A stretch of 64,000 bases of DNA from Sphaerolaimus hirsutus (Eukaryota > Nematoda > Chromadorea > Monhysterida > Sphaerolaimidae), in contig OZ038452.1 in NCBI GenBank assembly GCA_964036195.1, positions 10,844,704-10,908,703 on the forward strand. Reading direction: 5' to 3'. Below the pieces are notes generated by a model. The model saw only the letters and a list, made by a program, of their open reading frames with translations, had not been told where the DNA came from and ran no database searches. This document shows positions 1-64,000 of this stretch, in pieces (position 1 is the first letter of the stretch; each line of letters begins with the position of its first letter). The translations under genes were made by a program, and so were the position numbers.

Positions 1-33
1 CAGGGCGAAGATGAAGATGTGTGAAATTGGTCG

Positions 34-2211
34 GTGCGTCTGGAAAAAATTATAAAACGTGCCTTTCCGAAACTTTCAAAAATTGAACGCGAAAAGATGG
101 CCGTGGCGAAATTTGTTAGTGGACTGTATCCTGACATCCGTAGGAATGTATCCATTACCGCTGGGGCTAAGTTTCAAGATGTAGTCAATAATGCGCGCAC
201 GCAAGAAAGTTTTCTGGAAATTGATAAGGACAAAGTGGGTGGTAAGAAAAAGTCAAAATCCAATGCTGAATTAGTTTCAGAAGCCACCAATTCGGTAATC
301 GAGCGAATTTTTGCTTTAGGGGGTGCGGGAGCTTTTGGAAATTCTCCGCCCACCTCGTCGGCGGCGGAAAATCCAAAGTTTGAGGAACAGCGAGTGAAAC
401 TGGAAGAACTTTCTAAGCAATTAGAGGATAAGGATAAGCGCTTAGTTGACTTGGAAAAGCAATTGATAGGTAATAATGCTGCGAAACCAGTTTCCAAATT
501 TAGGCCGCGTAAATTTGATGAGGGCTGTTATGAATGTGGGGCAGATGATCACTTTCGTTCTGATTGTCCTAAGTTGACAGAAGAGGAAAGAGCGCGCTTT
601 AGAAATTTCCGGCGTGGGCCGCCGCAGCGACCAATGAATAACTTTAGGGGTCCAGTGAATATGATGCGTTCTGCACAGCAACCCATATATCCCATGCAAG
701 CGGCGCCTTACCTGTATTATCCCCCTCCCGCGCAAATGTCAACCACTAATTGGTCTCCAGTGCAACAAGTGCAATCATCGCAAATGGCCATTGCAGCCGC
801 TCCGTCAAATGAATTGACTGCGTTAAATCCTACGCGCGTGTCTGCGAACTCAGTGAATCACGCACGCCGCGTGCAAGAAAATAAGGAATATGTGCGCATG
901 ATTAGGGTTTTGCCAGGTCTTGAAAGTTCGGATGAGGAAGCAGAGGATCCATGCAATCCGCCTGAAATAACGCCGCAAGAACATCAATTCATGCTCAAAA
1001 GAGAGGCATGGATTATGCCTTGGGTTTATGCGCATTCGTTAGACAGTATGATTTTTCGAACGAAATGGTGGGCTCAGTTGCAACATATGGGGTTGCAGGG
1101 GTTGAACATTAGTGGGTTCTGTGAGCATGCTGATGAGCATCCGCATGACGATCCTGAGGACACGTTGACATACGTTAAGTTAGAAGCGCTGCTAGAATTA
1201 ACCATGCATACGTTTAGATGTGAACCGCCGGACATTAGTTTGTCGCGAACGTCATCTGATTCTGAGCTGTATGTGTTGTCTGATTATTGTGAAGCAAACG
1301 TGCCAACTTTGTACCGAACGTGGTCGGAACCGAGTATGTTGCCCAGTGTGTTGAACCGTGTGTTTTTCCTGTGCTGTTTATTTACGTTTTTTGCAAGTGC
1401 CCACACCATGGGTGTTTCAGGTGGTGGCGTTGCTAAGAAAAAATGGGTGTCAGATGAGTGGATTTTGACCGTGCGAAACTTTCTTGAGGGATTTATCGCT
1501 GGAATGTGCACTTTTGTGTTTCTCAGATTTTTTCTGCCCGCTTTGTGTGAATTGGTGTTGTATTTGGTGTGCGTGGTGTGTGATTGGATAAAATTGAGAG
1601 TGTTGCGGTTTCAATTAAATCGCATGCAAGCGATAGAAAATAGGCGCAATACTGCAAGGGGTGCTACCCCCGTGACACTGCCGCAAAGGTTAAATCCAAC
1701 CAGCGCTAACAGTTCAGGGTATAGCGCCGATGTTGAGGAAACGCCAGTGAGTATATTTAAGCGTTTGCCGCCGCTGCGCATTCCTAAAGACACCGCCGTC
1801 ATGGAAAAAGTGAATGTAGTCACGCTGACTAGTGAAGAAATTGCAAACATCAAAAGTATTACGGCTAAGCGTAAAGAACTTGTGCCAATTTACTACAGTC
1901 CGTCGATTACGGTAGAAATTGAGGGGAATGAATACAAAAGGTGTCTGTTGGACACAGGTGCGATGAGGTCATTGTGCAACCCGCTAGTGTTGGCTAGGCA
2001 TCGAAATAATTGCATAGCGTTTGATGAAGTCACGCCTGTAGGGGGGTTGAAAAGCGCGTCTCAATGTAAATTGCAGATTGAGGGTCAGCTGGAACTTCAA
2101 GTGATGATTACCGGGAAAGCGTTCTCTATTGTGTTTCTGGTGATTAGCGGATTGTCGGACGATATTTTATTGGGCGCTGATGTGTTGAGGGCTGAGGCAT
2201 ATGGTTATTGA
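34..2211 (+). CDS. Gag (C-terminal part) and protease ORF of the Ty3/gypsy element
   Basis: 725 codons are open, preceded by an in-frame TGA at 22-24, so the true start is upstream and there is a break at the window edge. Residues 1-60 resemble the end of a gypsy Gag capsid region. A CCHC zinc knuckle, CYECGADDHFRSDC, lies near residue 165. A Pro/Met/Gln-rich stretch and an acidic region follow, then two hydrophobic segments (residues about 440-460 and 483-523) that could span a membrane, which is unusual between nucleocapsid and protease. The retropepsin active site is LLDTGA with D at residue 640, and the flap-distal ILLGADVL motif is near residue 712. The frame stops at 2211 inside the protease C-terminus, while the expected continuation is in the +1 frame from 2201. 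Confidence 0.85.
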   Translation: MRLEKIIKRAFPKLSKIEREKMAVAKFVSGLYPDIRRNVSITAGAKFQDVVNNARTQESFLEIDKDKVGGKKKSKSNAELVSEATNSVIERIFALGGAGAFGNSPPTSSAAENPKFEEQRVKLEELSKQLEDKDKRLVDLEKQLIGNNAAKPVSKFRPRKFDEGCYECGADDHFRSDCPKLTEEERARFRNFRRGPPQRPMNNFRGPVNMMRSAQQPIYPMQAAPYLYYPPPAQMSTTNWSPVQQVQSSQMAIAAAPSNELTALNPTRVSANSVNHARRVQENKEYVRMIRVLPGLESSDEEAEDPCNPPEITPQEHQFMLKREAWIMPWVYAHSLDSMIFRTKWWAQLQHMGLQGLNISGFCEHADEHPHDDPEDTLTYVKLEALLELTMHTFRCEPPDISLSRTSSDSELYVLSDYCEANVPTLYRTWSEPSMLPSVLNRVFFLCCLFTFFASAHTMGVSGGGVAKKKWVSDEWILTVRNFLEGFIAGMCTFVFLRFFLPALCELVLYLVCVVCDWIKLRVLRFQLNRMQAIENRRNTARGATPVTLPQRLNPTSANSSGYSADVEETPVSIFKRLPPLRIPKDTAVMEKVNVVTLTSEEIANIKSITAKRKELVPIYYSPSITVEIEGNEYKRCLLDTGAMRSLCNPLVLARHRNNCIAFDEVTPVGGLKSASQCKLQIEGQLELQVMITGKAFSIVFLVISGLSDDILLGADVLRAEAYGY

Positions 2212-3169
2212 TATGCCTGCGCGTGAATTGCGAATTGAGAGTGGCGATGCACGTAAAAAGTTGATTGTACCTTTTGATAATCCGCAGTCTGTTGTACAAG
2301 AACGGCATGTTTATGCGGTGGTAACTGAACCTACTGAAATTAAGCCGCGGCATGAGACGATAATTAGCGCAAAATTATCTGAACCTATTGATGAATTGAC
2401 ATTTGCAATTGAGCCTTTGAGTGAATTTCATGTGAAAACGGGTGTGTTTGCAGCTAATGCTGTCTATGAAAGTGCGAGTGAATTGTTTCCGGTAAGGTGT
2501 GTTAATGTGACTGAAGTGCCGGTAAAATTGCAAGTGGGGCAGAAAATTGCAATTGTAGAACCAGTGGAGTGTGTTTTACAAGTGCGCCGAGGTGATCCGC
2601 CTGCTGAGTGGGTGCGAGAATGTCGCGAGCGCGATATGAGTTTTACCGATACTATACTTGAAACTAGTGAGGAAAAAGTACCAACGGAGGGCACTGTACC
2701 TTCTAAGGCAGCGAATACGACTATGAAAGTGGTTTGTGCTGATGGGAGGGAAATGGATTTTGAGGTACCGGTCGAATTGGACGAAATTAAGCGACAACAA
2801 TTAAAAGAGTTGATTTTAATTCATCAGGATGCTTTTGCCAGGGATAAGTATGATTTGGGTTATAGTGAATTGGTCGATTATCGACTTCAGTTGACTAGCA
2901 AAATTCCGGTGGCGTGTCGAATGTATAGGTTGAGTTTGGATGACCAGCAGTACTTAGAAAAGCATTTAAGTTGCTTGCTTGAGCATGACGTCATTGAACA
3001 TAGTACGAGTCCGTACTGCGCGCCGACATTAGTTGTTACTAAGCCGGATGGTGCCAAGCGCATGGTGATAGATTATCGACAATTAAATGCAGTAGTTCAC
3101 GCTCCCCAATTTCCGCTGCCTAGATTAGACGACACAATAGAGTCATTGCACAGCTGCAAGTATTTTTAG
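2201..3169 (+). CDS. pol: Protease end and N-terminal reverse transcriptase of the Ty3/gypsy element
   Basis: This frame overlaps the Gag-protease frame by 11 bases and continues the protease fold. It then carries a linker and the first RT blocks, including the KPDG and VIDYRQLN motifs (near 3050-3090) and FPLPRLDD. It ends at TAG 3167-3169 within a run of five T (3163-3167), and the next RT motif continues in another frame immediately after. One extra T explains the break. The first ATG (2201) is not necessarily a start; the polyprotein would normally be reached by readthrough or frameshift from Gag. Whether the 2201/2211 junction is programmed or mutational cannot be told from one copy. Confidence 0.85.
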   Translation: MVIDMPARELRIESGDARKKLIVPFDNPQSVVQERHVYAVVTEPTEIKPRHETIISAKLSEPIDELTFAIEPLSEFHVKTGVFAANAVYESASELFPVRCVNVTEVPVKLQVGQKIAIVEPVECVLQVRRGDPPAEWVRECRERDMSFTDTILETSEEKVPTEGTVPSKAANTTMKVVCADGREMDFEVPVELDEIKRQQLKELILIHQDAFARDKYDLGYSELVDYRLQLTSKIPVACRMYRLSLDDQQYLEKHLSCLLEHDVIEHSTSPYCAPTLVVTKPDGAKRMVIDYRQLNAVVHAPQFPLPRLDDTIESLHSCKYF

Positions 3170-5972
3170 CAGTGTCGATATCAATCAAGCGTTTTACAAC
3201 ATTGCGCTGCATCCGGATGATAGACATATTACGTCGTTTCGTAATTGTTTTGGCCAATTTCAGATGAAACGTTTGCCGATGGGATTAAAATGTTCCCCGG
3301 CTTTAGCGCAGCGCTGTTTTGAAGTTACGATGGCTGGATTATTGCACCGGAATGTGTTGGTATATATAGATGATTTGCTTATTTACAGTAGGTCATGGGA
3401 AGATCATTTGAGTGACATAAGTCAAGTTTTGTCACGCTTGATAAGTAGCAGTTTTAAAATACACCCCAAAAAGTGTTTTTTCGCGCGCACAACCGCTGTT
3501 AAATTCCTGGGTTATATGGTAGGGCGTGAAGGGATTTGTATACCTGATGACAAGCGAAAGTATTTGAGTGATTGGCCTCTACCTGTGTGTGTGCGTGAAG
3601 TTAAGGCGTTTTTAGGTGCCGTTGGCTTTTTCCGAAGGTTAATTCATAAATGTGCTGAATATGCCGCTCCCTTGTCTAATTTAACTCGAACAAAAACTGA
3701 ATTAGGAACTGAAAAGTATAGCGGAAGTACTCCCGTAGATTTAAATGCGAATCCTGCCGCTTTGGAAGCTTTTAATAAGTTAAAATTGATGGTGGCTGAG
3801 AGTCCCTGTATACAGTATCCTGATCCCAGTAAACCGTTTATAATTATCACCGATGCCTCTAAAGTTGCATTAGCGGGCATTTTAGTACAGCGCGCTGAAC
3901 CTGCCACCGCTCTGCATGCGTGTTCATTTTATAGCCGAAAACTTTCTGAAGCGCAATCCCGATGGCCTGCAATTACGCAAGAAGCATGTGCTATTTTTGA
4001 GAGCATACGAAATTGGCATTGTTATTTAGCGGGCCGGCCGTTTGAAGTGTGGACCGATGCGAAAAGTATTTCATGGGTAAAAAATCCCAATTTGGAAACC
4101 CATCCCCATACGGGCTTGCACCGATTTGCGCTTGCTATTCAATCATATCAAGTTACTTTTAAACATTTGCGCGGGAAAAGTAATGAATTGGCTGATGCTT
4201 TGTCGCGCCGGCGTGATGCACCTGTTGAATTTGATGAGCGTGTTAATTTGGATGAAGCTTTTGAAGAATATGCGTTTGATATACCTGTTGATGAATTGGC
4301 GAGAATTTTGACTGAGGAAATGGCGCTGTTGACATCTGAAGAACATTTAGCTTATCAAGCAGTAACTAAGGCTATGGCGCGATTGGCTGCTGCTCAAAAT
4401 TGGCTGAAACATGCAAAAATGAAGTCTTTGGAACCGTCAGTTACGGTAGCTGCTGAACCGCCAGTGGCAAGCGTTGCTACTGTGCGGGCGCCACATCCAA
4501 TGACTATGCGTGTGCGAAGTAAACCGAAGGCGGAGTCCCATTCTGAAAGTGCTTTGAAATCGCCGCCAAAAGGTGACGATGCGCCTAAATTAATGGCTGG
4601 TGGCCGCCGTTCCGCTCAATTAAGTAAGAAACCGGAAAAACTCGATGCTTTACCTCCTCCCATCACTCCAATTGAAGAGTTGTCGCGTTTGCAAAAAGAA
4701 GAACCGTATATAATTACAATTCGATGCATGTGCAAGGAATCTACTTTGCGTAGAGCCCCACCGTTTTTTATTGATCAATTTGATGTGGTTAGACGTGATG
4801 CGGATCCGTCAATATTAGTGGGTGAAAGGAAATATGACCCTGCGTGCATCCCCCAGTCATTAGTTGTCACTGTGTTAGAATTGGCGCATAACCACCCCAC
4901 TGCTGGACATTTAGGTGTGATGAAAACATTTGAAAGATTGCGCGAATTTGCTTGGTTTACAAATATGCGACCAGAATGTGCTAGATGGGTTTCTACTTGC
5001 CCTTCGTGCAACGCAAAGAAGGGATTGCGTTGCTCGATGAAAACTCAAATTCAGAGCCGGAAAATCGCTAAGTTTCCCGGTGATTTTATTGCGATTGATG
5101 CAGTAGGGCCATTGCCAATTACCGAAAAAAGGAATGTGCATGTATTGGTATTTGTGGATCAATGTACACGTTTTGGTTTAGCAGTGCTCGTCCCTAATTT
5201 GAAACAAGATACTGTGGCTATTGCGTTCTTGCAACATGTGTTACCGATTTTTGGCGCGCCCGCTGTAATCTTATCCGACAATGCACCAAGCTTCATTGGC
5301 GGCATTTTTGCGGAGTTGCTGCATTATCTAAACACGGTGCAGCACAAGTGCTTCAATTATACGCCGAAAGGAAATGGTTTGGTTGAGCGCAGGAATGGCG
5401 TCTTAATGGAAATAATTTCGCATTATGTGAATGGTTCGCATTCGGATTGGGACAAACACTTAGGCGCCGCTGTCTATGCGTATAATACGTCTAAGCACCC
5501 CTCTATGAAAGTGACGCCATATGCGCTGCTATTTGGATCAAATTCTCCGTCACTTTGGGAGCGTATGATAGAGCCGACGGGAAATGGCACCGATAAGACC
5601 GATAAGCCGACGGCGTACAGTCCCTTTGTGTCAAATTTAGACGCGCGACTTTCGGACGTCCGCACGGCCGCGCATTCGGCTTTACAATGCGCGCAAGAAA
5701 AAGAATGTTTTTATACAAATCGCAGTGCGCGTCGCTTGAATTTGAAGCCCGGTCAATCAGTTCGTGTTTATTCGCCCCGAATTCTTCGAAAGTTAGGCCG
5801 CGTTAAGAAGTTCACGCATCATTATATTGGCCCGTATGAATGCTTAGATTATGTGCATCCTATTGTGACCATGTTTAATAGGTTGTCTAAGAAAACTTAT
5901 ACCGTTCATGCTGATCGCGTTAAATTGACAAATGAACCAATTAATCCCACCTATTCGCAGATTTTCGGTTAA
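3170..5972 (+). CDS. pol: Reverse transcriptase, RNase H and integrase of the Ty3/gypsy element
   Basis: The frame is open from about 3168 and the first ATG is at 3264 (902 codons from there). RT has the catalytic VYIDDLL motif near 3360. RNase H follows, with the acidic residues in IITDAS, the QEACAIF glutamate and WTDAKS. The region around 4440-4660 is a variable linker. Integrase has an HHCC zinc finger (HNHPTAGHLG to CPSCNAKK, about 4890-5020) and a DD35E core: D in FIAIDAVG, D in ILSDNAPS and E in GLVERRNG. A GPY/F-type module (HHYIGPYE) lies near 5820, typical of Ty3/gypsy. All key catalytic residues are present. The ORF ends TAA at 5970-5972. Confidence 0.9.
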
Positions 5973-6513
5973 AAACCCTGAGATTTTCCGCTCTTCAACC
6001 TAAAGTGCTCCAATCAATTATTCTGTTCAAAAATTTAATTAGAAGTCCATTTTTTATTATTATTTGGATTATTCACGTTTAATTCTGGCCGTCAATTCGT
6101 GGTGAGTTCGGGGTTGCAAATTTTGTCTTTTTGTTTGCGCGTGCGCGTGAGGTAAATTTGAAGTAAAAAGTTGTTTTTTTTGTGTAAAAGGTAAAGCGCG
6201 AAAATTTTATAAGTGTTATTTGTTGTTCGTTCCTAATTGTCGTCGCAGTTTAATTCATCAGTTATTCATACTATCGCATTTATATTTCGTTCTAAATTCG
6301 TTCTTTAATTTCATTCTCATTTTCGCCCATTTCGCAACAAAATAAAAATTATTTTTGGCGCAATACGTTCAACGTAGTGCGTTGAAAAAAATTCGCAACT
6401 TTTCAGTTAGGGTGTCGCTCAGACCTTCGTGCATTTCGGTGCCGACATTCTGGGTGGCGCATTTTAAGTAGCAATAAGTTGTGTTTTCCGGTTCTCTACT
6501 TTGAGTGTGAAAG
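5973..6513 (+). other. Spacer between integrase and the helicase ORF
   Basis: 541 bases rich in T and A, without an ORF of note. This would be the position of a splice acceptor or internal promoter for a downstream gene in env-carrying gypsy elements. Pyrimidine-rich tracts are present (for example 6295-6330), but no site stands out. Confidence 0.5.
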
Positions 6514-7311
6514 ATGAGCAGTTCGGGCGGCGTACATATTGGTGGGTATGGTGCTAGTTCTAGTTCGTATTGTGGCGGGCGCATAGCCAAGGCGCCGCTC
6601 AAGTCGTGGACTTCTCATGGAAAACAGGGCGGGGACACTATTCCGCCGCTGCCCTACAATCCCCCTCGAAACGCTCGATTGGTTTGTCCTGAATTCGTCA
6701 TAAACCAAAAGTTGTCGGGAATAGTGGATCGAGTTCACGTCGGCAACGAACAGCGTCCTACCAGTTATCAATGTCACATTCGTTTTGACGGCGATGCGCA
6801 GGCGATTTTGGAAAGTTATCCGGAATGGTCGGAAGCGGAAAGGGCTTATCCATTTTTCACCTATTCGGTCAACAAAGCGGAGCGCGCTCGCGAGCGATCG
6901 GTACAGAAAATTCTGAGGGAATATCGCGAGACTAACGAGGCGTACGACATGTTTTTGCCGCTTGTCCGCCACGGCATGCATTTTGTCGCGACTGGTATTA
7001 GTAGGGTTAGCACCGATCCAAAGTATTGGGAATTGCGCGGCGTCACCATTATGAAAAATGACGCTCAAATGCCATTGTTTTTGGGCCGCCCGGTTGTCAT
7101 TGTTTCGCAAGGACAAGTTGACCTCTCCGTCGATGAACCGGCGTCGGAAATTTCACAGAGGGGACAGGAAAATCGCGAAGGATATCATGCTTATCCGGCC
7201 AAGTGGAGGTATTTGCGTCTGAGGGCGGCGTTCACTTCACCCCTTCGCTATACATTAGTGCACCCCCCTTCAAAGGAGCCGACGAGCGGGATCTGGGCCC
7301 TGAAAAATTGA
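6514..7311 (+). CDS. Extra ORF, N-terminal piece (unrecognised domain)
   Basis: 265 codons open from ATG 6514, which follows the GTGAAAG context at 6507-6513. I do not recognise the domain. It starts with a Gly/Ser-rich stretch, then mixed alpha/beta sequence with charged helical segments (RARERSVQKILREYRE) and a hydrophobic patch (LFLGRPVVIV). The frame ends at 7311, but an overlapping frame (7203-7823) of similar composition continues, so a frameshift lies between about 7203 and 7311. Same strand and similar base composition as gag-pol suggest it belongs to the retroelement. Confidence 0.6.
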   Translation: MSSSGGVHIGGYGASSSSYCGGRIAKAPLKSWTSHGKQGGDTIPPLPYNPPRNARLVCPEFVINQKLSGIVDRVHVGNEQRPTSYQCHIRFDGDAQAILESYPEWSEAERAYPFFTYSVNKAERARERSVQKILREYRETNEAYDMFLPLVRHGMHFVATGISRVSTDPKYWELRGVTIMKNDAQMPLFLGRPVVIVSQGQVDLSVDEPASEISQRGQENREGYHAYPAKWRYLRLRAAFTSPLRYTLVHPPSKEPTSGIWALKN

Positions 7312-7823
7312 TTTTTGCGCATAGTGAAAATGTCATGGAAAGCAACGTGCACCCGCACGCTGGACAATTAGGCGTGGCGCATGTAGAGTATCATGCTTTT
7401 GACGACGCTGGCAAAGTTAACAACTTTTACTGGGCTCATGCGTATGGCGTGCGTATTTTTTCAGCGCGGGAAATTGAGGCTGGTATGGAGTGGAAGGGTG
7501 AAATGAACAGAAATTACCTTACCTCTCAGCTGCAGCTCCGTTCAATTTTTTTAGCTGCTGCTAACGTGTGTCACGAAGCGCATTTGCGATACACTGCGAC
7601 TAGGGCGAAGGCGGTGCGTGCGCAGGTGACTTGGCAAAATGGCCCGCGGGGATTAATTGCGATAATTAGGTGGGCGCGCGTGCACTTAAATCCAGCCGCT
7701 GCGATGCGCGACACGGCCGAGTGGCACAGGAATAAGGCGCAGGGCTACATGTTGAATTTCACTTCCCTATGTCGTCGCTACAAATCGTCGAAGCTGATCC
7801 CCGGGGGGAAGAGCGTGCTCTGA
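7203..7823 (+). CDS. Extra ORF, second piece
   Basis: 206 codons in the third frame, continuing the protein after a probable frameshift. No known motif was recognised. Helical segments are likely around the sequence RSIFLAAANVCHEAHLRY. A further frame change is needed between 7769 and 7823 to reach the next piece. Its status as one gene with the flanking pieces rests on the strand, the overlap and the absence of any other coding explanation. Confidence 0.5.
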   Translation: MEVFASEGGVHFTPSLYISAPPFKGADERDLGPEKLIFAHSENVMESNVHPHAGQLGVAHVEYHAFDDAGKVNNFYWAHAYGVRIFSAREIEAGMEWKGEMNRNYLTSQLQLRSIFLAAANVCHEAHLRYTATRAKAVRAQVTWQNGPRGLIAIIRWARVHLNPAAAMRDTAEWHRNKAQGYMLNFTSLCRRYKSSKLIPGGKSVL

Positions 7824-8206
7824 CTGGCCGCCCGCAAATAAGTTTACGCACGGTCAGCGCTGACATCACCGCCGAGGCGGTACAGTTGGTCGCCAAGCTG
7901 GATGTGTTGGTGCCGCAGGCGCTGTCGCCACATTTGATGCCCAATTGCAATTACATGGTGCGCGGTTCCGCTTTGTCGCCTAGCTATAATGGCCGCATGG
8001 AAATTTTGGAGCGTTTGTGCATAATGGGGCCTAGTGGTTACCGGCCAACAGAGAGTGACACCGGAATGCTAAGTGTGGAAGACCAGGTCAAAATGGCGGT
8101 AGTGCTACACAAACAGTTGAACCAGGTTGAAACTAATTGGCAGCGAACGCTCGAAAGCATTGAGTCTGACGGGTTGTATGCTGCGGTGCGCAGAGGCACA
8201 TGCTAA
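7769..8206 (+). CDS. Extra ORF, third piece, ending at an in-frame stop
   Basis: 145 codons ending TAA at 8204-8206. The same frame stays open directly after the stop and leads within 45 codons to a Walker A motif, so the stop looks like a point mutation inside a longer gene. The segment probably lies just before the helicase core, where Upf1-like proteins have regulatory domains. Confidence 0.55.
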   Translation: MSSLQIVEADPRGEERALTGRPQISLRTVSADITAEAVQLVAKLDVLVPQALSPHLMPNCNYMVRGSALSPSYNGRMEILERLCIMGPSGYRPTESDTGMLSVEDQVKMAVVLHKQLNQVETNWQRTLESIESDGLYAAVRRGTC

Positions 8207-9256
8207 GACTTATTGCAAGCGCACCAGGGTGATTTTCGGCCGCAGGAGGGGCAGGGGCGTGTAATTGCGTCGGTTATTAAGTCTGTGCGAAAAACTGCGC
8301 CGCTGTTGTTGATGTGTGATTCACCGTTCGGTTCCGGTAAAACGACTGTGCAAAGTCAGTGTGCGTACGCGGTTGCGTATAAATTTACCGAGAAAAATGA
8401 CCCGCCGAACCCGCTGAAGAGGGAATTACCCTCTGATGCGAACAAAAATGCGCTTTACCACTCCACAATGATTACCTGCAGTGTGAATTCGGCCGCTGAT
8501 GAGTCTGCTAGACGATCGTTGCAAAGTTTGGCGGACATTGGTCTGCCTAATTTGGAAACGGTCGTGGAAGTTTTGCTGCGCAGTAGAGAAAGTTGGACTG
8601 CGATGGATGACAAACCGAATTTTGAAACACCTGGCTATGCGCGTTTTTGTCAGGTGCGCGCCGCTTTTGCGATTCGTGTGCTGAGCCCGTTGTTGGAAGT
8701 TGATGACCGCTACGTCGATATGACGCTCCAGCAATTGCCGCTGTTGAATTTGATCGCGCAAACTATGCCTGTGCATGTGATTCGATTGAATGACCACTGG
8801 CTAACTGCATATGAACGCTTTACCGCTCAACGCCATATTTGTGACACTTTGAACAAAATCGTCGCTAACAATCAGCATCCCGCCGACATTTTTGAGGCCA
8901 TTCGGTCGCAGTTGCCTTTGGTTCGTTTGTCCATCGACGAAGACGACGAGGATGATTTGGTGCCGCTGGACGATGGTCAAGAGGAAGGTGTGCAGGCGTG
9001 GGGGGCCGCGGCTGGCTTTGTCGACGGCGAGCAGACGTGGGGCAAAATTTACAAGCGCGAAATGCGGCGCCTCGTTAGGGTGGCCACTAGGTTGCATAAG
9101 GTGGTGTTGAATGTGCTGCAGCCCGGACAAGTCCATGTGACTTTAGATTCATCGCGCGATAAGCGACTGCAAGTTTTGAAATATGCCGCGGTGTTTGTAG
9201 ACGAGGCGTCGCTGGCAGATGAAACTGCCATTTTTGGCGCGGTTTCAAACGCTTGA
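8207..9256 (+). CDS. SF1 (Upf1-like) helicase, RecA domain 1
   Basis: The frame runs to TGA 9254-9256. A glutamine near the start (QGRVI) may be the Q motif. Walker A (motif I) is CDSPFGSGKTT with GSGKT at 8330-8344. About 285 residues later is motif II (Walker B) VFVDEASLADE near 9193-9225; DEAS is typical of the Upf1/Dna2/senataxin group. The long spacing leaves room for the 1B/1C insertions usual in Upf1-like proteins, and it includes an acidic Asp/Glu patch near 8940. The TGA falls between motifs II and III, and the frame continues after it, so it interrupts a real domain. Confidence 0.8.
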   Translation, partial: DLLQAHQGDFRPQEGQGRVIASVIKSVRKTAPLLLMCDSPFGSGKTTVQSQCAYAVAYKFTEKNDPPNPLKRELPSDANKNALYHSTMITCSVNSAADESARRSLQSLADIGLPNLETVVEVLLRSRESWTAMDDKPNFETPGYARFCQVRAAFAIRVLSPLLEVDDRYVDMTLQQLPLLNLIAQTMPVHVIRLNDHWLTAYERFTAQRHICDTLNKIVANNQHPADIFEAIRSQLPLVRLSIDEDDEDDLVPLDDGQEEGVQAWGAAAGFVDGEQTWGKIYKREMRRLVRVATRLHKVVLNVLQPGQVHVTLDSSRDKRLQVLKYAAVFVDEASLADETAIFGAVSNA

Positions 9257-11062
9257 CTCCCCCACAATGGCTTGGTGCTTTTGTTTGGCGATAGCAAGCA
9301 GTTGACCCGAATGGTCAGGCCGCATTCATGGATCGCTCCGATCCTGAAACCTGATCCATCGTTGATCAACAGGTTGGTGGAAGGTGTGTTGTGTCCAATT
9401 CTGAAGCTCGAGACTGTTTTCCGCGGCCACGACGCGCTGATTCAAGCGAATTCTGTCGCTGCGTACGATGGCCAATTGCGCGCGTTCCACGATTACAGTC
9501 AGTGGCGGGACAATTTGCCGCTCATGGCTTGCGGTGCCGATCAGGTGCCTTTGTCTTCTGTGATCGTGCACATGGGTTTTGAGATGAGCGAGGGCGTGTC
9601 TGTTAAGAATTTGGCGGAAGTGGACATTGTGGTGCGCGTTGTACAGCAGTTTGTCATTTTGGCGCTGAACAGCGAGGGCGAGAATGTCGTTCCGTGGAGT
9701 AATTTAGAAAGTGCTGATTCACTGCTGGTTGTGTGTTTCTATTCAGCGCAGGAGAGAAAAGTAATTGACGAATTGGTGCATGTGAGGTGGGCGCAGTTGT
9801 TAGGGGGTGAGGGGTTCCCCGATTATTTGGTGACCCCAGCGTTTTGGCGGAAAAAAGTCATCACTGCTGATCGAGCGCAAGCTCGTGAAGCGCATGTGGT
9901 GATTGTGTCATGTGTGCGGGGTAGTGTGCCGCGAGTGGACGCTACTGGACATCCGTCGCAGCGCGAGCGCGATGTGATGGACAGAATTGGCTTTTTGGCG
10001 ATGCCGGAGCGGTGCAACGTGGCCACGTCTCGAGCCAAAACGGCTAGGGTCGTGATCATGAACGCCGCTACCGTGCTGCATTCTGAGTTTTTCTGGCGTT
10101 TTGTGGCGTTAGAATTAAGAAAGGGACACGTGTTTGCGTACCATGAGCGGCGGTTGTGGGAGTGTGACCCGTTGGCTAGGTTTTTGAATCACTGGAGAAG
10201 TGCCCCGGTCGATCTGCAAGAACCCGCTCCGCCGGTGCAAGAAGAAGAAAATGAGGTTCCGCCGGAAGAAGTTCAGGAGGTGGATGTGAGCGAACAGCGA
10301 GCGTCCCCTCAGCCCGATGCTAGCGTCGCTGCTCCCGATTCCCCAGACGTGCAAATGTTGCCGCCAGAAGAGCAAGAGGAGGAGCCAGAGAAAGTGCAGC
10401 CGCGCGCGGAGGAAAAGGCGGTTTGTTCTTGGTCTCGGCGTCAATATCGCAGTCGCCGTTGCTCTCCCTCGTCGAGTTCTTCCTCTTCCTCTAGTTCGTC
10501 GTTGGGTTCGTCAGAATCGGGATCGAGTGAAACCGATTCGGCTTCGGAGTCTGAACGCGCGCCGCCCGTGCCAGCACATAAACAGAAACCGCACCCGGAG
10601 GTGGAGGTGATGGAGGTGGAACAGGAGCAAAGTGAACAAAGTGCCCAACAGCTGGAACCAGAGGAGTTGGAAGGCCAATGGCAGGAACCAGGGCCAGAAA
10701 CTGAAGAAGCTAACAATGCAGTCATTGGAGAGAAATTGGATGAGTTAATTCAAATGGCGGGCGAGTTGAACACCGAGCTGGACGCCGAGCGACAGCAACA
10801 GTCCATGAACCCAGACAGACAGGTGCTTAGAGAAATGGACGCCATCCAGGAAGAGGTCAATGAAGTTGAGCCCATGCAAGAGGATGCACAGGAACAGGAG
10901 CAGCCTGAAGCAGTGGTCGCACAGCCGCTGCAGCAACCTGTTCAGGTTGTTGTAGTTGGCTCACCGCCGCCACCGCAAGAGGAACAGAGTCCGAGTCCGC
11001 CCCCGCCAGTGACTCCTACTTTGGCAGGTTTGGAGCCAGAGGAGGAGATGGAAGCAGAGTAA
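9257..11062 (+). CDS. SF1 (Upf1-like) helicase, RecA domain 2 with acidic/Ser-rich tail
   Basis: In frame with the preceding piece after one TGA; the first ATG-type start is at 9272. Motif III is LLFGDSKQL (about 9275-9305). Motif IV-like VVCFYSAQERKVIDEL lies near 9725. Motif V-like sequence TADRAQAREAHVVIVS is near 9860-9910, and motif VI CNVATSRAKTARVVI near 10010-10060. These are the residues expected of a Upf1-like SF1 helicase, not the Pif1-like helicase of Helitrons. From about 10200 the protein becomes a long tail rich in Glu, Gln and Pro with a poly-Ser run (10460-10500). The ORF ends TAA 11060-11062. Role in the element unknown; RNA binding or unwinding is an inference. Confidence 0.8.
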   Translation, partial: LPHNGLVLLFGDSKQLTRMVRPHSWIAPILKPDPSLINRLVEGVLCPILKLETVFRGHDALIQANSVAAYDGQLRAFHDYSQWRDNLPLMACGADQVPLSSVIVHMGFEMSEGVSVKNLAEVDIVVRVVQQFVILALNSEGENVVPWSNLESADSLLVVCFYSAQERKVIDELVHVRWAQLLGGEGFPDYLVTPAFWRKKVITADRAQAREAHVVIVSCVRGSVPRVDATGHPSQRERDVMDRIGFLAMPERCNVATSRAKTARVVIMNAATVLHSEFFWRFVALELRKGHVFAYHERRLWECDPLARFLNHWRSAPVDLQEPAPPVQEEENEVPPEEVQEVDVSEQRASPQPDASVAAPDSPDVQMLPPEEQEEEPEKVQPRAEEKAVCSWSRRQYRSRRCSPSSSSSSSSSSSLGSSESGSSETDSASESERAPPVPAHKQKPHPEVEVMEVEQEQSEQSAQQLEPEELEGQWQEPGPETEEANNAVIGEKLDELIQMAGELNTELDAERQQQSMNPDRQVLREMDAIQEEVNEVEPMQEDAQEQEQPEAVVAQPLQQPVQVVVVGSPPPPQEEQSPSPPPPVTPTLAGLEPEEEMEAE

Positions 11063-13490
11063 TGGTAATTTAGGTGTACAGGAATTTTTTTGTTTTTGTT
11101 TTTGTGCGTTTTTGTTGAGTAAACTTTTTACCAGTAGAATTGAGTTTTCGTTGAATTGAAAATTGAATTTTCATTGAGTTTTACCGATTCAAAAGTTTTT
11201 TTCTGTTCTTAACAAAGTGTGGAAAAGTACGTATTTTTGTTAATAAATTTAGAGTTGGTTTAAATAGTTCTTAAAAACGGGGATTTATTTTAATAGTTTT
11301 GCCGTGTTTCGATTTTAGCCGGGAGGTAAAATGTATGGCTGGTGGAGTTTGTGAGCAAAAGTGGGTGTCCAAAAAATTGTAAAATTCCAAAAATTTTAAA
11401 CGTAAATGTATATACAGTTTACCTAATGAATTTATGTAGAGGGTTGTTTACACTTCCGAGCTTACAGTAATTAAAACATTTCAGTTCTACTTCGACGTTG
11501 GGTTTGGGCGATTTGGTGGGCGAACGTGGCGTTGACGTTTTCGGCGACGTCGTTGGCTACGTTGGCAACGTGCATTTCCGTTTTTCCGGTGCCCCATTGT
11601 GTTATGTATGTCCTTTTGGCCAAGGAAGGATTGGAGGTATTGAGGATCTGACACAAAGTTGACGCTGTGATGTAAATAGTTGTTTTTCTCTTGTTTAGAA
11701 TTTTTATTCAATTAGGTAGTTTTTTTATAAAAAAGTGAGACAAGTGAGGTGGCAACAATTTTATTTGTGACAGATTGATTAAAAAGTATTTTTCCAATTT
11801 TACCAGCAGTTTAGATTGCATAATAAAGTTTTGTTTATTTTCTCTAAGTAAAAAAAGTGACGCTGCAGTTACGTGTCGTAGTGCGTGAATGGTCAGTGAT
11901 GGCTGAGGACACATAGGTTGATATTTGACTAACTTTCGCTGTTTTTTTTGAAGTGAGGGCCGTGGCTATTGATCTAGTATGTACTGTGCATTTCTGCATT
12001 TCCGAGTTGAGAAACAGAAGTTAATTTACAAGCGATTTTACAAAAGTACACTGATTATAGCGGTGCGGTGATGATTGGTGTTGAAAATGAGAGGTAATTA
12101 AAAGAATTGAGTCTAACTCGACAGACGTGATTTCATGTTTAAATGCCTACTCCCTTGGCTTGTTGTGAGAACAGCCCAGTCCGCCGATCTCATCGAAACA
12201 AGCACCCATACAGTGACAAGTGTACTTATTTTTGAGTGAATTGAGTAGTTCGGTATTTTCGGGGTGTGGTTTTTGCACAGTGCGTATGGGATCAAAAGCC
12301 ATGGTTAACTAATTAGTATTCTGGTAGCAGAATGAGTGGTGTAGCAGCGAGAGTGGTCATTTTCTAGAGATAAGTGTCTTCGGTGGTTAGTGGCTGTTGC
12401 GTTTCGGCATGTGGCAGTGGATTCACTTAGATATTTCGTTCAGTTTTGAATTTCTAAAAAATCATGCAATCTAAACATGCATTTGAGTTAAAAAGATTGA
12501 AATTATCAACTTTCCAGTTTCCAATCATTTGCGGTAATATTTTTATTTTAGCGTCATACCGATTTCACATTCATTTTAACGTTAAGTTTGGTAGGGAATA
12601 GGTAAAACTCGAGTATGTTAATTTTTATCTAATTTGCAACTTCGCTATTTTTTTATCTACCTAATCCTAGATTGATTGTTTTTTTTGAGTGTTTCCTTTT
12701 CCCCTAGAAAACTGATAACTTGACATTCGGATATTTAGGAATTTATGCAAATTTCGTGGTTGAACTTTACTATACAAAGAGATGAAATAATAAGCCGCTT
12801 GTTTTCCTGTTTTCTCCCTGAATATTTTGATAAGTGTAAAGGTGATCTGATTTGAGTGCGTATTTTATCACTCTGGTGGAATTTTCGCTTAGCGTCTTTA
12901 AAATGGTACCGTAATTGATTTTTTCCTTGACAGTCAGTGTGAAAGTTAATTCTATTCGCCTTACCGGTATCCTAATCATGGATTATCCCTCTTACGACAT
13001 TTTTTCATTGTGCATTAATAATACGTGCGCTTCTTACGCTTTGGATATCAACGTCATTTTTGTTTACTATACGTTATTTTTGCTAATGGGATTGTTGTTC
13101 GCGTGCCTATTTGTTTCGCTAATTGCTGTGTGTTTCCCCGTTCGTGGAGGTGGTTTTGGATTTTCGGTAGAATTCGCTGAGTAATTTTTGAATCGCCCGC
13201 CATTTTTTCGCGCTAAAACAAGTTTTTACAGTATCTCCTGTGTTTTTCCTGTTCTTTTTATTCTTCTCGCATTCGTTCATTTTCTATTTTTGTACTCGTT
13301 CTCGTTCCCATCCATTTTTGCACGTGAATTCTTTGTGTTTTTGTGTACTTTGATCGACATATCCTGTAAACTGATGCCATGAATAATTTTAGGTATGCCC
13401 ATTTTCAAATTCCGTGTGTCCGTCAAATCGGCTGTAAGCATGCTCCTCGTGGTATGTGGAAGTGTTGTCTGGACTTGGCTTATGTTGTTG
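11063..13490 (+). other. Non-coding tail of the retroelement, probably polypurine tract and LTR U3
   Basis: AT-rich, T-homopolymer-rich DNA with only short ORFs. One 89-codon frame (12915-13184) has a single hydrophobic segment but no other support. The LTR start was not found: no clear polypurine tract followed by TG is visible, though purine-rich stretches occur near 11728-11745 and 11950-11960. Confidence 0.4.
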
Positions 13491-13690
13491 CGTATAAAAG
13501 CGTACCGTAATTTAGAGTAGGGGTCCATTCAGTCGAAATTGCTTCGGTTTTATTTCTTGGAGTGTTTTCGAAGGTTTTGTGCCGCTGGTTAGAAACTCGC
13601 TCTCAGTGTGTTCCCTGTGTTCTATCTGAATGTGTGAATTCTGAGTCTAAAATCGCCTAAAATAAAATCTCTTCTAAAAAACTTCGGACC
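13491..13690 (+). promoter_or_regulatory. Probable LTR core promoter and poly(A) signal
   Basis: TATAAAAG at 13493-13500 is followed by an initiator-like TTCAGTC at 13528-13534 and, 130 bases on, by AATAAA at 13661-13666. A TATA box, start site and poly(A) signal within 170 bases is the U3-R-U5 arrangement of an LTR. It lies at the expected end of the element. It would need the 5' LTR, which is outside the window, for confirmation. Confidence 0.5.
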
Positions 13691-13985
13691 CCTTGGAGTA
13701 AATTAGACATTCAACTAATTGCTAGTGCGTTGATAAAAACGCCATTCGCTAAAAAGCTAACTTAATTGACGTAGCGTACACCTGTGACATTCACTTCGGT
13801 GAATTCACCATTGTGCGTTGCGAATTCAATCGGTAGTCAATTTTCCGTTGCCTTACTTTGTCGCTCATCCAACGAGTAGGTGTGAGATCGGTAAAACTTG
13901 GCAGTTTGCCATAGTGGAATTTGGTTGAGTAAAAAGCAGCCGGTGAAAATTCATGACACATGCTTGTTTGAAGCGGATCTGTGCT

Positions 13986-14349
13986 ATCCCACATCTAAAC
14001 CCATCCCACATCCTGGCCCATAAATTGGATGTCTGTCATATTTGATGCGTATTCCTTGCATTTTTGGTGGATAATGAATGCAAAAAAATGTTGATGATGA
14101 AAAAGTGCTACATTAAGAGCCACTTTCAATAACTCTGTGATTTCGCAGGTCAAAGTTGTACTCAATAACACTGACTGCACTCAATAGTTGTCAACTGTCA
14201 TGTTTTAACACATGTGGTGTCAAATTGCCTTCAAACACTCTCACATATTATATATTAGATTGATTACGTTGTGGCATCATGACTTTTTTGAAATTACCTA
14301 AACTAAATAAAGTCTATTTGAGAGACAAAGTAGATTTAGATGTGGGATG
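13986..14349. repeat. Short inverted-repeat element, ends ATCCCACATCTAAA
   Basis: The left end reads ATCCCACATCTAAACC and the right end TTTAGATGTGGGAT, an inverted repeat of at least 14 bases enclosing 364 bases with no ORF of note. Superfamily unknown. Flanks show no clear duplication. Confidence 0.5.
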
Positions 14350-14695
14350 AGCCTACGTTGTTTGAAGCTGCCTGTTGATATGTGGAAGAAATTTGTAGAG
14401 CAAACAAAATGTTTATTGTGTTGGTTATTTGAATAAGAGACCCATGTCTGATTTTTGTTAACATTTGTTAACCACAACTATTTGAGATATTCCTACAAAA
14501 GCAGGTTAAAGGGTATAGGTACATCACATTTTGAGCTGCCAACTATCTGTGAAGAAATGAGTAACCCACTTTTGCATGTCAAAAAATAAACCTTGCATTT
14601 CTTTGTGTCTCATTTATTAAACCATCGTGTTACACAAAAACGACAAAGGATAGAATACCTTAACAAAATAACATATAATTTTGATGTATAGTAAA

Positions 14696-15110
14696 TACCA
14701 TATTTCCTCGAAATACCCCCAGGGGGTTTATTATTTCGCCAGCAAATTTTGACAGGGGTTAATTTGAGAGGGACTTATTCAGGGGTGTATTTCGTCAGAA
14801 AATTTCGTGAAGGATTGTAGAAAATATTTAATACGCCAAAACATACACAAAACTGGTATTTGTATAAGTGAGTCCTAACAGGATATATTTTGACATATTT
14901 AGGTATATAGGGATATTTCTACACAAACTGGTATATGTGTAGCTGCGATACAATTTGGCAGCAATTAATACATTATGAATATTGCATACAAGATGTACAT
15001 CATTAGAGACGGGATTATTTCAAGGGGGTATTTTTGCCTCAGATCGCTCAGACCTGGAGTTATTACGAGGGGGATTTATTCAGGAGGGGATAATTCGAGG
15101 AAATACGGTA
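14696..15110. repeat. TACCGTATTT family element (CCTCGAAAT subtype)
   Basis: Begins TACCATATTTCCTCGAAAT and ends in the inverted copy CGAGGAAATACGGTA. Subterminal sequence is rich in GGGG/CCCC tracts. The outermost TA on both sides may be a TA target duplication, which would fit a Tc1/mariner-like MITE, but this cannot be separated from a TIR that starts with TA. 415 bases, no coding capacity. Confidence 0.75.
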
Positions 15111-16610
15111 TATTGATTTTATTTTGATGCATGTATCATTGAAAATTTCCACATCTTTACCATATTGCAATGTATTTAGTATTAAATTACGTCCACTAAT
15201 CGAGAATCAAGAACCTGTTTATCAAGAAAATTATATCGAATTGTTCATCAAGGCCAGATTCTGTAAACTATTATCAGTCACAGTTCAGAAAGATTTATAT
15301 GAATTAAGCGATAATTTTTATTTGCCCAATTTCTGTCCATCAAGTTTTGACTGAAGATTTCGAAAAAATAAAAAGTGCTCAAATGAATACTGCTCAATTT
15401 CAGTCCTTAGTCGCGTTTTGTTCAGATGCATTCCTTTTATTCGCATCTTATTTCTTACTGGATACTGCCCGAAAAAGCTGTGAATGTGATCAATGGTAAC
15501 AGGGCTAATAGCATATTTATACCCGGTCGGTGTGGCGAGGCACCAAATTTGGCGAGAAGCCAACGTCTCAGAACTTGGGTGCGCTGGTGGATTTTGGTTT
15601 ATCCCCCCCACAAAAATGCCGAACCTTTTTCACCACTTTGCTTTTCACCACCACAACTATTTTAGCAAGATAAAAATTTAACATAAGTACATATAGGTAT
15701 ACACCTGTGGACACCTTTCGTCGTGGATCATCTTTTGGCGGTGCGCCAAGGCTTCATTCGAGTGTGGATCCGTTAATTAGAGTCTTTAGGTTGGTTTTGA
15801 GGCGATTTTGCTGTGGGTTTGGTGCGCGCCGCTCGGCGTCTGGTTTTGTGGTTTCTTTAAAAAATGCCCATTTAAAAGCGCGATGACATCGTCTTCTAAG
15901 GATGGAATGGTGCATCTTCACATACTTTTCAACCGAGTCTATTCAGCAACCTGTCTTACTTGTTCTCTTTTTCGAGCGAGGCTAATCGTTTTACGTGTGT
16001 GTTTTACTGTATCTCGCTACTCGGTACCGGCCTTCGATAGTTTCGCAATCGTCCCTTATTAAAACGAATGCGCAGGTGCCCTTGATAGTCAGGGACACTC
16101 ACGTTAAAAGGGAATGGTTTCTCACGCTACCGGCATCCTCATACGCCTGGCATTTTGCCAGAACCTTTTTCCATTTTTGTCAGAAATTCCCCTGGAGAGC
16201 GGTCTTGCCTCGGCAACGTAAATTTGTTGAAGCTTGAACGGTCGCTGGAGCGGATTTTGCGGTTGTCTTTTGCGTGTATAGATTTCGTTTTTACGGCTAA
16301 GTTGTCTCAACTGTCGATTGTATGTGCTGGCAATGCATACATACACTTAATAGCTGTAAATTCGGTTTGACCTGCGCTATTTTGAAACTTGGCTGATCGT
16401 TGTCCGGTTTCATTCAGAATGCCCTTTAAAGTCCCTACAATCTGGATATTTTTTTATATTGTTACTAAAAAACTTAAGTCATCGCGCTTATTTTGTCCAT
16501 CGAGCTATGCTTTTCTACCCATTGCTATTCAATCTCGCGGTTCATATTTTTCAATAGGGTTTTCAAATACGTAAGTTCTAGAAAAAATAAAACAGCCAGA
16601 AGCTTTTCAG
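15111..16610 (+). other. Upstream flank of the PHD-SET gene, possible 5' UTR
   Basis: No confident coding sequence. The sequence TTTTCAG sits directly before the ATG at 16611, and a GTAAGT at 16571-16576 could be the donor of a very short (40-base) 5' UTR intron. The promoter was not identified. Confidence 0.4.
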
Positions 16611-16772
16611 ATGAGCGGCAGGGCGAGCGAGGGTCAGCAGCGGGAACGACAGTTGCCCGTATTCAAGCCGAGTTGCGCCAACGACCCGGAACAAAGCGAC
16701 AGTCCGCCGTGCATGGCCGCGCAGCTGCAGCGCGTCGCCGGCGCCAACGCCTGTGGCGAACGGCCGCTCAAG
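16611..16772 (+). CDS. PHD-SET gene exon 1 (coding), residues 1-54
   Basis: ATG directly follows a splice acceptor, so an upstream non-coding exon is likely. The polar sequence starts MSGRASEGQQRERQLP. The donor is GTTGGT, phase 0. Confidence 0.65.
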
Positions 16773-19700
16773 GTTGGTGAACTCTGGGGGTTTTGTAGAT
16801 TTGCGCCACTGGGTGTTGAATCTGATTTAAGATTGAATTAATTTGATGTAGTAAATGGCCCCTCCGGACTCCGGAGGACAGTGAGACGCATGAACTAGTG
16901 ATTTTGGAGGTGAAAAATTATAAAAAGGTATGAAAAATAGCGATTTTTGATCTAAAATTGGGGTCGAGTTTTCCAAAAATCGCTCCAGATAGGTAGATAG
17001 CTGGCTGATTTGGGGGGGGGGGGGGGTTAGGGGATAGTAGCCCAAAATAATCCCTCCGGGATAGATAGATAGCTGAGCGGTCTCCGGGATAGATAGATAG
17101 CTGGGCGGCTTGGGAGGGGTGCAACCCCCCCCCCCCCAACCCCCCTTTCCTACCCCTGCGGTTGTCCAAACATAGGATTTTCAAGGTGTAGAAGGCAGAA
17201 AAGGGAGAGAAATCGCTTTTAAAAATTAGACGAAAAATAGCCAAAAATAGGCGTATAGAAACATACATAGCTGAAAATACTTTAAAGAGGCAATAAGGCG
17301 CATGAACTAGTGATTATAATAGTGAAAATGGGCAAAACAGGGAAAATTAGCAATGAAAATTTTGTGTAAGATTTCTCCAAAATCACTCCAGATGTGCATT
17401 TTTGGGAATGCAGGTGGCTGGGGTCTCTAGCATCTCTAGTACCGTTCTATTAATCAAGTAGGGGGGCGTTTATTATTACCTCAGCCAAAGTTTAGGGGGA
17501 GGTTTTCGAGGGGGGGGGGTTAATTCGAGGTAATACGGTACTTGTGAAAAACGTTGCTTTTCCGTAAATAATCGTTATAGAAGTTCATGTTTACCTGTTT
17601 GGATGAAAATGTACACACTGAAATGTTCTTAGGGTAAAAATGGACGAAAATTTCCCAAAATTGGGCTTGGGGCAAACCTTCCCAAGGTATTGATAGCTGC
17701 AGCGATAGATAGATATTTACTGGAGTGTTGGGGGGGGTAACTAATCGTGTTTTTAGATGCTGTATTCTGATCTTAGAAGAATTGATATTAGTATAAACTC
17801 GACGCGTGTATCCGTGTCAGACATCTGAACCCGTCCCGTAAACTCTTAAATTCACAAAAATGAATGGATCCTTCACCACAACCTAGTAAACAAATACACT
17901 TTCAATTTCAGGCTGCAACTCTTCACCAGATTCACCCGCCAGCGAGCCCGTCGCCGCCCACTGGAAACGCATCTTCGCACGGGCACGGGGTTGTCGGGCA
18001 GGGGGATCGGGCCCACGCGTCGGGTCGTCTGGTCGCATCCGTACTGGGGGACAGACCTGAGCAGTCGGTCGAGAGCGACCATTGTTATGGCGGCGGATTC
18101 GCCGCCGCTGCGGGACAGGTGCTTGTTTTGTTGCTCGTTTTGATGTTTTCTGTCATTTGTGTCGGTGGTGAATGTCATATTTATGTATTGCAGTTTTTGG
18201 ACGCGATCCTTTATACATTGAGTTTGATTTGGTCAATTTTTTATTTCAATTCAGTTACGACTGAACTCTGTCGCGGCAAATTTCAAAAGCCAATTCGTGA
18301 AAATAGTAAAGCGGCTTGGTTTCAGCGTGTGTTCTGCATCGTGCAGATCACAAACTGCTGTACTTGTCGTGTACATGCTCTTTACAGGGTGGGGGTATTT
18401 TGAGGGGGGATTAGGGTTGGCCGATGTTGTTTTTTTTTAAAAACGTTTTTTTTATTTAAAAAACATGACGTCCGAAATGTTTAAAAAAAAAAAAACATCG
18501 ACCGAAATTTTTAGTACCAAGCACTAGGTATTTTGCAAAATTTTTGCGCGCAAGCGCGCAATTTCACACACAAATTGACATTGGTGGTTGTTTTCATTGG
18601 TTTTGTGGCATTTTTTGTATCAAAGTATCCATTTCTATGTGCTACCATGGGTTAATAAGCCATCATATGCTGCTGTACTATATAATATTGAGGTAATAAG
18701 CTTCCATGTACCTCCACAGTGTGTCACTTCACTCCCAAAGTAACAAGCTCCTTTTATAACCTTGTTTGATCACTATTCCGTGCCAAACTTTACCTGAAGT
18801 CACGAACATTCGACTATAAGGCGATATACGAACGATATGTCGACGAAAAATGGATATTTTTGACACAAATCACCACTTATAATGCTATCCCATGGCTCCA
18901 CAGCCATTATATGGTCATATATAACATCACAGAGTATTGCCACTGTCTGATATACCTATATATGTTGACACAAGGTCATATCTGGGAGCTTTTAAAAAAA
19001 AACATCGAGTTAAAAAAAACGTTTTTTTCCAACCCTAGGGGGGGATAATTCGAGGTAATACGGTGAGTAATTTTCACCCTACCCAAGTGCAAAAAAAATC
19101 AAAACGTCCTTTGCAAAATAAACCCGCGCGTATATTTATACCAGCTATTTTCTAAGTCTTATAAATTTCAGATGGCAAACGAGAGCGTGGACGAGACGCG
19201 GGAGTGCGACGGGGAAGCTTCGATCGCGGCCGCGCCGGATCCAAACGTCAGCGGCATATGTCTTCACGATGAGGAGGTTCGTTGGCTCTGTGCCAGCCGG
19301 TTTGCTTTGACAATCAGCTAACGTTGTCGTGTGTGCTGTAATTAGTACCCTGTAGGATAATTTGAAGGTTCAAACGGGATTGACTTTTCGGGATCGGGAT
19401 TGTTTTTTTTGACATTTAGGGATCGGGATTGGCGTTTTGATATTTCGAGATCGGGATCAGGATTGACCTTTCGGGATCGGGATTGGCGCTTTTTTCGGGA
19501 TTTAGGCCTAAACAATTGGTTTTCAGTGTATTCCCCTTATATTTCACAAAATGACCCAAAACACTAAAAACAATGGATGCCAGAAACGTTGGATTAAATT
19601 GGCATACAAAACACGGCTACAGATTCATTTAGGCACTGCGCAATGGGCTGCATGGCATTGTCATTAACACCACTGTCTACCATATATGCATGTATATTAA

Positions 19701-22700
19701 CCTTAAACTATGGTAATGGTCACTGTACCTAGTCCATTTGTAGTGGTGTCCATGCCCACGCAACATGCGGTGGGTAAATGCGCGCAACATTTTTTCAAAC
19801 TGCATACAAAATGGTCCTGTAAAAGTGCCATTTTCTGGCACCATTTGTCTCTGTGAATTTTTCCGTGATCGGAATTGGGATTTTCAAAATCTCGGTATCG
19901 GGATTGGCTTTTTCAAATTTCGGGATCGGGATCGGCATTGAGGTTTCGGGATCGGGACCACAAAATAACGAAATTTCTCGGGATTCGGGATCCCGTTTGA
20001 ACCCTAGGTAGGGATGGTTGAATATAGACTTTTGTAAGCGCCCTGTTGAACGGATAGATCTTTTCAAATTAGAATCGCTTTTTTATTTACTTCAACTTAC
20101 CCTTTTTGGAGTCAAGATCTGAGGGGGATGCTGGTTTCACCGTTTTTTTTAAAGTAATGAAACCGCTTTAAAAACAGCAGCTGAAATTTGGGCAATGGGT
20201 ATTTTTTCATTCAAGCGTGAAATTTAACAATGGGGTTTGTTTTCATTGGATTCGTATTGTGTTTTTTTACTGACAAACCTTCGATTTCTGCGTGTACCAG
20301 GCAGGGATGGCCGCAAATAAAAACATTTTAAACGCAAGCATAGCAACCGTTTAAAAAAATGTAGCCAAAAATTTTAGTAACTTATTGACTAGGTATTTTG
20401 CAATATTTTGGTGCGCAAGCGCATAACTTTACATAGAAATCTGCCCGGAATGCCACCGCTAAGGCGCTCCACACGGTAGTTGACATTCGAATGTCAACTG
20501 GTTGATGTCAACTCATATTTTAGTTCACGTGTCACAGAGCGATCTTCAATTGCACATGTCGCTAGATTTATTGTTCGTCGTTGCAGCACCGGCAATTGAA
20601 GATCGCTCTGTGACACGTGAACTAAACTATGAGTTGACATCAACCAGTAGGCATTCGAATGTCAACTACCGTGTGGAGCGCCTAAATGACGCTATGAGCT
20701 CACCTCGCCCGTGTTCACGCAGGTAATCGACAGCGTGTCGTCGTACAACGCGATGCACAGCGCCGAGACCGTCGTGGCATCGGAGCAAGTGCATCAAACG
20801 CAAGCGCATTACGGCGACGCGACGCAGCCGCCCATCTGCGGCCCCGTTCCCGCTACGAATGGAGGTTCGAGCTGTTTCACTTTTTATTAACTACTGGTTC
20901 TAGCAGGTGTCGAATAAGAACATTTCGTAAAATAGGATGTAAAGGTCGGCTGCCAGAAATCTGAAAGAAAAAAGGTTGTTTTTTTCAAAAAAACTTTCTG
21001 GAAATCTGGATTTGCCAAATATGGAGATCTGGAAATTAAATGCCAGAAGCTGCAAACTGAAATAAATTTAGTGCAGTTGAAGTAAAACCTGCGTGCAACT
21101 TGCCACTTGCCATGACTGTGGTAACTCTACAATCTGCAGCAGGGTTTTTTATGTTTGGACCCCCGCGGGTTTCGAAACTGCAGACGAAATTGAAAAATTG
21201 AAAGTTGGAACAACTTTCATTTTGTGTCTACAGATGGCCGCAGTGGGTCACCCATGGTAGCAGCGCGCGGTTCGGGCACGCCACTAGGCTCCAGGGGCAC
21301 AGCCGCCAGAACGCTGGCACTTGGCCAACAGCAAAGGTGAGTCAGCAAATCAGTGTTGTTTTTAGTATAGGCTGGGCAAACGCTTCAGCTAGGAATGGTC
21401 AGAGTTTATGATCGGTGAAAAACCTCAAACACAAACACAACTTTTAAGTACTTAAGTATTTGAGTATTTAAAAAAATGGCAGCTGATGTTTTCCGTACTT
21501 ATTCACCAAGTATAATGCAATTAGGTATTTTAGCTATACATTATATATACAGCTGGACATTTTTGATAACACATATATTTTTGATAAGACTAAAACAAAT
21601 TTTTCCCTTTTGCCCGTTACACCTATTTCACCCCTATCAAAACGGGACCACTTTTTCGGACGGGGTCGGGACCAGAAATTTTTCTATTCGGGACTGGGGT
21701 ACCGGGACCGGTACCGCCTCAGTCCTGGAATTTTGCCGAACCGCCTACCGGGACCGTGTTCCCGTATGAACCCTTGTCCAAATCCAAGTAAATACAAGGC
21801 CCTTGTAGCCAACCCAATCATCGCGGAAATTTTCCCCAGCTAATCGTCCACTATCACCACGTAAACCCATTTCGCAGTCCGCAAAAGGCACCCACGCCGG
21901 CCGCGCGTCTAGTAACGATCCACGGCAAAGTGTACCTGCAGCAGGCGGCCGGCGTCTCGCAGCAGGCGCACGGCCAGTCCGGTCGCGCCGGCGGCAACGG
22001 CCGCCAGTACGTGGGCACCGTGCAGCACGGCGACGGGAGTATGGGCAAGATCTATGTGGTCAGGCCGGCGCAGGGGTGAGTCGATGCTAGGGTTGGCCGA
22101 TGTTTTTTAAACGTTTAAAAAAAACATTTGCAACCCTTGTCAGTGCTTAAATTTAATGGAAATTTTCTAACGGTAACTGAGTTGGAGATTACCGCATTTC
22201 CTCGAAATATTCCCAGAAAGTATATTTTTTCATTTTTGAAAATTTCGAGGGGTATTTCGAGGGGATTTAGTGTTTCGTCAGAAATTTTCGTGACATGGTA
22301 GTAAACAATACGTTCTAACATGCCCAAAACGGTAATCAATGTGACGAAATAGGATATATTTGGGCATTTTAACGTACATCGCTACTTACACAAGGTATTT
22401 ATATGTGTAGCTGTAGTGCGAACCGGAAGCAATAAATACATCAGGTAAATACATTGCATTCATAATGTACATCATTTCAGATGGGGGCTATTTCGAGGGG
22501 GGTATTTTTCCTCAGCTCGGAAATACCTGGGGATATTTCGGGGGGGGGGGGGGTAATACAAGAAGGGATATTTCGAGGAGATACGGTACATTGCTATTTA
22601 GGTTTCTTCAAACTCAATGAATAAAATCTTGTGATAAATTTCGTAATTAATTGAAATATTGTGATGTAAAAACTGTGTAATTTGTGGTTCATTATTCAGA

Positions 22701-25700
22701 TGGGTTATGGTAGGTTTCCATACTGAGTGTGATGTCCGCCGAGTATATACGAAATTCTAATCGTGTTAAAAGACACTTTTTCCGCAGAGCGCCCGTCCGG
22801 TCGCGTTTGTCCTCCCTTGTCGGCGGCGCACACCAACAGCAACACTCGATGCACGGCAAAGAAGTGGCCGCCGTGCCGCAGTATCAACAAGTGCAGCAGC
22901 AGTCGACGCCGGGCAAACTGAGCTATTCGGTGGTGGGATCGCGTCCCGGTGAGCGAATTTTGAATGTATTTGAATAGTCAGTGTGGATTAGGGTTCAAAG
23001 GGGTAGACTCTCGGGTTCGTGATTGGGGTTTAAATGTCGGGATTTTTTTTTATATTTCGGGATCGGGGATCGGGATTTTGGACATTTTTCTTATATTAAA
23101 CGTTTTCATCTGATTTGCTACAAAAATGGTCTGAAAATGCACCTGGAAGTCATAAGAGTGGCGTAAATTGAACGCTGGAGGTTACCGTTCACATTTTTTA
23201 TAGCAAAAAGTCATTTTTAACCTCATTATCATCTCTATCTCCAGTAATTGTTCCGGGAACGGATCGGGATTGGTATTTCTAAATTTTCGGGACTGCCAAA
23301 TCCGAAATTTTCCGTGATTCGGAATCTGGATCCCGTTTGAAGTATGATGTCTACATTATTTTCGCATGATGGGCTACCCTTTCATCATTCAGTCACAACG
23401 CTGCATTCGGGTTCCCAAATGGACCTGGCGTCACAAAGCCGCGCCGCCGCGGCGATATCCGCCGGCGGGTCTCGCCGCCCGCCCATTTACCCGCCGGCGC
23501 CGCAGCGACCGGACAGCGGGCGGCCAATGTCCAGCGCCGCGTCCGACGACTCGAACGGACTGGCCAGCAAGGCGACCGTGAGCACTGGCTCCGGCGGGCT
23601 GGCGCACAAGATGCACATGGCCAACGCTTTGGTGGGTGGTGTTAACGTGTTTACCATTTATGACGAAGTTGATTTACGTGTGACAATGTGCCTGCGCACG
23701 CTAGTTTTCACCGTGACTTCGTGTGACAACTTTTTTCCAAATGCGAATTAATGATTACGGTTGAATGATTTAATTGAATTAAAATTTGAATTTAAATGGA
23801 TGAAAGTTAAAATTTGAAAAATGTGAAAACTAAAACACATATATACGGTTGGGACGATATCGATATTCGATATTTTTGTCTGAAACTCGATATTCGATAT
23901 CGATACGATATGAACCCTCGATATTCGATATGAAAATATGCTCGATATTCGATATTTCGATATTTTTCTTTTGATTTAGCAGGGCATATTTCAAATAGCA
24001 TATTGTATTTCCATTTGGTCACAAACATGGTTGGTCATTTGTTACTGGTATGTAAATAGGACAAGTGATTAAAAGAAGGTTCACAACAGTCAGAAAACGT
24101 GGTATGAAAACATGAAGAATCAAGTAGTATCAGGCAAAAAAATTATTGGCTGACATTACAGTTCATACTTGTAATCTAATTGAGGCGTCCAATTCTAAAA
24201 GTCGACAAGTCCAAAATAAAAAAATTTCGAGTTAGGCCCGGAAACGTCATCTGGGGCTACTTCTGCACATTTTTCATCATTTTCCATAAATTTTTGATCT
24301 CAAAGTGCCAAATCTGACATTTTTGGGAAAAAATGCAAAAATTTTGGTCAAGAAGTCGACAAGTCCACTTAGTTTTGGGCTAAAAGGCGACAACTCCATC
24401 CTCCGCTTCGTTTTTTATGGGAAAAAAACGCAAGAAATGTGATAAGTCCACTATGGAAACCGATTTCTAAAGGGCGACAAGTCCAACTTTTTCCCATAAG
24501 GCAGCCTCGGCTTCCCCGGGAACAAAAATGTTCTCGCGTGCAAGAAGGCGACAAGTCCAATTCCCTCCCCGAAACAGTTTTGCTCTGACCAAAGCGAATT
24601 TTATGGACACCCCATTTTTCACATATACGTTGAGATTAGGGGCTGAGAATTTGACACTTTATTGTCAACATATGGAACTTTATGAAAACCATGAGAGAGC
24701 CAAATTGGACATGCACCACGGGCCTGGAATTGGATCGGAAACTTAAAATGCGATTTACTCAAAATCACATTTTGTGGACTTGTCGACTTTTAGAATTAGA
24801 CGCCTCAATCAGTGGGGGGGGGCGGGGGGGCGGCCGCCCCCCCCCTTCCCGGGCCGGACATAAACATTGCCGAGAATGCCACTTTTCTATACCCATTTTG
24901 TAGGTTGTTTCCAAAAATTTTGCGCGCAAGCGCGCATTTCTTTCCTCGCAATCTCTGTTGTTGTTATGTACGTCGCATTAGTATAAATACCGCTTCAAAT
25001 TACTAAATGCGGTACAAATTTTCAGACATCTAGGTACAAATTTTTTCTTATATTGTACCCATTGGCGCCAACGCCGACGCCAATCACGCCATGGCGCGGC
25101 GCCTACAAATGGCGCCAGCGCCATAACTCCATTCCGCTATCATAGGGCCAAATTTTAGGGGGGGGGGCGGCGCCCCCCCCCCCTAAAATTTTACCCCTGT
25201 AGTAGGGGAATGGCGCCATGGCGCTGGCGCCATTCGTAGGCGCCACGCCATGGCGCCACTGGCGTTGGCATTGGCGCCAAAACAGCAGTATATGTCTGTA
25301 TTTTACAGGCATATACAGCGTCATGGACACGAATTGAGTCCATTTTCACTGGTTTTGAGGCCGCGGTGACCGGTCAGCCGAAAATATATGTTGTGAAGGG
25401 GAAATGCGCGCTTGCGCGCAAAAATTTTTCAAACTGTCGACAAATCGTCTTCTGAAAGTGCCATTTCTGGCACATTTTTTGGTCCGGCCCGGGAAGGGGG
25501 GGGGCGGCCGCCCCCCCCCGCCCCCCCCCCCCTGGCTACGTCCTTGGATTTCTTGTTGATGGGTTCTTTCAACGGTTACTCCATAAATCCCACAAAACCA
25601 TTGAAAACGAACACCAATGGTTATTTTTATGTGAAATCGCGTGGCAAAAATATCTAGTGCATATGTAAATATTACAATACATTTTTGGCTGTGGTTGTAA

Positions 25701-28700
25701 AAAAAACTTGTTTTTTTTTGTGTTTGACTTTTGTCAAAAACCTGCTGTAGAGGAAGTCATCTTGTGTCCTTTGCTTCAGTGTCTGCTTGTCAGATTTAAG
25801 GCATTTATGCAAAATTGCGTTCAACTTCGATTTGAATATTATTTTTTAATAATTAGCGCGCTCCCCAAATTTTCCCAACTATTCCATTGGCCGAGCAGGC
25901 CGGTCCTGGGCACAATCAACGCGCGACAACATTAGGGCCGACTCAGCAGCAACAACCTACCACTACCGTGATCGTCGGCGGCGACGATGACGCCATTGGC
26001 GGCGTGGCGCACTCGCAGCACCAGAAAGCCATCGCCAAAGGCTACAGCATACTGGACACCGTGGGCCAGGGTCTGTGCGCCAGGACTTTTGGATGGGTGC
26101 CAAAGAGCCACGAGGAGAGGCTGAACGAGCAGAGGTTGAAACTAATGGAGAGGGTGCGTGATTTGAACGTAATTCACATTTTCGCTTCCATTTGCACTTT
26201 CTGCCGCTTCAGCAGGAGCGCGAGTCCAGCACGCTCGAATGTACTGCAGCCGCGGCCACGCTGGCGACCATGTGCGCCTTCGGTGACGCGGCTACTGCCG
26301 CCGGACCGGCGCAGCAACAAACTCAACAACAGCAGCAGCAGTCGGGCGTGCAGCAAAGTCACAGCCAGGTTGGCTCAAGCGACGTTTACACGGTTTCGTG
26401 TGCCGACAAAGAAAAGTTCCATTATTCCGGAATAAAGTTCCATATCTGCATTAAAAGGCAGTGATGCCGATTTGCAGATAATTTGAGCCTGTCGTTGGAG
26501 ACTTATAGATATTTGAAAACGAATAATCTGCAAATTGGCATGTGTGTACACTCATTAGTGATTATTCATCACTGCTTTTGTTCCGGATGTGGAACTTCAT
26601 TCTGGAATTATGGAACTTTTTCACTTCCTTTTCGTCGTTTGATTTTCTGACTGGCTTCTCGACGTGCACGCAATTGTAAACAGGCTTACATCGACGGAGC
26701 GACATCGGGGGTGGATCAACAAGTGCCGCAGGCGGTGCACCCGAGCGGCATGTCGTTGCCGCAGCCGGCGGTCACGCTGACCAGGCAGGGCAAGCCAGGC
26801 GTTTCGGGCACGGGCGTGTTTCTCCCCCACCACCAGCAAGTGCAGCACTACCAGCAGCAGCCGGTGTACAGACAGCAGCAGCACGGCTTTCAGGTTGCGC
26901 TCTTGAACTACCGCATTTCCTCTAAATACCCCGGGGGGTTATTTTTTTCAGAGTGCAAATTATGTGGGGGAATTTTTTTTTTTGGGGGGGGGGGGTATTA
27001 TTTCGCCAGAAATTATCGTGAAGGATTGTAGTAAGGAATAACCTATTACATACACACAACCGGTCATAAATGGGAGCAATGAGGATATATTTGAACGTAT
27101 ACTTGGCGGACCGCAAAGTATGCGCAGAATCCTACCATAATTTTATGAATAAAATCTTGTGATAAATTTGGTAATTAATTTTTCCATAGTAAAAACATGA
27201 TATTATAATGAAAAAACAGTATCATTTTTGGTTCATTATTCAGATGTGTTATGGTAGGTTTCCATACTAAGTGTAATGTCCGCCGAGTATATCAACTTGC
27301 ATCGCTGCGTAAACTAGTCTATGTATAGCAGCGATGCAAATTGGCAAAAATTAACACATCATGTAGATTGCATACATAACGTAGTTCATTCCAGACGGGG
27401 GTATTTCGATGGGGGTTTATTTTATTCTCAGCTCGCTCATACCTGGTGGTATTTCGAGGGGGGGGGTATTCAAGGGGGTATTTCGAGGAATTACCGTAGC
27501 TACATTCTCGTTTTAAAATATATCCGTCCATTTTATCGCGCAGACGCAACCGCAAATCGTCGGCCCTTACCAGCACGCGCACGCGGCGGGCCGCGCGGCC
27601 AACGCGCACATGCAGACGCAGCCGGACCCGCACGCGACGGCGGCGCGCGTCCGCCCGTGGAACGGCAAGCGCGGCACGACCGCGGCCAGCGGCCACGTGC
27701 AGCAGCACCGCGTGCAGATGTTCATGCCCTCCGTGGGCCACGTCGCAGGGAGGGGCAAAGGGTTGGTCACTGGGTTTTTTTTTATTTCATTGTTTTTGCC
27801 ACTTTGTTTGCGTTGACTACTATTGACAATTGATTTTCTCGACATTGAATTCAAAGGTTTGTTTCCAAGTTCATGCCAGTGATTCGTGTCCAGTGGGCTC
27901 GCTCAAAGATTCACCGTATATAGGCACTTTCACAGTCAATCATAGCTGAAAATATGCAATAAGGCACATGAACTAGTCATTTTGAAGGTGAAAATTGGCA
28001 AACATGCACAGGGGTTTAGTAGATTTGGACCCTGGCGGGGGTTTATTTAGATAGTAAATCGCTCCTCCGGAGGGATAGAAAGCTGAAAAAAAAATATTTT
28101 TTTTGGGGGGGGGGGTTAGCGGGGGTTCAATATATAGGCTTTTCCAAGGTATAGACGGAAAAAATGGGGGAAAATCGCTAAAAGTAGGTGAAAAACAGCT
28201 AGAAATTGGTCTTTAAGTACATATAGTACAAAAAATAGCTAAAAATAAGCAATAAGGAACGTGAATTAGAATTTTGAAAGTGAAAAACTATAAAACGGTA
28301 CGAAAATTAGCGATTTTGAGCGAAAATTGGGCTAAAATTTCTTAAAAATCGGATGATTTGGGGGATAGATAGCCAAAAATTTTGGCTTCCGGATAGATAG
28401 ATAGCTGAGCGGGCCTCCGGGATAGATAGATAGCTGGCGGATTTGGGGGGGTAACCCCCCCCTACTACACCCCTGAAAAGGCATGAAAATTAGCGATTTA
28501 GAGCGAGTATTCGGGTAAAATTTCTCAAAAAATCTCCAGATGACTAAATAGATAGCTGGCCATTTGGAGGGGATTCAGGGGATAGTAGCCAAGATTCAAG
28601 AAAATGCCCTTGGGTTAGATAGATATCTGAGTTGGGTTTGGATATCTATCATGCATTTAACCAGGAATGTTATACATGTGAATGTGAAATGCATCTGATT

Positions 28701-31700
28701 TTTTACAACGTGTTTCATGCAGATTTTGTATATCGCAAAATATAAATATGTCCCTCGTATTCGCCTCATTGATTTTTGGAGTGACGTATTTATTTTTAAA
28801 ATTTTAAATTTCTGACGAATTAATACCCCCCCACCCCCTCGAATAATAAACCCCCCATCAGGGACGTATCCAGGATTTTTGAGCGGGGGGGGGCTGCTTG
28901 TTTACGGGAGCCGGCGAGCGGGGGGGGGGCTCAGCCCCCCCCCTAAATTTTTTCCCTATATAGGGACGGAAAGACGTTTTGGCGCTAGCGCCATACCAAG
29001 GCGCCACGCCATGGCGCTATTGGCGCTGGCGCCAGCGCCAGGAACCGCTTTATATAGATGTAAATATGCATACATATGCAGCGAAAGTCGCAAAAATGTG
29101 TTCATTTTCAAGGATATTTGTTTACAGGGACCGATCCACTAAAAATACAATGTATGGGGAAGAAATTGCGCGCTTGCGCGCAAAATTTTTAAGAAACATA
29201 AAAAAATGTATAGAAAAAATTGCATTTTTCGTGACTTTTTAGGTCTCACCCCGGGAGGGGGGGGGGGCTGCAGCCCCCCCCGCCCCCCCCCTGGATACGG
29301 CCCTGCCCCCCATGGGGGTATTTCGAGGTAATACGGTACATAAATTATAACACTGTAAAACATTAAATTAAGGTAATTTTGGACTTCTTGAATCGGACGC
29401 CGCAATTGCAGGCGTGGACGCGGCCGCGGGCGGCCCAGCAACGCGTGGCTGCAGTCTCAATCGCAACTGATGATGCAGCAGCAGTCGCACATGCAGCAGC
29501 CGCAGTCGCACATGCAGCAACAGCAGCCGCAGTCGCACATGCAGCAGCAGCAGCAGCCGCAGTCGCACATGCAGCAGCAGCAACAGCAAAGGCAGTCGAG
29601 CGGCCAGCCTATTTCAAATGTAGACACAGTCGCCCACGGCGGCGCAGCCGGCAGTGAAAAAGTGTTGTTCGGTCAGTTTTTGTCACATCTAGTACAGCAA
29701 AGGGGACGCACATAAATGTTGGGGGACGGTGAGTTTTGTGTTATGTTTGGCTGGATTTGGCTGAACTATGTGTGGTTTACAGCAGAGTTGCGAAAGTGTA
29801 TTTACACTTACCCGAAATACCCGGGTAAATGGGTATTTATATTTACACTTACACTTACACTTTCATAAAATACCCATACACTTTTTTTACACTTTCCTGA
29901 GCAAAATACCCGGGTACAGAAAGTGTATTTTTTTTCTTTCAGATGGCCCTGTTTTATGCATTGCTGCGTGTCCAATCTTGCATTTAAGCAGTGTTTATCA
30001 CATTGCTTAATCAGTAAATATCAACACTGAAAAAGTGCCATTATTAGTGAACATCATACAACTACAGTATTTGCTACAGTCTGAAATGTTTCATAAAAGG
30101 CAGTAAAATGTGAAATGATGCATAAAAATGACAAATACATTGATCTAAATGTGAAAACAGTGGTGTATTCTAATGCTCAACAGTGATAGCTCTTTCTAAA
30201 AAAAAATTTTTACACTTACACTTTTTTTTACACTTTCCTAGGTATTTTTAAAATACCTTACACTTTTGGTATCCATACTCAAAATTCGGAAAGTGTATTT
30301 ACACTTACACTTACACTTTCCAAAAATACCGGTATTTTAACAACTCTGGTTTACAGGGGTATTGGTTTTTTCACATAGAAGTGGTGACCAGACCAGCGTC
30401 CTACGTGAACTTATCTACCGTATTTCCTCGAAATACCCCCCCCCCCTCGTTTGACCCCCCCTCTCGGGACCACTATGAAACAATCACCCCCCCCCCTCGA
30501 AATACCCCCCCCCCCAAATTGAGTGTAAAGGGAACGTACATGACAATTACTGTAGTTTGTGTTCTGTGTACTGCAGAACACACGTTAAAACAATGTCGGT
30601 GTCACGTTAGAACAGTGTATATACCATCTACATACTCATATTAGTCTACAGAACCTTATAAATAGCAGTTTTTGTTGCATTTTTCGACGTCTGCGTACGT
30701 TTCAGACGACAATTTCGTACTTGGTTTTCAAAAATTTTCTTGTGAAACAATAACCCCCCCTCGAAATCCCCCCCCCTCGAAATACCCCCCCCCCTCGTTT
30801 AACCCCCCCCCCCCTCTCGGGACCACTATGAAACAATCACCCCCGGGGGGTATTTCGAGGAAATACGGTATGTGAATAAATACACGTATTTTTACACGGT
30901 AAGCATGATAACAGGGAAATTCTATTTTTGCCTTCTGTTTGCATTTCGATTTCCTGTAGTTTGCTCGGCTTGAGTAAACAAACTTGTTGACGAACTAGCT
31001 GTCAAATTCTACCATGATAAGCTATGCGATACTTTTTACGTGCTTCGCCGTGTGTTTTCACCACACACACATTTATGTTAATGCCATTGCCGCGACGGTG
31101 CAGGAGGCGACGTCGCAGCCACGGCGGCAACAGCTGCCGCATTTCCTGACCAAGTAGAGCAAGCGGCGGTGGTGGGCGCGGCCGACGCGAACGCGGGCGG
31201 CTTGAGCGCCATGAGCCAGGCGGCCGCCATCGCCGCCGATCTCAGCCAAAGCCTTTACATGGCCGCCGCGCCCAGATATGCCGGCGGTTGGTTTGAAATC
31301 AAGTGTGATCTGGGGGCATTCCCAGACCCTGTAAAGAGGCCTGTCAAATGTCATGCAAAGTGTCTTTGCCAGTTGTCTAGTTGCCATTTTGCAGCGCATT
31401 TTACATGACTTTAGACACTTTGCATTTGACATTTGGCATTTTAAGGGCTCTTTACAGGGTCTGTGAGTGGCACCTGTGAGATGTGTTCGAGTGTGTTTTA
31501 TTCGCCTAACGCACAGGTCCAGACCCGATTACGAATGTGGGCCAAATGCACCAAGTGCACCCGTCGCAACAGTCTACTCAGCCGCCTCATCAACACACTG
31601 GCTATCAGTATCACAGCCAAGTGCCGTCCACGTCTGAATTCCCGCACTCGCACACGCTTTTGCACGGCACCGTGCCGCCCGCCGATCTGACCCCTTCGCC

Positions 31701-34700
31701 AGTGAAAGCGGCTTGTGTTGCGACAAACATGCGCAGTCAGGATAGTGAACTCATGGCCCTGGGCAGTCAGAGTGCTATGGAACATAATGTATTTGATAGG
31801 CAACTCGAGTTTAAACAGGAAGGTTGGTGCATTTTAATGTTATCAATATAACATTTAAAAACCTTTGAAAAAACCTCGGCCATCCCTATTTCTCATGCAT
31901 ATTTCCGGGAAAAATACATGTTAATATGAAATTTGGAGATCTCGTTCAATGCTGTTTATGCCGATTTTGTGTGTCGCAAAATATAAATATATCCTAGTAT
32001 TCACCAAATTAATTGGTTGCCACGACGAGTCGCCTCTAAAAGTCGCTTCTAAAAGAGTTGTCTGCTTCTAAAAGTCGACAAGTCCACAAAATGTGATTTT
32101 GAGTAAATGGCATTTTAAGTTTCGGACCCAATTCCAGGCCTGTGGTGCGTGTCCAATTTGGCTCTCTCATGCTTTCCATTAAGTTCCATATGTTGACAAT
32201 AAAGTGTCAAATTTTCAGCCCCTGCTCTCAACCTTTATGTGAAAAATTGGGTGTCCATAAATTTCCATTCGGTCAGAGCAAAACTGTTTTTGGGAGGGAA
32301 TTGGACTTGTCGACTTCTTGCACTAACAAACATTTTTGTTCCCGCGGAGGCCGAGGCTGCCTTATGGGCAATTTATGCACTTGTCGACTTTTAGAAGTAG
32401 CTGTCCATAGTGGACATATCACCCTTCTTGCTATTTTTTCCCATAAAAAGGAAGCGGAGGAATGGACTTGTCGACTTCTTGCACTAAACTAGATGGACTT
32501 GTCGACTTCTTGCCCGAAATTTTAGCATTTTTCCCCAAAAATGTCAAATGTGGCACTTTGCCATATGGGCATGTGAGGTCAAATTTTTTTTAATGAAAAA
32601 TGATAATAAAATGTGCGGAAGTAGCCCCAGATGAAGTTTCCGGGCCTAACTCGAAATTTTCATATTTTGGACTTGTCGACTTTTATAAGTAGACGCCTCC
32701 TTTATATTTTGCAGATATTTAGAAAATATAAATCTCCCGAGAATGTCCAATCCAAGGACGTACGCAGGGGGGCGGCCGGAGGTTCCTGGGCCGGACATAA
32801 AAATTTGCCAGAAATGGCACTTTTCTAAAACGATTTTGTAGGCTCTTCTAAAAACATTTTCTCACAAATACCCACCCAATGATTACTATGTATTGTTCCG
32901 GAATCTAACAGCATTAGAAAGGTACCCAGCATGTTTCTAATATGAAATATAGGTATATAAAGATTAGGGATGGCCGGTGTTTTTTTAACCGTCCTTTTTT
33001 TTAAAAACGTTGTTTTTTTAAAACAGAGGCATCGAAACTGTTTTTTTTAAACATCAGCAAAAACATTTTGTGCTATATACTAGGTATTTTGCAATTTTTT
33101 TTGCGCGCAAGCACGCAATTTTAGATACACTTTACCATTGGTGATTGTTTTCATTGGTTTTGAGGCATTTTTAGTGTGAAAGCTTCCATTTGTTCATGCT
33201 ATTGTGTAATAATAAGCCGTGATATGTTAGTGTAGCATATAATATCCAGCCAATGTGCTCCCACATACTTCTACAGTGTGATCCATCACTGTCAAAGGAT
33301 TAACCTTCTATTATAACCTTACAACTATTATACCGTGCAGAATAGTTGAGACTTTTTGCGCTGCATGATTAATGTTGCCAGAATTTTGAAATGGTTGATA
33401 TGCAAAACATTTGGATACTATACATGGGTACCCTGGGGGGTTGACTACACATGCCCGGGATGATCGCCCCCCGAGTTCACATCTGTGTATATTCCTAGTG
33501 CACAAACATATTAACTCAGTTTGTTCATGTTTCAGAATAGTTGAGACTTTTCTTGTTTTGGACAGTAGCCACTAGGGTGTCAACAAAAACTTTTTGGCGG
33601 AAAACGGAAACGGAAACGGAAAAATTTTTGCACTTGCCGGAAAACGGAAACGGAAACGGAAAAAATCTTGCACCTGCCGGAAAACGGAAAACGGAAAAAT
33701 GAAAGGCCGGAAAACGGAAACGGAAACGGAAAAATGTGCTGAAATTATGCCGGAAACGGAAAAAAATTGCTGAAATTTTGCCGGAAACGGAAAAAAATTT
33801 GCAGAAATTTATCCAGAAATCAAAAAATTTGCAGAAATCTTGCTAGAAACAGAAACAATTCACATAATTGAGAACCTGCATGCATGTTTACCAGTTTGGC
33901 TGAAACACAAAACAAAGAATTGAGCCAGAAAATGAAAAAAGTTGGAAAAACAGACAAATGAGCAAGAAAACGGAAAAAAGGCGGAAAAACTGAAATTTCA
34001 GCGGGAAAACGGAAAATGAGCCGGAAAAACGGAAACGGAAACGGAAAAAAAATTTAGCAGCCGGAAAACGGAAACGGAAACGGAAAAAAAATTGCCTGCG
34101 GAAAGCGGAAACGGAAAACGGAAAGTTGACACCCTAGTAGCCACCCAGTATCTCACTTTAAAGGCCTTATCCAATTCCTATGTTCATTTTTTAACAAATA
34201 TTTTACCATGGCAACTGCTTGCCTACATCGCTGAGCTCTGTGTGCAGCAAGAAACATTCTAAGCATGAACAGCATATGGCAATGCATATATGGAAATGTG
34301 GCATTTATTTATTTTTTGCTGCAGTTTTGCATCCATAGCCAACAACTCAGAAATGGGGGTAGGCATACTACTGAGTGGGGCTTTTTGGTGTGTAAATTTG
34401 AGGTTTTGGCTTTGTTCTATTCTGGAGAAAAGTTGGCCCGACTCTGAATGAGTAATTTGCAATTATTTTGGATGGAATGAAGATGGAAGTTTGTAAGTGC
34501 TATAACTTTTGATTGGAAAGAGATATTGAAAAAACGTTTTTGTCATATTAATTCTCTCTGTCTGAAGTATGTTATTGACTGTTCAATAACAACATTTTCA
34601 TGCTGGAAACCCCAGTAAAAAAACGTAAAATATTTAGACACCATTGAAAACTTTGAAGTGCCATAACTTTGGAAAGATTGGAAAAAGATATTGAACTCAT

Positions 34701-37700
34701 TCTTGTTTTAAATGAATCCTTGTTGTCTAAACTATATGATAGCATGTTCAAAAAAATTATTTTTTCATGTTCAAAAACTGGGTCAAATGGACATACGGAA
34801 TTTAGACATCACTAAACTGACCACAAAAATAGAATCTGCAGGTTGTCTCGATCATTTTAAGTGTTGAATGAGTCAAATCAGCCCATAAATGGTTGAGTTA
34901 TTAAGCTTCAAAGACACTCATCCAGATTGCCCATTTTTTGTATATTTATTGACCATCTTTTTATAGACCCCCCTTATCTCGGGCCTGGGGGATTATTTGA
35001 GCAAACAAATTTTTTTCGTAGTAGCCACAGCATCAAACCCCAACATACTCAAACAGCATCAAAATTGGGCAAGGGACAATAAATTGGGAATCAAAAAAAT
35101 GTGGTTGACCCCCAGCCTACTGTTTCTCTATGTGTGAAAAGTCTCAACTATTCTGCATGGTAGTGTATTAGTGCTATTCCATGCAAAACTTGACTTGAAG
35201 TCATGATGTTTCGACAAAAGGCGATATACGTAACAATTCGACAAAAAATGGATATTTTTGACAGAAATCACCACTTATAATGGTATCCCATGGCTCCACA
35301 GCCATTCTGTGGCTATATATAACATCGCAAAGTACTGGCAATTGTTTGATATACCTGTATATGTTGACCCATCACCATATCTGGTAGCTTTTAAAAAACT
35401 TTTAAATTTTTAAAACGTTGTTTTTTATTTAAAAAACAGGGTTGTTAAAAACGTTTTTTGGCCATCCCTAATAAAGATACCTATATAGTAGACGTTGGCG
35501 CCAATACTGCCATGGCGTTGGCGCCTACAAATGGCCTCCATTTTTTAACTGTAGTACCAAAATTTAGGGGGGGGGGCTTTCTCCGGGCTCCGTATACAAT
35601 CCGCCCCTCCCCGCTCAAAAATCCTGCGTACGTTCCCGGTCCAATCAATAGATGTCCGTGCCAAAAAACATTATCATTTTTCAACCATTTAAAAAAGAAA
35701 AATTGCTGAAATTTAAAATGTATTTATCTAAATATCAGTTCGCGCCGCAGCCGTGCCGCTGCCGTCGCCGCCGGCGCGCGCCTCTTTTCGCACTTCATCC
35801 CCCCGCGTGGCCGTCAAATACCCGAGTCCGATTCCGTCGGTTTCCCAACCCCCGCCGGCTTCCAGTTCGAGCGAGTCCGATTCCGGGTCGGATAGCGAAG
35901 AATCCAGATATTCGGATTGGGCCAACGGCGATTATACGACCAGATGCATATGCGGCATGCAGCATAACGACGATTTCATGATACAGTGCGATAAATGCGA
36001 GTAAGTTTGGGGGAGGGGTATTTTCCGGAAAAACGCTTAAAACCGTGTGTGTTTAAACGGCAGCTAAAATTTTCAGTAGTTGTTTGCTAGGTGTTTTGCA
36101 CTTTTCGCATGCAGGCGCACACTTTCACATACAAATCAAAATAACGGGTCGTTTTCACTGGATTCACGTTATTGTATTTGTCGTGGCAAAAAGTTCCATT
36201 TAGGGGGGAGGGGTTCGTGGGGTTCAATATGGAGGCTTTTTCAAGGTGGAGCAAGAAAAAATGATAAAAATGACTAAAAATAGTTTTACAACCATGTCGC
36301 CAAAAACCTGCAGAAATTCATTTCCCAAGTATATTTTATACCAGTTCACATAGCTGGGCGACGTGGGGGGTGTTGGCAACATTTTCAACTCTGAATCGAT
36401 AGATAGCTGATACGTGAAGTCTGGAGTTCGATTTATCTTGCATTTTACCAGTATTTTATGCATGTGATTTTTAAACCTGGTTCTTGCAGATTTTGTATGT
36501 CGGAAAATATAAATATATCCCTTGTATTCATCTTGCTGATGTGTTATATTCATCCATTATGGAATGTAAAATGTGGTCCAAAATTTGGCAAACAGCCGTT
36601 TTAGGGTGTTCTTGTATTTTTTGCGAATTTATAATTCTATATGTAAACTAGGTATTCTAGTCTATTCTATTTTTATTTGCCCATGTATTTAGGAGGTTTT
36701 TGAGGGGATCGCGGGGGTTCAATATATAGAATTTTTCAAGGTGTAGAAGGCAGAAAAGGGGGAAAATAGCTGAAAATATTTTGGGTGTACATGTGCATGT
36801 ATAGCCAAAAATAGGTGAAAATATTTTGGGTGTACATGTGCATGTATAGCCAAAAATAGGTGAAAGGTTAAAAGCACTTGAACTAGTAGGGATTAAGAAA
36901 CTGAAAATAGGCAAAAAGGTATGAAAATTAGCGATTTTGGGAAAATATTCATCTCAACACATCTCGAAAATCACCCTAGATAGATTGATTACTGGCCGAT
37001 ATTGTGCGGGAGGTGTTCAGGGAAAGTAAAGTTTACAAACAAATCGCTATACAATGAATGGTACCACATTTTGATGAATAAGGTCACGTTGTAAACTGCA
37101 CCAAATTCACCCAAAGTAGAAGCAATGTGATGAATACGAAGAGAAATTTTTTTTGTTCTTTTATTCAGATGGGATATGGTAGATTTCATTGTAAGGTGTA
37201 ATGTCGCTATAGTTTAGGCAAAAAATCTGCTTCCGGGATAGATCGATAGCTGGGCAATCGAGGCACCCCCTAGTATCAGGCATATGTGCGTATCGGGCAC
37301 GTGTGCGTATCAGGCCTGCCCTTTGGAGACGCCCATTATGTTTGTATTTATAGTACACAATATCCGGCCATTGTGCTTCCACATTTTACATCCACAGTGT
37401 GAAACATCAATGGGCCCACACGCGCTAGTTGACATCGACACTAAATGTCAACTGGTGCCGATCTCGATTTAAAGCTTGCTGACGAGCCGATGAATGACGT
37501 TCAATCGCAATCTTAAGGTGGGAACGGAACCAGTTGACATTTGGTGCCGAGCCTACGTCAACTAGCTGTGTGGGGCCATTATCGATGTAATGGCATTCTC
37601 TTATAACCTTAGTAAAGCACTATTCCGTGCCCAGCTTAATCTGGATTCACGAATGTTCGGCGAAATACGTAACTAGGCGACAAATTTTTTTTTTTTGTGG

Positions 37701-38390
37701 CAGATATCACCACTGACTGTAATTGCGGGTATTTTCTGACATACTTGTAGATGCTGACTCATTACCATATCGGAAACGGTTTTCAAAAATGGGGGCGAAA
37801 TTCATGGCAACATGGAGCAATCCTGCACCCCGTAAAGTGTCATGTTTCAAATGCCATGTCAGATATCAATTAAAATAATAAACATTTTATTGCTGAACTT
37901 TTGACAAATTTGGCATGACATTTGACATCACCGGGAACTACATTGATTAATTGCATTTGCAGTGGCGTACACCTGGGAACTAAAAACCTCTGGTCAACTA
38001 AAACCCGTTCAAAGCCGACTTACGAGTTCTCCATTCCTACCCCCTGGCGCAGAGTGTGGCAGCACTGCCAGTGCATGGGCATCGGCGACCGGCGGAAAGT
38101 GCCCAAGGCGTATCTATGCGAGCGGTGCGACGCCAGCGTCCGTCTCAAATACACGCCCGTGCAGGCGGCCGCCATGCAAATGCGCAAATTGGACAGGCGG
38201 AATAAACAGAAGGAAGCCAGCAGGAGGCGGCGGGAACAGAGGCGATTGAAGAAAAAGCAGAGGCACGATGAGAGGAGAAAGGCTCAGCAGAAGAGGGTTG
38301 GTGTTTGTTTTTTGATTGGGCCCACACAGCAGTTGACATCAAAATTCGTGGTTAATAAGGATTTCAACTTTATTGCGTGATAGAGCATAG

Positions 38391-38440
<50 letters not shown>

Positions 38441-41400
38441 GAACTTTATTTTCATCCTTTCTGTTAAAGTTGATGCTTTGATTGCAGTTGATCAAATTGT
38501 TTTGTATTGTTTAGTTGACATTCAGTTCACACTTATTTGCGATGTCAACTAGTGTGTGTGGGCTCATTGCCGCCTGCGCTTGACAATGTCCCGGACACGG
38601 TCGCACCTCAACTATGACCTTATAGCTAGAGCAAATCGAGGCGTCCGCGCGCAATTTCACGCCGATCAGAGAGAACGAATACAGCGCCGACGCGGCCAGG
38701 TTCCTGCGCGCCCAGTCCGACACAACGGGTGCCGACTTGCTGCGACAGGTTCGCTTTTACAACTTTAATATTGAAATTTGCGTTCTTGAATTCAGTTTGC
38801 CGATTTCGAAATGAAACATATCCATTTTTTCGATGATCAGATAATCCTAACTTGTTAGTGTATTATTCTCATCTGCCGCGGGAAATAGTAAATATTTATA
38901 TTTTCAAATTATTTAAATGCAGAGATATCATTGTCACACTATTATCCTTTGATCTTTATGCACGTTACTTATCCTCGACGACGTTGCAATACTTTTCATC
39001 GTGCACTCCCCAGGTGCCGTCCACGCCCGTGTGCAAGGGCATGTTCGTCGACGCGGCCACCATGGGCATGGTCACGCTGCTGTCGATCCCCGGCAACCAG
39101 CCCATCGCCGAGTACCTGGGCCACGTCTGTCTCCGCTCCGAGTGCAGCGGCAGGGACAAAGTGGGCCGGCCCCTGGCGCACACCATGCTCTACAGCGGAT
39201 TCTATAGTAGTGTCATGGATGGCGGCGGCAGCACCACTTTGTGCATCGACGCCAGGCTCAAGGGTAGTGAGCTCAGGTTCGCCAGGAGGTCCTGCAGACC
39301 GAATACTACGCTGAAGGCGGTGGTGCGGGAAGGCCAGCTGCACCTGCTGGTTATATCCGCGTGCGTGCTCGAGCGCGGCACTGAGCTGACTGTCCCCTTC
39401 GATCAGAACTGGTCCGAGGCTAGGGTTCCTTTGCAGGTAAATTAGTTCGTGCTGTTGGGTTGACCTTTCATTCTGTGTGTTTGCATTTGTTGCACGAGGA
39501 AATATGGAAAGTGTTTTTTTGCGAATGCGTCACGAACAGGGTTGGCAAAATCTCAGAAAAAAAATAAAAATAAAATGAAAAATTGAAGAATGAAATAAAA
39601 TAAAATAGCAAATTAATATAATAAAAATACAATTTTACTAAAATTCGAATTTTTGTACAATTTTAGTAAAATTTTACAAAAACTCGAGTTTTCTCAAAAA
39701 GTTTTTTATCCTGTTGCTCAAGATTCTATATGCCAATTTACAGAACTGATGCCTTGTTGTTGCTTTCCTTGTTGTGATTGAAACATATTTTGGTCATAAT
39801 TGCGAATTTTCACATCTTTTAATATATTTTCACCTTATAGATCACTTATGTATGCGATTTTTCACCATTTTCTTCATTCCATACCTTTAAAAAGCCCATA
39901 TATTGAACCCGCAAGCCCCCCACCCCCAAAAATAACAATTTGATAGTTATTTTCCCTCGGTACGAGCAATTAGCTACATATCTATCTGGCCCCTGTGAGG
40001 GTCAAAATTCAAGATACCTAAATAAACCTATGGTCACTTGAGTTGGGACACGTTTGAAATTCCAATAAATTTGAATTTTGTGCCTGATCGTGGGCATCCC
40101 AGGGAACTTGGGCGGTATCAAAAGGTAGCCCTAACATTTGTCTAAAAGTTCCCTTGGACACCCGCCAGCTGTACCCCCTGTGGGCCATGTAAATGGCCCA
40201 CATGTTTTTTTATACAAAAGTGACCTGCTCACTTGAGTGGGGACACGTTCCAGATTTCGCTCTATTCTGTCTGTCAAGGAAGGATTTCAACCTTGAAGAC
40301 AACACAGTGTTGGCATACTGCCAGAGGACAATTCTTAATCGAAAAAATCAGATTTGGATAGAGTTATATAAACTCATGCTGTCAAGTTAGTTAACAGTCA
40401 GTTTTCTGTTGTTTACAGTCGTTTCTTTTGGTAAACTGACTTAACAAAGCCACCCCCACTTCTCAGACATCCACTACGCCCACACCAACCAGAACGACCC
40501 TGAAAAGTGCAATGAGGCACTGCACAGTGAAGGGATCATCTCTAATGTGGATTGCTCATCCACAGTTGGTGTACTGGGCAAGGGATTTTGGGAATTCAGC
40601 TGTGTTTAGGACCCTGGAAACAACAAGTTACGTTAGAGGAGAGTTTGGTGAATTTTTTTACATATTTTCCCCGCACAATGAACCATAAAAAAAGGAGAAA
40701 TCGGAAATCAAAAATCTTAGGAATGAAAAAAATTGAAAATTTAGTAATAAAAGTGTAAAAAAATTGCACTTTTTTTTCGCACCCTGATTTCTCCATTTTT
40801 TTGATGGTTCATTGCGCAGGGAAAATATGTAAAAAATTCACCATACTCTCCTCTAATGTGACGTTTTGTTTCCAGTGTCCTACACACAGCTGAATTCCCA
40901 GAATCCCTTACCCAGTACACCAACTGTGCTCAAGCGATCCACATTAGAGATTATCCCTTCACTGTGCAGCGCCTCATTGCACTTTTCAGGGTCGTTCTGG
41001 TTGGTGGGGGTGTAGTGGATGTCTGAGAAGTGGGTGTGGCTTTGTTAAGTCAGTTTACCAAAAGAAACGACTGTAAACAACAGAAAACTGACTGTTAACT
41101 AACTTGACAGCATGAGTTTATATAACTCTATCCAAATCTGATTTTTTCAATTAAGAATTGTCCTCTGGCAGTATGCCAACACTGTGTTGTCTTCAAGGTT
41201 GAAATCCTGCCTTGAAAGACAGAATAGAGCAAAATCTGGAACGTGTCCCCACCCAAGTGAGCAGGTCACTTTTGTATAAAAAAACATGTGGGCCATTTAC
41301 ACTGCCCACAGGGGGTACAGCTGGGGGGTGTCCCAGGGAACTTTTAGACAAATGTTAGGGCTACCTTTTGATACCACCCAAGTTTCCCAGGATGCCCGCA

Positions 41401-44400
41401 GTCTGGCACAAAAATGAAACTTATCAGATTTTTCAAGTGTCCCAACTCAAGTGACCATAGGTTTACGTCGCAACCCCTGTCACAAGTCTACATTCATTTT
41501 TTTGTATTCATGTGCATGCTTCTAGTGTGCACATTGTTTTATGGTCTTGCATCCAAGATTCCGATTTTTTTGTAAAAATTTTGTAAAATATTTGTCAAAA
41601 TTTTTGTAAAATGGTTTTATTTTTTTAATGACATTTCAGAGAAAAAAATTTTTAAAAAATGAAACATGAATAAAATTAAAACAAAACACAATTTTAATAA
41701 AAATAAAGTACAATTTTAGTAAAACGAATTTTACTCAAACCAACCTTGGTCACGAACTCACCCTGGGTCTTTGGCGCCTCGTTTTCTTTCTCATTTGTCC
41801 GCACAATTGCGTAAACTGGACGACAAATCGCTATAAATGAACGATACCATAATTTTATGAATATGAATGATGATGAAGTCACTGAATGATCATGAAGAAA
41901 AACTGCACCAAATCCACCCGAAGTAGAAGCAATTTGATAAATATGATGAGAAAAAATTGCATGTTTGTTCTTTTATTCAGATGGGAGTATGGTAGATTTG
42001 ATTGTAAGGTGTAATGTCGCTGGATTCAATTCAATTCAATTATCTCGCTCAGTGCGCCTGCAAGCGGGGCCGCGACGCCGCTACGGACTTTGGCGAGACG
42101 CAGAACGAGTCCGACTTTTGCATGATCCGCGAGTTCAACAAGCAGCTCGTGTCCAAGCAGGCGGCCGTGGCGCAGCAGCGCAGGGAGCAGCGCAATCGAA
42201 TCAAGGACGCTGAAAGAGTGGTCGGTTTTGGCTCTGGATTTGGGTTGGCGGCTGTTTTTAATCAATATTTGGTGAATTTTAACTGAAGTTTTGGATTGTT
42301 TTGATTCAAGGATAAGCAAGATTTGAGGAGTGGTGTCAGAAATGGGTCGGTAGCTCTTTTTATGATACCCCTGAATTTATATTCACAGAAATGTTGTTTC
42401 ATCCGTTTGGCCACGATCCACTTCTGGTCAACACTGTCACTAAAATTATCGCGGCTTATTGATACATTCTTTGAGCATTGAACTGTTGCTAAAAAGCGTC
42501 AAGCTTTCGGTTTCGTCGCACTTAGAATCGTCGTAAAATTGGCAATAAACACGCAGAAGCGCGCGGCGGAGAAGGCCGAGTCGACGCAGCAAATTCAGGC
42601 AGCCGCGGCTGCGGTGCAGCGGGCCAGAGACCGTCGCCACGCAGTCAATCAGAAAAAGGTTTTGATGTTTTTCAACTCATTTAAATCTTAAAGTGCATTT
42701 GTTCACGCTGCTTATTTCGCTACCTGTTGCCAGTGGTGCACTCTATCTATACCAGAGGCCGTTCGGCTATCTATCTATCCAGAGGCAAATTTTTTGGCTA
42801 CTAGCCGCTGAGCCCCCCCCCCTAATCTATCTCAGCTATCTATCTATGTCGAGCAAATGTTGAGCGATTTTTCCCAACTTTTTACTCAAATCGCTAAATT
42901 TTGCACCATTTTGCCAATTGTCACCGTTATAATAGGCCATTTAAATGGTTGTATACCTGAATATTTTTTAACGTTATTTTTGACCTATTTTGGCTACTTT
43001 ACTTATTTTTAGCGATTTTTCCCCATTTCTGCCTTCTATACTTTGAACAGGCCTATGTATTTATGTATATATTTTGCCCCCGCGATGGTCAAAATCTTGG
43101 AGACCCCTGGTTCAGACGGACGATACTCATATTCTATGGAAAAAATGCTTCGCACTATCACGACACTACGCCTCTTAATCTCGCTGAAAACTCATTTCAG
43201 GCCGCTGCGGCAGCTAAAACTTCACTTAAAAGCAAAACTATAGTGCAGTCACAATCAAGAGCGAAAGGTCGCGCACTGATAAAATTGAAAGCAAAAAAGA
43301 AGACGCCAATTAAATCTAGAGAGGCATCTAAAAAGAAATCCACTGCAGCGTCAATTAGTACTGATTCCAAACAGCTCAAAAGACGAACGAGAAGCTTGAG
43401 GTATGTTTCATCACAATCGATCTCCGTTAATGTTTTCATTTTGACAGTTGACTTTTCGGAGTTTGTCGAATTGAAATTACAGTTGAAATTGACATTTTAC
43501 TTTTATTTGTACTGGGGTGGGGGGTTCTGAAGCTATTTTCAGTTGACATTTCAATCTGACGATGATTATCAATTCAAAAATACAAATTTACGAAAACTTT
43601 CTTTGCTTCAATGCGTATAATTTGTGTTTCATTTATTTACTCTGTAAAATGCTTCAAAATTGATCAAACATTGATTGTTTCATTTTGGACATTAAACCAT
43701 CTCAGCTCCGCCTCCTCCGCCGGCGCGGCCCCGCCTCCCGCAAAATCAGCAAAACTAGAACCGATCGTCCCGGCGAGCCGGTCGCGCCGCAAATCGTCAA
43801 CTCGATTGGGCTCCGTGGAATCGCCTCCAGCCGCCGGCGCCGCGTCCAACAAGGTGCCCAAGGCGCTCAGGGAGATCGCCGACACTTGGAACCCCTTGCC
43901 GGGGGTCGCGCCCAAAGTCGAGGAGCAGCCCCCCGCACCCGGCGCTGCGCTGCTGAGTCCGAAGAAGGAGGAGCCTGTCGAGGTTATCGATAATAGTCAT
44001 TTGGTGAGCGATTTGAGTAGTTTTGTGCGTTTCTGCATCGTGTGCGCCGTCTATAATGTTGGATGTTTCTACGGCTGCAGTCCCGCGAGGAGCGCAAAGC
44101 TCAGGCGTTGGAGAAACAGTTTGAGCGTATGGAAGAGATGCGCCGCAGACGGGAGCAGCGGCAGAAAGGTCGGTGCTTTTGTTCGATTTCCGCGTTGATC
44201 CGCACATAAATTTGCTGAATATCTACATTGCTGTTCGAAACATACATCCAGTGATACATTCCAGGAAACGGGGGGGGGGTGTAGGGTCCGGATATTTATC
44301 ATGCATTTTACCCGGAATTTCATTCATGTGAATATCAAATGCATGTAATTTCGTTAAATGTGGCTCTTGCGAATTTTGTGTGTTGCAAAATATAAATATA

Positions 44401-47400
44401 TCCTAGTATTCGTTTAAATGATACCGGTCTTGTCAACACCTTGTAGGATACTAAAAATCTTTCTTTTTGGGGATGCATGTGGCTGGAGGTGGCTGGGGTC
44501 TCTAGTACCGCAGTATTTATCTCTACTCTAGTGTTTGTTCATAGGATTAATATGGATGGAAATTTCCCAAAATTGGGGCAAACCCTCCCGATATTTTGAG
44601 AGCTGCAGCGATAGATAGAAATTTACTGGAATGTTTGAGGGGTAACTGCCGTATTTCCTCGATATACCCCCCCCCTCAAAATGGACACTATGAACTTATA
44701 AACGCCCCCCCCCCCCCAAAAAAAAAAAAATTTAGTGTATAGAGAACGTTAATGACAGAGGTAGCGGTTTGTCATCCGGGCAATGCAGAACACACGTTAA
44801 AAACGATGACTCTGTTATGGGAGAACGGTGTTTATACGTCTACACACGTCTTTAGAGTCTTATAATAGCGATTTTTGTTGCATTTTTCGACGTCTGCGTA
44901 CGTTTCAGACGACAATTTAGTACTGGGATTTCAAAAAATTTCTGGCGACATAATAAACCCCCCTCGAAATTCCCCCCTCGTTTAACCCCCCCCCTCAAAA
45001 TTCTCACTCTGAAAAATAACCCCCCTGGTGTATTTCGAGGAAATACGGTAATCGTGTTTTTAAATGCTGTATGGTCGTCTTGAACTGATATTTGTATGAA
45101 CTCGACGCGTCTATTCGTGTCAGACGTCACACTGAACCCGTCCTACTTCTACATTCAGAACAAATTCATTCATTCATTTCATTCATGTGAATATCAAATG
45201 CATGTAATTTCGTTAAATGTGGCTCTTGCGGATTTTGTGTGTTTCAAAATATATATATATCCTTGTATTCACGCGAGTGATAGCCACTGTTCTTGTAGGA
45301 TCGTTCCTTTTGCGTATTTATCGTCCAGCTGTCTATTTATCCCGGAGATAGCTCAGCAATGAAGTGATCGCTGAGATAAATTTTTTCGGCTACCATCCCT
45401 GAACCGTCCCCCCTCTCCCCCAAATCGCCCAGCTATTTATCTGGAGCGATTTTTGAGTAATCTCACCCCCAACTTCGCTCAAAATTTCCATACCCTGTTT
45501 ACCGATTTTCACCTTCAAAATCACTAGCTCGTGTGACTTATTACCTATTTTTGACTAATGGACCTACACACACTAGTTGTCACCGTGACCATTGGGAAAA
45601 CTGAAATGGCGACATGGCGACATCCAGCCTACTCTTTTTGTATGCTATATGCGTTTTAGTTTTAAAAATTTTAAATTTTAACTTTCATTCATTTACATTC
45701 CAATTAAAATGAAATAAAATCATTCAACCGTGTTCATTAATTTGCATTTGAAAAATTTTCAGTTTTCACACGAAGTCACGGTGAAAACTAGTGTGTGTAG
45801 GCACAATATTCCCCCTTTTTCCCCGTTTTTTCTTCCTTCTACACCTTGAAAAGCCTATATATTGAATCCCCGCACCCTCGCACTCCCCCCAAAAAATTTT
45901 CGGGTCAAAATTCAAAATGATACCCTGATTCTTTCACAGAAAAAGAGGCAGCCGCGAAACTCAAAAGGTCGTCATCAAAGAAAGTGGCCGGTAAAGCGAA
46001 GAAAGCGCCGAGTCCGACCAAAAAAGCGGCACCCGCATCGGCGGCGAAAAAGGCGGCGCCTGTGTCCAGATCGACCAGGAGACGAACTGACAGTCCCGGT
46101 AAACATGCGGTTGATCTGCATCAAAGCGACACTGAGGGCAGTGGCCAGGAGGATGTCAAGGAAAAGGTGAATTCAATCAAAATGGCATTCTTTAATAGCC
46201 TCGCGCTTACGTTTGGCGACTCATTTTACTGGGCCGACCGCAAAGTATGCGTCCAACATTACTCATGTCTTAGTCGATAACGCGCGAGCGGGATACTTAT
46301 GAACGCATTTTCACAGAGAGAAAAATTAAAAACGCGGAGTCGCTTACACGCGACGAATTTTTTTTACTGAAACGTTTCTCAAGCAATTTTGTTGATGATG
46401 ACGTCATGATGGAGTGTTTCTTTAGAAAAATGCACAGCGTCCGCTGACTATACTTACAATTGGAACCATTCAAACAAACTATGCCGACGCGCACAACGTG
46501 CCGCCTTCTCCCAGGACGCAACTCCGAAGTCGACTCGCTCAACTGCCGGCAGCAATGGCGCCAAGGCGTCGCCGGCTAAGTCGCCGGAACCCGGCGCCAT
46601 GTCGCCCACCAGACGCAGCGCCAGGCGCGCCAGCACCAGCGCCAGTGGCAGCGGCGCCGTGGCGACACAAAAAGACAACGCTAATGCGGCTAGTGAAGGA
46701 TCCAAGGATGCGCCCACGAAAAGCTCCAATGCAGTTGAGGCGGATTGTGTGGACGGGCAGGCGGAGAAGATTGTGCAGCACGGCTCCGTGGATGAGTTGG
46801 TTGTCGTTTTTGATTTTGACCTTTTTTTAAAGGGTTACACTTTTACAACTCAACGCTCCATCCAGCTATCTAAATATCTATCCCAGACGCCGCTCAGTTA
46901 TCTATCTATATGGGGCGAAAATTTTGGGCTACATATCCTTGAACCTCTCTGTAAAGTTGATACTCTATCTGAACCGCCGCATTGGTCCTAATCCACAAAA
47001 CCCTTTTTCAACGTGTGTTCTACCATCGATAATATGCCACAAAACCAACATCACCCTCCCTTAGGCCTGCCCCGGCGGCCAGCAAAAAGCGCTGGCTGCG
47101 TCAGGCGATGTCCGAGCACGACGAGTATTCCGCCGCGCCGACGCCCAGCCAGTCGGTGCCGTCGAGCAGCGCGACCCCGGCCGCCATGGACGCGAGCGTC
47201 TTGAATCACTTGCTGTCGCAGCCGGGCGCCGCCAGCGTGCACCCTGAGGACCCCTCCAGCCCGGCGCCGAGCACGCCGACCGTGATTTCGGCGCCTTTGA
47301 AGAAGAGGAGAGTCGTTTCGGGGGAGGGCACCAGCCCCCCGCCGCCCTTCGGTGCACCTGGGGCTGTTGGACAAGTGCCAAATGATGTTTGCGCCAAGGT

Positions 47401-49687
47401 GGAGCAGATTAGTGCGCCTTGCACTAGCAAAAATGAGGACGGTGTGTTTCTTTTGTTTAAATGTTTTTTTTGTTCTAATCGTGAAGTTTTGACGCTTTGG
47501 TGTTTTCAGTGGCCCCGAGTGAGCCGGCGCCGCCTGTGCGCAGAAAGAAGGTCACTCTAGATGAGTACAAAAAGCGAAAGGGAAGAAGGTTAGGCAGTTG
47601 CATGTGTGGTCAGACTTAGCACACTTGAATGAAAAAAGTCACCTCACACAGTGGCGCAAATGGTTCCGATTCGAACGCGGCACCCGGTACGGCGACCTGC
47701 TCAACGCCCAGCACCCCTTCCGTCGGCAACACGAGCACCGGTTTCATACCCCCCTTGCACCAGCAGCAGAACGTTGGAGCCCATCACGCGTCACTTGGCG
47801 GCGTGCCAGATCCAAGACAAATTCGAGCCGCTAAAAGCACCACCACGCTGGAAGAGCTGAGGAAACGGATTTGCAGCGATGGAGAGGTAAAGGTAAATGT
47901 GTTTTGGGATTGGATCGATGGGCAAAAAACCTACTATACTCGACGGACAGCACTCCTAGTATGAAAACCTACCATAATTTGATGAATAAAATCTTGTGAT
48001 AAATTTCGTAATTAATTATTCCATAGAAAAACGAAAAATTATGATGAAAAAACTGTATAATTTTTGGTTGATTATTCAGACGGGTTATGGTAGGTTTTCA
48101 TACTAAGTGTGATGTCCTCTGCGTATAGGTATTTTACAATAATCTTGCGCGTACGCGTGCACTTTTACGAACAAAATCATTGGGCAGTTTTTTTAAACAA
48201 AATCTTTCCTGGTATATTTTGATGGCGCAGTTGAACTTTCTTTTTTCGATTCATTCTAAAAAATAAAAATAATAAAAATGGAATCATCTAGAAAAGTGTA
48301 CTTGATTCGGAATATGTTCACACATCGGGAAACGTGCTTTTGGATTTTAGATCATTGGATTGGATCATTTTAGATTTGTAATAAATATCATCATAAAGAA
48401 TGTATGGAAATAAAACATTGCATCCCAGGAACCTGACGTGCCACTGGCGGACGCGATCACGACCAACGGCGAGCGCGTAAGCACCGCGGCGGCGCCGTAC
48501 TCCAGCAGCTTGTCCGTGGACAGCGCAGGGCCGCAGCCGGTGCCCCCGCCCGAGCCGCGGCCGCACGCGCACGACGCTGTCGCCGCGCCCGCCGAGCGGC
48601 CCAGACCGAGTCTGTCTGAGCGCTTGAAGAGGCAGTTTGGACACATTGTCATTGCTGAGCAGAGGTGAGGGCTGGTTTTCGGCGATGAGTGTCCATTTTT
48701 GGGGGGTGTTCTGCTTTTGAGGGGGAATTTGGCTTGGATGCTGTTGGCGATGTCGTGCCGGCTGCACGAGTCCTGGGGTAGCCCTGTAAAATGTAAAGTA
48801 AAGTGTTAAATGTCATGTAAAATGTCAATCAAAACAAAAAGGAAAATATTTTATTACTGCACTTTGCATGACAATATTGTACTTTACATTTGTCATGACA
48901 ATTGACACTTTGCATGACATTTCACATGGCATTTGACAACTTACGTTACACTTTACTTTACAGGGCTCGAGACTGCCACCAGATTCAGAATGTGTTGAAA
49001 ATCCAGCCAAATTATCGCCCCCCTCCCACAGCTGCAGCTCGGACACTGGTCAGCGCGGCCAATCGTCCACCAGCCCGCCGCCCCCTCAAATAGCGACGCA
49101 GCCGCCGGACGCCCTGGAAACCCTGTCCAGCTATTTGGGTTTGGACAGGATCAGCGCTCCTCCCCCGCCGCCGCCTCCGACTTCGACGGGACCGGCGCGG
49201 CAGGACTTTGATCCGCAAAGTGCCGTTGAACAGTGGGATCTGGCTACCAGGGCACCCCAGCAGCTGGTGGCGACGGGGGATGGCCAACATTTGCAGGGTT
49301 AGTGGGTGGGGGTAGGGCTAGGGGTTTCGTTTGGGTTTGTTTGCGTGTTTTTTTTCCTCGATTTTATGGATCTTATGTGTTTTTTATACCTGGTATCGAT
49401 AAATTTCTCAACATCCATTGACTGAAAATGTTAAAACGATAGCGAATATGGCGTAAACAAATGAAAACTGACATAAAAACGTTTTGCTCATTCAATGTGC
49501 ACACAATTTTTTTGAAGAGATTGCATTTACGGTCAGACATTTAATTGAATTCGCGCGCTAGTGGTTATTGTGCTTGTCACTGTATCCGTTTTGTCGCGCA
49601 GGTATACCGCTGCCGCAACGCCCGGGCACACAGCACCCACCTGCCAATGCACCATATCGGTTCGCACCCCTTTCGTGTCATGTGTGA
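16611..49687 (+). CDS. KMT2E/SETD5-like PHD-SET chromatin protein (32 exons)
   Basis: Joining 32 exons by GT-AG sites with matched phases gives 6,582 bases, 2,193 residues plus stop. It is an orthologue or co-orthologue of vertebrate KMT2E (MLL5)/SETD5 and fly upSET: a nuclear reader and scaffold that binds H3K4me-type chromatin through PHD and limits histone acetylation in flies. Features in order: DHCY HCF-1-binding motif (110-113), Gln/His/Ala-rich region, AT-hook GRGRGRP (719-725), C4HC3 PHD (1034-1077), SET (about 1175-1315) with RRSCRPN at 1265-1271 where active SETs have NHSC, post-SET CAC (1316-1318), REERK coiled coil (from 1573), KKRWLRQ (1777-1783) and RRKKVTLDEY (1906-1915). The N-terminal half is far longer than in human KMT2E (about 1,858 residues, PHD near residue 120). 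The RRSC substitution suggests no methyltransferase activity. Start chosen at the first ATG of the phase-consistent frame; an in-frame ATG opens exon 3. Confidence 0.88.
16826..17290. repeat. GATA-rich dispersed repeat (ATAGATAGATAGCTG type)
   Basis: Contains CCGGGATAGATAGATAGCTG motifs, G or C homopolymers and the phrase ATGAAAAATAGCGATTTT. Related copies occur near 27940-28660, 36180-37000, 42740-43090 (inverted) and 45340-45900 (inverted). The termini are not defined. Confidence 0.6.
17436..17543. repeat. Fragment of the TACCGTATTT (CCTCGAAAT) family
   Basis: Only the right half is recognisable: G-tracts, TTAATTCGAGGTAATACGGTA at the right end. The left end diverges. Confidence 0.5.
17912..18118 (+). 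CDS. PHD-SET gene exon 2 with HCF-1-binding motif, residues 55-123
   Basis: Acceptor TTTCAATTTCAG, donor GTGCTT, phase 0/0. It encodes a Pro/Ser/Gly/His-rich segment and ESDHCYGGG (DHCY at 18077-18088), matching the [D/E]HxY HCF-1-binding motif at the same N-terminal position as DHNY in human KMT2E. The other two frames contain a stop or lack the motif. Confidence 0.75.
18412..19037. mobile_element. hAT-like non-autonomous element (TAGGGTTGGCCGATG ends) with 8-bp TSD
   Basis: Ends TAGGGTTGGCCGATG and CCAACCCTA. Flanked by GGGGGGAT at 18404-18411 and the same sequence (one extra G) at 19038-19046. Internal TTTTTGCGCGCAAGCGCGCAA. It is inserted inside a remnant of the TACCGTATTT family whose right end is at 19050-19063. 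It is the same family as 32965-35470. Confidence 0.8.
19172..19276 (+). CDS. PHD-SET gene exon 3, residues 124-158
   Basis: Acceptor AAATTTCAG, donor GTTCGT, phase 0/0. Acidic sequence beginning MANESVDETRECDGE; its ATG is an alternative start for the whole protein. Confidence 0.75.
19375..20006. repeat. Inverted-repeat element, ends AGGTTCAAACGGGAT
   Basis: Left end AGGTTCAAACGGGATTGA, right end GGATCCCGTTTGAACCCTA. The interior is full of short GGGATCGGGATT motifs. Same family as 22989-23342 and related to the GGGACCGGG family at 60489-61202. Target duplication not clear. Confidence 0.6.
20280..20450. repeat. Degenerate fragment of the TAGGGATGGCC hAT-like family
   Basis: Contains GGGATGGCCGCAAATAAAAAC, an ACTAGGTATTTTGCAATATTT segment and GCGCAAGCGCA as in the intact copies, but no matching second end. 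Confidence 0.45.
20462..20683. repeat. Near-perfect palindromic MITE (AGGCGCTCCACAC ends)
   Basis: 222 bases whose two arms (each about 90 bases) are inverted copies. They start AGGCGCTCCACACGGTAGTT and contain AGTTCACGTGTCACAGAGCG. The inner part matches the element at 51785-51986. It ends about 40 bases before the next exon. Confidence 0.8.
20723..20864 (+). CDS. PHD-SET gene exon 4, residues 159-205
   Basis: Acceptor GTTCACGCAG, donor GTTCGA, phase 0/1. Encodes VIDSVSSYNAMHSAETVVAS and a His/Gln/Pro segment. Confidence 0.8.
21234..21336 (+). CDS. PHD-SET gene exon 5, residues 206-239
   Basis: Acceptor TGTCTACAG, donor GTGAGT, phase 1/2. Encodes DGRSGSPMVAARGSGTPL and an Arg/Ala/Leu segment. 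Confidence 0.8.
21637..21774. repeat. Fragment of the GGGACCGGG / GGTTCAAACGGG family
   Basis: Contains GGGACCGGTACCG motifs and ends CCCGTATGAACCC; left end incomplete. Confidence 0.45.
21878..22075 (+). CDS. PHD-SET gene exon 6, residues 240-305
   Basis: Acceptor CATTTCGCAG, donor GTGAGT, phase 2/2. Encodes RLVTIHGKVYLQQAAGVSQQ and a Gly/Gln-rich part ending IYVVRPAQG. Confidence 0.82.
22190..22588. repeat. TACCGTATTT family element (CCTCGAAAT subtype)
   Basis: Begins TACCGCATTTCCTCGAAAT and ends CGAGGAGATACGGTA, 399 bases. The interior is homologous to the copy at 14696-15110 (GTGTAGCTG segment, G-tracts). About 50 bases upstream (22089-22138) is a miniature remnant with TAGGGTTGGCC and CAACCCT ends. 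Confidence 0.75.
22600..22748. repeat. Right half of a TATGGTAGGTTT family element
   Basis: Contains AATAAAATCTTGTGATAAAT and the right end TTATGGTAGGTTTCCATACT through GCCGAGTATA; the left end is missing. Full copies are at 27098-27291 and 47935-48127. Confidence 0.55.
22788..22948 (+). CDS. PHD-SET gene exon 7, residues 306-359
   Basis: Acceptor TTTTTCCGCAG, donor GTGAGC, phase 2/1. Encodes a His/Gln-rich stretch and QSTPGKLSYSVVGSRP. Confidence 0.82.
22989..23342. repeat. GGTTCAAACGGGAT family element
   Basis: Left TAGGGTTCAAAGGGGTAGA, right GGATCCCGTTTGAA, with GGGATCGGG motifs inside. Confidence 0.55.
23393..23631 (+). CDS. PHD-SET gene exon 8, residues 360-439
   Basis: Acceptor CATCATTCAG, donor GTGGGT, phase 1/0. 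Encodes VTTLHSGSQMDLASQSR and a Pro/Ser/Gly-rich part ending HKMHMANAL. Confidence 0.82.
23632..24178. other. Intron 8, first part
   Basis: Contains half of a CACTAGTT-type MITE (near 23690-23735) and a TCGATATTCGATAT simple repeat (23860-23960). Nothing else recognised. Confidence 0.5.
24179..24809. repeat. Inverted-repeat element, ends ATTGAGGCGTC
   Basis: Left ATTGAGGCGTCCAATTC, right GAATTAGACGCCTCAAT. The word GTCGACAAGTCCA or its complement recurs about every 60-100 bases inside. A second, rearranged copy lies at 32026-32699. Confidence 0.7.
24811..25545. mobile_element. GC-rich element related to the CAAGGACGTAGCCAGG hAT-like family
   Basis: Long inverted arms: GGCCGCCCCCCCCC, CCCGGGCCGGACATAA and GTGCCACTTTTCTA (left) are matched inversely on the right, which ends CCTGGCTACGTCCTTG. 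The left terminus is missing, perhaps lost at the junction with the neighbouring element. The centre (25055-25290) holds a nested GGCGCC-rich palindrome. Confidence 0.65.
25899..26153 (+). CDS. PHD-SET gene exon 9, residues 440-524
   Basis: Acceptor GCCGAGCAG (a site 3 bases earlier is equivalent), donor GTGCGT, phase 0/0. Encodes Gln/Thr-rich sequence, then GYSILDTVGQGLCARTFGWV and an Arg/Glu helix. Confidence 0.82.
26213..26368 (+). CDS. PHD-SET gene exon 10, residues 525-576
   Basis: A 59-base intron precedes it. Acceptor CCGCTTCAG, donor GTTGGC, phase 0/0. Encodes QERESSTLECTAAAATL and a poly-Gln run. Confidence 0.82.
26412..26620. repeat. Palindromic MITE, ends AAAAGTTCCATTATTCC
   Basis: 209 bases with inverted ends AAAAGTTCCATTATTCC and GGAATTATGGAACTTTT, and a second inverted block AGGCAGTGATG/CATCACTGCTTTT inside. 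Lies in a 315-base intron. Confidence 0.7.
26684..26893 (+). CDS. PHD-SET gene exon 11, residues 577-646
   Basis: Acceptor TTGTAAACAG, donor GTTGCG, phase 0/0. Encodes AYIDGATSGVDQQVPQAVHP and ends in a Gln/Tyr/His-rich tract. Confidence 0.82.
26909..27498. repeat. TACCGTATTT family element carrying a nested insertion
   Basis: Begins TACCGCATTTCCTCTAAAT and ends CGAGGAATTACCGTA. The interior is interrupted by the element at 27098-27291. The copy starts only 15 bases after exon 11. Confidence 0.7.
27098..27291. repeat. TATGGTAGGTTT family element nested in the TACCGTATTT element
   Basis: Left TATACTTGGCGGACCG followed by ATCCTACCATAA; right TTATGGTAGGTTTCCATACT through CCGAGTATA. TA on both sides is consistent with a TA target duplication. 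Confidence 0.65.
27544..27761 (+). CDS. PHD-SET gene exon 12, residues 647-718
   Basis: Acceptor TATCGCGCAG, donor GTTGGT, phase 0/2. Encodes His/Ala/Gln-rich sequence ending VAGRGKG, the start of a basic AT-hook region completed by exon 13. Confidence 0.82.
27940..28660. repeat. GATA-rich dispersed repeat
   Basis: Same composite as 16826-17290: GGATAGATAGATAGCTG motifs, G-tracts, and AAAATTAGCGATTTT-like phrases repeated about three times. Confidence 0.55.
28826..29338. repeat. TACCGTATTT family remnant split by a hAT-like insertion
   Basis: C-rich left part at 28826-28858 (AATACCCCCCC), right end TTTCGAGGTAATACGGTA at 29320-29338; the middle is the element 28859-29305. Confidence 0.6.
28859..29305. 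mobile_element. hAT-like non-autonomous element (CAGGGACGTATCCAGG ends) with 8-bp TSD
   Basis: Ends CAGGGACGTATCCAGG and CCTGGATACGGCCCTG, flanked by CCCCCCAT at 28851-28858 and 29306-29313. The interior has GGCGCC-rich palindromes and GCGCGCTTGCGCGCAAAATT, like 24811-25545. Confidence 0.82.
29412..29671 (+). CDS. PHD-SET gene exon 13 with AT-hook and tandem Gln/His repeats, residues 719-805
   Basis: Acceptor GCAATTGCAG, donor GTCAGT, phase 2/1. The joined codon starts GRGRGRPSNAW, an AT-hook core. Then comes about fourfold repetition of QSHMQQQQP (nucleotide period about 27, variable CAG number), which ends SGQPISNVDTVAHGG. Confidence 0.82.
29783..30348. mobile_element. hAT-like non-autonomous element (CAGAGTTG ends) with 8-bp TSD
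   Basis: Ends CAGAGTTGCGAAAGTG and ATTTTAACAACTCTG; exact duplication GTTTACAG at 29775-29782 and 30349-30356. The interior repeats AAAGTGTATTTACACTTACA in both orientations. Confidence 0.85.
30416..30870. repeat. TACCGTATTT family element (CCTCGAAAT subtype)
   Basis: Begins TACCGTATTTCCTCGAAAT, ends TTTCGAGGAAATACGGTA, 455 bases. Long C-tracts are interleaved with CTCGAAAT words. Interior GACGTCTGCGTACGTTTCAG is shared with 44647-45050 and 59916-60333. Confidence 0.8.
31104..31286 (+). CDS. PHD-SET gene exon 14, residues 806-866
   Basis: Acceptor GACGGTGCAG, donor GTTGGT, phase 1/1. Ala-rich segment including LSAMSQAAAIAADLSQSLYM. Confidence 0.82.
31313..31471. repeat. CAGACCCTGTAAA palindromic MITE
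   Basis: Arms CCCAGACCCTGTAAAGAG and CTCTTTACAGGGTCTG with inner CAAATGTCATGCAAAGTG. Begins about 26 bases after exon 14. Related copies: 48781-48966, 58353-58541, 62978-63149 and a fragment near 37820-37930. Confidence 0.7.
31517..31822 (+). CDS. PHD-SET gene exon 15, residues 867-968
   Basis: Acceptor AACGCACAG, donor GTTGGT, phase 1/1. Gln/His/Pro-rich, then SPVKAACVATNMRSQDSELM and an acidic end. Confidence 0.82.
32026..32699. repeat. Second ATTGAGGCGTC family element, rearranged
   Basis: Many GTCGACAAGTCCA/TGGACTTGTCGAC words; right end TAAGTAGACGCCTCC, left end GTCGCCTCTAAAAGTCG. Directly upstream of the nested stack. Confidence 0.55.
33328..35165. mobile_element. Third-level inverted-repeat element (GCAGAATAGTTGAGACTTTT)
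   Basis: Left TACCGTGCAGAATAGTTGAG, right CTCAACTATTCTGCATGGTA. Comparison with the uninterrupted copy near 18765-18795 shows it interrupts the sequence between ACAACTA and TTAGTGCTATTCC, consistent with a TA duplication and a Tc1/mariner-like origin. No transposase is readable. The left-end sequence occurs again at about 33535. Confidence 0.6.
33573..34136. mobile_element. Innermost hAT-like element, AACGGAAACGG repeats, 8-bp TSD
   Basis: Ends TAGGGTGTCAACAAAAAC and GAAAGTTGACACCCTA; exact duplication GTAGCCAC at 33565-33572 and 34137-34144. The interior is a degenerate purine minisatellite of CGGAAAACGGAAACGG. Second copy at 54455-54976. Confidence 0.87.
35751..36000 (+). CDS. PHD-SET gene exon 16, first half of PHD finger, residues 969-1051
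   Basis: Acceptor GCGCCGCAG, donor GTAAGT, phase 1/2. A Ser/Asp/Glu-rich acidic patch precedes RCICGMQHNDDFMIQCDKC, the first four PHD zinc ligands (C1034, C1036, C1048, C1051). Confidence 0.92.
36180..37000. repeat. GATA-rich and AAAATAGGTGAAAATATT repeats in intron 16
   Basis: Same family as 16826-17290, with a 55-base tandem duplication around 36770-36860 (TTTTGGGTGTACATGTGCAT twice). A TATGGTAG-type half element ends near 37205. Confidence 0.5.
37320..37800. repeat. TAGGGATGGCC-family interior carrying a GGGCCCACAC MITE
   Basis: The sequence around 37350-37410 and 37580-37790 matches the inside of the 18412 element (CCAATGTGCTCCCACAT, CACTATTCCGTGCC). It is interrupted at 37412-37577 by a 166-base element with ends GGGCCCACACGCGCTAGTT and TGTGTGGGGCC. 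Confidence 0.55.
38053..38296 (+). CDS. PHD-SET gene exon 17, second half of PHD and basic coiled coil, residues 1052-1133
   Basis: Acceptor CCTGGCGCAG, donor GTTGGT, phase 2/0. Encodes VWQHCQCMGIGDRRKVPKAY and LCERC, completing the C4HC3 PHD (H1056, C1059, C1074, C1077). A strongly basic helix rich in RRREQRRLKKKQ follows. Confidence 0.93.
38319..38564. repeat. GGGCCCACAC MITE with an (AT)n microsatellite
   Basis: Ends GGCCCACACAGCAGTTGACATC-like and GATGTCAACTAGTGTGTG followed by TGGGC; about 45 bases of pure AT (38393-38437) inside. Fills most of intron 17. Confidence 0.65.
38626..38748 (+). CDS. PHD-SET gene exon 18, residues 1134-1174
   Basis: Acceptor CCTTATAG, donor GTTCGC, phase 0/0. 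Encodes LEQIEASARNFTPIRENEY and SADAARFLRAQ, matching the pre-SET helix region of KMT2E (NQYSEGVQREAQ). Confidence 0.8.
39014..39436 (+). CDS. PHD-SET gene exon 19, SET domain, residues 1175-1315
   Basis: Acceptor ACTCCCCAG, donor GTAAAT, phase 0/0. A single 141-residue exon with TLCIDAR, LRFARRSCRPNTTLK and RGTELTVPFDQNW in KMT2E/SETD5 order. The usual NHSCxPN reads RRSCRPN, as in KMT2E, so catalysis is unlikely. Confidence 0.95.
39537..41748. mobile_element. hAT-like element (CAGGGTTGGCAAA end) with 8-bp TSD, carrying a long palindrome
   Basis: Left CAGGGTTGGCAAAATC, right AAACCAACCTTG; exact duplication GTCACGAA at 39529-39536 and 41749-41756. The A/T-rich own sequence (AAAATAAAATGAAAAATT) flanks the element 40016-41470. 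Confidence 0.78.
40016..41470. mobile_element. 1.45-kb long-arm palindromic element
   Basis: Two inverted arms of about 700 bases meet near 40770. Ends TAAACCTATGGTCACTTGAG and CTCAAGTGACCATAGGTTTA. TA flanks and this type of end suggest a Tc1/mariner-like MITE. No transposase frame. Transcribed in an intron, it would form a hairpin. Confidence 0.75.
41830..42022. repeat. TATGGTAG family element, divergent
   Basis: ACGATACCATAATTTTATGAAT on the left, TATTCAGATGGGAGTATGGTAG on the right; the right end abuts the acceptor region of exon 20. Confidence 0.5.
42053..42220 (+). CDS. PHD-SET gene exon 20, post-SET, residues 1316-1371
   Basis: Acceptor TCTCGCTCAG, donor GTCGGT, phase 0/0. Begins CACKRGRD, the counterpart of CACLKEN after the KMT2E SET domain, then a Gln/Arg coiled-coil helix. 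Confidence 0.9.
42557..42658 (+). CDS. PHD-SET gene exon 21, residues 1372-1405
   Basis: Acceptor AACACGCAG, donor GTTTTG, phase 0/0. Helical KRAAEKAESTQQIQAAAAAV. Confidence 0.78.
42740..43090. repeat. GATA-rich repeat, inverted orientation
   Basis: CTATCTATCTATCCAGAGGC and reverse-complement phrases of the 16826 family. Confidence 0.5.
43201..43400 (+). CDS. PHD-SET gene exon 22, residues 1406-1471
   Basis: Acceptor CTCATTTCAG, donor GTATGT, phase 0/2. Lys/Ser-rich basic sequence (KLKAKKKTPIKSREASKKKS), a likely nuclear localisation region. Confidence 0.82.
43706..44003 (+). CDS. PHD-SET gene exon 23, residues 1472-1571
   Basis: Acceptor CCATCTCAG, donor GTGAGC, phase 2/0. Contains SRSRRKSSTRLGSVESPP and KALREIADTWNPLPG. 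Confidence 0.83.
44081..44168 (+). CDS. PHD-SET gene exon 24, REERK coiled coil, residues 1572-1600
   Basis: Acceptor CGGCTGCAG, donor GTCGGT, phase 0/1. SREERKAQALEKQFERMEEM matches the KMT2E block TREERKMEAILQAFARLEK. Confidence 0.9.
44647..45050. repeat. TACCGTATTT family element (CCTCGATAT variant)
   Basis: Begins TGCCGTATTTCCTCGATAT, ends TTTCGAGGAAATACGGTA, 404 bases. Interior GACGTCTGCGTACGTTTCAG shared with 30416 and 59916. Confidence 0.78.
45563..45801. repeat. CCTACACACACTAGTT MITE
   Basis: Ends CCTACACACACTAGTTGTCA and AAAACTAGTGTGTGTAGG, with TCACCGTGAC just inside; A/T-rich core. Related to the GGGCCCACAC group and to the half copy near 23690. Confidence 0.65.
45940..46166 (+). 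CDS. PHD-SET gene exon 25, residues 1601-1676
   Basis: Acceptor CTTTCACAG, donor GTGAAT, phase 1/0. Lys/Ala-rich (KKAPSPTKKAAPASAAKKAA) histone-H1-like basic tract. An alternative donor GTAAAC lies at 46100. Confidence 0.82.
46515..46795 (+). CDS. PHD-SET gene exon 26, residues 1677-1769
   Basis: Acceptor TTCTCCCAG. Donor GTTGGT at 46796 is chosen over GTTGTC at 46800 because only the former keeps the frame into exon 27. Encodes DATPKSTRSTAG, a Ser/Arg/Ala region and an acidic end. Confidence 0.82.
47065..47441 (+). CDS. PHD-SET gene exon 27, KKRWLRQ block, residues 1770-1895
   Basis: Acceptor CTCCCTTAG, donor GTGTGT, phase 2/1. PAPAASKKRWLRQAMSEHDE corresponds to KMT2E CKKRWLKQALEEE. SAPLKKRRVV further on corresponds to TPLKKRRFY. 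Confidence 0.92.
47510..47588 (+). CDS. PHD-SET gene exon 28, RRKKVTLDEYKKRK block, residues 1896-1921
   Basis: A 68-base intron precedes it. Acceptor TGTTTTCAG, donor GTTAGG, phase 1/2. VRRKKVTLDEYKKRKGR matches KMT2E KKKVSLLEYRKRQREAR. Confidence 0.92.
47652..47886 (+). CDS. PHD-SET gene exon 29, residues 1922-2000
   Basis: Acceptor CTCACACAG, donor GTAAAG (an in-frame alternative GTAAAT is 6 bases on), phase 2/0. Ser/Thr/Pro-rich, then IRAAKSTTTLEELRKRI. Confidence 0.82.
47935..48127. repeat. TATGGTAGGTTT family element, intact ends
   Basis: Left TATACTCGACGGACAGCACT, right end CTCTGCGTATA, with AGTATGAAAACCTACCATAA and its inverse just inside. 193 bases; TA flanks. Confidence 0.7.
48429..48664 (+). 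CDS. PHD-SET gene exon 30, residues 2001-2078
   Basis: Acceptor GCATCCCAG, donor GTGAGG, phase 0/2. Pro/Ala-rich, then RPSLSERLKRQFGHIVIAEQ. Confidence 0.82.
48781..48966. repeat. GCCCTGTAAA palindromic MITE
   Basis: Arms GCCCTGTAAAATGTAAAGT and ACTTTACTTTACAGGGC, with TGTCATG words inside. Right end 71 bases before exon 31; its TTTACAG end resembles an acceptor and opens a short misleading frame. Confidence 0.7.
49038..49297 (+). CDS. PHD-SET gene exon 31, residues 2079-2165
   Basis: Acceptor ACAGCTGCAG, donor GTTAGT, phase 2/1. SDTGQRGQSSTSPPPPQIAT, then ALETLSSYLGLDRI and a poly-Pro run. Confidence 0.83.
49602..49687 (+). CDS. PHD-SET gene exon 32 (terminal), residues 2166-2193 and stop
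   Basis: Acceptor TTGTCGCGCAG, phase 1. Encodes IPLPQRPGTQHPPANAPYRF and ends with TGA at 49685-49687. The end is less certain than the core because no family motif is present, but phase and composition fit. Confidence 0.68.
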
Positions 49688-50145
49688 CTTGAAAACTTTA
49701 TTCTCGTTTAGCATCAAAAATGGTTGGATTTTAGAAAATACAATCACACTCTCAAGTTTTACATACCAACACAGGTGATTTTCAGACAGTTATATATATA
49801 ATCATATTCTCTGAGTCAGACAAAAATATAAACAATCGTGAATTCGAAATATGAATCGCGGAAAAATATAAACATAAGAAAATATTATATTTTTGATATT
49901 TAAAAACATTTGTATCCCGGACATTTGTTCACTGTTATTTTCGTTTTAATATGGATTTTCATCTCAGGGCCTCTCAATGGTGAGCATTGTGGGAGAGCTG
50001 TTCGATTAGGTCAATACACGATATTTGTTTGCCAATTTGTCGCCTTTCTTCCACGCGTAATATCTCAGCGCATTCCTATCTAATTATTAAATAAATAATA
50101 CAAAATTGTTGTTTTTTCTATCAGATTAAACTATGTAAATAAAAT
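49688..50145 (+). terminator. Probable 3' UTR and poly(A) signals of the PHD-SET gene
   Basis: A/T-rich sequence with AATAAA at 50090-50095 and 50138-50143. No coding sequence seen. Confidence 0.5.
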
Positions 50146-50637
50146 AGCGCGGTTGCAACTGGTTCGTTTAGCCTCATTTGTTGTCGCGTTTATTGGTGGA
50201 ACATTTTCTTTTCCGATGCACTGCACCATTATTCGTAGATTTACGGTAGCATATTCAATTCGACAGGATGCCACATCGAAGCTCCCTTCACTACTTAAGT
50301 TATGGATTTCTTATTGGTTGCCTGGTCTTGTTTTTGGCTATATTATTTTACGTGCTCGTCACAGCAGAAAGGTTACCGTAGTTATTGTATTTAGGTGTAT
50401 GTTACTTTTCGTCTGTTCCGCATTTTGTGTGCCCACTCGTATAAAATTCTAGTTGCCCTGCGATCGGTCCGCCCACGGCTTTATTTTCAGTATCCAATAA
50501 GTAAGACATTTCGCCCATTCAAATTTTTTTAGTTTTTTTTTGTGCGTTGCACCAGTTCTTTTTGTTTGCGTTCGTTCCGAAATGTGCCGCGGGAGATGTA
50601 ATGTTTGGTGAAGAATTATAATTTGATTACCGTATTT

Positions 50638-51098
50638 GCTGCAATAATCTGACGGCTGATAAGTGGATAGTGACCCGTTTTCCTTCTTTTTTTGGCTTAT
50701 TGGTCACTGTTTTGTATAGTTTTCTTTCTGCTCCTTTTATTTTTGGCTGGTTTCCCATTATTGAAGTGTAGCCGTTACGTAATAGAGCCCAAAAACTAAA
50801 AATGTAACCATTTTTTACCGTTGTGCCTACGCACCCGAGTTGACAACCGAAATTTTCAATACTGATAAATATATTTTGAGTTTTATAATAAATACATTAG
50901 ATTCATTTACCAAAAGTTTACCATAAAGATTCATTTTTATATCCGTCAAAGTAGTTTAGGAACCCCGATTCCGGTAAACTGAAATGCTTTTACTGTTATC
51001 AGTTTGAAAATGTCATTTGTCAACTAAATAGTGTGCGCATGGCCATTCGAGCTGGCCGCTTATTGAAAGCGTGGGTGACTTCTATGGTAAATACGGTA
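50638..51098. repeat. TACCGTATTT family, GCTGCAATAATCTG subtype
   Basis: Begins TACCGTATTTGCTGCAATAA and ends ATGGTAAATACGGTA. Contains CTGATAAGTGGATAGTGACC. A degenerate CACACTAGTTGAC-type MITE (about 50826-51050) is nested inside. Confidence 0.65.
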
Positions 51099-51784
51099 AT
51101 ATCATTGGTTACACTAGCTGTTTGCATGAATATCTACATACGCCCCTGTTTTGATTAGTTTAGGCAGCGAGAAAGAAGCAGAGAAAGAACCTTTTTGATT
51201 TGTTCAATAACTGCAGATTTCTTCCTAAGCTTATGTTGTAGCGTCCGCTATGTATACAGATTGAAATGATGGTAAATATTTATATATCTGCCAATTAAAA
51301 GTGTGTAATCGTATGGAAAATACACAGCCTAAAATTTGCCTGCATTCATGCACGTGTCTACTATACTATGTATTTAACAACACTATGCCTACAATCGTAA
51401 ACTCTCGGCCGAGTGAGTGTTGCGTTTCTACTGTAACGTATAATACTTAATGTTGTTTCCCTTTCTGTGCTACTGTGAATTATTTCGGTTAACTCGGATT
51501 TCAAGTGATTTTGTAAATATCCGCATTTGAAAAGAGTCGTCTGTATATATGTATGATAGCGTATTATCCAACGTTTGTTTTTGCGCTTCACCATTTTGGT
51601 TTTCTTTCAAGACGAACAGTTTGTGTACAGCGTGATGCCCATCGTTTTTACTCGATGAAATCACAATCAATCAAGGATATATAAAAATGAAATAAAATCA
51701 CACTTTTATGGATGTTCTGGAACCCCCATCAAACTTATTCAAAAGGGCAAAACTGAATAGAAACGAGAATATCACACCAAGGAC
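51099..51784. other. Intergenic A/T-rich stretch
   Basis: No gene or clear repeat recognised. It lies downstream of both convergent genes. AATAAA at about 51690 is on the + strand only. Confidence 0.4.
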
Positions 51785-51986
51785 GGCCCGCACACTAGTT
51801 GACACACGTGTGTCAACTCCGGTTTCGGCTTCACGTGTCGCAGAGCGATCTTCCAGTGCACTTGCCGTAATATACATTTTTCAAAATTGCCCGCATGTGC
51901 AATTTAGATCGCTCTGCGACACGTGAAGCCGAAATCTGAGTTGACACAGACCAGTTGACACACGTGTGTCAACTAGTGTGTGGGCC
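51785..51986. repeat. Palindromic MITE GGCCCGCACACTAGTTGAC
   Basis: Arms of about 80 bases: GGCCCGCACACTAGTTGACA, then CGTGTGTCAACT and TCACGTGTCGCAGAGCGATC, mirrored on the right to GTGTGTGGGCC. Ends 20 bases past the SDR stop codon, so it probably forms part of that gene's 3' UTR. Confidence 0.8.
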
Positions 51987-52006
51987 GCCAAAACCCAAGT
52001 TCGCCC

Positions 52007-52206
52007 TCACTGCCCAGTGACCAACTGGGCACACAAGCCCCCGTCCACCAGCATGCACTCTCCAGTTACGAAGGCGGCCTTGGCGTTGTCGCACAGGAAG
52101 AGCGCCGCCTGGCCGATCTCCTCCGGCTGGCCCACCCTGCCCGCCACCGAGTGCGTGCTCGACCAGCTGTGCATTAGACCTTCCACTGTGGCGCTAGAGT
52201 CGCCGC
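52007..52206 (-). CDS. SDR gene exon 4 (terminal), residues 199-264
   Basis: Acceptor CATTCGCAG fits the phase; an earlier AG 15 bases upstream does not. Contains RVGQPEEIGQAALFLCD and VTGECMLVDGG. Stop at 52007-52009. Confidence 0.88.
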
Positions 52207-53940
52207 CTGCGAATGGTTTCTGTTGAACTGATGACAAAAAGCTGTTTTGCGTGTATTTTTACGCACTGCTGACTGGCCAGTGTGCCCAAACACTATTTTT
52301 TAAGCATAGATTTCGAAAACTCAAACGTATCTGAGTTTTCTAGAAGAGGCATTTTTTATCTCGATCAACTGGTTGACAGACACTATTTTGGAGAACTCAA
52401 ATGCGGGCAAGGCTAATTTACGAGTTCTTGAAATTTCGGTTGAAAACTGGTGTGCCCAGGCACCGTGGGCTATCAATGCCCTGTTCTTTGCGAATTTCAA
52501 TCCAGCACGAAGCGCAGCCGTCCACTGACCCTTATCGTCAGACTTCAAAGCGGCCAGCTCCGCGTCCAGGTGTTTCCTGTGCAGCGGCGTGTCCACGGCG
52601 CCGGGGTTGATGCAGTTGACCCTGATTTGGTGCCGCTTGCCCAGCTCGATGGCCATGGCCCTGGTCATGGCTGCTATGCCGCCCTTGGTGGTCGCGTAGG
52701 CGGACATGCACGCCGTGGTCGCGTTCGCGTGCACCGAGCCGATGTTCACCTGTTTCGTGTTCGTGTTCTGGCGTGGTCGTGTCAAAAGCGACTTGATTCG
52801 AGCGCAAACGCGAAGGTACTTCTCGGTATTTATAATACCGCCGTCGAAAACTAATGGGAAACGATTAGAAGCCAGTATAATATTACCAGATAATTTGCAT
52901 GCCTACAAGTTCTTACACAACAGTTTACCGCGACGTTATAAATTACTGTTTACCGTATTTCCTCGAAATACTCCCAAGCGGCAGCGGGTTTATTTTTTCA
53001 GAGTGACAAATGACAAATGCACGGTTACTTGCATAGTGCAGAATCCGAATGCTACAAATTATCAGCCGAACTCACCACGGCTCCTTTAGCCACTTTGAGT
53101 AGCGGCAGGAACGTTTTCACCATTAGCCACGGTGCTCTGAGGTTGATCGCAATAACACCGTCCCAATCTTCCAGGGGAAAATCCTCGATAAAATGCACAG
53201 GCCAATTTACGCCCGCATTGTTTACGAGCGCATCCAGCTTATTGTATTTGGCGGACACCTTTTTGAATACCTGAAATTTGGCAACGTTTTTTCGCGTTTA
53301 TATAATACTACCTAATATCATTACATTATAAAATGAGAATTTATTGTGGTCATTTTTAAAGTGGTGATGTATTGTAAGTATTTTACTAACGATGCGTCTG
53401 TAAATATCTATGCACCCTTTGGCACCCGGCACCATTTTGCAGTTTGCTCTGGTTTCTTTTCGCACAATTTACCTTTAAATACACAAATTTCAAGATTTTG
53501 GACGCAGTCGTTGGCGCGTAAAACGATGTGCTGTACTTAATTGCGGTCAGAACAAGTAGGTAGGTAAATACATTTTGAGGCTTCTCACACTAGTTTACGG
53601 CCAATGTATCGGAAACGGATTCTAGCTGTTTTGGTGCGAAAACAAATACAAAAGACAATATTTAGTGTGCACATCATCTTAGAACCATTCCCAGACGAAA
53701 TAATCGGTCACATAAGTATAAAATACTGTAAATACACTTTAAAATGCAACAGCAGCCAACCTCGTTCACATCATCCGCTTTGGTCAGGTCGGCTTGCACG
53801 TACAAATCGTGATAGGGTGTTGCCTCTGCGCCCAGTTGACCCCTGCTCACACCAATGACAGCCCAGCCGGCCTGTTTGAACACCTTCGCAATGCCCAGTC
53901 CTATCCCTGACGTGCTGCCTGTGATTAGCACTGTGGGCAT
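52007..53940 (-). CDS. Short-chain dehydrogenase/reductase (classical SDR), 4 exons
   Basis: Exons on the - strand: 53761-53940, 53076-53270, 52530-52749 and 52007-52206, phases 0, 0, 1, giving 264 residues, the normal classical SDR length. Rossmann motif TGSTSGIG (residues 8-15, TGxxxGxG), NNAG (about 78-81), catalytic Ser in IGSVHA, catalytic YATTK (YxxxK) and PGAVDTP after it. The sequence ends MLVDGG plus a short tail, as in the FabG/DHRS-like group. It should use NAD(H) or NADP(H); substrate unknown. The gene is convergent with the PHD-SET gene, about 2.3 kb apart. No targeting signal is evident: the N-terminus starts directly with the first beta strand. Confidence 0.9.
52530..52749 (-). 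CDS. SDR gene exon 3, catalytic residues, 126-198
   Basis: Acceptor CGAAACAG, donor GTCAGT, phase 0/1. NIGSVHA and SAYATTKGG provide Ser, Tyr and Lys; RVNCINPGAVDTPL follows. Confidence 0.92.
52953..53015. repeat. Left-end fragment of a TACCGTATTT element in SDR intron 2
   Basis: TACCGTATTTCCTCGAAAT followed by about 40 bases of family sequence, with no right end. Confidence 0.5.
53076..53270 (-). CDS. SDR gene exon 2, residues 61-125
   Basis: Acceptor AAATTTCAG, donor GTGAGT, phase 0/0. KLDALVNNAGVNWPVHFIED and WDGVIAINLRAPWLMVK carry the NNAG and the catalytic-tetrad Asn. Confidence 0.92.
53761..53940 (-). CDS. SDR gene exon 1, residues 1-60
   Basis: ATG at 53938-53940. MPTVLITGSTSGIGLGIAKV holds the dinucleotide-binding glycine motif. 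Donor GTTGGC, phase 0. Confidence 0.9.
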
Positions 53941-54454
53941 CCTTTATTGAGTTCGTTTTGATTATTTCTAGCTTTAAAGTTACCTAATTAATTGTATTTT
54001 TGTTGGTAAAACACCTTTTATCATGTATTTTTCCCTGAAGATTCGGACTAGACGTTTCGTTCGGAGGGATTGTTTACGTGCTGCGTACAACTGATTTCAC
54101 ACGACTGATAAGATGATAACATCGCTGGTAGAATACTCACCGTAGTACCCGAAATTATTTACTGCTCCTGTAAAGCGATTTCTTTCCTTCGAATTGTAAA
54201 TACCGCCCAGTGAGGATGTGCTTTGATGCCTGAAGGTATTGACTTAAATGCTTTCAACAGAAGAAAACTGATCAATACTTTTTAACGTGTCCGTTTGTAA
54301 AAGCGACAGATTTGTGGTGTACTTGTATATTGTGTGGTTGATTATTCAGATGGTTACGGTAGTTCTCAGTGCAATTCATCGCGTATTTATGTAGCTCTTC
54401 CGGGTCGGTGAATGCCTTGTAAATATTAACCCCTAAATGTCATTCCCCCTTATT
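53941..54454 (-). other. Upstream flank of the SDR gene
   Basis: Should contain the SDR promoter. No TATA box stands out. A TATGGTAG-type fragment (TATTCAGATGGTTACGGTAG) lies at 54334-54362. Confidence 0.4.
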
Positions 54455-54976
54455 AGGGTCTCAACAAAAACTTTTTGGCGGAAAACGGAAACGGAAACGG
54501 AAAAATTTTTGCACTTGCCGGAAAACGGAAACAGAAATTTTTTGCATTTGTCGGAAAACGGAAAACGGAAAAATGAAAGGCCGGATAACGGAAACGGAAA
54601 CGGAAAAATTTGCCGAATATATGCCGGAAACAGAAAAAATTTGCTGAAATTTTGCCGGAAACGGAAAAAAATTTGCAGAAATAATCCAGAAATAAAAAAA
54701 TTTGCAGAAATTTTGCTAAAAATGGGAAAAATTCACCTAATTGAGAGCCTGCATGCATGTTGGAAAGTGAAAAAAGTTGGAAAAACAGGCAATTGAACTG
54801 GAAAACGGAAAAAAGGTGGAAAAACCAAAAATTTAGTCGGAAAACGTAAAATGAGCTGGAAAAATGGAAACGGAAACGGAAAAAAATTAGCAGCTGGAAA
54901 ACGGAAATGGAAACGGAAAAAAATTTACCTTCAGAAAGCGGAAACGGAAAACGGACAACGGAAAGTTGACACCCTA
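54455..54976. mobile_element. hAT-like AACGGAAACGG element, second copy
   Basis: Ends TAGGGTCTCAACAAAAAC and GAAAGTTGACACCCTA; flanks CCCCTTAT (54447-54454) and CCCCTTAC (54977-54984), 7 of 8 matching. The interior purine repeat is the same as 33573-34136. Confidence 0.82.
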
Positions 54977-55894
54977 CCCCTTACGCACGTCCCCTGCCCT
55001 CAACCGGACGCGATTTGACAAACTACGAGTGCCAAATTCGAATACTCTCCCGTGATTACTTCGGCACTACTTTCATACCGGCAGATTCCTGTTCCGTATC
55101 TGTGCTTAACGTATCCACATAAATACAGAGTGGCCCACGTCAGACGCACCGTTTCAATTTGCTGACGTGGGCTTGACGTTGGCCACCCTGTACATACACT
55201 CCATGTGGGAAAATAAGTACTTGTGCACTAATGGAATGCACATGCAGCAATCGCCAGATTGAAACATGTGTTGAAATCAAAGCCATGAAGTTTTGTCATG
55301 AAGGTTGAATAACTTATTTGCATGAGTATTTACGTAAATGTACGAAATATACGAGGATACGTTACGCACAGATACGGAACGGTATCCTCCCTTCCAGTAG
55401 GGAAGCTCTCGCGATGAGTAAACAAAGGAAACTTCCTGTGGAACATTCGCATTATCATTCATCGACGTATTATACATATATTATTATACCATGGGGATCT
55501 TACTGTCAACCGAAATTCTTTCTATTTCCGTGTGCACTCGACTTTCAAAGCAAACAGCCTGGAAGCTTTTTCTCGCAACCATTCTGACCATTATTCAAAT
55601 TCGTAGCGGACGTATGAAAATGCGAAACTCAATATGCGTATACATTGCCTTCTTTGTACAGTGTTGCTTACAGTTCCAGGGCGAAGTTACGATTCGACAG
55701 ACACACGGTTTGATTTGTTAGCTTGAGAAGAATAGTAAACACCTGCCCACACAAGTCCGGCCCTCTATTTTTGATTTCACTTTGGACGCCCCATCTCCGG
55801 CTGTGGGGCAGGTTGAAATCTAATACTTTGGTGGTATATAGGGGTAAGCCCCTCACTTTTCACCCCTCAAATGGCGCCTGCACCATTCAATCAG
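54977..55894. other. Unassigned stretch
   Basis: Short ORFs only (up to 89 codons) without family features. 55740-55800 (CCTATTTTTGAT-like segment with CACCTGCCCAC) resembles 61380-61440, so an old dispersed repeat is present. Confidence 0.35.
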
Positions 55895-56280
55895 TACCGT
55901 ATTTCTCCGTGTAAAGAACCCCCCGTGCACAACACCTGGGGTGTTACACAGCTGCATAGCACCCCCGGGTTCCTATGCTAGGTTTCAAAAAAATCACCCG
56001 ATTTGAATTGGATAAATATTGTGCGTGGTGCGCGCCACTCATTATAATTCCGCGGCACGCATTTTTCCATTGAATTGCTGCACGGAGTGCACGTTGGGAA
56101 CCAAAAAAGCTTAAATATATTTATGTAGGGTGGCCTAAATATCAACGCGACGCTAACATCTAGCCATACTATCCACTGGATTTGAAGGTGTTTCTGTGTT
56201 ATACAAGTTTTAAAAAAGGTAGCTGGAAAGGGTCTCAATTTTGTATAGCATCCGGGTGCTTTACACGGAGAAATACGGTA
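55895..56280. repeat. TACCGTATTT family, CTCCGTGTAAAG subtype
   Basis: Begins TACCGTATTTCTCCGTGTAA and ends TTTACACGGAGAAATACGGTA, 386 bases with long matching ends. Confidence 0.82.
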
Positions 56281-56865
56281 ATCCTGACCCCCCCCCTCCC
56301 CTAAGAGGCAGACAAAAAAATAAATTTTTTCAAAATTTCAAAATGCACTTTTTGCTTTTATTTTTACACACTTGACTACACGCTGCTTTATAATGTTTTA
56401 TAGAGGATAGATTTTAATGAAACCTTCTAAGGTTCCAAGTTGCATAAAAACTTTACTTTACTAAAATTTACTTTGGGTGAATTTTATAATGTCATAAACT
56501 TTTTACCAGAGTTATTTTGAGGTATAGTTTTTTACTCAACTTGGAACCTTAAACCCCCCTCAAACCTTAAACATCCTAAACAAGCATGTCAAGTTTGTAA
56601 CAAAATAAAAGTGAAAGGTGCATTTTAAAATTTAATGTTTGGGATCGGGTATAAATATTGAGGTCTCGGGATTACTGATCAAATGGCACCATAAACCTGG
56701 CGCCATTTAAGGAAGCCATTAGCTCTTGGCAGTGGCACCGTATTCCTGTGGCGCTATTGGCAACAAGTAAAGTGGGGGCCCGGCCGGACATGTGTAGGGC
56801 AGTGAAAACGCTGAAAACTTTTTTTACATATACGGCTACCCACATTGTAGTGAGTCGCCGTTGGT
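56281..56865. other. A/T-rich stretch with degenerate repeats
   Basis: Contains an imperfect inverted repeat around TTCTAAGGTTCCAAGTTG (56425) and CAACTTGGAACCTTAAA (56538), with TTTACTTTG segments like those in 61834-62056. No gene. Confidence 0.4.
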
Positions 56866-57087
56866 CCCTTCGTGTTTATTATTTTGCCAGCAAAATTTGA
56901 GGGGGGAGGTAATTCGAGAGGGAGGGCGTATTCGAGGGGGGGGTTATTTCGTTAGAAATTTTCGTAAGGGTCGTAGAGTTTTAAATAGTAGGCACTTGCG
57001 TACTGAAAACAGGTAATAAATGTGTCCAAACAGGATATATTTGGACATTAATAAAAACGTATATAGATAGCTACACAAACAAGTCCA

Positions 57088-57805
57088 GGGGCCAGTTCCG
57101 CAAGTAGACAAGTTAAGAGTTAAAAGTTAAGAGTTGAGTTAAAGGTTAAAAGTTGAGTCAAAAGTTGAGTTAAAAGTTAAGAGTTGAGTTAAAGGTTAAA
57201 AGTTGAGTCAAAAGTTGAGTTAAAAGTTAAGAGTTGAGTTAAAGGTTAAAAGTTGAGTCAAAAGTTGAGTTAAAAGTTAAGAGTTGAGTTAAAGGTTAAA
57301 AGATGAGTTAAAAGTTGATTTAATTAGACAAATGGGTCATTCGTTGCAGAAGCGCGATACGCTGATCTTCAATCATATTTTGTCCCCACACGGCCATTTC
57401 GAAACAACGTTCGGCGATTGTTTCTTTTTTTAGCGATAATTTTTTTGGATACGTTATTTTCAAATGACGTGCATACAACATTGGCACCATGCCAGCGAAC
57501 AGCCGTATCGATACCAATTTCATATTTTTATTTTTTTATATTTTTTTACCATCATTTTCCACTTGTCTCTTAACTCTCAACTCTTAACTCAACTCTTAAC
57601 TCAACTTTTAACTCTTAACTCAACTTTTAACTCTTAACTCAACTTTTAACCTTTAACTCAACTTTTAACTTTTCTCTTAAATTTTAACTTTTCTCTTAAA
57701 CTTTAACTTTTCTCTTAAACTTTAACTTTACTCTTAACTCGCCATTTGTCTTTTTACTCAACTCTTAACTTTTAACTCTTAACTTGTCCACTTGCGGAAC
57801 CGGCA
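57088..57805. mobile_element. Foldback element with a 50-bp tandem repeat, Harbinger-like ends
   Basis: Ends GGGGCCAGTTCCGCAAGT and ACTTGCGGAACCGGCA, flanked by CCA (or CCAGG) on both sides. Comparison with the uninterrupted relative at 14920-14945 supports a clean insertion. The left arm has a 50-base unit (57131, 57181, 57231) made of AAAAGTTGAGTTAAA-like words; the right arm is its looser inverse. The centre is 57313-57560. Confidence 0.72.
57320..57523 (-). CDS. Small ORF in the loop of the foldback element
   Basis: 67 codons, starting MKLVSIRLFAGMVPMLYARH, with an amphipathic helical second half. No family recognised. It could be a transposase remnant or a captured exon, or chance. Confidence 0.25.
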   Translation of the reverse strand: MKLVSIRLFAGMVPMLYARHLKITYPKKLSLKKETIAERCFEMAVWGQNMIEDQRIALLQRMTHLSN

Positions 57806-58352
57806 CCAGGTGTAGCTGCGATACAAATTAGCAATAATAAATATATCATGTACATTGCATACATGACGTACATCATTCCAGAGGGGGGGGGGGGGGGTCG
57901 AGGGAGATTTATTTTCTTTCCCAGCCCATTTTGAGGGGGGTTAATTCGAGGGGGGATAATTCGAGGTAATACGGTAGGCTCCATTTTTACGGTAGAAAGG
58001 TTTTATATTTACCTTTCTTTTACTCGGGTATAAATAAGTGAGTCCAGTACTTTTACGGGGGAAAACGTAAACGGATTTATTCGGTATCTTAGTATTAGTG
58101 ATGGCGGAGCGCCATAGAGAAAGTGACCCGATCATTGGAACCGCATTTATGTTAGCCAATTAGTAGACGTACTTTTCAAGAAATAATAAATAGATTTACA
58201 GCATCGCGACTTTTATAACGATATTTTACGTTTCACTTTTTGTTTGTCGTTGTGCTATAAAAGCCCTTTAAAGACTATGAACTTGATCAGAGGGTTATAG
58301 AAACTAGATTTCAGCATTTTTGCTACCACACCGTAATCATGTCAGATATCTG

Positions 58353-58541
58353 AGGGCACTCCCAGACCCTGTAAAAAGCCCTGTAAAATGTAAAATGTCA
58401 TGCAAAGTGTCAAAAGTCATGGAAAATGCCCTGCAAAATGGCGACCGATTTGCCATTTTGCAGGGCATTTTCCATGACTTTTGACACTTTGCATGACATT
58501 TGACAATTACAGGGCTTTTTGCAGGGTCTGGGAGTGGCACC
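58353..58541. repeat. CAGACCCTGTAAA palindromic MITE
   Basis: Arms CACTCCCAGACCCTGTAAA and GCAGGGTCTGGGAGTGGCAC; nearly perfect inner palindrome with CATGCAAAGTGTCAAAAGTC. Confidence 0.75.
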
Positions 58542-58662
58542 AGGAAAGACAATGATTTCACTCAAATCATCAATTTGTCACTTATTGTCACTTTCATATC
58601 GTCCCAGGAGTCTCTGTGTGCCGCTGTAGAATTGTGCGGTTGTTGGCGCACCACGGGCTTAC

Positions 58663-58718
58663 CTCTCTCTATCTTCTTCAAAGAGATTTTCTCTGCGGGT
58701 GCGGCATCACAAACCACG
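58663..58718 (-). CDS. Possible isolated coding exon of an unidentified gene
   Basis: On the - strand a pyrimidine-rich acceptor TTTCAG at 58719-58724 and a strong donor GTAAGC bound 56 bases with one open phase encoding VVCDAAPAEKISLKKIER. No neighbouring exon could be tied to it. Speculative. Confidence 0.25.
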
Positions 58719-58724
58719 CTGAAA

Positions 58725-59288
58725 ATCTAAATACATAGGTATAGCTAATCTGAGCGCAATGCACACAAAATGAAAGCAAAAACTACTCAAACTATGTGGC
58801 CATTTATCAAACCGTAAAAACGTGTGAAGAAAAAAGCAACTGCTCAACGCAGAATTTCGAAGTGGATTACTCTACTTAAATATAACACATCAATAAATGT
58901 TTATGTGCGTAGGGGTACAAAGTAAGTATCATATAGCAATGTTTTATCTACCTACTTTTCCTACGCCACGGATTCCATTCATACATGCCGCTCAAAATAA
59001 ATTAATAAAGTTTATTAATTATGCAGATTTATTATCGGGTGTATTGTATTCTTCGCGTATAGTATTCTGTGCAGCAACAGTACTGTACTCTCTTCAGTTG
59101 CTTTTTGCCTTCAAACGCAAATGTATTTAAATTTCGTAGCGCCAAACCAAAGACGGCTTCAAGGAGCTTTCGCATCCTATGGTCCGAAGAGTTGTGACAA
59201 CTGACACCATTCTGTCGTGTGTTTTTTGTGACTGTATTTTCTCTTCTTACGTGTTGATATTTATATGGAAACTTTTTGGCAAACTTGG
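58725..59288. other. Unassigned A/T-rich stretch
   Basis: No gene or defined repeat. A short GC-richer segment at 59135-59180 has splice-like borders, but no supported exon. Confidence 0.35.
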
Positions 59289-59712
59289 TACCGTATTTCT
59301 TCTAATAGAACGGCATACCTCCAATAGAACGGCAGGTTTTGGCACTTTTTACACCCACGAAATGAATAGAACGGCAGCCTCCAATGGAACGGAACCTCCA
59401 ATAGAACGGCAGGTAGAAATTTCGTTGTAAGAGTGCCAAAAATATGCAAGAAATTAGTTGTTAGATCATCCAGGCTGTTTAAAACTATGATTAAAGGGTT
59501 GTTTTCACATTTGGTTTTGTTTGAATTGATGATCTGATATTAAAATGTCGCTCATGTCTTACTAAAAATACTATGTTCAAATGAAAATTGTGTGAAAAAG
59601 TTTGATGAAATAAAAAGAACGGCAGCCCCCAATAGAACGGCACCTCCAATAGAACGGCAGGTAAAAAAATTTGACGAAAAAAATAGAACGGCGCCGGTGA
59701 ATAAATGCGGTA
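59289..59712. repeat. TACCGTATTT family, CTTCTAATAGAACGGC subtype
   Basis: Begins TACCGTATTTCTTCTAATAG, ends AATAAATGCGGTA. The word AATAGAACGGCA recurs at both ends, usually in CCTCCAATAGAACGGC. Confidence 0.75.
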
Positions 59713-59915
59713 AATGGCACTAGCAAGCAGAAACCGTTTTTTTAGTAGATTCAGTGCGCATCCATTTTTTATTACGGCCCACAATTATGACATATGATGT
59801 TAAGCTGTCTGGCCATCTATTTTCAAGAATCCTGCGGTACTCGTTTTTACGTGGTACAGACAGACACTGAACTGATATCTAACACCGCGAGCAGTTTTTC
59901 GACAGAAAAGTTGCC

Positions 59916-60333
59916 TACCGTATTTCCTCGAAATATCCCCCGGGGGGTGATTGTTTCATAGTGCTCCCGAGAGGGGGGGGGGTATTTCGAGGGGGGGTTC
60001 AAATTTTTTGAAATCGCAGTACTAAATTGTCGTCTGAAACGTACGCAGACGTCGAAAAATGCATCAATAACTGACATGTATAGACTCCTGTAGACTAATA
60101 TTAGTATGTAGATGGTATAAACACTGTTCTAACGTGATTCCGACGTTTTAACGTGTGTTCTGCACTACGCAGAACACAAACTGCAGTAATTGTCATGTAC
60201 GTTCTCTTTACACTAAATCTGGGGGGGGTATTTCGAGGGGGGGGTGATTGTTTCATAGTGGTCTCGAGAGGGGGGGGGGTCAAACGAAGGGGGGGGGTAT
60301 TTCGAGGGGGGGGTATTTCGAGGAAATACGGTA
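59916..60333. repeat. TACCGTATTT family element (CCTCGAAAT subtype)
   Basis: Begins TACCGTATTTCCTCGAAAT, ends TTTCGAGGAAATACGGTA, 418 bases. Inverted orientation relative to 30416-30870, same interior words (CTGAAACGTACGCAGACGTC). Confidence 0.8.
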
Positions 60334-60488
60334 TATGCGGTTTTTCTTGGACAGACACAAAAATGTCATGGATTTCTCCAGAACTGAGTGAAACGGATAT
60401 GACACCCAATCGAAACTTTGTGCCTTTGAAACATTTACACAGAAAACGAATACCTACCTATATGTTTTATAGGGTAACTGGGTGTAGG

Positions 60489-61202
60489 TAGGGTTCAAAC
60501 GGGACCAGTTTTTTCTTAATTTTTAACTTAACCAGACATTTTCTTATGTCGGGACCGGGGCCGGGACCGGGACTGGGGGGTCGGGACCGGGACTAGGACT
60601 GGCTTTTTCAAATGTCGGGACCGGGACCGGGATCAGGACTGGGGGGTCAGGACCGGGACTTGGATTTGCCGAACCAAGTACTGGCACCGCAGTCTTGTTT
60701 GGACCCTATAAGTACTAAATATCCAGCCAATGTTGTTCCACACACCTCCACTGTGTGAAGGACCACTCTCAATGTATTAGCCTTTTCTTAAAACATTATT
60801 CAAGCACTATTCCATTTCCATCTCCACTTGAATATTTGATGAAAAGCAATGTATTTATGTAACAAGGTAGACAAGACACTTGTAACAGCACTGTATTTGG
60901 GAGCCTTTGAAAAAACATTTAGTAAAAAACACATAATTCTTTAACCCCAGGTCATTGGAAAATACGTTTTTACCATCCCTTGTCGGGACCGCTATGAAAT
61001 TCCGGGACCAAGACCGGGACCAGGACTGGGTGGTCGGGATCAAGACAGGCTTTTGCTAATTGCCGGGACCGCGACCGGGAGTGGCTTTTTATAATTGTCG
61101 GGACCGGGACCGGGACTGGGGTGTCGGGACCGCGACCGGGACCGCTCCAGTCCCGACTTTTTGCCGATTTTTCGCCAGGACCGCGGTCCCGTTTGAACCC
61201 TA
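60489..61202. mobile_element. GGGACCGGG element, ends TAGGGTTCAAACGGGACC
   Basis: Ends TAGGGTTCAAACGGGACC and GGTCCCGTTTGAACCCTA; near-duplicate flanks ACTGGGTG (60478-60485) and ACTGGGAG (61203-61210), with four extra bases on the left, suggest an 8-bp hAT-type duplication. A fragment of the TAGGGATGGCC family is nested at about 60704-60979. Confidence 0.65.
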
Positions 61203-61379
61203 ACTGGGAGCTAAATATCCATGATCGCATGTCTGCCAGAGTAACGATTGTTAGAATTTTATTTGTATTCCACCATGAAAGTACACTAAAAATCTATTTT
61301 TTTAGAAATTCGAAAAGTATTCTGTAGCAATGTAATAGTTTATTGAAATTAAATACTAAAAATATTTAGTAGTAAGTAA

Positions 61380-61702
61380 ACACCTTCCCGGTCACGTCCG
61401 GCACCCTATTTTTGATTGTACTTGTGACACCCTATCTCCAGTTCTAGGGCGCGCCGGAAGCTGAAACTTGGGGGAGATATTGGCGCAACCCCCCTCTACC
61501 TCGCATGAATTAGGGGGGTCGCGGCGACCCCTCTCAGGGTGGGTCGCCCTAAGTGCAAAAATTTTTTGTGGCTTTTTTGGTGTCCCACAGCAGGTCCGGC
61601 ACCCGCTGATTTTTGAGCTGTGGGAGCGGTATAAATCCAAAATTTTGGGGATGTGTTACCAACACCACTCCCCTACTATACACTATTCAACCATGTGAGA
61701 TT
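61380..61702. repeat. Degenerate dispersed repeat
   Basis: Shares CCGGCACCCTATTTTTGAT-type sequence with 55740-55800 and repeats it inverted or direct near 61590. GC-richer than its surroundings. No gene. Confidence 0.35.
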
Positions 61703-61833
61703 AACGTGAAAAATTTCTCAAAAATTCACTTATTCTCCAAAAAAACACCACTCCCCAATAGATGGATGACAAAAAATCCACTTTTTGGAACTTTTTTATT
61801 AGACACTTGAAGAGATGGTTTACAATACTTTAA

Positions 61834-62056
61834 AGGGAAGGGTTTGATGTTTCAAGTTATGTAAAGAACCATACCTCTAAAATGCATGCATTGCAAAATT
61901 TACTTGGGGGGAATTTCAAAGTGTGAATTTTGCAAATTTTTGTTCCTGCAATGATGTCATTATGATGTCATAAAATTCGCCCTAAGTAAATTTTGCAATG
62001 CAGGCATTTTAGAGGTATGGTTCTTTACACAACTTAAAACATCGAACCCTTCCCTT
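61834..62056. mobile_element. 223-base palindromic MITE in the left arm, TTAA flanks
   Basis: Ends AGGGAAGGGTTTGATG and CATCGAACCCTTCCCTT, bounded by TTAA at 61830-61833 and 62057-62060. The opposite arm (near 63875) lacks it. TTAA duplication would suggest a piggyBac-like MITE; a shorter TA reading is possible. Confidence 0.65.
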
Positions 62057-62462
62057 TTAAAGCCGGAATTAGAGCTCAGCGTCGATTCGACGTGAAATGA
62101 TGACGTGAAATGACGTCGTGAAATTAATCACACGAGTGTGGATCATGCTACGGGTCTACAATTTTCTAAGGATAATATATGAATCAATACCTTAATCGTG
62201 TCCAATACTGAGTGTTATCAGCCACAACTAGAGCGAATTGAAAAATTCAATTTTTATCATTTCACGTCATCATCATTTCACGTCACAGTGTCAGGGAACA
62301 ACTTGACATTTCACGTCAGACTATTTCTTGCCATAGTCTGACGTGAAATGTCAAGTTGTTCCCTGACACGGTGACGTGAAATGATGATGACGTGAAATGA
62401 TAAAAATTGAATTTTTCAATTCGCTCTAGTTGTGGCTGATAACACTCAGTATTGGACACGAT

Positions 62463-63729
62463 TAGTGATGGAAAAGCGCCATGGCGCTGGCGCCTGGCGC
62501 TAGCGCCAAAGCAAAAAGCGCCATGGCGCTTTTGGCGCTTGGCGCCTTTTTGCTGTGGCGCCATTGGCGCTTGGCGCTGAGGTTTTGAAAAGCGCCATGG
62601 CGCTTTTGGCGCTTGGCGCTATGACGCCGTGGCGCCATTGGCGCTTGGCGCTAGTGTTTTAAAAAGCGCCAAAAAAGCGCCAAGAAGTACTAAAAATTCA
62701 TTATTATTTTATGCAGAAAGACCTGTTAAATTTAATTTACATAAGTATATGTGCTACTGTCAGTGTATTCCAAGATCAACATACCCTATTCTTGATTACT
62801 TTGTTAACGATGTCCCTGTGATTGCATGGGTATTCAACACTTGTCCCATCTTATCCGAATTATGTAAGGCTTTATGTGACTATTCATCGGACTGTGGTAA
62901 CACTTTTCACATAGGTTTTTAGCTCAATCACTATACTGAGCTCGTTCCTTGCAGTTTTGTTTAAGCAGGGTCAAAGGACCCTGTAAAGTGTAAAGTTAAG
63001 TAATAAACATCATCCAAAATTTCATAAATACAACTTTGTTAAGTGTCATGTGAAATGTCAAAGTTCAATGAAAATAAGTTCTTTTTTATTTTGATTGACA
63101 TTTTACATCACATTTACTTCTTGACATTTGACACTTGATTTTACAGGGTGTGGAATCACTTTCTGAAGCCATTCCAACAATGGCAATCCAAAATTTGAAA
63201 CCTAAAAATCCTGTGTTCAAAAGTGACTAGCAAAACTCGAAACTGTAATATCCTAGTAGAAAAATCGAAAGTATTCCAAAAAATTGAAAACTTCATTTGA
63301 AAATTATTTTAGAGGAAAACTACTTAATTCCAAAAATAATTTTAAAAAACACGTAAAAATCTTAGCACTTTTTACAGATGGTTTGCTATAGTTAGCCCAA
63401 ACACCCAGCTAAAATATCAAGACAAAAATAACAAAAGTGACTGGAGTTGACTTATATATTGCGCCAAAAACAAATTAATAGCAGAGCATTAGTATGGCTG
63501 CATATATGAGAAGCAAAATGTTGTTTGGCGCTGGCGCTATTGGCGCTTGGCGCCAACATCCTCTGGCGCCATTGGCGCTTGGCGCCGTAGTCCAGAAAAG
63601 CGCCATGGCGCTTTTGGCGCTTGGCGCCATTTTGCTCTGGCGCCATTGGCGCTCGGCGCTGGGGTTCGGAAAAGCGCCATGGCGCTTTTGGCGCTTGGCG
63701 CCAAAGTCCTGGCGCTTTTTCCATCACTA
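62463..63729. mobile_element. hAT-like GGCGC-rich element in the right arm, 8-bp TSD
   Basis: Ends TAGTGATGGAAAAGCGCCA and TGGCGCTTTTTCCATCACTA; exact duplication GACACGAT at 62455-62462 and 63730-63737. Both ends are arrays of GGCGCTTGGCGC-type words (62470-62680 and 63520-63715). The opposite arm of the palindrome has a single uninterrupted copy of the target. Confidence 0.9.
62978..63149. repeat. CCCTGTAAAG MITE nested in the GGCGC element
   Basis: ACCCTGTAAAGTGTAAAG on the left, TTGATTTTACAGGGT on the right, TGTCATGTGAAATGTC inside. Confidence 0.6.
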
Positions 63730-64000
63730 GACACGATTAAGGTATTGATTCATATATTATCCTTAGAAAATTGTAGACCCGTAGCATGATCCACACTTGT
63801 GTAATTAATTTCACGACGTCATTTCACGTCATCATTTCACGTCGAATCGACGCTGAGCTCTAATTCCCGCTTCAGTATTGTAAACCATCTCTTCAAGTGT
63901 CTAATAAAAAAGTTCCAAAAAGTGAATTTTTTGTCATCCATCTATTGGGGAGTGGTGTTTTTTTGGAGAATAAGCGAATTTTTGAGAAATTTTTCACGTT

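Follow-up and report, generated by a model that had tools for sequence, protein, structure and literature searches.

In the window, the whole 64,000-nucleotide stretch of Sphaerolaimus hirsutus DNA that was analysed, a 17.4-kb Ty3/gypsy element encloses a helicase gene, ORF3, between two LTRs; the genes and LTR features described below lie on the plus strand. The 5' LTR sits just outside the window (L005 2576-4710; C3:10841279-10843413) and pairs with the 3' LTR at 11350..13958 (TGTGAG...GACA), the two differing at 18 of 2135 aligned sites (0/553 and 18/1582), while a 473-nt block at 11903..12375 is present only in the 3' LTR and missing from the 5' LTR. A target-site duplication, CATG, follows at 13959..13962 and is identical to the 4 bases directly before the 5' LTR. 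The earlier note had seen "LTR-like promoter sequence" behind the helicase, which was correct as to the kind of sequence, but what lies there is the 3' LTR itself. A TGGTAGC... stretch, starting 2 nt past the 5' LTR both in the window copy and in the related family B described below, is a candidate primer binding site, to which no tRNA was matched.

The part of the gag frame within the window (25..2211) contains a CCHC knuckle at about 523-573 and a protease at its end, the corresponding Pfam matches (zf-CCHC and gag-asp_proteas) both lying under the cut-off, as well as two hydrophobic stretches at about 1336-1416 and 1480-1608. Ahead of the window the frame goes on for 417 open codons in L005. 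Because gag is interrupted by an in-frame stop at 22-24 and gag/pol by two frame breaks, decay affects the whole window copy, and not ORF3 alone; in another copy of the same family (family A, L051), 95% identical, gag is arranged in the same way and this stop is missing. The first piece of pol (2189..3169; 58% to family B) shows frame changes at either end and comprises a linker and, probably, the start of the reverse transcriptase. It is followed by a second piece (3141..5972) coding for reverse transcriptase, RNase H, H2C2 and the integrase core, with Pfam matches to RVT_1 (9.3e-26), RT_RNaseH_2 (3.7e-26), Integrase_H2C2 (1.2e-15) and rve (6.7e-9). Ty3 Gag-Pol ranks first of 31 matches for the window pol (2.3e-51), and the PR-RT-RH-IN order of Ty3/gypsy elements is present, the protease by its sub-threshold match. 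A protein database yielded 361 relatives of pol at E<=1e-3, and AAA_12 is absent among the 120 of these that were listed. No env-like ORF was found after the integrase between 11063 and 16065 (six frames, no Pfam match at E 0.01); the post-integrase place, which is the env site of errantivirus-type elements, is occupied by ORF3 in the window copy.

Structure and affinity of ORF3

ORF3 extends from an ATG at 6514 to 11062, on the same strand as the integrase, whose frame ends at 5972. The 541-nt gap between them (5973..6513) is without clear coding signal, as judged from codon log-odds trained on the copy's own gag/pol and taken in 180-nt steps, which are at most 1.3 in all frames from 5973 to 6510. 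From 6511 to 10830, the open frame of ORF3 scores above zero at every step, with a single step (9391) at which another frame outscores it, and from 11011 to 14430 the scores of all frames are negative. In the window copy, ORF3 consists of five overlapping or abutting open pieces: the reading frame shifts near 7.2 and 7.77 kb and is interrupted by in-frame stops at 8204-8206 and 9254-9256. The N-terminal region (6514..8206, three broken frames) shows no match in Pfam, NCBIfam or PHROGs at E 0.1, yet all three of its pieces are collinear with an intact family-B ORF3 at 36-39% identity, and the first 79-80 residues are 88-93% identical to three family-A copies. The first RecA-like part (8207..9256) carries motif I (CDSPFGSGKTT, block from 8306) and motif II (VDEAS, block from 9182) and closes with an in-frame stop, and the second one (9257..10180) carries motifs III (LLFGDSKQL, from 9269), V (TADRAQAREAHVVIVSC, from 9860) and VI (CNVATSRAK, from 9998). 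An acidic, Ser/Glu/Pro-rich tail with the stop codon (10181..11062) completes the frame; no match to it was found in the family-B copy examined. Structure prediction without alignment gave mean pLDDT values of 34.6 and 34.1 for two helicase pieces. These features agree with the earlier note, which had described a broken helicase frame behind the integrase on the same strand, with ordered SF1 motifs, an unrecognised N-terminal part and an acidic/Ser-rich tail.

A profile search for the Upf1-like helicase core was successful for one of its two domains: AAA_12 is matched with 3.2e-20 and 73 bits in the window ORF3 and with 88 bits in a family-B copy (Pfam cut-off 27), whereas AAA_11 reaches 18.7 bits (0.0016) and 19.1 bits, respectively, under its cut-off of 27. 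Because of this, membership in the Upf1-like group is claimed from AAA_12 and the motifs, not from both domains, and ORF3 appears to be Upf1-like in a broad sense, at group level only. The label given in the earlier note, Upf1-like, is therefore retained for the group and does not extend to UPF1 proper, since the UPF1 match in single-sequence search is weak (E about 0.1) and the N-terminal half, where a Cys/His-rich domain was looked for, has no Pfam match. Motifs I, II, III, V and VI and AAA_12 are common to ORF3 and the cellular Upf1-like SF1 helicases UPF1, SMUBP-2 and SEN1/senataxin, a group which also includes MOV10 and ZNFX1; the long unrecognised N-terminal half sets ORF3 apart from them. 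The best solved match of the intact family-B ORF3 is 8ftm ("5'-3' RNA helicase-like protein", 5.1e-6), which we take to be a Sen1/senataxin protein, with UPF1 behind at 0.1. Single-sequence searches further returned SMUBP-2 at 0.029 and 0.0023, the latter ranking first for the C-terminal piece of the window, and found nothing for the motif I-II piece. ORF3 and host UPF1 share 32% over 69 residues, and Viral_helicase1 scores 13.6 bits in the intact family-B ORF3, under its cut-off of 21. No relatives of the helicase pieces were found in IMG/VR or prokaryote genome contigs, searches in which the relatives of pol were only four prokaryote-bin contigs, too short to reveal the part behind the integrase. 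In the protein database, two pieces gave no helicase relative among 6385 and 7996 word-sharing candidates, from which length limits excluded most full-length relatives. A weak phage match was also seen by tblastn (25%, 2e-5).

Copies, LTRs and selection

The genome contains three families of such helicases. Family A, with the window-like helicases, comprises 117 of the 128 genome matches that were scored out of 450 candidates. Of these 117, 113 are at least 92% identical, the window's own copy counted, and 71 are listed with frames no shorter than 1500 codons, a single one of which is flagged with internal stops. For AAA_12, 150 matches were scored out of 454 candidates; 148 of them belong to family B, with frames of at least 1300 codons in 99 of the 148, and the two matches outside the family represent host UPF1, a clearly different protein. 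A third family, C, is also present. The copies were located by their helicase, a route to which same-family copies having lost the helicase are invisible, and an integrase directly precedes the helicase in 18 of the 20 family-B copies sampled, in 3 of 3 from family A and in the single one from family C. LTR pairs with 0-4 mismatches and a 4-bp target-site duplication surround integrase and helicase in six of seven compared family-B copies, while no LTR pair was found in the pieces examined of the seventh (C7). Paired LTRs, TG..CA ends and a short target-site duplication are therefore present in these six and in the window copy, which alone represents family A in the LTR analysis. The gap between integrase and helicase is about 525 nt in three family-A copies, and about 227 nt separate the integrase stop from the ORF3 ATG in family B. 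With one fixed frame read and broken copies included, motifs III, V and VI occur in all 20 family-B copies, motif II in 19 and motif I in 16. Family B also shows a Monjiviricetes_fusion match, which sits between gag and protease and shares one frame with them.

The proposal of the earlier note that a Ty3/gypsy element carries the helicase is upheld by the enclosing LTRs and target-site duplication and by the gene order repeated in three families. As to the cases it had named as contrary, copies without the helicase were not found among those located via this gene, and a helicase standing alone with introns was not found either, ORF3 being intronless in open copies. In a more distant gypsy element of this genome, the roughly 4.5 kb inspected behind the integrase contain no helicase; the gene is thus not needed by all gypsy elements here.

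A possible splice acceptor, TTTTCAG, stands at 6400 in the window; expression of ORF3 by splicing to it was considered and dropped, as this acceptor is not conserved: it is missing before ORF3 in the examined pieces of all three family-A copies, and an acceptor-like match is absent from the scanned region of 19 of 20 family-B copies, the sole match (L031) lying past the start of the frame. The TTTTCAG sequence occurs 32 times in the window, against 16.9 expected, which is a mere hint of a nematode host. Queries with the nematode spliced leaders SL1 and SL2 were without match, in the control genomes as well.

Purifying selection acts on the helicase of family B, with dN/dS values of 0.133 for the N-terminal part, 0.058 for the helicase and 0.090 for the tail (66 non-independent pairs from 12 copies, restricted to those with open ORF3); the value for the family-B integrase is 0.032, from a different set of five copies of equal frame. 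Amino acid identities between families A and B are 42-47% for the helicase parts and 54-72% for the pol parts, and divergence of both is expected if the gene has been inherited since the common ancestor. For ORF3, GC3 is 0.56-0.62 in the helicase pieces of the window and 0.63-0.64 in family B, as against 0.39 for pol and 0.47 for integrase (p about 1e-14 for pol against ORF3), which indicates a different origin or constraint. Because of the many copies, the upstream integrase, the LTR pairs and the low dN/dS of family B, the helicase is regarded as an established gene of the element, maintained by selection, and we have hardly any doubt that it belongs to the element's anatomy.

Possible function of the helicase

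Taken together, we consider it probable (about 0.8) that these elements represent a Ty3/gypsy clade with a third gene, an Upf1-like SF1 helicase located past the integrase within the LTRs, which would act on element RNA. We infer that ORF3 is expressed as a protein, and that this protein, an active ATP-driven helicase or translocase, has the RNA of its own element as substrate. Host Upf1-like helicases (UPF1, MOV10, ZNFX1 and ERI-6/7) are central in RNA decay and transposon control, and the ORF3 helicase may be a private counterpart of such UPF1/SEN1/MOV10-type enzymes. It would join the genomic RNA of the element (or an RNA:DNA hybrid) and remodel it, and the long, multi-gene, unspliced RNA would thereby withstand host surveillance and silencing until it reaches Gag and is reverse transcribed. 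This specific role in RNA protection is the mechanism that we favour, but tentatively, at less than even odds. Likewise short of even odds is the wider proposal of a virus-like gypsy clade in which gag is followed, in this order, by an envelope-like fusion glycoprotein, protease, reverse transcriptase, integrase and Upf1/Sen1-like helicase, and whose own helicase, of RNA-surveillance type, would guard the genomic RNA against decay by the host and against silencing through small RNAs; in the window family, two hydrophobic stretches are all that stands at the place of the glycoprotein, and the helicase frame is open in many copies. An element retaining its own Upf1-like relative under selection, with very young copies, provides a handle on the surveillance of long unspliced LTR-element RNA and widens the list of enzymes adopted by retroelements, and the near-identical and diverged copies within one genome make the question testable.

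It is rather doubtful that the helicase instead aids reverse transcription or transcription by clearing RNA structure or RNA:DNA hybrids, in a Sen1/senataxin-like manner unrelated to silencing. The better match of the intact family-B ORF3 to 8ftm (5.1e-6) than to UPF1 (0.1) and the length of the element would fit such a function, but the similarity is weak, SMUBP-2 comes first for the C-terminal piece of the window (0.0023), and to our knowledge most gypsy elements manage without a helicase enzyme of their own. A function as export or nuclear RNA-handling factor is unlikely. A precedent exists in CERV, an extra protein which the gypsy element Cer1 of C. elegans requires to export its unspliced genomic RNA, but according to the accessible part of the report CERV is without similarity to known retroviral proteins and is produced from a spliced mRNA (PMC10309623), and no conserved TTTTCAG-type acceptor was found before ORF3 in 3 family-A and 20 family-B copies. 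There is very little to be said for a benefit to the host and not to the element: the portion available of a study on insect retrotransposons suggests an antiviral role for their viral SF1H domains without demonstrating it (PMC6338049), but selection on many young mobile copies beside an integrase is as expected of an element gene. That a helicase gene or pseudogene of host or foreign origin stands beside pol by chance, outside the element, would agree with the different GC3 values and the broken frames of the window copy, but is refuted by the LTRs and target-site duplication around the helicase, the preceding integrase in 18 of 20 sampled family-B copies, the often open ORF3 with purifying selection in family B, and the clear difference of the host UPF1 matches.

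The combination of a gypsy element with an integrase-adjacent Upf1-like helicase within its LTRs was not found described. Cer1 and the LTR elements of bdelloids, whose ORF3 codes for a DEDDy exonuclease or GDSL protein, share with the present elements gag-pol, the PR-RT-RH-IN order, TG...CA ends, a short target-site duplication and an extra gene placed after the integrase and before the 3' LTR, and a helicase ORF3 was not found among the bdelloid elements as far as described in the accessible text (PMC5408684). Insect retroelements also carry SF1 helicases, for which counter-silencing and RNA quality control have been proposed, but as far as the available parts of these reports go, they derive from virga-like virus replicases and reside in LINEs or Ty1/copia fusions (copia-type in Aedes and Leptopilina) (PMC5563155, PMC6338049), while the helicase studied here is of the AAA_12/Upf1-like type and encoded by a separate ORF in gypsy. 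The Monjiviricetes_fusion match of family B recalls Anakin, BEL-Pao elements with a chuvirus glycoprotein according to the available part of the source (PMC7642597), in that a glycoprotein of negative-strand-virus type was captured by LTR elements; in family B, which is gypsy and not Pao, the match lies in one frame with the flanking gag and protease.

The window element and its helicase frame

The first 14 kb of the window are occupied by a Ty3/gypsy element on the + strand, whose RVT_1, RNase H, H2C2 and rve domains are located at 3141-5969 (+ strand, Pfam) and whose pol has Ty3 Gag-Pol as nearest solved protein (2.3e-51). As the earlier note had claimed, an SF1 helicase frame, ORF3 (6514-11062), follows the integrase, with a gap of 541 nt, an AAA_12 match of 3.2e-20 (Pfam), and motifs I, II, III, V, and VI all in order, while AAA_11 stays below the Pfam cut-off. 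The frame is indeed broken: it shifts twice and is interrupted by two in-frame stops, which leaves five open pieces. These are tracked by a codon signal like that of gag/pol from 6511 to about 10830, except in step 9391, in which a different frame has the higher score, and the signal is weak or negative on either side of ORF3. The description of the N-terminal part as unrecognised holds for the databases, since its three pieces have no match in Pfam, NCBIfam, or PHROGs, but not for the related elements: all five pre-tail pieces are collinear with an intact ORF3 of family B, a second helicase-carrying gypsy family of this genome (36, 39, 36, 42, and 47% identity).

The window starts inside gag, and the 5' LTR therefore lies outside, in the preceding 6 kb (fetched piece L005, 2576-4710), where it pairs with window 11350-11902 and 12376-13958. 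The former stretch shows 0/553 mismatches to the 5' LTR and the latter 18/1582, including 14 transitions. Both LTRs start with TGTGAG, end with GACA, and are bordered by CATG at their outer ends, giving an element of 17,383 nt from LTR to LTR. Because the LTR pair encloses the helicase frame on both sides, the helicase is carried by the element, as had been proposed. A block of 473 nt (11903-12375), which adjoins the 553-nt stretch without mismatches, is present in the 3' LTR and absent from the 5' LTR, a difference possibly due to post-integration gene conversion, insertion, or deletion. The 3' LTR also contains a 68-codon frame with one long hydrophobic stretch (12978-13184), which may have arisen by chance. 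The lesions of this copy are a gag stop at 22-24, two frame breaks in gag/pol, and four in ORF3; their rates do not differ (3 in 7222 nt vs 4 in the 4549 nt of ORF3, p 0.44), indicating that the decay of ORF3 runs along with that of the remaining copy.

Helicase-carrying families in the genome

The earlier note had proposed looking for further copies with the same layout, and copies of the helicase are abundant. The helicase searches covered the whole genome, 348 Mb in 762 contigs. The AAA_12 profile gave 454 candidates, of which 150 were scored, and the window helicase piece gave 450, of which 128 were scored, so that all counts are lower bounds. Apart from host UPF1 (two of the 150), the scored AAA_12 matches represent family B (at least 148, 89.7-97.8 bits), with frames of at least 1300 codons in 99 of the 148. 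The window piece retrieves at least 117 matches of the window's own family A among the 128 scored, two of them being pieces of one place; 113 of the 117 are at least 92% identical, counting the window itself, and 71 of the 117 are listed with frames of at least 1500 codons, one flagged with internal stops. The same search yields at least 11 matches of a family C (51-52% identity), 10 of these 11 with frames of at least 1330 codons. Family B is treated here as one family, and pieces were taken from 27 of its matches, in one case on two occasions; L043, the last match in this sample, has a more diverged integrase (48% vs about 65%).

Among 20 of the 148 family-B matches, taken from all parts of the list, 18 have a same-strand integrase that terminates some 200 nt upstream of the ORF3 frame, and no integrase is seen ahead of ORF3 in the other two (L029, L031). 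A fixed frame of 1332 codons is uninterrupted in 12 of the 20, and reading from the common ATG gives 13 open copies in a slightly different set. As judged from the up- and downstream pieces of seven family-B copies, one of which (the C1 copy) also belongs to the 20, six are bounded by paired LTRs of 1675-1681 nt that show 0-4 mismatches and are flanked by a 4-bp TSD, and no pair is present in the pieces fetched for the C7 copy. In all three family-A copies sampled, an integrase 97-98% identical to that of the window precedes an ORF3 whose first 79-80 residues, the full extent fetched, are 88-93% identical, and one family-C copy has an integrase of 61% identity and the helicase 3 kb further on. 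The order of integrase and helicase thus recurs in all three families, among copies that were all located via the helicase, a search to which helicase-less copies are invisible.

The pooled dN/dS of 12 open family-B ORF3 copies is 0.10 (66 non-independent pairs of copies chosen as open, mean dS 0.13), with values of 0.133 for the N-terminal part, 0.058 for the helicase, and 0.090 for the tail. The integrase shows 0.032 (five copies picked for equal frame), and the family-B helicase is thus constrained nearly as tightly. Families A and B share 42-47% identity in the helicase parts and 54-72% in the pol parts, a divergence indicating that the helicase gene is old in this clade.

Type, source, and possible role of the helicase

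Judging from sequence comparison, the earlier label "Upf1-like" is valid as a group name, but the enzyme is not UPF1. Among solved structures, the intact family-B protein matches 8ftm ("5'-3' RNA helicase-like protein", which we take to be a Sen1/senataxin protein) at 5.1e-6, followed by UPF1 at 0.1. The C-terminal ORF3 piece of the window matches SMUBP-2 (0.0023), NAM7 (0.085), and UPF1 (0.1), and the piece with motifs I-II has no match among solved structures. Unlike the helicase of insect LINEs, ORF3 is not of the virga type, the score of an intact family-B ORF3 with the Viral_helicase1 profile being below cut-off. The GC3 values differ between helicase and pol in the window (0.56-0.62 vs 0.39) and between ORF3 and integrase in family B (0.63-0.64 vs 0.47), and reach 0.84 and 0.93 in two host exons of 111 and 69 codons, coding for a SET domain (38837-39445) and a short-chain dehydrogenase (52321-52902); these differences hint at a foreign or host source of ORF3. 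The rest of the window also contains two tandem arrays of CGGAAACGG-rich units (33586-34124 and 54479-54955), about 20 kb apart.

ORF3 occupies the same place, after pol and before the 3' LTR, as env, CERV of Cer1, and the ORF3s of bdelloid elements. Export of the unspliced genomic RNA of Cer1 requires CERV (PMC10309623), and Morozov and colleagues proposed that the viral SF1 helicases of insect retrotransposons may suppress silencing or act in RNA quality control (PMC5563155, PMC6338049). From these analogies and the enzyme class, we put first a role in which the predicted ORF3 protein would remodel the element's own RNA and so keep it from decay and silencing. Close rivals are that the predicted helicase would aid reverse transcription or nuclear export. 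The search for a splice acceptor ahead of ORF3 revealed none that is conserved. Among the listings and passages of open full-text papers that were covered, none describes a gypsy element in which a separate ORF encodes a Upf1-like helicase; the most similar systems described there join SF1H to copia-type domains, as in Aedes and Leptopilina (PMC5563155).

A glycoprotein match upstream of the protease

The family-B frame ending in the protease matches Monjiviricetes_fusion (PF24664) just over the cut-off (3.2e-7 to 1.3e-6) in all four copies tested (L009, L011, L017, L019), and this env-like glycoprotein lies 3' of the CCHC knuckle where the latter is seen. The usual place of envelope-like genes is after pol. 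In the C7 copy, the glycoprotein-bearing frame also encodes an RQKR motif together with a single hydrophobic segment, and one frame of the C4 copy combines Retrotrans_gag, CCHC, glycoprotein, and protease, with CCHC and protease below cut-off. In two family-A copies, that of the window (1336-1608) and L051, the corresponding place holds just two hydrophobic stretches. The protease and pol frames overlap by about 40 nt in five of seven family-B copies (L009, L011, L013, L017, L019), which suggests a programmed frame change, and they share one frame in L051.

A remote gypsy element (G000:C1:17083923-17073500, pieces L057 and L058; 22% in pol) has an open frame of 6806 codons with the glycoprotein match directly upstream of PR-RT-RH-IN, and no helicase was detected within about 4.5 kb past its integrase. 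The genome contains 1557 candidate glycoprotein places, and all 68 that were scored are over the cut-off. One of them, L056 (G000:C7:2975500-2981500), shows a match of 6.8e-18 late in a frame of 2900 codons, which contains DUF5641, a domain typical of Pao elements, as well; L056 is probably a Pao-type element with a captured glycoprotein.
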